Made by a program: the position numbers and the translations under genes | The notes under the pieces: model-generated | Seen by the model: only the letters and a program-made list of their open reading frames with translations | Database searches by the model: none | Told to the model about the DNA's origin: nothing | Assembly (NCBI GenBank): GCA_029863605.1 | Contig: JAOTVB010000024.1 | Span: 1 to 33,184, forward strand | DNA from: Myxococcales bacterium | GTDB lineage: Bacteria; Myxococcota_A; Polyangia; Polyangiales; Houyiibacteriaceae | Length of the DNA: 33,184 bases | Reading direction: 5' to 3' | Shown: one piece after another, positions 1 to 33,184 of the stretch | How the letters are laid out: each line of letters opens with the position of its first letter | How positions within the stretch are numbered: position 1 is the first letter of the stretch

Positions 1-164
1 TCACGTTGGCGGCAGTGTTACGGGTGATGGTCGTGGCACTTCCCGACGCGCGGCTGATGCTCTTGGTATCCGCCGCCAGCTGGGGCCTCGGTTTTGCCTG
101 TTTTGCCTGGCGCTATGTCCCGATCCTCACGCAGCCCCCGCTCGATCCGCGATTGCCGGCGTGA
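1..164 (+). CDS. NnrS-like membrane protein, C-terminal end (partial)
   Basis: An open frame enters from the left edge and ends in TGA at 162-164, giving 53 residues. The piece is hydrophobic, with a stretch of small and aromatic residues (SAASWGLGFACFAWRY). It ends in a short proline-rich tail (PILTQPPLDPRLPA). This resembles the last transmembrane helix and 'RYxPILxxPRxDG' end of NnrS-family haem/copper membrane proteins, linked to nitric oxide metabolism. The assignment rests only on this short tail, so another multi-pass membrane protein is possible. It lies about 145 bp upstream of glnB on the same strand. Confidence 0.5.
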   Translation, partial: TLAAVLRVMVVALPDARLMLLVSAASWGLGFACFAWRYVPILTQPPLDPRLPA

Positions 165-245
165 ATCGGCTGAGTTCGTCACCTGAAGCTTCCTGCCAGC
201 GCGCCCGCTCCCCGTATTTACGATCACGAAACAATCCGGAAATAA

Positions 246-647
<402 letters not shown>

Positions 648-698
648 GCCGGGGCTTAAACAGCTGGGATTTCGAAGACTTGTCGATCCCCATAGGTT

Positions 699-719
699 TG
701 ACGCGGCGCGGTCGCGTCA
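699..719 (+). repeat. Perfect 7-bp stem-loop between glnB and psd
   Basis: TGACGCG at 699-705 and CGCGTCA at 713-719 form a perfect inverted repeat around a 7-nt loop. It lies 52 nt after the glnB stop and 27 nt before psd. The following bases are not a clean T-run, so a Rho-independent terminator is possible but weak. An operator for psd is the alternative. Confidence 0.35.
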
Positions 720-746
720 GATACCCTTTCTCGACAGCACGGGTTC

Positions 747-1613
747 ATGGGGATGAGTGCTTCACGATTGGCCGCGCAAACGGTCCGTGCTCTGCCGCGC
801 AAGCGTTTGAGCAGGGCGATCGGCAGGCTTGCGGCTTCCGCGGCGCCCCAACCGCTGGTCGATGCGGCCATTTCGACATTCGTGAGGGCCTACGACGTCG
901 ATCTGAGCGAGGTCGACATGCCCCCGGAAGGGTTTCGAACCTTCGATGATTTCTTCACGCGCAAGCTGATCGCTGGTGCTCGGGTGGTCGACGCCGACCC
1001 CAGGGCCCTGGTTTCCCCGGCGGATGGACGCGTCGAGGACCTCGGTAGGCTGACTGCGGGGGCCGAGCTTTTGGTCAAAGGGCAAACTTACTCGGCCGCC
1101 GATCTGATCGGCGACCCCGACGCGGCCGCCCCGTATGAAGGCGGGCACTACTTCATCGTGTATCTATCTCCGCGCGACTACCATCGCGTACACGCGCCGA
1201 CATGTGGAGACGTCCAGTACGTCCGCTACGTGCCAGGGACTTTGTTCCCCGTGAACCGGATTGGCACCGATCACATCCCCCAGCTTTTCGCAAGGAACGA
1301 ACGGCTTGCTATTGTGCAGGAAAGCGTGGTTCACGGAGTTGTGACCACGATCATGGTGGGGGCGATCGGTGTGGGACGCATCGGGCTGAGCTTTGACGAT
1401 CTGCAGACGAACCAGGGGAATGCTCCCGGAGTGCGTAGTTACGCCGATTCGCCGATCGCGCGGGATCGAGGCGAAGAGCTGGGCGTCTTCCACATGGGCT
1501 CGACCGCCATCGTGATGGCGCCCCCTGCATGCGAGCTCGAGGTGGCGATCGAGGCCGGTGCGCCGGTTCGGATGGGCGAGGCAATGGCCCTTGGAGGGCT
1601 CGATGAGCGGTGA
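747..1613 (+). CDS. psd: Phosphatidylserine decarboxylase proenzyme
   Basis: This 288-residue protein decarboxylates phosphatidylserine to phosphatidylethanolamine at the inner membrane. Psd enzymes are pyruvoyl enzymes that cleave themselves at a conserved LGST-type motif. Here the motif is HMGSTAIV with the predicted pyruvoyl serine at Ser252. Other family blocks are FDDFFTRKL near residue 65, SPADGRV near 90 (with its Asp) and YLSPRDYHRVHAP near 145 (with the catalytic His). Length and order fit the bacterial type I enzyme. ATG 747 is used; ATG 753 is two codons later and cannot be excluded. The gene overlaps the next CDS by 11 nt, implying translational coupling. No pssA is visible nearby. 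Confidence 0.95.
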   Translation: MGMSASRLAAQTVRALPRKRLSRAIGRLAASAAPQPLVDAAISTFVRAYDVDLSEVDMPPEGFRTFDDFFTRKLIAGARVVDADPRALVSPADGRVEDLGRLTAGAELLVKGQTYSAADLIGDPDAAAPYEGGHYFIVYLSPRDYHRVHAPTCGDVQYVRYVPGTLFPVNRIGTDHIPQLFARNERLAIVQESVVHGVVTTIMVGAIGVGRIGLSFDDLQTNQGNAPGVRSYADSPIARDRGEELGVFHMGSTAIVMAPPACELEVAIEAGAPVRMGEAMALGGLDER

Positions 1614-3045
1614 CGCGGCCGACAAGCCAGACGAGTTAGCGACGCCGCGCCGGACGTACGTGTCGCGTGGGAGGCGAGCGCTCCGGGTGCCGATCACCGA
1701 CATTCCGCGCGCGAAGTTGGTCGACAATGCGACGGCGGCGCCAGGTCACGACAACGGAAACGGCGCGCGCCACGCCGACGAAGAGCGAGATTGGGATCAG
1801 CCTTCCGGGGTGACCGCGGCTGTCGAGGTCGATCGCGACCCGACCGAGCCTTCGTTGCAAACCGAGCCTGACCCCCTTGGCTCTGACCCCCCGGACGAGG
1901 AGGTCGCTTCGGAGGTCTCAGAGCCTTCGATCGACGTAAGATTCAGCGACCCGCCTGAGCTACCGGTGGACGGACCGTCGACCGATGTGGCGCTGCCGCC
2001 CGCCGCGGCAGTGGGCAGCGAGCCCGCTTCCGAAGCACGCTACAGCGAGCCCCCCGAGGAGCTCTTTCTCGACGACGCCGACGTGCTTTCGCGAAGCGAC
2101 ATCGCGCCGGCACCCGAGCTTGCGGGCGATATCTTGATCCCAATCCCGCAGCCACCACCGCCTCCGATCGGAGCCTCCGACGCCGGGCCGCCCGAGGTGG
2201 AGTGCGACGAAGATGGCCCATGGTACGAGAGTTTTTTTGGCCGGCACTATCTGCGCACCGTACAGACGCCGACGCCAAAGGAAGTGGCTGTCGAATGCGA
2301 CTTCATCGAGCGAGCCCTACGCATCCCCGGCGGCTCCCGCGTCCTCGATGTCGGATGTGGTCTTGGGGTACAGACCGTCGAGCTGGCTTCCAGAGGGTAT
2401 CGACTCGTCGGTCTCGACATCTCGCCCACGATGATCTCACGGGCCCGCGACGAAGCCGAAGACCAAGGCTTAAAGGTCGACTTCGTGCGCGGTGACATGC
2501 GCGACGTCGTTTTCGACGAGCCGTTCGATGGGCTCCTTTGCTGGGGCACCACCTTTGGTTACTTCAGCGAAGAGGAAAACGAGCTCGCGATTCGCCAATT
2601 TCATCAGGTGCTCAAACCCAAAGGCACGCTTCTGCTCGAAGTCGTCAACCGTGATTTCATGATCGGCTCACAACCGAACCAGGTGTGGTTCGAAGTCGAT
2701 GGTGCCGTGTGCATGGAAGAGACCGACTTCGACTACGTCACATCGCGGCTGCGGGTCAAACGCCGCGTCGCCAGCCATGACGGCCAAGAGCGAGACCGGC
2801 TCTACTCGATCCGCCTCTACGCGTTGCACGAAATCCGCGCGATGTTCGAGCGCAACGGTTTCCGCATTGACGAGGTGAGCGGTCGAGAGGCCACGATGGG
2901 TGTTTTCTTCGGCACCCACTCGCCGAAGATGATCATCCGCGCCGAGCGCTTGCCCGGACCATTCTCGGATGGCGCCAGCACGCCGCCCCCGCCGCCGGTC
3001 CCCAAAGGCGCGTTGAGCGAGTTCCCGCCCGACAACCTTCCTTAG
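1603..3045 (+). CDS. Class I SAM-dependent methyltransferase with long disordered N-terminus
   Basis: This 480-residue protein starts at ATG 1603 inside the end of psd, with GGAGGG at 1593-1598 as ribosome binding site. Residues from about 205 to 460 form a class I methyltransferase. Motif I is LDVGCGLG near residue 248, followed by LVGLDIS and the motif IV/post-motif region (DGLLCWGTTFGYF, VLKPKGTLLLEV). Substrate is unknown. Coupling to psd makes a phospholipid or envelope substrate conceivable, but that is inference. The first 200 residues are rich in Pro, Glu, Asp and Ser. They include repeated SDPPE/SEPPE motifs and a poly-proline run near 185, and are predicted disordered. Another Pro-rich tail follows the catalytic domain. 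Confidence 0.85.
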   Translation: MSGDAADKPDELATPRRTYVSRGRRALRVPITDIPRAKLVDNATAAPGHDNGNGARHADEERDWDQPSGVTAAVEVDRDPTEPSLQTEPDPLGSDPPDEEVASEVSEPSIDVRFSDPPELPVDGPSTDVALPPAAAVGSEPASEARYSEPPEELFLDDADVLSRSDIAPAPELAGDILIPIPQPPPPPIGASDAGPPEVECDEDGPWYESFFGRHYLRTVQTPTPKEVAVECDFIERALRIPGGSRVLDVGCGLGVQTVELASRGYRLVGLDISPTMISRARDEAEDQGLKVDFVRGDMRDVVFDEPFDGLLCWGTTFGYFSEEENELAIRQFHQVLKPKGTLLLEVVNRDFMIGSQPNQVWFEVDGAVCMEETDFDYVTSRLRVKRRVASHDGQERDRLYSIRLYALHEIRAMFERNGFRIDEVSGREATMGVFFGTHSPKMIIRAERLPGPFSDGASTPPPPPVPKGALSEFPPDNLP

Positions 3046-3068
3046 AAATGGGACAGTCCCCTTTTTAC
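3046..3068. repeat. REP-like palindrome (GGGAC-A-GTCCC)
   Basis: GGGACAGTCCC at 3050-3060 is a perfect palindrome with a central A. It is flanked by AAAT and CCTTTTTA and sits directly after the methyltransferase stop. Elements of the form 'GGGGACAGTCCCC' next to A/T runs recur in many genomes, sometimes beside REP-associated tyrosine transposases. Only one copy is in this window, so its repetitive nature is inferred from general knowledge. Confidence 0.45.
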
Positions 3069-3282
3069 CTAGCGGTCAACAAGGTAGGGTCGTCCGCACA
3101 TGAGACTACTCCGTGGCACCGTGGTCGGGTGCAGGAGATCCTGGATAAGGACTACTGACGTCAAGCGCACGACCGCTGACACAGGAGCTCAGACCGGATC
3201 AAGTCTGGTGAATCGGGCGGTGTGCGACACGGCCATGTGTCGGACGGCTCGGCTTGCGCAGGTGGGCCGGTGCACTTGAGCG

Positions 3283-3484
3283 CTAGTGCCACGCAAGCCT
3301 CGCCTCGTAGCTCGCGACCAACCCGAACTGGTTGCTGTCTGACGGGTTGGCACTCGCCACGCCGCCCCATGACCGCATCCCACACCGCCTTATTGAGCCC
3401 ACTACCGTGGACAATGAAGTCGCGACGAATGCACTCTGCGAAACTCACGGACACTGACGCTGACACGGCCGATGGTACTGACAC
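3283..3484 (-). pseudogene. Frameshifted remnant of an unidentified protein (C-terminal part)
   Basis: Two minus-strand frames join into a natural-looking peptide. One frame (about 3370-3484) reads ...RRDFIVHGSGLNKAVWDAVMG. It shifts near 3368 into a second frame reading GVASANPSDSNQFGLVASYE and then ARLAWH, ending at a stop at 3283-3285. Each half looks protein-like only in its own frame, and neither has a credible start. I do not recognise the family. It could be the decayed end of an inserted accessory gene, consistent with the REP-like palindrome beside it. Confidence 0.3.
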
Positions 3485-3535
3485 TGTTTTCGAGGAGTAG
3501 GTGACTCGGGCCGCGGCGCGGGATGGGCAGCACCG

Positions 3536-3564
3536 GTTGACGCAGATGATGGAGGTGCGTCAAC
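3536..3564. repeat. Perfect 9-bp inverted repeat, 11-nt spacer
   Basis: GTTGACGCA at 3536-3544 is exactly repeated in inverse as TGCGTCAAC at 3556-3564. No T-run follows on either strand, so it is not an obvious intrinsic terminator. It lies 54 bp beyond the stop of the minus-strand lipoprotein gene. It could still end that transcript as a plain hairpin, or be a protein-binding site. Confidence 0.4.
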
Positions 3565-3617
3565 GAAACGTCGATGGTTGGACCCACACGTCCACCCCGC
3601 CGCCCCCACGCTAGCGC

Positions 3618-4202
3618 CTAGACTCCGTTGCCCGTCAGCACGTACTCGACCCTGCAGGGGAGCGCGAGGAACGGGCCGCCGAGGGCGGCGACAGCCGGGC
3701 CGCAGTCCGAGCCAGCCAGAGGCGTGATGTCGGTGCTCTGCGAGCCGGTGAGCTTCACTAGCGTGGGATCGATCGCCGTCGCTTCGCCGTCTGCCCCTTG
3801 CATGTCGACCCCTCCGTCGGCGGCTGGATCAACCTCGGGCTCTTCGATGACAAACGTGAAGATGTCGCGCTGGGTGACCGAGCAGCCAACGTATCCGCGG
3901 AACTGATCGGGTTCGATCACCATCCAGCTTTGACTCACTTGAAACGTGTACTCGCCGTTGGACCCGGTGCCGGCAAAGGCCGTCCCCGTGGGCTGGCGGT
4001 AATAGGCGCGGCCGTTTTCCTCGAGCCGGAGCTCGAACGAGAGGTCCAGCGGGTCTCGCGCGGGAATCGCCGCACCGCAGCTCTGCTCGACCATCAGGCC
4101 GACCGCCTCGAACTCGCCGACGACCTCGCCAGGGAGCTCATCGTCGCCTTGAGGCCAGCAGCCGAGCGCAAGCGAAACCAGGGGAACCAGCATCCACCGC
4201 AT
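3618..4202 (-). CDS. Hypothetical lipoprotein
   Basis: The 194-residue product begins MRWMLVPLVSLALGCWPQGDD. This is a short positive n-region, a hydrophobic segment and a lipobox-like ALGC with Cys15 as probable lipidated residue, so it is predicted membrane-anchored in the periplasm or outer membrane. The mature part has two further cysteines and an acidic segment near 130 (EEPEVDPAADGG). I do not recognise a family. It is the last gene of the minus-strand series after the TonB-like gene (62-bp gap). Co-transcription with the ExbB/ExbD/TonB module is possible but not shown. Confidence 0.7.
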   Translation of the reverse strand: MRWMLVPLVSLALGCWPQGDDELPGEVVGEFEAVGLMVEQSCGAAIPARDPLDLSFELRLEENGRAYYRQPTGTAFAGTGSNGEYTFQVSQSWMVIEPDQFRGYVGCSVTQRDIFTFVIEEPEVDPAADGGVDMQGADGEATAIDPTLVKLTGSQSTDITPLAGSDCGPAVAALGGPFLALPCRVEYVLTGNGV

Positions 4203-4264
4203 GCCCGAAGACGTACCGTCGCGCGCTCGAGTCGGTCAAAGAAAGTGCCGGACCCGAAGGCCGA

Positions 4265-5068
4265 TCAGTAGCGAATCTCGAAGCCGCAGCGGTAGGTGAC
4301 GCGGGTGCTCACCGGCTTGCCGTCCTCGTCGCGTGGAGGTTGCCAAACCTCGCCCCTGAGCGCCTGTACGCAGGCGTCGCCGAACTCGTATCCCTTCGGA
4401 TCCTCGAAGGTCACCCGAATCTGGCTGGGCAGCCCATCCGGGCCGATCTGCAAGCGGGTCGCCGCGGCGCCCTCGACCCCCTCTGCGCGGGCTTTCTTAG
4501 GGTAGAGTCGTTCGAGCTTTCGCTTCAAAGGAGGTGGAATTGGTCGCTTTGAGAGATCGCCCACGTCGACGACGACTCCGGTTCCGGAGCCTCCGATGAC
4601 CCCCCCGACGATGCCGCTCTTGCTCCGTCCCGTGACGGCCGCGTTCGGGCTACCGATCGGGCCTTCGACGCTTTTGCCCGAGGCTTGCTCGATCGCCCAC
4701 GAGGATTCGCCATCGCTCTCGTTGGTCAGGACTACATTGTCGAACGCGACCGGCGTCTCCCGTGCCGCGGCCGGCGGCTCTTCGGGAGCCGTTGGGGGTT
4801 CTTTCGGGGCCTTGAAGGTCTTGGGCTTCGGGGGTGGTTTCACTTCTTCGGGCTCGTCGGGTTCGGCCGACGGCACCGGCTCGTCAGGCTCCGGCTCTTC
4901 GATGAACGACACGTCGACGACATCGCCCGGGACGACAATTCCCGTCCCCCGGGGAGGGGTGGGCATGCCTCCGAGCAGCGCCGCGTGTGTGAGGATGGCC
5001 AAGACCACCCACGTTGCTTCGGAGGCCCAGTGGGTGGCGTTGCCAAACCGTGTCGCCATCGCGGTCAT
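4265..5068 (-). CDS. TonB-family energy-transducing protein
   Basis: This 267-residue protein has TonB architecture. A single N-terminal membrane segment lies near residues 18-35 (WVVLAILTHAALLGG). It is followed by a long Pro/Glu/Lys-rich spacer (residues about 50-105) thought to span the periplasm. The C-terminal domain is TonB-like (LKRKLERLYPKKARAEGVEGAAATR onward, roughly 185-267, with a WQPP element). It would pass proton-motive energy from ExbB/ExbD to outer-membrane receptors. Two cysteines in the C-terminal domain (in GDACVQAL and YRCGFEI) may form a disulphide. Start is ATG 5068; an in-frame ATG at 5059 is possible. It follows exbD after 12 nt, so one transcript is likely. Confidence 0.8.
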   Translation of the reverse strand: MTAMATRFGNATHWASEATWVVLAILTHAALLGGMPTPPRGTGIVVPGDVVDVSFIEEPEPDEPVPSAEPDEPEEVKPPPKPKTFKAPKEPPTAPEEPPAAARETPVAFDNVVLTNESDGESSWAIEQASGKSVEGPIGSPNAAVTGRSKSGIVGGVIGGSGTGVVVDVGDLSKRPIPPPLKRKLERLYPKKARAEGVEGAAATRLQIGPDGLPSQIRVTFEDPKGYEFGDACVQALRGEVWQPPRDEDGKPVSTRVTYRCGFEIRY

Positions 5069-5080
5069 CGAGCCCCGGTT

Positions 5081-5500
5081 CTAGCGTCCAATCTCCTCGG
5101 GTCGCACGTTGATCGCGAACTTGGTGACCCGTTCTTGACGCAAAATATCGATCACTTGGACGACTTTGGCGTGCGCGATTCGCCCATCGGCGGCGATCAC
5201 CGCGCGCAAGTCCTCGTTGGTATCCCTCGCCGCGCGGACCCGCGACCGGAGCTCGTCGGCGGTGACGGGGATCGTATCCAAGAACACCTGCCCGTTCAGA
5301 TCGATCGAGACGGCCAAGGTGGACGGCGTCTGCTCGCCGGTCGCGGCTTTTGGGAGCTCCATCGGGATGGTCTTCGACACGATGGCCGTCGCCGTCACCA
5401 TCAAGATGATCAGCAGCACCAACACCACGTCGACCAATGGCGTGACGTTGATATCCGTGATCAGGTCGTCGTCTTCTCCCGGTCGAGCGCCGCCAGCCAT
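5081..5500 (-). CDS. exbD: ExbD/TolR-family biopolymer transport protein
   Basis: This 139-residue protein starts with a short acidic cytoplasmic part. The hallmark ITDINVTPLVDVVLVLLIIL follows, in which Asp24 in the single transmembrane helix is the conserved proton-carrying residue. The periplasmic domain keeps the usual pattern (LAVSIDLNGQVFLD, ADELRSRV, VIAADGRIAHAKVVQVIDILR). It forms the proton channel with ExbB and energises the TonB-like protein downstream. It begins 2 nt after the exbB stop, so translation is probably coupled. ExbD versus TolR cannot be fully separated, but the adjacent TonB-like gene and lack of tolA/tolB/pal favour ExbD. Confidence 0.88.
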   Translation of the reverse strand: MAGGARPGEDDDLITDINVTPLVDVVLVLLIILMVTATAIVSKTIPMELPKAATGEQTPSTLAVSIDLNGQVFLDTIPVTADELRSRVRAARDTNEDLRAVIAADGRIAHAKVVQVIDILRQERVTKFAINVRPEEIGR

Positions 5501-5502
5501 GC

Positions 5503-6147
5503 TCAGCTTTTCCCCTTGTGCGCGATGCCCTTGAGGTAGGCGAGAAGGTCGCGGCCGAGCGCATCCGCCCAGGTCAGCCGATACCGAATGAGTCGCTGAA
5601 AGAAGTTGAAAAAAGCCACCGCGGGAAGAGCGACGAGAAGACCGATCGCGGTCGCCACCAATGCCTCTCCGACCTCGGCCATCAACCCGCTCGTCACCTT
5701 ACCGGCGCTTTCGTCGAGCGCGTGGAAAGCCCGGATGACACCGATGACCGTGCCGAGCAGGCCGACGAAGGGAGCGTTGTTACCGACGGTGCCGAGGAAT
5801 CCGAGATTGCGTTCCATCTGCGTGCGGGCGATCGAAGTGGCTCCCGCCAGTCGTTCGGCTACCGCATCCGCGCCGTCGTCGGCGACTTCGATCCCCGAAT
5901 AGACGATCTTGGCTTGAAACGACTTCGACTGGGACAGTCGCTCGCGAACCCCAGCCAGGTCGTTCTTGGCGAGTAGGAGCCGCAGGTCTTCTTGGAGCTT
6001 TCGGACGTCTTCGCGGGACGAAAAGAAGTAATAGACGCGCTCGAAGATGATTGCCACGCCGATGATGGAAAGAAAGATCAGAAGCCACATGACCCACGTC
6101 GCGCCCAGCATGGCGAAGGCTGTGAGTCTTTCCTGAATGTCGATCAT
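5503..6147 (-). CDS. exbB: ExbB/TolQ/MotA-family proton channel protein
   Basis: This 214-residue protein has the three expected membrane segments: residues about 13-38 (LGATWVMWLLIFLSIIGVAI), about 115-135 (NNAPFVGLLGTVIGVIRAF) and about 150-175 (GEALVATAIGLLVALPAVAF). A cytoplasmic loop lies between the first two. The blocks APFVGLLGTV and LVATAIGLLVALPAV are diagnostic for the family. It is the stator-like partner of ExbD. It is first of the exbB-exbD-tonB set and lies 45 bp downstream of truD on the same strand. Confidence 0.88.
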   Translation of the reverse strand: MIDIQERLTAFAMLGATWVMWLLIFLSIIGVAIIFERVYYFFSSREDVRKLQEDLRLLLAKNDLAGVRERLSQSKSFQAKIVYSGIEVADDGADAVAERLAGATSIARTQMERNLGFLGTVGNNAPFVGLLGTVIGVIRAFHALDESAGKVTSGLMAEVGEALVATAIGLLVALPAVAFFNFFQRLIRYRLTWADALGRDLLAYLKGIAHKGKS

Positions 6148-6192
6148 AGGTTTCCTTACTTGGAACGGCGCTTCTTAGCTGGTCCTGGGCGC

Positions 6193-7239
6193 TTACGCAT
6201 CCCGCTTGCGAATCTCGCGCAACAATATGGTGGCATAGGCGCCGGCGGGTAGGGTGAAATCGAGCTCCACCGTGTTGTCACTCACAGTCACGCCTGTTTT
6301 GGGCACTGAAACGCGGACGAATCGTCTCGTGCCAGGGGCGACGCGTTTCCACTTAACTAGGTGATCGGGGGTTAATTCGACGCTGTGGAGGAGCGCTTCT
6401 TCGCGCAAGCGCGCCTCGCCTTCGGGCCAGCGCATCTTCGCCCCGAAGATCGGGCCCGTCGGGCTGATCTCCCATCGATCGGCGCGCGCTTGCGCTTCTT
6501 CGAGATCGTCCTCGACGGCGAACAGTCCACCTGTGTCGTGCCGCTTCATCAGGTCGCCCCGATACACGCGACCGATCGCAGTGTCGGTCACGCGCTGCGC
6601 GACGCACCGATTGAAGAGCTCGGATTGGAGGGCCGACATCTCGAGCTTTCGGTTGAACGCCTTGCGGGGTGGACGGCTCTTGCCAAGCACCCATCGGAGC
6701 GCGCGCTCAGCGTTGTCGCCGCCGCGACCGAATCGTTGCTCGCCATAGTAGTTGGGCAGCCCCAAGGTCTCGATCCGACCCAATACCTCTCGGAGCCGTT
6801 CGATTCCCGAGGGGTCGACCTTGCGAAGCCGGATCCGGAAGCGGTTGGCCCGAAGATGACCCGTTCTCAGCTTGTGAGGGTGTCGGGCCACTTCGAGCAC
6901 GCGAAGGCCTTCGAGCTCGAGCTCCTGCAACCGTTCGGGCGTCACACCAAAGAGGCTCACCCATTGACGGGTGACCGCGTGACGGTCCTTGAGCCCCGCC
7001 CAACCCGCGTTCGCGAGGTCCGCGCCGACCGCCTCGCAGATCCGGCGTACCGCTTCGCGGGTCGTCAGCTCGCGCTTTTCGACGAAAGCCAGGACATGGT
7101 CGCCGGTGCCGGCAGGAGCGTACGCAGGCACCTCCTCGACTTCAAAGTCCTCTGGCGAGGCGCGAAGATCCGCTTCGACCGGGCCGATATCCGAGGTGAG
7201 GAAAGGAAGCTTGGTCACGCTCGGGTTCCTGTAGACCAT
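6193..7239 (-). CDS. truD: tRNA pseudouridine(13) synthase TruD
   Basis: This 348-residue protein matches the usual TruD length. It isomerises U13 of certain tRNAs to pseudouridine in the cytoplasm. The catalytic block GLKDRHAVTRQ is present with Asp85 as nucleophile, as is the family motif NYYGEQRFGR near residue 160. The open frame extends much further upstream, but that extension is not protein-like. ATG 7239 gives the family start (SDIGPVEADLRASPEDFEVEEV shortly after). It is divergent from the serine hydrolase, with only 27 bp between start codons, and lies upstream of exbB. Confidence 0.92.
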   Translation of the reverse strand: MVYRNPSVTKLPFLTSDIGPVEADLRASPEDFEVEEVPAYAPAGTGDHVLAFVEKRELTTREAVRRICEAVGADLANAGWAGLKDRHAVTRQWVSLFGVTPERLQELELEGLRVLEVARHPHKLRTGHLRANRFRIRLRKVDPSGIERLREVLGRIETLGLPNYYGEQRFGRGGDNAERALRWVLGKSRPPRKAFNRKLEMSALQSELFNRCVAQRVTDTAIGRVYRGDLMKRHDTGGLFAVEDDLEEAQARADRWEISPTGPIFGAKMRWPEGEARLREEALLHSVELTPDHLVKWKRVAPGTRRFVRVSVPKTGVTVSDNTVELDFTLPAGAYATILLREIRKRDA

Positions 7240-7266
7240 CGACTCGCGATTGGGTAGACACCAGTT

Positions 7267-8373
7267 GTGGGGGACGATCTGTCGCTGCGCATCGAGCGCG
7301 CGCTTCGCGAGCAGCTCGAAGGGGGATGCTCGAAAGGCGTTTTCCCCGGCGCGAGCGCGTGCGTCGGCCGGTGGCGCGACGGGGTGTGGATCTACGTCGA
7401 CGTCTGCTCGGGCCTGCTTGGCGAAGGCCTCGGTCCAGTGATGAATGATGCGGTCTACGACCTTGCCTCGTTGACCAAGCCTTGGGTGGCGACGGCAGCC
7501 CTTCGGCTTCATCAGTTCGGGGTTTTTGCACTCGACGAAGGCGTAGCGTCCCTGGTTCCCGAGGCCGAGGGCCTCCCCATTGGTGACCGTACTTGGGAAG
7601 AGGTGATGAGTCACCGCGCAGGCCTCGAGGCATGGGCTCCGTTTTACGAAACGCTTCCGCACGAGCCCGGCAGCGACGAAGCACGCGCGTGGATTCTGAC
7701 GGAGCTTCTGCAGCATTGGGATCGAGAGAAAGTAGGCAGCCCTGTGTACAGCGACCTCGGCTACATCCTGGCTGGGGTCGCTCTCGAACGAGCGACGGGT
7801 GCACCGTTACAAGACCTGGTGATGCTCGAGGTGGCTGCGCCGCTCGGCTTCGACGCTGAGGTGTTCTTCGCGGCTGCCCGTGATGACCAGGGCTGGAACG
7901 TCCGATGCGCACCAACCGGATGGTCGGACTGGCGCGCGCGTGATCTCCGCGGCGAGGTCCACGATGACAACTGCGCGGCGCTCGGCGGAGTGGCGGGGCA
8001 TGCCGGGATGTTTGGGTCCGCGCGTGCGGTGGCGCGATTTGGGGCGGCCCAGGTCGGCGCTCTGCATGGCCGAATGGGGTCGATGGCCGAGGAGCGTGTC
8101 CGTCACGCAACGTCGAAACGTCCCGGCGGCGTTCAAGGTCTAGGGTGGGACGGAAAAGCAGACGAGGGAAGCGTGGCGGGCGAATTGATCGATGCAGACG
8201 CTTTCGGTCACCTCGGTTTCACCGGAACCTCGATTTGGTGCGACCCTCGCCGCCAGTTGGTCACGGTCCTCCTCACGAACCGGGTCGCGGTCTCCGATGA
8301 CAACGCCGCGATACGTAGGTTCCGCCCCGCCTTTCAAGATGCGGTGATGCAAGCTTTCGACGGGAGCCTCTAG
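7267..8373 (+). CDS. Class C beta-lactamase-like serine hydrolase
   Basis: This 368-residue protein is of the beta-lactamase/penicillin-binding-protein-like family. It has the SxxK nucleophile motif (SLTK, Ser68), a Tyr-Ser-Asp motif (YSDLGY near 161) and the third motif HLGFTGTS near 317 in place of KTG. Such proteins include esterases, D-aminopeptidases and peptidoglycan-related hydrolases, and the substrate cannot be told here. No signal peptide is visible, so it is probably cytoplasmic. The start is GTG 7267, since an in-frame stop lies at 7255-7257 and no earlier start exists. No good ribosome binding site is visible. Its stop overlaps that of recD2 tail to tail by 4 bp (CTAG). Confidence 0.85.
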   Translation: MGDDLSLRIERALREQLEGGCSKGVFPGASACVGRWRDGVWIYVDVCSGLLGEGLGPVMNDAVYDLASLTKPWVATAALRLHQFGVFALDEGVASLVPEAEGLPIGDRTWEEVMSHRAGLEAWAPFYETLPHEPGSDEARAWILTELLQHWDREKVGSPVYSDLGYILAGVALERATGAPLQDLVMLEVAAPLGFDAEVFFAAARDDQGWNVRCAPTGWSDWRARDLRGEVHDDNCAALGGVAGHAGMFGSARAVARFGAAQVGALHGRMGSMAEERVRHATSKRPGGVQGLGWDGKADEGSVAGELIDADAFGHLGFTGTSIWCDPRRQLVTVLLTNRVAVSDDNAAIRRFRPAFQDAVMQAFDGSL

Positions 8374-10499
8374 ACGAGAGTGCGCAGCCGGTCGAGCAGC
8401 TTCGAGTTGGTCTCGTAGGTCAGCGCATTGCGCGCCGCGCGCGCCATGGCTTTTGGGTCGCCCACGAGGACCACGAGCTGTTTCGCCCGGGTGAGCGCCG
8501 TGTAGAGAAGCGCACGGTTGAGCAGCACGAAGTGAGCGTTGTGCAGCACGATGACGGCGGCCGGGAACTCGCTCCCTTGGACCTTGTGCACGGTGCAGGC
8601 ATAGGCGAGCGTGATGGCGTCGAGCTCGTCGGCCTTGTACTGCACCTCGCGGCCATCGAACAGGACGTACGTAATGCCCCCTTCGATCCTCCTCACCTCG
8701 CCGAGGTCGCCGTTGTAGACTTCTTTGTCGTAGTCGTTGCGGAGCTGCATGACTTTGTCTCCCGGTCGGAACGCCATCGGGGTCACCGTGTCTCGCGTTT
8801 CGGGGTTGAATGCCTCCTGCAGCACCTCGTTGAGCTTGTACGTGCCAAGCGGGCCTCGGCGCATCGGCGTCACGACCTGGACGTCGGCAAGCGGGTCGAA
8901 CCCATAGGCCACCGACATGCGTTTCAGTGCCTGCACCAAACGATCGGCAATCGTGTCGGGATCGGTGGCGGGAATTAGGAAAAGATCACCATCGCCCCGG
9001 GTGCCCGTCGGCGTCGGCTCGGGCATGCTGCCCTGCAACACCGCGTGCGCGCCGCGAACGATGGCGCTCTGCTGAGCCTGCCGAAAGACTTCGTGCAGTC
9101 GAATCGTCGTGCAAATCTCAGAGGCGATCAGGTCGCGAAGCGGTTGACCCGGACCGATTGGCGGGAGTTGATCGACATCGCCGACGAGCACCAGGGTCGC
9201 CGAGACCGGGATTGCGGCCAGGAGCTGCGAAGCGAGGCGCATGTCGAGCATCGATGCTTCATCCACCAAAATCAGCTCTGCATCGAGCGGCATCCGCTGG
9301 TCACGGTTGAAGCGTCCCGTCGCCGGATTCCATTCGAGCAGGCGATGGATCGTCTTGGCTTCGGTGCCGGCGGCGTCGGAAAGGCGTTTTGCCGCGCGAC
9401 CGGTCGGCGCACACAAGGCTACCCGACGCTCCAACGCCTCGTGTGCCTGCACGATGGCGCGCACCGTGGTCGTCTTTCCCGTGCCTGGGCCGCCCGTCAT
9501 CACGAGAAGGTGGGTTCCGAGCGAAGCCTCGACCGCGCTCCGTTGCGTGTCGGTGAGGTTCTCGTCGTGAGTCTTGAGCGGCTGTTTGATTTTTGGACGT
9601 TTCGCGAGCCCGGCCAAGGCTTCGGCGACCAGGCGCTCGGCGCGATAGAGAAGTGGCGGGTATACAGCGTCATCCTCGACGACGACCAAGTCGCGCGCGC
9701 GAAGCTGCAACAAGGCTTCGTCCAGCGAGTCTTGCGGGACGTCGAGTTGCCCGAGTCCGTCGTGAAGTTGTTGGCGCGTCGCAAACACGTGTCCTTCGTC
9801 CACGGCCTTTCCAACGAGGTGAAGAACGCCGCCTTGGACCCTGCGGATGTCGTCGCCCGCGATCCCGAGCGCTTCGGCGATTCGATCGGCGGTGCGAAAA
9901 CCGATGCCTCGAATCTGCTCGGCTACGATGTACGGGTCGTCGCGGACGATGCGCGGGGCGTCGGCGCCGTACTTCCGGACGATGTCGCGTGCGGTGGCGG
10001 GGCCCATTCCAAGCGCATGGAGAAAGCTCATCGTCTCGGCCTCGACCCGGCGTTGCCGCACCGCTTGCGCGATCGACTGGGCGCGCTGGCTCCCGATCCC
10101 AGGGACTTCGCGGAGCCGCGCGGATTGGGTCGCGATCACGTCGAGGGTGTCCTGGCCAAACCGCTTGACCAGACGGGCCGCCAATGCCGGCCCGATGCCT
10201 GGGATCAGCCCCGACCCGAGGTAACGCACCATGCCCAGCTCGGTGGATGGGATGGTGGGTGTGAATGACGTCACCCGAAATCGAGGCCCGTAGACCGCGT
10301 GTTGGGTCCACCGACCCACCAGGCGTACGTTCTCCCCCGGGGCGATCTGCCCTAAGTCGCCCACCGCGGTCGGCCGGCTGGTGCTCGGATCCCCGTCGCC
10401 CAGGAGCAGTCGAATTACCGTGAAGCGTCCGTCATCACTTCGAAAAAGGACATCTTCGACGACGCCTTCAACGACTTCTTCTCGGCTGTTCGACCCCAC
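8370..10499 (-). CDS. recD2: RecD2-type ATP-dependent DNA helicase
   Basis: This 709-residue superfamily 1B helicase is of the RecD2/YrrC type. An N-terminal OB-like region contains the VEGVVEDVLFRSDDGRFTV block. Helix-hairpin-helix motifs follow (IPGIGPALAARLVKRFG near 100, VPGIGSQRAQSI near 130). The Walker A motif is GGPGTGKTTT near residue 335 and the Walker B region ILVDEASML. C-terminal UvrD-like motifs include YACTVHKVQGSEFPAVIV-type and LLYTALTRAKQLVVLVGD. RecD2 acts outside RecBCD in replication-fork repair and mismatch tolerance. It stands alone, convergent with the serine hydrolase and divergent from the small ORF at 10605. Confidence 0.93.
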   Translation of the reverse strand: MGSNSREEVVEGVVEDVLFRSDDGRFTVIRLLLGDGDPSTSRPTAVGDLGQIAPGENVRLVGRWTQHAVYGPRFRVTSFTPTIPSTELGMVRYLGSGLIPGIGPALAARLVKRFGQDTLDVIATQSARLREVPGIGSQRAQSIAQAVRQRRVEAETMSFLHALGMGPATARDIVRKYGADAPRIVRDDPYIVAEQIRGIGFRTADRIAEALGIAGDDIRRVQGGVLHLVGKAVDEGHVFATRQQLHDGLGQLDVPQDSLDEALLQLRARDLVVVEDDAVYPPLLYRAERLVAEALAGLAKRPKIKQPLKTHDENLTDTQRSAVEASLGTHLLVMTGGPGTGKTTTVRAIVQAHEALERRVALCAPTGRAAKRLSDAAGTEAKTIHRLLEWNPATGRFNRDQRMPLDAELILVDEASMLDMRLASQLLAAIPVSATLVLVGDVDQLPPIGPGQPLRDLIASEICTTIRLHEVFRQAQQSAIVRGAHAVLQGSMPEPTPTGTRGDGDLFLIPATDPDTIADRLVQALKRMSVAYGFDPLADVQVVTPMRRGPLGTYKLNEVLQEAFNPETRDTVTPMAFRPGDKVMQLRNDYDKEVYNGDLGEVRRIEGGITYVLFDGREVQYKADELDAITLAYACTVHKVQGSEFPAAVIVLHNAHFVLLNRALLYTALTRAKQLVVLVGDPKAMARAARNALTYETNSKLLDRLRTLV

Positions 10500-10604
10500 G
10501 ACGCGTGACGAATCTAACAGTCCTTTCGGAGAATTGCCCCCGAGTTGTGCGTCTGTTGGAAACGTCCGTTAGTGTTAAAGGCGGCCGCGCGGGCCAGGAT
10601 CATC

Positions 10605-10808
10605 ATGGCGACTCTACCCAAGATGAGCGCCCCGATTGGACGGGTGCGTATCAAGACAGGCAAAAAGTCAGCGAGTGGAGACCGTTGGCGGTCGGCCGAC
10701 CCTGCCGTCGACAGCGAGGCGACCGACCTCGAGGAAATGCACGGCGACGAGCGACGTCCGCGATTCTACCCGTTTCCACTCCCGTCCGCTGTAGAAGCCG
10801 ACGACTGA
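10605..10808 (+). CDS. Small hypothetical protein (67 aa)
   Basis: A 67-residue frame starts at ATG 10605 (MATLPKMSAPIGRVRIKTGKK) and ends at TGA 10806-10808. It is basic at the front, acidic in the middle (DSEATDLEEMHGDE) and ends with aromatic/proline residues (RRPRFYPFPLP). It has no cysteine, membrane segment or signal peptide. Codon use has the high-GC third positions of its neighbours. It lies 53 bp before the ParA-like fusion gene on the same strand and could be its first cistron. No family recognised. Confidence 0.5.
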   Translation: MATLPKMSAPIGRVRIKTGKKSASGDRWRSADPAVDSEATDLEEMHGDERRPRFYPFPLPSAVEADD

Positions 10809-10861
10809 GGCCCTAGCGGCTTTCATTGCGCGATGATCGGGCGGTTGGTAAGAGCGCTTCG

Positions 10862-12406
10862 ATGCCCCCGACCACGATCGCCATCCTCGGGGCCAAAGGC
10901 GGGGTCGGCACGTCCTCGTTCAGTGCCAACTTGGCGATTTACCTCGCGACCATCGGAAAGCGGGTCCTGGCGGTCGATGCAGACCCTGCGGGTTCGCACC
11001 TTCATGCGGCGCTCGGGGTGGGGCCGCGGGTTGCGCCGTACGTGGCGCCGGCGCCCGCGTTTGGCGACGAGGGAGAGAGCTTGTTCGCCGGGGCGGAGCT
11101 GGATGCGGAAATGGTCAACACGCTACCGCCGCGCGATCCCGTCGAGGGTCCGGTCCCAGGGCTTCATCTCATGGACGGCGGCCTCAGCGAACCGCATCGT
11201 GGCAGCGCTCGACGGAGCTCGCTTCGTGAGCTGAAGAGTCGACTCGCCAAACAGGACGCGGACTTTGCGGTGGTAGACATGGGCTCGACTGCGAGCGACG
11301 CCGCGGTTCGGTTTTGGTGCAACTCGCGGCATCGGCTTGCGGTAACCATTCCCGAACCCAATGCGGTGACGGGCCTCTACAAATTGGTTCGCAAGGCGTT
11401 TGCCCACGTTGCGCTCGACGACATCGAGGACGAAGACGACCGCAGCATGCTTCACGACGCCTTCACCAAGGCCGGTCACACACCGATCCCCGCCGACATC
11501 GCGGCGTTGGTGCAGCGAGACTCCCCCGCGCTTGGTCACGGACTTCGTCACTGGATGAGCGCCCTCAGTTTGCCGTTCATCGTAAACGAGGCGCGCCTTC
11601 GCGCCGACCTCGACCTCGGCGATCACATCAGTGTTGCGGTACGTCGTCGCTTTGGAGTGCATCTAAAGTACCTCGGTTACGTCGAACACGACGATGCGGT
11701 ACGAACGACATCTCTCAAGCGTCGGCCCCTGCTTCTCGAAAGCCCGGGAAGCCGTGCAAGCCGGAACATCGAAAAGATCGCACGTCGGCTCTTTGCTGCG
11801 CAGGACACCCGGCGAGACCGGACACCATGGCGCGACGTGCCCGGCAATTCCCATTATGACGTTCTCGAGGTCGAACGGGGAGCCACCGACGAGGAGATTC
11901 GCCGCGCCCACAAGCGGATGTGTGCGGTGTTCGATTCAGATAACATCGTGACCTTCGGCCTGTTCGACCAGGAGGGGCTCGAGGCGGCGCGGGCACGGAT
12001 CGACGAGGCCTACGATGTCCTTCTCGACCCCGCGCGCCGACGGCCGTACGAGATTTCCGTCTTTCCCGACGCTCCCGAGGCCGAGACCAGGGTCAAAGAC
12101 AAGACCATCCCCCCAGGCGAGCTTCCGCCCGCGCCGACGATCACTCCGGATACCGAGTTCTCGGGTGCCTTGCTTCGTGCCGTGCGGGAGTCGCAAGGGA
12201 CTGGCCTCGAACAGATCAGCGAACATACCAAGGTCGGCACCAACTACCTGCGATGCATCGAGGACGACGAGTTTGACGAGCTCCCGGCTGCGGTGTACGT
12301 GCGCGGCTTCGTCACCGAGTTTGCCAAATGCTTGAAGCTCGATCCCGAGCAGGTGAGCCAGAGTTACTTGCGTCGTTATCGAGAACATCGCGAGGCCAAG
12401 GCGTGA
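10862..12406 (+). CDS. ParA/MinD-like ATPase fused to J-like domain and RodZ-type HTH
   Basis: The 514-residue product has three parts. Residues 1-320 are a ParA/MinD-type ATPase with deviant Walker A GAKGGVGTS (10-18), VLAVDADPAGSHLH (switch/A') and VVDMGSTASDAA (Walker B-like). Residues about 327-400 resemble a DnaJ domain (HYDVLEVERGATDEEIRRAHKRM, then RIDEAYDVLLDPARRRPYE). The HPD tripeptide needed to stimulate Hsp70 is absent (FDSDN at that place). Residues about 434-510 match the N-terminal HTH of RodZ/HTH_25 (GALLRAVRESQGTGLEQIS, YLRCIEDDEFDELPAAVYVRGFV). The parts suggest a positioning or cytoskeleton-linked cytoplasmic ATPase. ATG 10862 is preferred over a TTG 36 nt upstream. Its TGA overlaps the maf GTG. 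Confidence 0.85.
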   Translation: MPPTTIAILGAKGGVGTSSFSANLAIYLATIGKRVLAVDADPAGSHLHAALGVGPRVAPYVAPAPAFGDEGESLFAGAELDAEMVNTLPPRDPVEGPVPGLHLMDGGLSEPHRGSARRSSLRELKSRLAKQDADFAVVDMGSTASDAAVRFWCNSRHRLAVTIPEPNAVTGLYKLVRKAFAHVALDDIEDEDDRSMLHDAFTKAGHTPIPADIAALVQRDSPALGHGLRHWMSALSLPFIVNEARLRADLDLGDHISVAVRRRFGVHLKYLGYVEHDDAVRTTSLKRRPLLLESPGSRASRNIEKIARRLFAAQDTRRDRTPWRDVPGNSHYDVLEVERGATDEEIRRAHKRMCAVFDSDNIVTFGLFDQEGLEAARARIDEAYDVLLDPARRRPYEISVFPDAPEAETRVKDKTIPPGELPPAPTITPDTEFSGALLRAVRESQGTGLEQISEHTKVGTNYLRCIEDDEFDELPAAVYVRGFVTEFAKCLKLDPEQVSQSYLRRYREHREAKA

Positions 12407-12996
12407 GTGCGCATCGGCTCGTCTTGGCATCCGCTTCCCCCCGTCGCGCAGAGATTCTAGAAACGTTGGGGCTCGCGTTCGAGGTGCGCCCGAGTGGGGC
12501 GGACGAGAGCTCCCTGGTCGCCGAGGACGACGCCGCATTCGTGCGCGCGGCCGCTGTCGCAAAGCTTACCGACGTGCTCGATTCGATCGATGATCTAGGG
12601 GCGTTCGTTCTGGCGGCCGACACGGTTGTGTGCGTCGAGGGAAAACGCCTCGGTCAACCGGTCGACGACGACGATGCGCTTCGGATGCTCGGGCTCTTGG
12701 CGGGCCGTGATCACGTCGTTCGGACGGCGATAGCCCTCGGGCAGGTCGGTCGAGGCGTTCTCGAATGTCGTGACGTCGAAACGCGTGTCTGGTTCCGCGA
12801 CGCCGATCGCCAAGAGCTTCGCCGTTACGTCGCAACCGGCGAGAGCCGGGACAAGGCCGGTGCTTACGGAGTCCAAGGGGTGGCGAGCGGCTTTGTTACG
12901 CGCCTCGAGGGATCATACACCAACGTCGTCGGGTTACCGGCCGCCGAGGTGGTCGGCTTGCTCCTCGAGCACGGTGCGTTGGAGGAATGGCCTTGA
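12403..12996 (+). CDS. maf: Maf-family nucleoside triphosphate pyrophosphatase
   Basis: This 197-residue protein begins with the Maf signature LVLASASPRRAEIL. It has AADTVVCVEGKRLGQP (catalytic Asp near residue 71) and DKAGAYGVQG near 150, all diagnostic. Maf proteins hydrolyse dTTP/UTP or modified nucleotides to monophosphates and have been linked to septum control. The start is GTG 12403, whose last bases overlap the TGA of the upstream ATPase fusion (GTGA). This implies translational coupling. It ends inside yggS with a 10-nt overlap. Confidence 0.92.
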   Translation: MSAHRLVLASASPRRAEILETLGLAFEVRPSGADESSLVAEDDAAFVRAAAVAKLTDVLDSIDDLGAFVLAADTVVCVEGKRLGQPVDDDDALRMLGLLAGRDHVVRTAIALGQVGRGVLECRDVETRVWFRDADRQELRRYVATGESRDKAGAYGVQGVASGFVTRLEGSYTNVVGLPAAEVVGLLLEHGALEEWP

Positions 12997-13682
12997 ATCT
13001 CGACCTCGCGGAAAACCTCGATCGCGTTCGGGAGCGGATCGAGCGCGCATGTGATCGTGCGGGCCGCGATCCAAGCTCAGTCGAGCTCGTCGCCGTGTCG
13101 AAGGCACACAGCGAGCAACTCATTCGCGCGGCTTACGATGCGGGCCTTCGTGTGTTTGGGGAGAACTACGCCCAGGAGCTCGCGGAAAAAGCCGACGCTC
13201 TCCGCGACCTCAAGGGGCTCCGCTGGCGCTTCATCGGCCACCTTCAGCGCAACAAGATCAAGCTCGTCGAGCGTGCTCGAGCAACCGTCGATACCGTCGA
13301 TTCGATTCGCCTCGCCGAGGCCCTCTCGGCCCGCGCTGAGGCAGGCGGGTACAGCACCGAAGCCCTAATTCAGGTCAACGTGGGCGAAGAAGCTCAGAAA
13401 TCTGGCTGCACGCCCAAGGAGTTGCCTTCGCTGGTAGAGGGGGTTCAGCAACTACCGGGCCTTGCGCTTCGGGGTTTGATGACGGTCGCGCCGCACTTCG
13501 ACGATCCGAAGGACGCTCGGCCGTGTTTTGCGGCGTTGCGACGCTTGGCCGAGCACCATGGCCTCGAGACTCTGTCGATGGGCATGACTCACGACCTCGA
13601 GCCGGCCGTCGCAGAGGGTGCGACTATGGTCCGGATCGGGACTGCGCTCTTCGGCGAGCGTGAGCCTGACCGACGCGGCTAG
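12987..13682 (+). CDS. yggS: YggS/ProSC-family PLP homeostasis protein
   Basis: This 231-residue PLP-binding barrel protein is conserved from bacteria to humans and controls free pyridoxal phosphate. The PLP lysine is Lys39 in LVAVSK. FGENYAQE, RFIGHLQRNK and VRIGTALFG are family blocks. The phosphate-contact loop normally reads LSMGMSxDLxxA; here it is LSMGMTHDLEPAV, with Ser to Thr and an added His. It overlaps maf by 10 nt at its ATG. Its TAG shares a CTAG with the convergent proC stop. yggS often sits beside proC; here proC is on the opposite strand. Confidence 0.93.
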   Translation: MALNLDLAENLDRVRERIERACDRAGRDPSSVELVAVSKAHSEQLIRAAYDAGLRVFGENYAQELAEKADALRDLKGLRWRFIGHLQRNKIKLVERARATVDTVDSIRLAEALSARAEAGGYSTEALIQVNVGEEAQKSGCTPKELPSLVEGVQQLPGLALRGLMTVAPHFDDPKDARPCFAALRRLAEHHGLETLSMGMTHDLEPAVAEGATMVRIGTALFGEREPDRRG

Positions 13683-14512
13683 TCGTTCGAGTCCTCGGCG
13701 ATTTTGCCTAGCTCGGTCGAGCGCCGTGTCGCGGCGCGAACGGCGCCGAGCACCGCATCGCGAAACCCTTGAGCGTCGAGGGCTTGAAGCCCCGCGACCG
13801 TGGTGCCACCGGGGCTCGTGACCTTTTGTCGAAGCGCTTCGGGCGCCTCGCCACGCTCGCGGAGGAGCCGTGCCGCGCCGAGCACCGTCTGCGAAGCGAG
13901 CTCGAGGGCGGTCGCTTCGGGAAGGCCCTCCCTGGCCCCCGCATCTCGTAGGGCCTCGATCATCGCAAATACATACGCTGGGCCCGAGCCGCTCACCCCG
14001 GTCACGGCGTCGATCTGCGATTCGGGTACCCGCACGACGATGCCGACGCTCTCGAAGAGCCTCTGGGCCAGCGTGAGGTCTTTGTCGGTGGCATGCGTCC
14101 CTGCGGAGATCGCGGTTGCGCCTGCGCCGACCAAGGCGGGCGTATTCGGCATCGCCCGGACGACGTGCGTGCCATCTGGAAGCATGCGTTCGATGATCCG
14201 CGTCGAGATCCCCGCGGCGATGGAAATGATCAGCGTCTCCGGATTCAGGGACGCGGCGAGGCTTGGGAGGACCTGACCAAACACTTGAGGCTTGGTCGCG
14301 AGCACGACGACGTTCGCCTCGTCGACCGCTGCATCGTTACTGTTCGTAACGCGAATCGCGAGGTCCGACACGAGCAGATCCAGGCGGGCCTGGTCGGGGT
14401 CCGCGGCGATGATGTGGGTCGAGGAAATCGTCTTCGTGCCGATCAAGCCTCGGATCAATGCACCCGCCATGTTGCCGGCGCCCACGAACGCAATGGTGAG
14501 GTCCTTTGCCAT
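13679..14512 (-). CDS. proC: Pyrroline-5-carboxylate reductase
   Basis: This 277-residue enzyme catalyses the last step of proline synthesis, NAD(P)H reduction of pyrroline-5-carboxylate. The N-terminal Rossmann motif is IAFVGAGNMAGALIRGL. The family blocks VVLATKPQ, RAMPNTPALVGAGATA, VTGVSGSGPAYVFAMIEAL and TSPGGTTVAGLQAL are all present. ATG 14512 (MAKDLTIAFVG) is chosen; the frame is open 45 nt further, but those residues do not fit the family. It follows pepP by 49 bp on the same strand and ends tail to tail with yggS. Confidence 0.95.
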   Translation of the reverse strand: MAKDLTIAFVGAGNMAGALIRGLIGTKTISSTHIIAADPDQARLDLLVSDLAIRVTNSNDAAVDEANVVVLATKPQVFGQVLPSLAASLNPETLIISIAAGISTRIIERMLPDGTHVVRAMPNTPALVGAGATAISAGTHATDKDLTLAQRLFESVGIVVRVPESQIDAVTGVSGSGPAYVFAMIEALRDAGAREGLPEATALELASQTVLGAARLLRERGEAPEALRQKVTSPGGTTVAGLQALDAQGFRDAVLGAVRAATRRSTELGKIAEDSND

Positions 14513-14561
14513 GCGGACCGACATACCACACCACACCCACTGGGCACGGCGCGCCAATGGA

Positions 14562-15857
14562 TTACGCGCAGGCGGCTTCGACCTCGTCGATCTCTTTGGG
14601 AATGCCTTCGGTCAGCACTTCGAACCCTGATGCGGTGACCGCCACGTCGTCCTCGATGCGAATCCCGATGCCGCGCCAACGCTCCTCGACGTCTTCGTTG
14701 TCCGTAGAGATGTAGATGCCAGGCTCGACCGTGAGCACGAACCCAGGCTCGAGCTTTCGTTGCTCCCCGCCGACGAAGTACCGGCCGACATCATGGACGT
14801 CCATCCCCAGCCAATGCGAGGTGCGGTGCATGTAAAACGGTTCGTACTTCTTTTCCTCGATGAGGGTATCCACATCACCGTCGAGGAGCCCCAGCGCGAT
14901 CAACCCCTCGGTGATCTGTTGGATCGCAGTCATGTGAATGTCCTGAAGAGAGCTGCCGGGCTGCACCTCATGGATCGCGGCCTTTTGCGCGGTGAGCACG
15001 ACCTCGTATAGGGCGCGTTGCTCGCTGGAGAACTTCCCGTTCACGGGAAAGGTCCGCGTGACGTCGCTCGCATAGTAGTCGTACTCGCATCCAGCGTCGA
15101 TCAACAAGAGCTCTCCGTCGTTCATCACTCGATTGCCCGCGCGATAATGCAGGATGGTTGCATTGGGCCCCGAGCCGACGATGCTGTCGTACGCAGGGCG
15201 CTCGCTTCCGTGTTTGCGAAACACGTGCAGGAGCTCCGCGTCGACCTCGTACTCGTGCACACCGGGGGCTGCGATCTGCATGGCGCGGAGGTGCGCCTCT
15301 TTGGTGATCGCCGCCGCGCTGCGCATCGTGTCGAGCTCTTGAGGGCTCTTTCGAAGGCGCATCTCGTGGAGGTGGACCGAGGGATCGACGATCGATTCGG
15401 GCGCCGTCACCCCGCGGCGTCCTCCTCGTCGAAGGACATTCAAGCAATCGAACAGCTTGGCGTCTGCCGCGTCGTTTTGCGCGAGTCGGTAGTGCAGCCG
15501 CTCGACGTTTCCGAGATAGTCCGGAAGCCGTTTTTGGAGCTCGTCGATCGGGAAGGCGACATCGACGCCGAAGTCCCTCACCGCGCCTTCCACGCCCGCG
15601 CGTGGGCCATCCCAGATTTCTCGTTCGCGCTTGCGTGGGCGCACGAATAGCACCTGGCTGTGCTCGTCGTGCTGGTTGGTCAAGAGTAGGGCGCTTTCCG
15701 GCTCGGCGAATCCCGTGAGGTAGAACAGGTCACTATCCTGGCGGTAGCTGTGCTCGACGTCGTGATTTCGGATAGCGGCCGGCGCTGACGGGAAAAACGC
15801 GACGCCATCCCCGATGGCCTCGAGGAGTCGTTTTCGTCGCGCTGCAAACTCCGACAT
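14562..15857 (-). CDS. pepP: Xaa-Pro aminopeptidase (M24B)
   Basis: This 431-residue protein has the N-terminal creatinase-like domain (RNHDVEHSYRQDSDLFYLTGFAEPES) and a C-terminal pita-bread metallopeptidase. The five metal ligands are visible in order: two Asp in LLIDAGCEYDYYASDVTRTF, His in SHWLGMDVHDVG, Glu in VEPGIYI and Glu in GIRIEDD. It removes N-terminal residues ahead of proline and binds two metal ions, usually manganese. Length matches PepP. It starts at ATG 15857, 16 bp after the symporter gene, and precedes proC. A peptide/amino-acid handling operon is a plausible reading. Confidence 0.93.
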   Translation of the reverse strand: MSEFAARRKRLLEAIGDGVAFFPSAPAAIRNHDVEHSYRQDSDLFYLTGFAEPESALLLTNQHDEHSQVLFVRPRKREREIWDGPRAGVEGAVRDFGVDVAFPIDELQKRLPDYLGNVERLHYRLAQNDAADAKLFDCLNVLRRGGRRGVTAPESIVDPSVHLHEMRLRKSPQELDTMRSAAAITKEAHLRAMQIAAPGVHEYEVDAELLHVFRKHGSERPAYDSIVGSGPNATILHYRAGNRVMNDGELLLIDAGCEYDYYASDVTRTFPVNGKFSSEQRALYEVVLTAQKAAIHEVQPGSSLQDIHMTAIQQITEGLIALGLLDGDVDTLIEEKKYEPFYMHRTSHWLGMDVHDVGRYFVGGEQRKLEPGFVLTVEPGIYISTDNEDVEERWRGIGIRIEDDVAVTASGFEVLTEGIPKEIDEVEAACA

Positions 15858-15873
15858 GGTTCGAGCCTAGCAG

Positions 15874-17406
15874 TTAGCGTTCCGGCTGCATCTGGCCCGA
15901 GCGGTATCGGGTCCAATAGCTCTTGAGCTCGCGGCTCACCTTGCCGCTGAGAATGTAGACGCCGAGGATGTTCGGAAACGACATGCCGAGGATCATGAGG
16001 TCCGAGAAGTCGATGACGTTGCCGAGCTTGAGCACGGAGCCGAGCACGACGCACAAGAGGAAGACGAACTTGTAGACGATTGAGGTCTGTGCGCCGAAGA
16101 GGTACGTCCAGCAGCGCTCGCCATAATAGCTCCACGAAATCATCGTGGAGAATGCGAATAGGAACACCGCCAGGCTCAAGACCTTGGGGAACCATGGCAA
16201 GACCGTGCCAAACGCTTTGGAGGTCATCAGCACACCCTCTTCGGTTCCGTTTGCGTAGGCTCCGGTGATCACGACCACCAGCCCGGTCATCGTGCAGACG
16301 ACGATAGTGTCGATGAAGGGCTCGAGAAGAGCGACGATCCCCTCTCGAACGGGCTCGTCGGTGGCGGCCGCCGAGTGCGCGATCGAAGCCGACCCGACGC
16401 CCGCCTCGTTCGAGAATGCCGCGCGGCGAAAGCCGGTGACCAACACACCCAACAGGCCTCCTAAACCGGCCTGGGGCTCGAGAGCCTCTCCGAAGATCTT
16501 CGCAAACGCGGGGCCGACCTGGTCCGCGTTGGTGACGATGATGAACAGCCCTGCCGTCAAATAGATGGCGACCATCGCAGGAACGACCACACCCGCCACG
16601 CGTCCGATCCGTCGGATGCCGCCGATGATCACCAAGCCCACCAGGATCGCGAGGATCATCCCGAAGGCGAGCGACCCCCAACCGCCATCGAAGAAGGGCA
16701 GCACCAGAGCGACCTGCGCATAGCTCTGGTTGGCCTGGAACATGTTGCCGCCGCCGAGGCTTCCGCCGATGCACATCACGGCAAAGAGCACGGCGAGGAA
16801 TCGACCGAGGCGCGGAAGGCCGACCTCGGAAAGACCCCGCTGCAGATAGCGCATCGGGCCCCCGAGGATGTGCCCGTCGTCGCTGGTTTCCCGGTAAAGC
16901 TGACCGAGGGTGCACTCCGCAAACTTCGAGGACATCCCGAGGAAACCCGCCACGATCATCCAAAAGATGGCGCCGGGTCCCCCAACTCCGACCGCCACGG
17001 CCACCCCCGCGATGTTGCCGAGCCCCACGGTCGCGGAGAGCGCCGAGGAGAGCGCCTGGAAATGGGTGACCTCGCCCGGGTCGCCGGCCTTGTCGTAGTG
17101 ACCGGTCGTCACCACCCACGCATGCCGGAATGCACGGAGGTTGATGAAGCCGAATCGCAAGGTGAAAAAGGTCGCTCCCGCAATGAGCCAGAAGACGATG
17201 AACGGTAGCTTCGCTTCGCCCTCTGTGCCGTTGTCCCAGAAGATCAGGTCGAAAAAGAGCACGTCGGCGATCGGGGCGACCACGTTGGCGCCAAAGCTCT
17301 GATTCACCGAACGGAGCACGCTCCCGATACCCGCCGACTGCTCGGCCTCTTGGGCAAGCGCTCCTGCGGGCCAAAGGACGCCCAGCAGAGCGGCCGTCAT
17401 TCTCAT
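15874..17406 (-). CDS. AGCS-family sodium:alanine/glycine symporter
   Basis: This roughly 510-residue multi-pass membrane protein has the AGCS signatures GLGNIAGVAVAVGVGGPGAIFWM (near 130) and FSNEAGVGSASIAHSAA (near 340). FINLRAFRHAWVV and the late SWSYYGERCWTYLFG are also typical. It imports alanine or glycine with sodium. The N-terminus has a signal-peptide-like segment (MTAALLGVLWPAGALAQ) before the first core helices, common in marine and deltaproteobacterial members. ATG 17406 is preferred because the G-rich tract upstream is correctly spaced; 17418 and 17400 are alternatives. It is the first gene of the AGCS-pepP-proC series. Confidence 0.9.
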   Translation of the reverse strand: MRMTAALLGVLWPAGALAQEAEQSAGIGSVLRSVNQSFGANVVAPIADVLFFDLIFWDNGTEGEAKLPFIVFWLIAGATFFTLRFGFINLRAFRHAWVVTTGHYDKAGDPGEVTHFQALSSALSATVGLGNIAGVAVAVGVGGPGAIFWMIVAGFLGMSSKFAECTLGQLYRETSDDGHILGGPMRYLQRGLSEVGLPRLGRFLAVLFAVMCIGGSLGGGNMFQANQSYAQVALVLPFFDGGWGSLAFGMILAILVGLVIIGGIRRIGRVAGVVVPAMVAIYLTAGLFIIVTNADQVGPAFAKIFGEALEPQAGLGGLLGVLVTGFRRAAFSNEAGVGSASIAHSAAATDEPVREGIVALLEPFIDTIVVCTMTGLVVVITGAYANGTEEGVLMTSKAFGTVLPWFPKVLSLAVFLFAFSTMISWSYYGERCWTYLFGAQTSIVYKFVFLLCVVLGSVLKLGNVIDFSDLMILGMSFPNILGVYILSGKVSRELKSYWTRYRSGQMQPER

Positions 17407-17478
17407 GGTCGTGCGCATCCCCCACCGCAAACCATGGCACACCGGTCGAGATCGCTCAATTTTTGCTGGGAAGCCCGC

Positions 17479-17964
17479 CTAGTGATGGGTGAGTTGCGGA
17501 ACGGACGCCTTCTGCTCAGGCTGCCCGCGGCTTTCGAGGGCGTGACTGAGCTCGACTCGGTTGCCGACCTGGAGCCGTCGGTACGCTTCTTTCAAGTGCT
17601 GGCGTACCGTATGGGCGCTGATCTCGAGGATCCTGGAGATCTCGCTTGCCGTTGCGCCTGCGGCAGCGTACTCGGCGATTTCGTACTGGCGCGGGCTGAG
17701 AAGTTGTTTGGCGTGCGAGTCGCCTTTCTGCATCTCGTAAACCGTCGCCACGCAACCGCATTGTGGGCCGTCGAGCACCTGAAGCAGCACCCGCTTGCCT
17801 CCTAGCAGGAGCCACTGGCGCTCGCGGCGCGCGGACTGAAGGGTACGAACCGCCTCGACCAGACGCGGAATCGCGGGTGGGGGCAACGCCAAAGGAAACG
17901 ATCTCGAATGGGAGACCAGCTGCCCGGAGGGGTCAAATACCGCGAGACCGGAATAAGGGGACAT
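17479..17964 (-). CDS. LuxR/GerE-type HTH transcription regulator
   Basis: The C-terminal 70 residues are a LuxR-type helix-turn-helix (LSPRQYEIAEYAAAGATASEISRILEIS then HTVRQHLKEAYRRLQVGNRVEL). The first 85 residues are a short sensor-like region (YSGLAVFDPSGQLVSHS) that could be a PAS-like fold. No receiver Asp pattern is seen, so it is not a typical response regulator. ATG 17964 gives 161 residues. The frame stays open to a TTG at 18069 (196 residues), and intermediate GTG codons exist, so the start is uncertain. It is 126 bp downstream of the enhancer-binding-type regulator on the same strand. Confidence 0.75.
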   Translation of the reverse strand: MSPYSGLAVFDPSGQLVSHSRSFPLALPPPAIPRLVEAVRTLQSARRERQWLLLGGKRVLLQVLDGPQCGCVATVYEMQKGDSHAKQLLSPRQYEIAEYAAAGATASEISRILEISAHTVRQHLKEAYRRLQVGNRVELSHALESRGQPEQKASVPQLTHH

Positions 17965-18090
17965 GGGTTCATGTAGGGCGCTGCAACTTGTATGCCGCTC
18001 GACAATGCTCACAAAAGGGCCTTGTCGAAGGCTCCACCTGTCCACTCCAGAGGACGATACCGCTTTCAACTGTCTTCACGGGGGACGCTA

Positions 18091-19602
18091 TCAGCGCGGC
18101 ATGCGAATATTGTGTACCTGGATCAGCTTATAGAGATGCGAGCGCGCGACATCGAGACGACGCGCGGCTTCGCTGATATTCCAATCGGACCCTTCGAGGG
18201 CGGCTGCGACGATCCGTGCCCGCACCAAGTGCAATTGGTTTTGCAGCGAGCGGTGCTCCTGCTCGTCGGAATCACTCGATCCGTCCGTACCGAAAAGATG
18301 CTTGGGTTCGATGAACTTAGATTCCGAAACCACGGCGCTTACCGCGCCTGCTTCGATCGTGTGCGCCAGCTGTCGCACGTTGCCTGGCCACTCCGCGAGC
18401 TGAACGGCGGTCACCGATGCGGGGGAAAGCTCGATCCCATTAAAATTGTGTCGAAGACATGCCTGCTTGAGAAAGTGCCTTGCAAGAGGCAACACATCTT
18501 CAGGCCGCTCCACCAGGGCCGGAACCCGAACTTCGAGCACCCGCAGCCGATACAAGAGATCTTCGCGGAACTTCCCATCACGCACGGCCTCGTCCAGGTC
18601 GGTGTTGGTCGCCGCGAGGATGCGCACGTCGGCCTGCCGGGGTTTTGATTCGCCCAACCGAAAATAGGCTCCAGATTGCAAGAGCTGCAAGAGCTTGGCT
18701 TGGGCCGTGGAAGCGAGCTCTCCGATATCATCCAAGAACAAGGTGCCGCCCTCTGCAGCGCCGACCCTTCCTTCGTAACCGGTGCGCGGTGCGGTCGAGT
18801 GGCCTCCAGGTCCGGACCCGAACAGCTCGTTCTCGATCAGGTGCTCTGGGAGCGCGGCACAATTCACCTCCACGAAAGGTCTGTCCGCTCGGTGACTGTT
18901 CGCGTGTACGGCACGCGCAAGCAGGGATTTTCCGGTTCCGGACCGTCCGATGAATAGAATGTTGATGTCGAGCGGGGCAGCGAGTGCAAGTTTCGAAAGC
19001 ACGTCCCTCATGGCCAAGCTTCGCGCGATCAACCCCTTGAACGGAAGAAGCTCAGACAGGTCTTCCGATTGCTGCACCCGCGCTTTGGCTACAAGGCGTT
19101 CACAGACCGGTGTGAGACAGCGGGCGAACATGTCGAGGATCCACTCCGCATGAGGGTCGAAGGGCCGTGCATCTCGAGCGCCTCCGAGATAGACGACGCC
19201 CCGGATGCTATCGTGGCCGATCGGTGCGCAAAGCACCGCTTGGATCCGTTCTGCACGGACGCTCTCGAACTCCGAAAACCTCGGATCCTGCAGGGCTGAC
19301 GCCGTGTGGATGGTGCGGCCCGCCGCGAGCGCCTCCGCGATGATCCCGCGGGAAAAGAATCGACGCACCTTTTCGAGCTCCTCCTCGTCGCAGCCCTCCG
19401 CCGCATGCCAATGCCTGTCGTTGTCGGAATCCTCGTCCTTGCACTCGATATATCCTTGTCGCGCTTCGACCACGTCGACCAGAAGGCGCAGCGCTTCAGG
19501 GAGAAGATCTTCAGGGGCGTCCGCCTGTTGGAGGCGAAGCAGTCCAAGGAAGAACTCCCGCTCGCGTGAAAGTCTTTCGATGTCCGGGCGCGTGTCGTGC
19601 AC
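18091..19602 (-). CDS. GAF-AAA+-Fis regulator with non-canonical sigma-54 loop
   Basis: This 503-residue regulator has an N-terminal GAF domain (about 20-175). An AAA+ domain follows: Walker A GRSGTGKS at 219-226, Walker B GGTLFLDDIGEL, and RVPALVERPEDVLPLARHFL. A C-terminal Fis-type HTH is present (ISEAARRLDVARSHLYKLIQ). In classical enhancer-binding proteins the stretch after ELFG carries GAFTGA, which contacts sigma-54. Here the aligned residues are GGHSTA in GSGPGGHSTAPRTG, so the Phe and Thr are missing and sigma-54 activation is doubtful. Start is GTG 19602. The gene is divergent from the FAD oxidoreductase and shares its promoter region. Confidence 0.9.
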   Translation of the reverse strand: MHDTRPDIERLSREREFFLGLLRLQQADAPEDLLPEALRLLVDVVEARQGYIECKDEDSDNDRHWHAAEGCDEEELEKVRRFFSRGIIAEALAAGRTIHTASALQDPRFSEFESVRAERIQAVLCAPIGHDSIRGVVYLGGARDARPFDPHAEWILDMFARCLTPVCERLVAKARVQQSEDLSELLPFKGLIARSLAMRDVLSKLALAAPLDINILFIGRSGTGKSLLARAVHANSHRADRPFVEVNCAALPEHLIENELFGSGPGGHSTAPRTGYEGRVGAAEGGTLFLDDIGELASTAQAKLLQLLQSGAYFRLGESKPRQADVRILAATNTDLDEAVRDGKFREDLLYRLRVLEVRVPALVERPEDVLPLARHFLKQACLRHNFNGIELSPASVTAVQLAEWPGNVRQLAHTIEAGAVSAVVSESKFIEPKHLFGTDGSSDSDEQEHRSLQNQLHLVRARIVAAALEGSDWNISEAARRLDVARSHLYKLIQVHNIRMPR

Positions 19603-19709
19603 GAGCGCTGAGCCTAACTCAACGCCGGAGGTTGGGTCGATGGGGTTTGGTCCACTTTTCGCGCACTATCGGCGCGGCCACCGCAAAGCGCGAAGCCCCA
19701 GCCGAAGGC

Positions 19710-19727
19710 CATCCCTCGAACGAGGGA
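19710..19727. promoter_or_regulatory. Palindromic operator candidate, copy 1
   Basis: CATCCCTCGAACGAGGGA contains 7-bp arms TCCCTCG/CGAGGGA around AA (19712-19727). It lies 107 bp upstream of the GAF-AAA+ regulator start and 93 bp upstream of the FAD oxidoreductase start. The identical 18 bases occur at 25553-25570 upstream of the P450 and kinase genes. Exact sharing between two divergent promoter regions suggests one DNA-binding regulator. As RNA it would form a 6-bp hairpin with a GAAC loop. Confidence 0.65.
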
Positions 19728-19756
19728 TACTCGCCTACCCGTTCCGGGGTCATTCT

Positions 19757-19779
19757 ATATTACATCTAGGATGCAATAT
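19757..19779. promoter_or_regulatory. AT-rich imperfect dyad before the FAD oxidoreductase
   Basis: ATATTACATC (19757-19766) and GATGCAATAT (19770-19779) are inverted with one mismatch in ten and a 3-nt spacer. The site lies 41 nt before the ATG in an unusually AT-rich stretch, the likely core promoter area. Size and symmetry suit a dimeric HTH regulator. No second copy was seen in the window. Confidence 0.4.
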
Positions 19780-19820
19780 TACAAACACAACGCCAGGAAT
19801 TGCGGGATTGGGGGCAGCAG

Positions 19821-21806
19821 ATGAGGAAAAAGCGAGTCGCGATCTACGGAGGTGGCGTGGGGGGGCTCAGCGCTGCTCATGAGCTTGCAAAGTTGGGGGA
19901 CCGCTTTGAGGTTCATGTCTACGAGCCGTCGAATGGCGTTGGCGGCAAAGCGCGCAGTCAGTACCTGCCCCACGCGGGAAGCGACCGGGGCCTTCCGGGA
20001 GAGCACGGGTTCCGGTTTTTTCCGGCGTTCTATTTTCATCTCGACCAAACCATGGCGGAGATTCCGCTGGCCAATGGAAGGCGTGTGATCGACAACCTCG
20101 TGCCGAGCCAGCAGTTCGCCATCGCGCGCAACGATCGCAAGCTTGCACTGGCCAAGCGCCGCATCGGACGTGGGACCGACACTCTGACCGACGCGGTGCA
20201 GCTTCTTTCCACTTGGTTTTCGCAAGACGCTCTTGGCCTGTCGTCGCCGGACCTCGCCAACATGGTCTACGCCTTCACGAAGTTCATGATGTCCGCCGAG
20301 ACTCGTCGCGCTCAGCAGTTCGATCAGATGAGTTGGTATGACTTCACCAACGGCGACTCGCAGCTGCTCTCCGATAACTACCGGGTCGTCGCGAACACGC
20401 TACCCCGCACCATGGTGGCGATGGATGGACGGCGCGGAAGTGCATATACCTTGGGGAAGGTGTGCTTGCAGGTTCTCTTCCTAGACCCTTTGCGGTCCCA
20501 TTCGAGCGCAGATCGGGTTCTCAACGCGCCGACCGACGAAGCGTGGTTGCTCCCTTGGTATGAGCATCTATCAGCATCTGGAGTGCAGTTTCATTTCGAT
20601 GCTGCGTTGGAGGGGCTCGAGCTCAAAGTTACCGGAACTGGACACGAGGTCGAGGGTGGGCGGCTCAGCAATGGCCGTAGCGTTCATGCGGACTATCACG
20701 TGTGTGCGATGCCGGCCGATCGAATGGCTTCGCTCGTTGATGACGCTCTCGCACTAGCCTCGCCAAGCCTGGGCCAAGTTCGAACGCGTCTTTCCGATCT
20801 GAATGCGTGGATGGTCGGAGCGCAATACTTCCTGCGCAAGGATATTCAGATTGCAAGTGGCCATGTGATCTATTCCGATTCGCCCTGGGCGCTCACGTCG
20901 ATCTCGCAAGCGCAATTCTGGGACGATAAGGACGCTTCGTTCGCCGAGAAACACGGCGGCGAGGGGATCCATGGCGTTCTTTCGGTCGATATCTCGGATT
21001 GGGACGCCGTTGCGCCCAGGCTGGGACGCGCCGCCAAGAATTGCACTCGGGAAGAAGTCCTCGACGAAACCTTCCGGCAGATCATGGACGGGCTCAATGG
21101 AAGAGGAAACGACGTCGTCGGCTGGGACGACGTCGCCTGCCGACATTTGGACAAGAACATCAAGTTTGGGGGCCCCGAGAACCGGGCGATGAGCAATGAC
21201 ACGCCGCTGTTCATTCACGAGCCTGGGACCTATCAATACAGACCAGCGGCACAGACCGAGATCGAAAACCTGTTACTGGCCTCCGATTACGTCGCGACGC
21301 ATACGAATCTGGCGACCATGGAGGGCGCCAATGAAGCCGCGCGTCACGCGGTCAAGAGCATCCTGAGACGGGAAGGATGTGTCGCCCGCTTGCCGCGCGT
21401 ACGCGCGCTTTCCGAGCCGATGGTGTTCCGACCCTTTCGTCGGTTCGATGCGTGGTTGATGTCGCAGGACCTCGGCCTGGACCATATGTTCGATCTAGGA
21501 GAGGTAGAGCTGTCGGAGCTTCTCGCGCAGGCTGAACGAGTATCGCAAAAGGTGTCGCTGCCCCGTATGCGTGCCTTCGTTCGCCAAATGAGCTCGCGGC
21601 CTCGGTTGCGTGGGTCGGCCCCTCGATCCGTCCTGCTCGCGCAGTCTGCGTTCCGTCAGGTGGCAAGCTCGGTGTCCAGGGCCGAATTCCTTGCTAACAG
21701 GCGGACCTTCACGGTGCCTACCCGCCGTCGAAGCCCTCCGATCCCTGCCCGCAAAGGGGCAATACGCGCCGCCCCGTCGCCGTCGGAGCTACCGCCAGCG
21801 ATCTGA
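19821..21806 (+). CDS. FAD-dependent oxidoreductase, phytoene desaturase/amine oxidase-like
   Basis: This 661-residue protein has an N-terminal dinucleotide-binding fold (RVAIYGGGVGGLSAAHEL, acid VYEP, then GGKARS). The block GEHGFRFFPAFYFHL is seen in phytoene-desaturase and hydroxysqualene-dehydroxylase-like flavoproteins. Roughly residues 1-520 are the flavoprotein; the C-terminal part has the second FAD-contact region (LLLASDYVATHTNLATMEGANEAARHAV). About 140 extra residues follow, ending in a basic Pro/Ser tail. The substrate is probably an isoprenoid or other hydrophobic compound, which is inference. ATG 19821 has a G-rich ribosome site upstream. It shares an operator-like palindrome with the P450 gene, and no terpene synthase is present in the window. 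Confidence 0.8.
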   Translation: MRKKRVAIYGGGVGGLSAAHELAKLGDRFEVHVYEPSNGVGGKARSQYLPHAGSDRGLPGEHGFRFFPAFYFHLDQTMAEIPLANGRRVIDNLVPSQQFAIARNDRKLALAKRRIGRGTDTLTDAVQLLSTWFSQDALGLSSPDLANMVYAFTKFMMSAETRRAQQFDQMSWYDFTNGDSQLLSDNYRVVANTLPRTMVAMDGRRGSAYTLGKVCLQVLFLDPLRSHSSADRVLNAPTDEAWLLPWYEHLSASGVQFHFDAALEGLELKVTGTGHEVEGGRLSNGRSVHADYHVCAMPADRMASLVDDALALASPSLGQVRTRLSDLNAWMVGAQYFLRKDIQIASGHVIYSDSPWALTSISQAQFWDDKDASFAEKHGGEGIHGVLSVDISDWDAVAPRLGRAAKNCTREEVLDETFRQIMDGLNGRGNDVVGWDDVACRHLDKNIKFGGPENRAMSNDTPLFIHEPGTYQYRPAAQTEIENLLLASDYVATHTNLATMEGANEAARHAVKSILRREGCVARLPRVRALSEPMVFRPFRRFDAWLMSQDLGLDHMFDLGEVELSELLAQAERVSQKVSLPRMRAFVRQMSSRPRLRGSAPRSVLLAQSAFRQVASSVSRAEFLANRRTFTVPTRRRSPPIPARKGAIRAAPSPSELPPAI

Positions 21807-21825
21807 AACCGCGTGCAGCCCGTTG

Positions 21826-24800
21826 CTACTCGCCGCGAGCCAGCGGTAGTAGACAGCGCGCGAAGGCACTTGGGTCCTGGACCTCCGGGCCGAACGCTCT
21901 ACGACTGGAACCCTCGAGCTGATTTCGGTGATGAACGACCGCCGCCTTGAACAGGGACATGTCGGCGCGCTCGAACGATTGCTCCGCGTCGATCAGTGCC
22001 TTTCGCGCGGCCCCGAGCTTGCGTTTCTCGAGACAATGTCCCGCATGAACCGCAGATCCCATCGCTCTTGCCCATGGGAGGCTGTCACGACGGAGGCGTC
22101 GACTGGCGTTTCGCGCCGCTTTCAACAGTGAAGCACGGTCCGAAAGCTCAGTTGATTCCCTGCTGCCAGCCAGGGCCGTGCATCCGTCGAGATAATGAAA
22201 AACGCCTCGCACGGGCCGGTTATAGAGAACCAGGGACTCTCGAATTCGGGGTAGAGCGCGCTCGAAACGTTGACGTGCGTCCGTTGCGCGGCCCTCATAC
22301 AAATCTGTTTGAATGTCTCCCAATAGCGCCCAGAACTCCAAAAGTGAAAAGTCGAAACTAGAGGGCCATTGCAAGAGGGCCGCGTGTGACGTGGTTCTTG
22401 CCGCCTCGGGCTCCCCGCGCGCGAGAAACGTGAAGTTCGTAAGACCGACGCTCACCCAAGTGGAAGCAAGTCGATCGTCGCGAAGGCGAGCTTGCTCGAG
22501 CGCTCGAGCTTTCAACGATTCGATCTCGTCGATCTTGCCCTGCATCCCTAGACTCAAGGAGCTAACGATGTAGGCAGTGGAGAGCTGCCATCCTCCCATG
22601 GTGCACTTGCGCTCGATGAGCTCAGCGGCCTCTCGACACATCTCCACCGCATCGTTCCACTCTCCGGTTAGGAACTTGGCGGTGGCCGATGTCGTGAGAG
22701 TAAGCGCCAGAAGATGGGGGTCACCGATGGCCTTAGCTTCGCGCATGGCCTGCTTTGCCCGCCACTCGAAGATGGGACGAAAGAGCCTGGGCCCGACCGC
22801 CGCTAGATAACAACTCTCGGTGGCAAGCGCTCTTGCTCGGTGGAGCTGATCGTTCGTCATGAAAGCAAATCGAGTGTGAAACGCCTGATAATAGGCGGAC
22901 CGCGCGATGTCGGCCCACACCATGCCGATCGTTGCGGACCAGAGTACGTCCAACCGCTCCAAGAGCTCCCGGGTGGCCGGGAGCGGCTTCAAGCGAACCA
23001 GCCATCGAAAGCCGGCGAGTAGCTTCTGTTTTAGACAGAAGCGGAGCAGCCGCGAGACGGAGTAGGGGAGCTGCAGCTCCGGGACGGGCAACAGAAGCGT
23101 CAGCTTGCGGTAGCCTTCGTCGATAAAACCGCTGCGCAGGAGCGCTTCTGCCGAGCGGCGCCGCAGCTCGCGCGCCCTGAAAGGCTCACCGTCAGCGGTT
23201 TCCACGTGCCTAGCGGCGGTAGCGTATGCGTTTCCAGCCAATTGGCCTTGCCCTGACGCTTCGTAAGCGGCTCCGAGACGCTCGTGGATCGGTGACTGGT
23301 CGCCCGAGCCATCCTGCACCTCCAGACCCAGCAGGTAGACTTGGATCGCTTGGTCAAACGCCATGGCGTCCATGAGACGATCGCCGGCGCGCAGGGCGTA
23401 CTTTCTGGCCATGTCTTCGTTGCCCGCACCACGCCAGTGCCAAAACGTCGCGACGGGGTCTGCTTTTGCGTCCGCGCTCAGGGTTTGGGCCAAAGCAAGA
23501 TGCAGGTCACGCCCGGCCTGCGCACCAAGATTGGCGACCAGAGCTTCGCGGATCCCGTCGTGATAGGGCACGAGGGGCATCATCGGACCAAGCGGAACTT
23601 GCTCGATGAGTCGACCCGCCCCGAGGAGCTCCTGTGCTGCTCGTGCAGGCGCCGCTACGTTCATTGCAGTTGCAAGGGTCGCTAGGGTCACGGGCCTCGT
23701 CGCGATGCAACACGCTTCGAGTATGCGACGTGCATCTTCACCTAAGTCTGCGAGCCTTTCGCGGAGCACGTCCGCCAAAGACATGGACCGGTGAGGTATC
23801 CACTCCGAGGCTTGATCCTGGACGTGCTGAGCGATCTGCAAAGCGAGGAACGGGTTGCCCCGGCTCTCCCTGGTGATCGTGGAAATTACCCTGGTCGGTG
23901 CCTCTCCCATCACCTCGCGGATCAATCGCGACATCTCAGCCCGAGAAAGAGATCCAAGGTTCAGGTCTAGGGCGGTAAACCCGCTCGAGTCGAGTAGCTC
24001 GTGGCACGATTCGATTTGACGTGCCGTCGTGACCAAAAGCAACGGTACCGGTTCATGAAGCAGACTTCCCCAGAACGCGGCGCTGTCGCGATCGCACCAC
24101 TGGAAGTCATCGATCCAAACTACGACTTTGCGAAACTTCGAGAGCTTTCTCAACACCGAGCTGAGAGCTGCCAAGCCATGTCTCCTTCGTTCGCGAAGGT
24201 CGATCGCAGCGGCTTCTAGGGAAGCTGCCGTTTTAAACCCTTTCACCCGGGCGAACACGGGAAAGAGTTGGAGCAGGTCGGCAGCTCTACGCGGTACGAG
24301 TCCTTCTACCTGCTCGCGGGGGAGCCGGCGAAGCTCTTGGGTTAGCGCATCGGCGATTCCATCGATGCCAGGCAGGGGGAGGGTAGCCACCGGCAAACAC
24401 CTGCCCTGTAGAACCGTGGCGTCCGCCTCCTCCTCGATGCGTTCGAGCACGCTTCGCACGAGGTGCGTTTTGCCGATTCCAGACGGACCCGAGACGCGGA
24501 CGACGGTCGGCGCGGACGGGCTCAAATGCCGAAAGGCCCGAATCAACGCCTCCGCGTTGCGTTCTCTGCCGACCATGGGAGGACGGATCCGCAATCGGGA
24601 GATCCGTGTCCTGGAATGCTTTTTCAACTCCCGCGATATCATGGAAGCCGTGGGGCGCGCCTCCGGGTCGGGATCGGTCATTTGGCGAATCAGTCTTTCG
24701 AGCCACTCCGGTGTTCCCTCCGGGAACGTTGGCAAGCCTTGGCGCTTCAAGCGATCGAGCTGAACTAAATCCGTGCCTACGAACGGCCGGGAGCTCGTCA

Positions 24801-25479
24801 CGCATTCGTAGGCCAATACGCCGAGGGAATAGACATCCGCGGCCGCGCTGGTCTCCGTCGTCCATACAGCCTCAGGGGGCATGTAGGCGACAGTTCCCGC
24901 CACCGGATGCTCACGGTTGCGCTTGCCGCGAATGGTCGCCATGAGACCAAAGTCGAGGAGCACCACCCGCCCACCCGTGGATAGACGGACGTTGCTCGGT
25001 TTGACGTCTCGGTGGATCCAGCCGCGACCGTGCATGACCTCCAGGACGCCGGCCAACTGTGCAAGAGCCTCGCAAAGGCGATCACAGATCTCGGAGTGCC
25101 ACGCGCCCGGTGGGGTACCTTGCCGTACCCATTCTGTGAGATGGGGTCCGTCGACCAACTCCATCGTGAAGAAGCAATGCGCGCCCTCGATCACCAGCTC
25201 ATACATGTGAGCGAGGTTTTCGTGATCGATCTCACAAAGCGCTCGGAACTCGCGCTTCAGATCGTAGAGGTCGTCCGGGTCGAACCCCCTCAAGGTCTTG
25301 AGGGCCACCTCCATCTTGGTGGGGATGTGAAGCGCTCTGTACACGGTTCCGCCGTGGCCGCGCCCGAGCTCCTGCGAAACCTCGTAGTTGAGCTTGCGGA
25401 GCACCTGGGACGTGAGGGCCTCCTGAGGTGGACCGAACGGGGGATGTCGGTTGGTGTGGAGTACTGGGCTTGCGGGCAT
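21826..25479 (-). CDS. Ser/Thr protein kinase fused to AAA-type ATPase and TPR-like repeats
   Basis: This 1217-residue cytoplasmic signalling protein begins with a Hanks-type kinase (about 30-300). It has the glycine loop GRGHGGTVY, Lys in VALKTL, catalytic HRDVKPSN (156-163, Asp158), DFG and a PPE motif in place of APE. All active-site residues are present. An AAA_16/STAND-like NTPase follows, with Walker A GPSGIGKT at 331-338 and Walker B VVWIDDFQWCDRDS. The remaining roughly 600 residues are helical repeats of TPR type, probably for protein interaction. The start is ATG 25479; a GTG lies 18 nt upstream. It is convergent with the FAD oxidoreductase (19-bp gap) and divergent from the P450. 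No transmembrane helix is visible. Confidence 0.92.
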   Translation of the reverse strand: MPASPVLHTNRHPPFGPPQEALTSQVLRKLNYEVSQELGRGHGGTVYRALHIPTKMEVALKTLRGFDPDDLYDLKREFRALCEIDHENLAHMYELVIEGAHCFFTMELVDGPHLTEWVRQGTPPGAWHSEICDRLCEALAQLAGVLEVMHGRGWIHRDVKPSNVRLSTGGRVVLLDFGLMATIRGKRNREHPVAGTVAYMPPEAVWTTETSAAADVYSLGVLAYECVTSSRPFVGTDLVQLDRLKRQGLPTFPEGTPEWLERLIRQMTDPDPEARPTASMISRELKKHSRTRISRLRIRPPMVGRERNAEALIRAFRHLSPSAPTVVRVSGPSGIGKTHLVRSVLERIEEEADATVLQGRCLPVATLPLPGIDGIADALTQELRRLPREQVEGLVPRRAADLLQLFPVFARVKGFKTAASLEAAAIDLRERRRHGLAALSSVLRKLSKFRKVVVWIDDFQWCDRDSAAFWGSLLHEPVPLLLVTTARQIESCHELLDSSGFTALDLNLGSLSRAEMSRLIREVMGEAPTRVISTITRESRGNPFLALQIAQHVQDQASEWIPHRSMSLADVLRERLADLGEDARRILEACCIATRPVTLATLATAMNVAAPARAAQELLGAGRLIEQVPLGPMMPLVPYHDGIREALVANLGAQAGRDLHLALAQTLSADAKADPVATFWHWRGAGNEDMARKYALRAGDRLMDAMAFDQAIQVYLLGLEVQDGSGDQSPIHERLGAAYEASGQGQLAGNAYATAARHVETADGEPFRARELRRRSAEALLRSGFIDEGYRKLTLLLPVPELQLPYSVSRLLRFCLKQKLLAGFRWLVRLKPLPATRELLERLDVLWSATIGMVWADIARSAYYQAFHTRFAFMTNDQLHRARALATESCYLAAVGPRLFRPIFEWRAKQAMREAKAIGDPHLLALTLTTSATAKFLTGEWNDAVEMCREAAELIERKCTMGGWQLSTAYIVSSLSLGMQGKIDEIESLKARALEQARLRDDRLASTWVSVGLTNFTFLARGEPEAARTTSHAALLQWPSSFDFSLLEFWALLGDIQTDLYEGRATDARQRFERALPRIRESLVLYNRPVRGVFHYLDGCTALAGSRESTELSDRASLLKAARNASRRLRRDSLPWARAMGSAVHAGHCLEKRKLGAARKALIDAEQSFERADMSLFKAAVVHHRNQLEGSSRRAFGPEVQDPSAFARCLLPLARGE

Positions 25480-25552
25480 TACATGTAGTCCGTGCACGCT
25501 ATCACGAAGAAGCCGGTCGTGAGCGGATTGGCGCGCTCTCGCTCTTTCGATG

Positions 25553-25570
25553 CATCCCTCGAACGAGGGA
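25553..25570. promoter_or_regulatory. Palindromic operator candidate, copy 2
   Basis: This is the same 18 bases as at 19710-19727, in the same orientation relative to the oxidase gene. It lies 73 bp upstream of the kinase start and 80 bp upstream of the P450 start, again in the divergent gap. The flanking sequences of the two copies differ beyond the 18 bases, which argues for conserved binding rather than recent duplication. Confidence 0.65.
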
Positions 25571-25650
25571 GTGCCTGCGCCCCTTCAGCCTGGCTAAGGT
25601 GATTGGTGGAGAGGGCCAATGAGGCCGGTTCCAGGGGGGAATCAATAGTT

Positions 25651-27243
25651 ATGAGGGTCAAGCCACACCGGCCACCTGGGCCGGCGAAGCTCCCGTTGAT
25701 TGGGGACTGCTTGGCGTTCGGGCGCGATCCCCACGGCTTCTTGCTCGAGGCGGCCTCACACGGACCGCTCGCGACGTTGCGGCTCTTTTCTCGACCATTT
25801 TATCTGGTGTCATCCCCCGAGTTGGTGCAACAGGGCCTCGTTCACCGAAGCCGTAGCATGCGCAAAGACGATGGCTTGTTCGATCTCATACGTCGTGCTC
25901 TCGGCAATGGCCTCGTGACGAGCGAGAACCCGCTGTGGCGTCGTCAACGAAAGTTCATGGCGCATGCGTTTACTCCAGCGCGAGTGGAGCTGTACGCCGA
26001 CAAGATGGTCGACGCGGCGCTCGGCACGCTGAGCCAATGGTCCGAAGGCCAGCCAGTCGAGCTTCATGCAGAGATGGCAGAGATCGCGCTGGAAGCAGTT
26101 TCAAACGCGCTATTCGATCTACCGTTGCGCCGTCAGGCCCAAAGCGTGTTCCGCTCGATGAACGCGATCGGAGACTTTTTCGTCGAGGCATTTGCAAGCC
26201 CGATTGCACTCCCCCATTGGTGGCCATCTCCAAGGAATTTCCGGTTCATTCGCGCCTGCCGGGAGATGGACTCCGTCGTCGAAGGGATCATCGGTGAACG
26301 GCGTAAAGACAACCACGACCGCGGAGACCTCTTGAGCGCATTGCTTCTGGGCGTGCACGAAAACGGCGAGCACATGTCCGAGAAGCAGGTTCGCGATGAA
26401 TGCATGACCATGCTCATTGCCGGTCACGAAACGACGGGTCTAACCCTCATGTACACCCTATACCTTCTCGCACGCCACCCAGAGATCGAAACGAGGGTGC
26501 GGGAGGAGATCGACGGGGTCTTGGGTGGACGTCGTGCGACTGCCTCTGATTTGGAGTCACTCGCTCTTACGATGCAGGTCATCAAGGAGGCTTTGCGGCT
26601 CTATCCGCCGGCCTGGATGACGGCCCGTGTGCTCATCGAGGAAACCGAGCTCGGCGGTTATTCACTGCCCGCGGGCTCGGCGCTGATGTTCTCTCCATGG
26701 GTCACCCATCGCGATCCACATGTCTTTACGAATCCCGAAACGTTCGACCCCGATCGGTGGTCGCCCGAACGCGCCGCGAACATGCCGAGATTCGCATTCT
26801 TTCCGTTTGGAGCTGGGCCGCGGGCTTGCATTGGAAACCATTTCGCCATGATGGAGCTCGGTCTGATCCTTGCAACGTTGCTTCAACGGTGCCGCTTCGA
26901 GCTTGTTTCCCAGGCACCGATTCGCATCGGTGTGTCGGCGACCTTGCGCCCCGCGCACGAGGTGCACGCTCGCGTCCACCTGCGGGCCACTCGTAGAACT
27001 GGTGCTCGCAGACCAGCCTGCCCCTCGCCGGAGGCCGCAGTTCGCGTCCCGGCGGTGCGCCCGCGATCCGGCCCAGCACGAATAGCGCCGATTTCAAGCG
27101 TGCCCCGCAGTGTCGGCCGTTTTGATGTAGATAGCTCGCCCCGATGCCCTTTTGCCGGAGGTGAGGCGCCAGCGCGCGCCGCTCTCGAGCGTGAGCCAGG
27201 CCCCGCGCTCGATGACTCGCTGCCCTCGTCCAAGAATCGCTAG
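25651..27243 (+). CDS. Cytochrome P450 with unusual C-terminal extension
   Basis: The 530-residue product has a full P450 core. The N-terminal proline hinge is RPPGPAKLP. The I-helix oxygen-activation motif is AGHETT (257-262), ExxR is EALR (Glu313, Arg316), and PDRW follows. The haem loop is FGAGPRACIG with ligand Cys393. No membrane anchor is seen, so it is soluble and needs a ferredoxin or reductase partner, none of which is nearby. The core should end near residue 445 (VHLRATRR). About 85 further residues are Arg/Ala/Pro-rich without recognisable fold, probably a lost stop or a disordered tail. ATG 25651 is set by AGGGGGGA at 25633-25640. It is divergent from the kinase. Confidence 0.9.
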   Translation: MRVKPHRPPGPAKLPLIGDCLAFGRDPHGFLLEAASHGPLATLRLFSRPFYLVSSPELVQQGLVHRSRSMRKDDGLFDLIRRALGNGLVTSENPLWRRQRKFMAHAFTPARVELYADKMVDAALGTLSQWSEGQPVELHAEMAEIALEAVSNALFDLPLRRQAQSVFRSMNAIGDFFVEAFASPIALPHWWPSPRNFRFIRACREMDSVVEGIIGERRKDNHDRGDLLSALLLGVHENGEHMSEKQVRDECMTMLIAGHETTGLTLMYTLYLLARHPEIETRVREEIDGVLGGRRATASDLESLALTMQVIKEALRLYPPAWMTARVLIEETELGGYSLPAGSALMFSPWVTHRDPHVFTNPETFDPDRWSPERAANMPRFAFFPFGAGPRACIGNHFAMMELGLILATLLQRCRFELVSQAPIRIGVSATLRPAHEVHARVHLRATRRTGARRPACPSPEAAVRVPAVRPRSGPARIAPISSVPRSVGRFDVDSSPRCPFAGGEAPARAALEREPGPALDDSLPSSKNR

Positions 27244-27390
27244 ACCCCGACCACTGCTGAACAGACTGGTCGAAACGGGTCACGGCTCCTGATGACGGAT
27301 TCCGAGGTGCTGAACACCTGAGGTCCTCGTTCATCATTCACACTGGACAGAACAGCCGTTTTTCGCGCAGCTCCGCATTATATTTCCAGC

Positions 27391-27443
27391 GGATTTGCAC
27401 CCTATTTCTAGAATCGTGACACTCTAGAGATGGGGGATCCCGC
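27391..27443 (+). promoter_or_regulatory. Conserved 53-bp leader, copy A
   Basis: This block ends 2 nt before the protease ATG. It contains TTGCAC, TAGAAT, the palindrome CTCTAGAG and GGATCCCGC. It aligns without gaps to 30737-30789 (42 of 53 identical by eye). Such conservation outside genes suggests a promoter or 5' leader. The sequence over the start codon (27438-27453) keeps TCCC...GGGA arms of the 16-bp palindrome family. Confidence 0.55.
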
Positions 27444-27445
27444 AG

Positions 27446-30400
27446 ATGAGGGATAGCGCGCCTGCCTTGGCGTTGTGGGCACTCGCTCTGTCGTGGCCAG
27501 CCGGGGCGTACGCGCAGTGCTCGACCGCCGACGTCGACATGAACGGGATACCCGATGTGTGCCCGGCGGGCTCGAACTACATCGGGGGGACCGCTGCGGG
27601 GGACACTCTTCGGGGCACCAACGGCGTCGACTGCATGTTCGGGTACGGCGGCGACGATGACATCGACGGCCGCAACGGCGACGACTACATCTGCGCCGGC
27701 AGTGGCGCCGACGTCGTCGACGGCGCCGGGGGCCACGACAGCATTTTCGGTGAGGCAGGCAACGATGCGCTCGATGGCGGCGCGGGCGACGATTTCATCA
27801 ATGGTGGCGACGGCGACGATATAGTCGACGGCTCGTCGGGCACGGACAGCCTCAATGGCGGCGCCGGGAACGACACGATCGATGGAGGCGGCGGACCCGA
27901 TTTCTTGAGCGGCGAGGACGGCGATGACGTTCTCAACGGAGGTGGCGGCAATGATTCACTGAGCGGCGGCGATGGCACAGACCCTTTGGATGGCGGTGGC
28001 GGAACCGATACCTGCGTCGAGGAAGTCCCGGGTACATCCGAGTGGCTGACGAGCTGCGAGACCGTGACCTACGCGTCGATCAGTCGGTTCGATGTGGTCA
28101 AGAGTGGTCGCGGGGCGATCGTCACTTGGGAGACCACAACCGAGGTCGGTGTGGTCGGATTTCGCCTGTGGCGGATCGTAGCCGGCGGAGCTCCACGCTT
28201 CGTCGAGGAGCTCGCCGCGGCGCCCAACGGAGAGCTGCACGGCGGTACCTATTTCGCACGCGACGAGTTAGCACGGGGTGCCGAGGTCACCTACCTGCTC
28301 GAGGAGCGCACCGTGGCGGGGGGAAGCGTCCGTCACGGGCCGTTCGTCCGCTCGTTGGATCCAGCATCGGCGAGTCATCCGTCTCGACTTTGGGTGGGGC
28401 GCTCGGGCCGCATTGCCCGGAAGGTCCCGCTTCGACGGCTGCGTCGCGAATGGCCGGCCGAATCGAGCGCTGCATTCCAGACGAAGAGTGGGGACTCTCC
28501 GGATGCGGTCGAGCTCGCCGTCGATGCTTCGGGTGTGATCGAGGTCAGCGCCGACGAAGTCTCGGAAGGGCTGGGGCTTCCCGTGGGGGACGTGGCAGCG
28601 TTGATCCGAGAGGGTGGCCTCGACCTTCGTCTCGCCGACGTGTCGGTGCCCTGGCAGTCGGTCGCGGGGGGTGCGGGCATCCGCTTCGTGGCCGACGACT
28701 CCCGCTCGCCGTTCACGCTCCTCAAACGATATCTGTTGTCGGTTGGTCCTGGGGTGCTCATGGAGACGCGTGAGCTCGTGCCTGCCGGCCAGGAAGCGCC
28801 GCACTCGTTTGTCGAGACCGCGCGGTTCGAGGAGAACGTGTTTCCGGGGCTCACGGGCAATCCCGACCCGCGCAAGGACTTTTATTTCTGGCATGCGCTG
28901 ACCTCAGCGGCCGAGGTCACGATTCCGGTGGCGCTTCCGTCGCTGGCGACGCCGTCTGCGGTGGCGCTTCGCGTATTCGTGCACGGCGCCACCGACCATC
29001 CCGAGCAGGCCCATCAAGTCGAGCTTCGGTGGAACGGTCAAAGCCTCGGGACCTTCGATCTTTTCGGGCGCACGTCCCATGTGTTGGAGGTGCCGCTCGA
29101 CGGTGTGGCCGCGACGGCCGACAACGAGCTCGTGATCGCACAGCACGTCCTTGGCGAAGCGCTTCCGGTCGTGTACGTCGACACGGTCGAGGTCGACTAT
29201 GTGCGAGAAGCACGCGCGGAGGGGATGTCGTTTGAGTTTGGGGCGAGTGTCGACGGCGTGCACACGGTCACCGGCTTCACCGAAGACAACGTGCTTCTCT
29301 ACGACATCAGCGATGCGGACTCCCCAGTGGCCTATGGCGAGACCCCGCTCATCGCCGACGGAGAGACCTACCGCTTGAGCTTTACCGGAGCCGATGCGGC
29401 AACTCGGTTCCTGGCCGCCGGCCCGGGGGCCGTGCGCTCGCCGATCGAGGTACGCCCGCATTTCGCGTCGACGCTTCGAGAGGCCAATCATGACGAAGAC
29501 TACATCATCGTGGCGGCCTCCCATCTCGTCGAAGCGGCAAAAGGCTTGGCCGAACTTCGAGAAGCGGACGGCTATCGTGTGTTGCTGGTCGACATCGAAG
29601 ATGTCTACTGGGCGTTCGCAGGGGGAGTCTCAGACCCCGCCGCGGTCCGGTCGTTCCTTGCGCATGCCTGGGAGACCTGGGCGAGCCCGCCACGCTTTGC
29701 CGCGTTGGTGGGACTCGGTACGTTCGACTATCGAGACTTGGGCGGCCTAGGCGGCAATTGGGTGCCGCCGATGTACGCTCAGACCGACGGCGGTCTTTTC
29801 GCTTCGGATTCCATGTTGGGCGATGTCGTCGGGGACGACGGTGTGCCCGAAATCGCGGTCGGACGACTACCGGTCACCAATGGCGACGAGCTCGCGCAAG
29901 TCCTCGAGGCCACGCGTCGGTTTGAAGCCGACCATGCCGACATGGATGTGCTCGTCGCCTCCGATGATTCCGAGATGCGCGAGTTTGCGCATGCGACTCG
30001 ACTCTTACGCACCTCGTTGCCGTTCGAGCGGATCCACGAGATCGACCTCGATCAAGAGACGCTCCAGGAGGCCCGCGCTCGGCTCTTCGCCTTGTGGGAA
30101 GACTCACTCAGCTGGGTGAGCTTCATCGGGCACGGAGGCCTCGATCGGTTGGCCAACGAGGGCTTGCTCACCACCACCGACGTGCCGACCCTGAGCGCGA
30201 ATAGCAGCCCCGTCATCCTCGGCTGGACCTGCAACATCGCGCGGTTCGATATCCCTGGTTTCCTCGCGCTGGGCCACGACTTGATCGTCCGGGGGATAAG
30301 CCCCGCGGTCTTCAGCGCCACCGGCTGGTCCAATCACCACGACACCGACGCGCTTCGAACTGAGCTCACAGCGGCCGCCTTTGCCTCCGATGCCGAAACC

Positions 30401-30706
30401 ATCGGCGAAGCAGTGCTCCGGGGCCATCGCGCCGCCTCGGAGGCTCCCGTGCAGTTGCACCGGGTCTATGCGCTCCTTGGGGATCCAGCGCTTCGCCTCC
30501 GCGCACCTAAAGCCGATCGGGACTTGAACGATCCGAGCGCGAGCGGTGAGCCGGTCGCGGGCCAAGGAGATGAGGCGAGTTGGGGGAGCTCCGGCTGCCA
30601 AATCGGGCCCGAACGAGGGGCCGACCCGTGGTTTGGGCTCCTCGTCTTGGTCGCCGGTCTGTGGGTCTCATCGCGCCGTCGCCAGTCCCGCGCTGCGCTA
30701 AGCTAG
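27446..30706 (+). CDS. Secreted RTX-gingipain-like (C25) protease with MYXO-CTERM-like tail
   Basis: This 1086-residue protein starts with a Sec signal peptide (APALALWALALSWPAGAYAQ, cleavage before CS). Residues about 48-190 hold some fifteen calcium-binding RTX nonapeptides of the GGxGxDxxx type. A beta-rich middle region follows. Residues about 690-1030 resemble peptidase family C25 (gingipain), with the catalytic pair His896 in FIGHGGLDRL and Cys929 in GWTCNIARF. The end has Gly-Cys, a hydrophobic helix (WFGLLVLVAGLWV) and SSRRRQSR, resembling a MYXO-CTERM surface sorting signal. It is predicted to be exported, calcium-dependent and surface-anchored. RTX repeats at the front of a Sec-exported protein are unusual, as they normally lie near the C-terminus of type I substrates. 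Confidence 0.85.
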   Translation: MRDSAPALALWALALSWPAGAYAQCSTADVDMNGIPDVCPAGSNYIGGTAAGDTLRGTNGVDCMFGYGGDDDIDGRNGDDYICAGSGADVVDGAGGHDSIFGEAGNDALDGGAGDDFINGGDGDDIVDGSSGTDSLNGGAGNDTIDGGGGPDFLSGEDGDDVLNGGGGNDSLSGGDGTDPLDGGGGTDTCVEEVPGTSEWLTSCETVTYASISRFDVVKSGRGAIVTWETTTEVGVVGFRLWRIVAGGAPRFVEELAAAPNGELHGGTYFARDELARGAEVTYLLEERTVAGGSVRHGPFVRSLDPASASHPSRLWVGRSGRIARKVPLRRLRREWPAESSAAFQTKSGDSPDAVELAVDASGVIEVSADEVSEGLGLPVGDVAALIREGGLDLRLADVSVPWQSVAGGAGIRFVADDSRSPFTLLKRYLLSVGPGVLMETRELVPAGQEAPHSFVETARFEENVFPGLTGNPDPRKDFYFWHALTSAAEVTIPVALPSLATPSAVALRVFVHGATDHPEQAHQVELRWNGQSLGTFDLFGRTSHVLEVPLDGVAATADNELVIAQHVLGEALPVVYVDTVEVDYVREARAEGMSFEFGASVDGVHTVTGFTEDNVLLYDISDADSPVAYGETPLIADGETYRLSFTGADAATRFLAAGPGAVRSPIEVRPHFASTLREANHDEDYIIVAASHLVEAAKGLAELREADGYRVLLVDIEDVYWAFAGGVSDPAAVRSFLAHAWETWASPPRFAALVGLGTFDYRDLGGLGGNWVPPMYAQTDGGLFASDSMLGDVVGDDGVPEIAVGRLPVTNGDELAQVLEATRRFEADHADMDVLVASDDSEMREFAHATRLLRTSLPFERIHEIDLDQETLQEARARLFALWEDSLSWVSFIGHGGLDRLANEGLLTTTDVPTLSANSSPVILGWTCNIARFDIPGFLALGHDLIVRGISPAVFSATGWSNHHDTDALRTELTAAAFASDAETIGEAVLRGHRAASEAPVQLHRVYALLGDPALRLRAPKADRDLNDPSASGEPVAGQGDEASWGSSGCQIGPERGADPWFGLLVLVAGLWVSSRRRQSRAALS

Positions 30707-30736
30707 CCTCTTTGGACGGCTGATTATATCAACAAC

Positions 30737-30799
30737 GGATTTGCACCCTGTGGCTAGAATTGCAAGGCTCTAGAGACAGAGGATCCCGCGAACGCGGGA
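30737..30799 (+). promoter_or_regulatory. Conserved leader, orphan copy B, with palindrome
   Basis: Bases 30737-30789 match leader A. The place of the start codon in A reads ACG here, and no gene follows. At 30784-30799 the sequence TCCCGCGAACGCGGGA is a perfect 7+7 palindrome around AA. It differs from the two operator candidates at 19.7 and 25.5 kb only by one compensated pair. Copy B is either a remnant of a lost exported gene or a retained regulatory site for the lectin gene. Confidence 0.5.
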
Positions 30800-30813
30800 G
30801 AGATCGATTGCCC

Positions 30814-30952
30814 CGCTTGGCAACCCAGGCCATCCGGAGATCCATTTCCGTTATTATTGTAGTTGCACAGTATTAGTAGAATTGCTTACACTCCATATAT
30901 GAGGAGCCCCGCATATAAGGACCCGCGATGAGGGCTGGATGGGTTGCCAGCG
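30814..30952. repeat. Inverted repeat bracketing the lectin promoter and start
   Basis: TGGCAACCCA at 30818-30827 is exactly inverted as TGGGTTGCCA at 30940-30949. With one bulged T the match extends to CGC/GCG (30814-30827 and 30940-30952). The 112 bp between hold an AT-rich promoter-like segment and the start codon of the lectin gene. It may be an mRNA long-range stem or the arms of an invertible segment. Confidence 0.4.
30859..30912 (+). promoter_or_regulatory. Leader copy C with sigma-70-like promoter
   Basis: TTGCAC (30863-30868) and TACACT (30887-30892) are spaced by 18 nt, a plausible sigma-70 promoter 36 bp before the lectin ATG. The blocks TTGCAC, TAGAATTGC and GAGGA..CCCGC are shared with copies A and B with one indel. 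The region is AT-rich compared with its surroundings. Confidence 0.5.
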
Positions 30953-33184
30953 CTTTGTGTGCATTTGCCGTGTCGTGGCATGCGGATGCGTCCGCCCAAT
31001 GTAGCGGGGGCGGCACGCGCGGCGCCTTCGGTACCTCGGAGTATCTCTACTGTGGGACCGACGCGAATTGGGGCGCCGCAGACGCAGACTGCGCGACCGC
31101 CGGAGCCGGTTGGACACTGACACGCGTCGACGACAGCGTTGAAGACGCGTTCATCAGGGGCCTAGGGGGCGGCGACCTCTGGATCGGGGGCGATGACCAG
31201 GCCGTCGACGGTGAGTGGCGCTGGCGCGACGGGGATCAGTTTTGGCAAGGCGACGAAAACGGAACGCCCGTGGGTGGCTTGTACAACAACTGGAGCGGGG
31301 GCCAGCCCAACGCAGGAGGAGATGAAGACTGCACGCGGATGAAGGGTGACGGGACCTGGGAAGACCGACAATGCGCCGACACCGAACGCTACGTGTGTGA
31401 AGGGCCACCGATCTGCGGCAACGGCGTCAGAGGCGCAGGAGAAGAGTGCGACGACGGCAATACCACGGATGGTGATGGCTGTAGCGCGACGTGCACTCTC
31501 GAGGGCCCTCCGCCGTGCGGGGATGGTCGGATCTGGCTCGGAGAGGCATGCGACGACGGGGGCACAGTGGGTGGCGACGGGTGCAACTCGACGTGTGAGA
31601 TCGAGCCAGGGTACGCATGCACCGGAGAACCGTCGATCTGCACGTCTTCCTGCGAAGACAATTTCGCGTGGCGCAGCCAGATGGGCTCGACGACGACCGA
31701 ATATCTCCTGTGCGAAAAATCGCTTTCGGTGAGTGCGGCAGAGACGATTTGTGAGGGGCTTGGTGCGGGGTGGACGCTGACGCGGATCAATGATGCGACC
31801 GAGAACGCGTACATCGACGGATTCATCGGAAATCATGTTTGGACCGGTGGACAGGATGAGGCCGTCGAGGGCGCATGGCGCTGGCGTGACGGAGTTCAGT
31901 TCTGGCAAGGCGACGAAACGGGAACACCCGTCGGTGGGCTCTATACCAACTGGAAGTCGGGCGAGCCCAACGCAGGAGCCGATGAGGACTGCACGCGACA
32001 AGAGGACGGCGGCTTGTGGCAAGACAAGAAGTGCAGCGACAACGAGAAGTTCGTATGCGAGGGCCCGCCGATCTGCGGAAATGGCGCGGTGGCGATGCCC
32101 GAAGAGTGCGACGACGGCAATACCGCGGATGGCGATGGCTGTAGTGCGACGTGCACCCTCGAGAGCCCTCCCACGTGCGGGGACGGTCGGGTTTGGCTCG
32201 GAGAGGAATGCGACGACGGGAACGCGCTGGATGGTGACGGGTGCAGCGCCATTTGTGGGATCGAGCCAGGGTTCACCTGCACCGGAGACCCGTCGTCAAC
32301 CTGCACGGCTATCTGTGCGCCAGGAGACTTACAGTGGCACAGCCAGATGGGCTCGACGACGACCGAGTATCTCCTGTGCGATACATCGCATACTACGAGC
32401 AACGCCAAGACGATTTGTGAGGGGCTTGGTTCCGGGTGGACGCTCGCGCGTATCGAGGATGCGACCGAGAACGGGTACGTCGACGGCCTCATCGGCGATC
32501 ACCTTTGGATCGGCGGACACGATGAGGCCGTCGAAGGCGTATGGCGCTGGCGTGACGGGGTTCAGTTTTGGCAAGGCGACGAAACGGGAACCCCGATCGG
32601 TGGGCTCTACACCAACTGGAAGTCGGGCGAGCCAAACGCAGGAGCAGATGAAGACTGCTTACGACAAGAGAACGGCGGCTTCTGGCAAGACCGCAAATGC
32701 ACTGACAAGGAGAGGTTCATCTGTGAGGGCCCGCCGATCTGCGGAAATGGCGCGGTAGCGACGCCAGAAGAGTGCGACGACGGCAATATCCAAGATGGCG
32801 ATGGCTGTAGTGCGACGTGCACCCTCGAGGGCCCTCCCACGTGCGGGGACGCTCGGATTTGGCTCGGAGAAGAATGTGACGACGGGAACGCGCTGGGTGG
32901 CGACGGATGCAGCTCCACGTGTCAGGTCGAGCCGGGGTACACCTGCGCCGGAGACCCGTCGTCGACCTGCACGCCTTCCTGCGCAGACAATTTCGAGTGG
33001 CATAGCCAGATGGGCTCGACGACGACCGAATATCTCCTGTGCGAAAAATCGCTTTCGGTGAGTGCGGCAGAAACGATTTGCGAGGGGCTTGGTTCGGGGT
33101 GGACGCTCGCGCGGATCAACGATGCGACCGAGAATGGGTACATCGACGGATTCATCGGAAATCATGTTTGGACCGGTGGACAGG
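30928..33184 (+). CDS. Secreted C-type lectin / DUF4215 repeat protein (partial at right edge)
   Basis: The frame is open from ATG 30928 through the window end, 752 codons without a stop. A Sec signal peptide (WVASALCAFAVSWHADASAQ, cut before CS) is followed by units of a C-type-lectin-like domain plus two cysteine-rich DUF4215 motifs (CGNGxxxxxEECDDGNxxDGDGCSATC). The lectin domains keep the WxGGxD and WRWRDG cores. Their calcium-site motif is QPN in unit 1 and EPN in units 2 and 3, with WED or WQD downstream. EPN usually predicts mannose-type sugars in animal lectins; transfer to bacteria is uncertain. It is probably a surface or extracellular adhesin. The signal peptide resembles that of the upstream protease. 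Confidence 0.88.
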   Translation, partial: MRAGWVASALCAFAVSWHADASAQCSGGGTRGAFGTSEYLYCGTDANWGAADADCATAGAGWTLTRVDDSVEDAFIRGLGGGDLWIGGDDQAVDGEWRWRDGDQFWQGDENGTPVGGLYNNWSGGQPNAGGDEDCTRMKGDGTWEDRQCADTERYVCEGPPICGNGVRGAGEECDDGNTTDGDGCSATCTLEGPPPCGDGRIWLGEACDDGGTVGGDGCNSTCEIEPGYACTGEPSICTSSCEDNFAWRSQMGSTTTEYLLCEKSLSVSAAETICEGLGAGWTLTRINDATENAYIDGFIGNHVWTGGQDEAVEGAWRWRDGVQFWQGDETGTPVGGLYTNWKSGEPNAGADEDCTRQEDGGLWQDKKCSDNEKFVCEGPPICGNGAVAMPEECDDGNTADGDGCSATCTLESPPTCGDGRVWLGEECDDGNALDGDGCSAICGIEPGFTCTGDPSSTCTAICAPGDLQWHSQMGSTTTEYLLCDTSHTTSNAKTICEGLGSGWTLARIEDATENGYVDGLIGDHLWIGGHDEAVEGVWRWRDGVQFWQGDETGTPIGGLYTNWKSGEPNAGADEDCLRQENGGFWQDRKCTDKERFICEGPPICGNGAVATPEECDDGNIQDGDGCSATCTLEGPPTCGDARIWLGEECDDGNALGGDGCSSTCQVEPGYTCAGDPSSTCTPSCADNFEWHSQMGSTTTEYLLCEKSLSVSAAETICEGLGSGWTLARINDATENGYIDGFIGNHVWTGGQ
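31039..33184 (+). repeat. Tandem ~660-bp lectin-DUF4215 units
   Basis: The anchor EYLxC recurs at 31039, 31699, 32365 and 33028, giving periods of 660, 666 and 663 bp. Three full units and the start of a fourth are in the window. Units 2 and 4 are far closer to each other (for example CEKSLSVSAAETICEG and IDGFIGNHVWTGGQ in both) than either is to unit 3. Confidence 0.85.

Follow-up and report, generated by a model that had tools for sequence, protein, structure and literature searches.

J domains that lack the histidine of their HPD motif are not expected to stimulate Hsp70, and J-like proteins that have lost HPD are represented by Pam16/Magmas. Among MinD/ParA-type proteins, FleN acts on transcription, large ParAs carry DNA-binding HTH domains, and Escherichia coli BcsQ has a P-loop, RGGVGTT, without the Walker A lysine (PMC9178275). 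For RodZ, mutation of Y66/F70 in the Chlamydia protein abolishes MreB binding (PMC4047632), while in Bacillus subtilis a contact between RodZ and MinJ links a RodZ-type protein to the Min system (PMC5778138).

A gene in a 33,184-nucleotide stretch of DNA from a Myxococcales bacterium of an uncultured Myxococcota lineage (contig JAOTVB010000024.1; hereafter the window) encodes a protein that resembles each of these systems in part. FlhG/FleN provide its nearest fold and a PDB sequence match, and its PEPTAI and YxD-D motifs align with FleN; it differs from them by additional J-like and HTH_25 domains, by the absence of the Walker A lysine in the window genus, and by a neighbourhood in which no FlhF, FleQ or flagellar genes are seen beside the gene. 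With BcsQ it shares the same Walker A change, GGVGT[ST], but it scores 48.5 bits on the BcsQ NCBIfam equivalog against a cut-off of 157.85, and BcsQ, whose partners are BcsR/BcsE, lacks both J and HTH domains. As in Pam16-type proteins, the J fold and a basic helix II are kept and HPD is lost; here, however, the domain is fused to a MinD-like switch and there is no membrane import motor. The HTH_25 fold (2wus_R) and both MreB-contact aromatics are those of RodZ, whereas its position is C-terminal in a soluble protein lacking a transmembrane segment and RodZ_C. In B. subtilis, too, a RodZ-type protein meets the Min system, but as two separate proteins and through MinJ, not MinD, whereas here everything lies in one polypeptide. 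No description of these domains combined, whether in one gene or in two adjacent ones, was found in the open-licence papers searched; the parts are well known singly, and their lasting combination is what is new.

Architecture and distribution of the fusion protein

The gene is a single uninterrupted open reading frame with an ATG start. Its layout, and that of the two genes downstream, is the following:

10862..12406, plus strand: fusion gene (514 residues), MinD/FlhG-like (pseudo)ATPase, HPD-less J-like domain and RodZ-type HTH_25
10862..11806, plus strand: FlhG/FleN-like MinD/ParA domain, residues ~1-315, with P-loop GAKGGVGTS at residues 10-18
11837..12076, plus strand: J-like domain, residues 326-405, with basic helix II RRAHKR and DSD in place of HPD
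12077..12157, plus strand: proline-rich variable linker, residues 406-432, the fastest evolving part
12158..12385, plus strand: RodZ-type HTH_25, residues 433-508; Tyr479 and Phe483 occupy the MreB-contact positions
12403..12996, plus strand: maf, whose GTG start overlaps the stop of the fusion gene by 4 bases
12987..13682, plus strand: yggS-type PLP protein, downstream of maf

Three Pfam families match above their curated cut-offs: ParA/CbiA starting at residue 5 (E 5e-11), DnaJ at residues 331-397 (E 6e-8) and HTH_25 at residues 437-498 (E 1e-21). The structure models are of modest confidence because the alignment is limited to 12 sequences (the window and related loci): the AlphaFold2 model of the whole protein has a mean pLDDT of 59, and the C-terminal 193 residues folded separately reach 74. 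FlhG/FleN-type ATPases are marked by a C-terminal amphipathic membrane-targeting helix; in the model of the whole protein the last core helix of the MinD-like part passes straight into the linker and J-like part. In Foldseek searches, the nearest solved folds to residues 1-~315 are FleN (E 9e-10) and FlhG; the C-terminal model contains a J fold (2och, Z 9.9; the DnaJB1 J domain in 8fe2 is 40% identical) and matches RodZ of the MreB-RodZ complex (2wus_R, Z 10.7). The sequence-only reading had recognised three domains in one 514-residue protein, and on this sequence and predicted structure agree, the middle region matching J domains and the C-terminus the RodZ HTH. The protein has no membrane segment, the highest 19-residue hydropathy (1.25) lying in the ATPase part.

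All three domains are under strong purifying selection: in six pairwise comparisons within the window genus, omega is 0.07-0.15 in the ATPase domain, 0.04-0.07 in the J-like part and 0.02-0.07 in the HTH (one pair not computable), and it rises to as much as 0.59 in the linker. A homologue is found in 35 of 37 relatives, at 36-94% identity. The identity of the protein is firm, that of a conserved three-domain protein combining known families in a new way, and the idea that the fusion is a meaningless product of chance or of assembly, for which nothing was found in favour, is as good as ruled out by the recurrence of the same architecture in these relatives and by the low omega values. Other origins or identities were rejected as well: plasmid matches span the HTH only, there is no phage match, and the resemblance to defence genes comes down to a weak P-loop match.

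The survey of genomes covered a single phylum, Myxococcota; a search for homologous contigs returned window-genus loci and one more distant relative only. Among 141 Myxococcota genomes, a profile matched 64 at E <= 1e-30, so that the view that these domains are rarely seen together, as first proposed, is wrong for this phylum, where they occur fused or in adjacent genes. Within the class to which the window belongs, families f13-f15 have the single-ORF form, as does the window's own order. Many other Myxococcota families have a split form, in which a ~350-residue MinD-like ATPase is followed directly by a J-like/HTH_25 protein of ~225-280 residues, and families f19 and f23 likewise have the adjacent pair. 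A J-like/HTH profile is matched over its full length in one match in 57 of the 141 genomes and in two pieces in at least 5 more. For the J-like/HTH protein of family f26, the ~3-4 kb of flanking sequence read in either direction contain no profile-matching ATPase. Since a single change separates the fused and split forms on the ATPase-domain tree (76% of bootstraps; root not known), one fusion or one fission event may account for the two forms.

One genome of the window genome's own family (G106) has no match to the module and, since it is 99% complete, the module is dispensable at least there. In two further genomes (L150 in G162, L154 in G049), a paralogous MinD/FlhG-like ATPase leads straight into a fused C-terminal HTH_25, the J-like part being absent, which suggests that the pairing of ATPase and HTH_25 arose more than once and, because it recurs on a paralogous ATPase lacking the J part, that this pairing is the functional core.

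Repeated loss of the Walker A lysine

In the P-loop of the window protein, a threonine replaces the catalytic Walker A lysine (KGGVGTS), a loss that the sequence-only reading had passed over, and this lysine is absent from all window-genus sequences read. The lysine form, KGGVGK[ST], is kept in 59 of 79 family rows, the rest carrying T, R, A, V, H, S or Q. On an ATPase-domain tree built with the P-loop columns left out, the distribution of the loss needs 8 changes, 7 of them forced by well supported branches; the catalytic lysine has been lost several times independently in the family. Given this replacement and the repeated losses, ATP turnover by the window-genus protein is doubtful. The switch I aspartate (VDADP; Asp39/Asp41) and the Walker B Asp139 (VVDMG) are retained in the window protein and, since these switch aspartates remain, nucleotide binding without normal turnover is plausible.

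The protein had initially been described as a positioning ATPase. The MinD/ParA fold, nearest to FleN/FlhG, stands, whereas the activity is in doubt in the window genus, where the lysine is gone. A conventional positioning ATPase, working by a ParA/MinD-type gradient or oscillation with the J-like and HTH domains as mere cargo adaptors, would fit the many family rows that keep KGGVGK[ST]; it is quite improbable, given that the whole window genus has lost the lysine and that other lineages have lost it independently (at least 7 forced changes), and given the lack of a membrane segment. The losses of Walker A lysine and of HPD within a single family offer a natural series for asking which functions such pseudo-enzymes retain.

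The J-like and HTH_25 modules and their candidate partners

In the window protein, the position of the HPD motif reads DSD, in line with the first description of this region as J-like but without HPD. HPD is present in a single one of 74 family J-like domains, the other 73 showing 55 different tripeptides, among them QPD, RPD and APD. The one member found to retain it (L131, G150:C56), which is encoded on a short contig as an unfused J/HTH_25 protein, allows the HPD position to be aligned with certainty. The basic helix II motif is conserved, with R in 69 of 74 domains and K/R in 69 of 74. In three J-like/HTH_25 proteins of family f26 (L143, L146, L147), a basic RRRR stretch replaces the HPD loop.

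In the HTH_25 domain, Tyr479 and Phe483 align with F60/Y64 of E. coli RodZ and with Y66/F70 of Chlamydia RodZ. Across 75 family HTH domains, the first position is Tyr in all 75 and the second is Phe in 71 and Tyr in 4, and MreB itself is found in 24 of 24 relatives. The same pair of aromatics is present in Staphylococcus aureus 3fym. S. aureus is a coccus that is not known to have MreB, so the aromatics are necessary but not sufficient for MreB binding; they belong to the general HTH_25 consensus. The link to MreB suggested by the sequence-only reading is therefore compatible with the invariant aromatics and the universal presence of MreB among the relatives, but it is weakened by 3fym, by an ancestral neighbourhood of translation genes (see below) and by a second RodZ-like protein. 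This last protein, encoded in the window's own genome beside recO (L096, G000:C28:582304; 1450-1965, plus strand), has 171 residues, an HTH_25 and a transmembrane segment. RodZ_C (PF13464) is absent from all 24 genomes searched, the own genome included, and the 171-residue protein is the more likely RodZ, one without the RodZ_C domain. The fusion protein was rejected as RodZ: it has neither membrane segment nor RodZ_C, and a separate RodZ-like membrane protein exists in the genome.

The HTH could instead bind DNA, in autoregulation or at an operon, with the MinD-like domain as switch, as in a FleN or type Ia ParA-like regulator. FleN and FlhG are indeed the nearest folds, the HTHs of SinR and HigA also match the C-terminal model, more weakly than RodZ, and the transcriptional role of FleN and the HTH-bearing large ParAs are precedents (PMC9178275). 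However, the putative recognition helix, at -0.4 on average across the family, carries no net positive charge, which argues mildly against DNA binding, and the HTH of the window protein has an overall charge of -5; the best structural match is moreover RodZ, not a repressor. Such a regulator is rather unlikely, yet, like a role linked to translation, it is a serious rival to a scaffold with MreB as client.

A scaffold of this kind is the account that we favour, if only tentatively: the protein would be a conserved Myxococcota module in fused form and would work in the cytosol as a dimeric scaffold, gated by nucleotide, on which docking modules are displayed; among possible clients MreB is the strongest single candidate. 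As judged from its fold, the MinD-like domain would form an ATP-sandwich dimer and thereby display its J-like and HTH_25 modules in pairs for partners to dock on. The J-like domain, presumably no longer able to trigger Hsp70 but keeping its basic helix II face, may act as an adaptor, and the HTH_25 would bind a partner, most plausibly MreB if a single one is to be named, through its RodZ-type aromatic surface. In the window genus the switch may be slow or locked, as its Walker A lysine is a threonine, as in BcsQ. The domain and fold matches, the presence of the protein in 35 of 37 relatives, a possible single origin of the fusion, the low omega values, the invariant aromatics, whose Chlamydia equivalents are needed for MreB binding (PMC4047632), MreB in 24 of 24 relatives, the direct joining of a paralogous ATPase to HTH_25 without J, the P-loop of BcsQ (PMC9178275) and the RodZ-MinJ contact of B. 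subtilis (PMC5778138) all speak for the scaffold. Against it stand the lack of any copy in G106, a nearly complete genome from the same family, the existence of a separate RodZ-like membrane protein that could already serve MreB, and contact aromatics that are shared with the HTH_25 consensus at large and with S. aureus 3fym. The more specific proposal of a MinD/FlhG-type switch wired directly to MreB by a soluble HTH of RodZ type, in which a pseudo-J domain is the adaptor and several lineages have made the switch a pseudo-ATPase scaffold, is a doubtful one. The module constitutes a concrete test case for direct communication between MinD-like switches and MreB.

Gene neighbourhood

In most families read, the unfused pair lies in a cluster of the order selA - (HNH) - ATPase - J/HTH - rluD - yfiH - rho - prfA. 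The module adjoins rluD in families f15, f19, f21, f23, f25, f26, f32, f33, f36 and f37; it is mostly preceded by selA and often followed by yfiH, rho and prfA, and rng, rplU and obgE lie on its other side in several of them. Also in families without an adjacent ATPase, the J-like/HTH gene is flanked by selA and rluD, as it is in f26 where read. The fused member f15 shows the order selA - fusion - rluD; because this is the order of the split form, the selA/rluD site is likely the ancestral place of the module and the fused and split forms are likely orthologous.

The conserved order selA - ATPase - J/HTH - rluD, fused or paired across the phylum, favours the scaffold as a lasting unit, but genes for translation and the ribosome, not for cell shape, make up this ancestral neighbourhood and count against MreB as client. 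They point instead to an adaptor acting on ribosome assembly, nascent chains or selenoprotein synthesis, with MreB uninvolved, for which the retained basic face of helix II and the selA and rluD flanks of f15 and of families lacking an adjacent ATPase also speak. Housekeeping clusters, however, often contain unrelated genes, the window lineage relocated the gene to recD2/maf/yggS and did not lose it, and a RodZ-type HTH is not known as a ribosome binder; this translation-linked role is unlikely on balance.

In the window genus and family f2, recD2 precedes the fusion gene and maf-yggS follow it. In each of the ten genus loci read, the fusion stop and the maf start share four bases, GTGA or ATGA, so maf starts at 12403 and not at the longer ATG at 12328. 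As judged from this genus-wide overlap, the translational coupling to maf put forward earlier is real but local; of the link to division drawn from it, the adjacency to maf holds, but it is confined to the window genus and family f2.

Between recD2 and the fusion gene lies a 67-residue open reading frame (10605-10808, plus strand; MATLPKMSAPIGRVRI...RPRFYPFPL) with no Pfam family, whose N-terminus and tail are conserved in nearly all genus loci read, at 35-91% identity. Further upstream, at 6193-8373, the longest truD open reading frame (507 residues, minus strand) overlaps a beta-lactamase-like one on the plus strand; since the TruD match begins only at residue ~173 and a relative (L077) is called with 354 residues, the true truD start is probably downstream of the longest-ORF start.

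Follow-up and report, generated by a model that had tools for sequence, protein, structure and literature searches.

A probable operator palindrome for a small local regulon of two oxidase genes and their neighbouring regulators

Three copies of an inverted repeat are present in one gene cluster of a Myxococcales bacterium, and comparison at the sequence level gives good support to a small local regulon that would comprise two oxidase genes together with the adjoining AAA+ regulator and kinase genes. Very probably, a switch dedicated to its own gene cluster alone docks at the palindrome, and the switch protein is most likely the small LuxR-type protein encoded in that cluster. In the fuller reading, to which we assign a probability of about one half, the kinase and the AAA+ regulator would control the LuxR-type gene, and the LuxR-type protein would bind the three palindromes. 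The window (the whole stretch of DNA that was analysed, 33,184 nucleotides) contains the following features.

17479-17964, minus strand: LuxR-type (GerE domain) protein of 161 aa (PF00196, E 3.7e-14), presumed binder of sites A to C
18039-18056, minus strand: second dyad type, CGTCC-N8-GGACA, 74 bp upstream of the LuxR-type ATG, where the AAA+ regulator is presumed to bind
18091-19602, minus strand: GAF / AAA+ / HTH_8 regulator with GGHSTA in place of GAFTGA
19710-19729, plus strand: site A, CATCCCTCGAACGAGGGATA, in the gap between the AAA+ regulator gene (minus) and the FAD oxidoreductase gene (plus)
19821-21806, plus strand: FAD-dependent oxidoreductase (amine-oxidase / HpnE-like), presumed target of site A
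21826-25479, minus strand: Ser/Thr protein kinase with an AAA_16 ATPase part, divergent at site B
25553-25572, plus strand: site B, CATCCCTCGAACGAGGGAGT, in the gap between the kinase gene (minus) and the P450 gene (plus)
25651-27243, plus strand: cytochrome P450, presumed target of site B
30782-30801, plus strand: site C, GATCCCGCGAACGCGGGAGA, a symmetric variant in a duplicated 90-bp block, 128 bp upstream of the ORF at 30928
30928-33184, plus strand: ORF with myxobacterial cysteine-rich repeats that reaches the contig end, presumed target of site C

Copies of the palindrome, their rarity and their conservation

The preliminary description had reported an identical 18-mer, CATCCCTCGAACGAGGGA, in two gaps between divergent genes, 80-93 bp from the oxidase start codons. 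Both copies were recovered on the plus strand (19710-19727 and 25553-25570), with 93 bp between site A and the FAD oxidoreductase ATG and 80 bp between site B and the P450 ATG; on the regulator side the distances are 109 bp from the AAA+ GTG to site A and 75 bp from the kinase ATG to site B. The accompanying statement that the sequence occurs nowhere else is correct for the exact 18-mer and incorrect for a symmetric variant, TCCCGCGAACGCGGGA, which had been overlooked at 30784-30799. When up to three mismatches to the 18-mer were allowed, the window yielded four matches (both copies, the reverse reading of site A, and 30782-30799) as compared with 0.02 expected by chance, and none of 100 shuffles reached four. 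All three sites form perfect 7-2-7 dyads, with 7-bp inverted arms and a 2-bp centre. A candidate 'site D' at 27438, TCCCGCAGATGAGGGA, is imperfect and overlaps the C25 peptidase start codon, and was excluded from the count. Inspection by eye found no sigma-54 promoter downstream of A or B, and a sigma-70 promoter scan returned 0 matches with 2.0 expected.

Across the organism's own genome (4,195,081 bases in 54 contigs), the pattern TCCCNCGAACGNGGGA has three matches, all in the window, and its reversed control has none. Since 62 matches were obtained at two mismatches versus 30 for the control, the exact class alone is specific. The proposed search for scattered copies thus rules out a repeat family (REP or mobile) in this genome, with three exact matches on a single contig, and the palindrome looks like a local operator instead. 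Conservation was found in the congener G017, where sites A and B stand upstream of orthologues, are identical and have the same spacing of 5843 bp, and where site C is kept with one change. Identity is 16/16 at each of A and B as compared with 170/202 and 117/155 in the remainder of the two gaps; the chance of 16/16 given the identity of the local flanks is 0.036 for A and 0.010 for B, which is modest evidence.

Among 96 genomes, 17 (own included) match the exact 16-mer, and the control gives 4 matches. Of the 21 exact matches outside the own genome and G017, 15 fall within mechanically picked reading frames, and for this reason the exact 16-mer was rejected as an order-wide signal. The earlier proposal of an undescribed regulon joining the two oxidases with their regulators is therefore upheld in that every exact site in the genome lies in the cluster, that the sites are kept in G017, and that no earlier description of a regulon for this palindrome was found in the open-licence literature searched; it had missed the third target, and the exact pattern cannot be taken as a general signal.

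These counts also bear on coincidence or a functionless repeat element, a reading to which we attach hardly any credence. The matches inside reading frames would suit it, as would the frequency of perfect 7-2-7 dyads, which as a class are not rare (seven in the window versus about three expected), and the location of site C in duplicated sequence, since the 90 bp at 30723-30812 repeat 27377-27466 with 73% identity. It is opposed by the identity of A and B and their placement in gaps, by the empty genome control, and by retention in G017 despite changed flanks. That transcripts of the gaps fold into a hairpin serving as an attenuator, a terminator or a leader structure is also very improbable. 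The arms are able to pair, and a dyad in G028 (C179), which lies directly 3' of a stop codon and was not taken as promoter evidence, resembles a terminator stem; however, A and B are flanked by divergent gene starts, no site is covered by any of the eight terminator-like matches, and the loop CGAACG is conserved no less than the arms.

The AAA+ subfamily and a second class of dyad

The AAA+ subfamily to which the window regulator belongs is present in 60 of 317 genomes of the class (E<=1e-95) and is associated with a dyad of its own, TGTCC-N8-GGACA, which differs from the ATCCC-N8-GGGA of sites A, B and C. More than half of the matches to this dyad (15/28) fall within the 2.7% of sequence upstream of subfamily genes, i.e. 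15 matches in 30,000 bp as compared with 13 in 1,099,560 bp elsewhere, and in the window a dyad of this type precedes the LuxR-type gene. At the position of the GAFTGA motif, 67 of 75 subfamily loci carry G-x-H-S (mostly GAHSTA), four keep a GAFTGA-like sequence and four are otherwise altered; the window protein has GGHSTA and no GAFTGA, with Walker A/B and HTH_8 present. A kinase gene lies within 6 kb of the subfamily gene at 52 of 75 loci, an uncontrolled count that is given little weight because kinase genes are plentiful in these genomes. Another palindrome, CTGCCTC-N4-GAGGCAG, upstream of the AAA+ gene in G058 and G043 was set aside, as it overlaps a ribosome-binding-like GGAGG.

Our first idea, that A and B are variant forms of the family dyad and are bound by the AAA+ protein, was demoted by the upstream enrichment of TGTCC-N8-GGACA, and the AAA+ regulator is probably not a direct binder of the palindrome. 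The LuxR and GAF-AAA+ proteins had both been proposed as binders; of the two, the LuxR-type protein is the better supported, and the GAF-AAA+ protein would be assigned to the different dyad.

LuxR homologues, candidate binders and a putative circuit

Two further genera also have CATCCC-type dyads in LuxR-type promoters, in the 7-2-7 layout of NarL sites. In one (G053), CATCCCCCGAACGAGGGTTG is located 36 bp upstream of the ATG of a LuxR homologue whose HTH is 65% identical over 55 residues, and two more sites, 61 bp apart, occupy a different divergent promoter adjoining an ALO-type FAD oxidase gene. In the other (G023), two dyads with a different centre, CAAATG, lie 59 bp apart upstream of an operon holding the LuxR homologue; this genome has no AAA+-subfamily match at E<=1e-95 (best 7e-69). 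A 14-position consensus derived from the window alone, with at least 13 positions matched, gave 2 matches in 275 kb (17 loci fetched for the LuxR homologue) as compared with 0 in 957 kb (66 AAA+-subfamily loci without LuxR). An 18-position form with at least 16 matched gave 3 in about 303 kb of LuxR loci, a total that includes one 19-kb locus (L316) fetched for its motif, versus none in those 957 kb and none in 845 kb from other loci (p 0.003, with extension and threshold picked post hoc, after some of its sites had been seen). The two gene families co-occur: LuxR homologues (E<=1e-11) were found in 14 of 317 genomes, and 8 of these 14 carry the AAA+ subfamily, compared with 60 of 317 overall (p 0.001, descent ignored).

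Sixteen LuxR matches comprise the window and G017, two with strong sites (G053, G023), two with weak sites (G028 and the second G058 locus) and ten without a recognisable site nearby. These ten speak against LuxR binding, as do the window's own LuxR promoter, which carries no CATCCC dyad, and the different centre of the G023 sites. Two further dyads were not taken as promoter evidence, namely C201 in G028, which is upstream of another GerE gene without blastp similarity to the LuxR-type protein, and the L311 match in G048, which is inside a reading frame and outside any LuxR promoter. Clustering of similar dyads by locus was drowned by GC-rich chance dyads among the matches listed.

Direct binding of A, B and C by the AAA+ regulator through HTH_8, as a second site class or by a specificity changed in the lineage and with autoregulation at A, is in our view rather unlikely. 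Site A does precede the regulator's own gene, HTH_8 proteins bind dyads sized like the palindrome, and CC-N8-GG is common to both dyad types. Moreover, measured between centres, the CATCCC dyads of the G053 and G028 LuxR promoters lie 32 and about 64 bp from AAA+-type dyads, which is the usual tandem spacing of the latter and would also fit an AAA+ array. Against direct binding, the dyad found upstream of subfamily genes, and in the window upstream of the LuxR gene, is TGTCC-N8-GGACA; the 957 kb of subfamily loci without LuxR lack any consensus match at 13 or more of 14 positions; and in G023 CATCCC dyads precede the LuxR operon although the subfamily is missing at E<=1e-95. A different transcription factor encoded outside the window is improbable. 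It would accommodate the indirect assignment of the binder and the genome-wide near-matches (up to one mismatch), which do not track LuxR (73 in 11 LuxR-bearing genomes, control 27; 61 in 10 LuxR-less genomes, control 31) and which, rather than backing the LuxR link, count against LuxR binding; yet every exact site lies within one cluster, as expected of a local regulator.

The circuit that we favour would begin with the kinase and the GAF-AAA+ regulator, which lacks the usual sigma-54 contact motif, governing the LuxR-type gene through the dyad at 18039-18056. A dimer of the LuxR-type protein would then bind the palindrome by a NarL-like HTH, each 7-bp arm flanking the 2-bp centre, and from sites A to C it would control the genes of the FAD oxidase, the P450 and the secreted protein. 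Through A and B it would also exert feedback on the divergently transcribed AAA+ and kinase genes. We infer the pairing of protein with dyad and the action of the kinase on the AAA+ protein, and the same applies to the signal and to activation versus repression. More tentatively, a three-protein circuit may be conserved in myxobacteria and relatives, in which a STAND-like Ser/Thr kinase would signal to an AAA+ protein adapted to dispense with sigma-54 (GAHSTA for GAFTGA); this protein would assemble on TGTCC-N8-GGACA dyads arranged in tandem at intervals of three helical turns and would switch a LuxR-type gene whose product would address a private gene set via CATCCC-n-CGAACG-n-GGGATG.

Significance and comparison with known systems

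Two families of regulators from myxobacteria-like bacteria would gain candidate operators by this proposal, and one switch would be shared by the genes of the P450, the FAD oxidase and the secreted protein. It also highlights an AAA+ subfamily with a conserved substitute for the sigma-54 contact motif, and possible action of these proteins with other forms of RNA polymerase is directly testable, since their sites are now specified along with a predicted target gene.

HTH_8 domains recognise the upstream activator sequences of NtrC and NifA, which are dyads of roughly 16-18 bp. They resemble the palindrome in size and differ from it in sequence and spacing, as well as in the sigma-54 promoter, which inspection by eye did not reveal after A or B. 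PAS-LuxR regulators such as VqmA or EL222 give weak fold matches to the predicted model of the LuxR-type protein (TM-scores 0.3-0.5, identity 10-18%), the resemblance being a small sensor-like N-terminal part joined to a LuxR HTH. NarL of E. coli, which is among the PDB relatives of the protein's alignment, offers a parallel in its 7-2-7 operators, with inverted heptamers, a 2-bp centre, C/G-rich outer arms and a GerE/LuxR HTH; in the part of the source that we consulted, an engineered site, TACCCCTAAAGGGGTA, has the layout of the palindrome together with its AA centre (PMC4549865). The half-site is TCCCNCG here versus TACCCCT in NarL, and the LuxR-type protein, unlike NarL, gave no Pfam match to a receiver domain. 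As far as the portions consulted describe them, TyrR, DhaR and HupR are sigma-54-independent AAA+/HTH_8 regulators without the GAFTGA contact (PMC3162934, PMC1173090); the subfamily described here differs in its conserved replacement of that motif, in its presence in 60 of 317 genomes of the class, and in its tandem TGTCC-N8-GGACA dyads.

A shared palindrome in divergent promoters

The same 18-bp palindrome lies in two gaps between divergent genes, at 19710-19727 (site A) and 25553-25570 (site B), exactly where the preliminary description had placed it; the count of two made there by eye is extended by a symmetric variant at 30784-30799 (site C). The genes concerned are as follows.

17479-17964, minus strand: LuxR-type gene, positioned behind the AAA+ gene
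18091-19602, minus strand: GAF/AAA+/HTH_8 regulator, at the gap of site A
Plus strand: FAD oxidoreductase, at the gap of site A
21826-25479, minus strand: Ser/Thr kinase with an AAA_16 ATPase part, at the gap of site B
25651-27243, plus strand: P450, at the gap of site B

The window constitutes an entire contig, C49, 33184 bases long, from a 4.2-Mb genome, and a genome-wide search for the palindrome core TCCCNCGAACGNGGGA bore out its restricted distribution, with three matches, all within the window, and none for the reversed control. With two mismatches allowed the signal drowns (62 genome matches vs 30 for the control). Sites A and B are letter-identical and equally spaced in the congener G017 while their flanks differ; at the rate of identity seen in the local flanks, 16/16 would arise by chance with a probability of 0.036 and 0.010. 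Site C is kept there with one central change, but needs caution because it belongs to a duplicated 90-bp block, 73% identical to its source at the start of the adjacent C25-peptidase gene; in that source the counterpart of site C is an incomplete dyad that overlaps the start codon.

The original of this block (27377-27466) includes the peptidase promoter, the copy (30723-30812) lies downstream of the gene, and both contain CTAGAAT...CTCTAGAGA. The peptidase itself (27446-30706) joins a gingipain/PorU-like C25 domain and RTX calcium-binding repeats in a single protein. The following reading frame (30928-33184) has six cysteine-rich myxobacterial repeats, and several of its regions match counterparts of one another in G017, so that it probably contains repeated or duplicated units. 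In the gap, on the FAD-gene side of site A, an AT-rich stretch (TATTACATCT-GGATGCAATATTACAAAC, 19758-19786) conserved in G017 is a possible promoter. The nearest NCBIfam models are albaflavenone/pentalenene oxygenases for the P450 and HpnE for the FAD enzyme, each far below the curated cut-off. The FAD-kinase pair recurs in another family, where homologues of the FAD oxidase (39%) and the kinase (34%) directly adjoin (L203, G036:C31:37127-42642).

The AAA+ subfamily and its own dyad

Searches of 96 and 317 genomes gave 75 loci of the AAA+ subfamily, the window and G017 among them. A Sorangium cellulosum So0008-312 protein (L342) also belongs to the subfamily, and the window's organism lies in the order to which Sorangium belongs. 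The GAFTGA position reads G-x-H-S, mostly GAHSTA, in 67 loci, retains GAFTGA, GAYTGA or GSFTGA in four and is otherwise altered in four, while the Walker motifs are intact in the 21 proteins inspected. By uncontrolled counts, 52 of the 75 loci have a kinase homologue no more than 6 kb from the AAA+ gene, and eight have a LuxR homologue no more than 4 kb away.

Dyads in the 400 bp preceding these genes yielded the motif TGTCC-N8-GGACA, with 15 matches in 30,000 bp upstream vs 13 in 1,099,560 bp elsewhere, an enrichment to be read with estimated start codons, a motif derived from the same data and loci related by descent. Spacers of 6, 7, 9 and 10 gave no upstream match and 1, 1, 2 and 0 elsewhere. 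Matches at 8/10 or better form 16 pairs at 32 bp and 31 pairs at 30-35 bp; nine shuffled half-site controls gave 0 to 18 of the latter, and the control that gave 18 had three times as many matches. The combination of a mostly GAHSTA motif with tandem dyads about 32 bp apart (18091-19602; loci L185-L281) merits separate study.

The genome of G026, the nearest relative beyond the genus, has just two copies of TGTCCT-N6-AGGACA, both placed as a tandem in the gap that separates its divergent LuxR and AAA+ genes. CGTCC-N8-GGACA precedes the window's LuxR gene at 18039-18056, where G017 has TGTCC-N8-GGACA; the LuxR gene is therefore the likely direct target of the AAA+ protein in the window.

Association of the palindrome with LuxR homologues

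The LuxR-type protein, whose start we took as ATG 17964 because the G017 protein alignment begins there, has a GerE domain. Its predicted model (mean pLDDT 80, pTM 0.51) has a small alpha/beta N-terminal part; since the matches to EL222 and VqmA are weak, a PAS-like sensor is only a suggestion. Of 317 genomes, 14 have a homologue at E<=1e-11, and eight of these 14 carry the AAA+ subfamily vs 60 of 317 overall (p 0.001, ignoring descent).

In G053 the LuxR promoter contains two TGTCC-type dyads and CATCCCCCGAACGAGGGTTG, and on another contig two more sites of the palindrome's CATCCC type lie in a divergent promoter beside an ALO-type FAD oxidase gene. G023 has an operon that ends in a LuxR homologue and whose first gene looks by eye like an alpha/beta hydrolase; ahead of it stand two dyads 59 bp apart with a different centre (CAAATG), and no AAA+-subfamily match was found in this genome at E<=1e-95. 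Weaker cases are the G028 LuxR promoter and, at a second G058 locus, the promoter of the kinase gene.

A window-only consensus of 14 positions, at least 13 matched, occurs twice in 275 kb of LuxR-fetched loci (L307, L311) and not at all in 957 kb of LuxR-less loci of the AAA+ subfamily; lowering the threshold to 12 gives 7 vs 10. An 18-position form (at least 16), chosen with its threshold after part of the sites were already known, gave three matches in about 303 kb (L306, L307 and L311, the last outside any promoter), a total that includes L316, fetched for its motif, and none in the 957 kb or in 845 kb. Among 24 distinct exact 16-mers with flanking sequence, five are preceded by CA or followed by TG, all in LuxR-bearing genomes (the window's own, G028 and G053); site C, site B of G017 and the G043 and G025 matches have neither, though their genomes are LuxR-bearing.

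Other results go against the LuxR link. When one mismatch at most was allowed, match counts over whole genomes showed no group difference (73 in 11 LuxR-bearing genomes, control 27, vs 61 in 10 LuxR-less, control 31), 10 of the 16 matches in the LuxR-homologue search had no recognised CATCCC-type site, and no such dyad was found in the window's own LuxR promoter. The CATCCC dyad in G053 and G028 keeps a 32- or about 64-bp phase with the AAA+ dyads, and direct binding by the AAA+ protein is therefore possible.

Two further multi-copy cases were also recorded: four exact TCCCCCGAACGGGGGA copies within 5 kb, three inside picked reading frames (L027, G074:C203:57110-62024), and two TCCCGCGTTCGCGGGA copies with identical flanks on one chromosome, a small duplication (L018 and L023, G043:C1:412 and 599811).

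Proposed circuit and comparison with known systems

We favour a reading in which the LuxR-type protein would occupy sites A, B and C, the kinase and AAA+ protein would act one step upstream of it, and the kinase and AAA+ genes would themselves be under feedback. Neither a description of such a kinase/AAA+/LuxR circuit nor the string GAHSTA was found in the open-licence papers searched. We rate the circuit as a new variant and the palindrome as a new operator of a kind already known. Sigma-54 activator relatives with a defective GAFTGA are already known, TyrR, DhaR and HupR among them (PMC3162934, PMC1173090). The engineered NarL site TACCCCTAAAGGGGTA, as given in PMC4549865, has a 7-2-7 layout with an AA centre equal to that of the palindrome described here.
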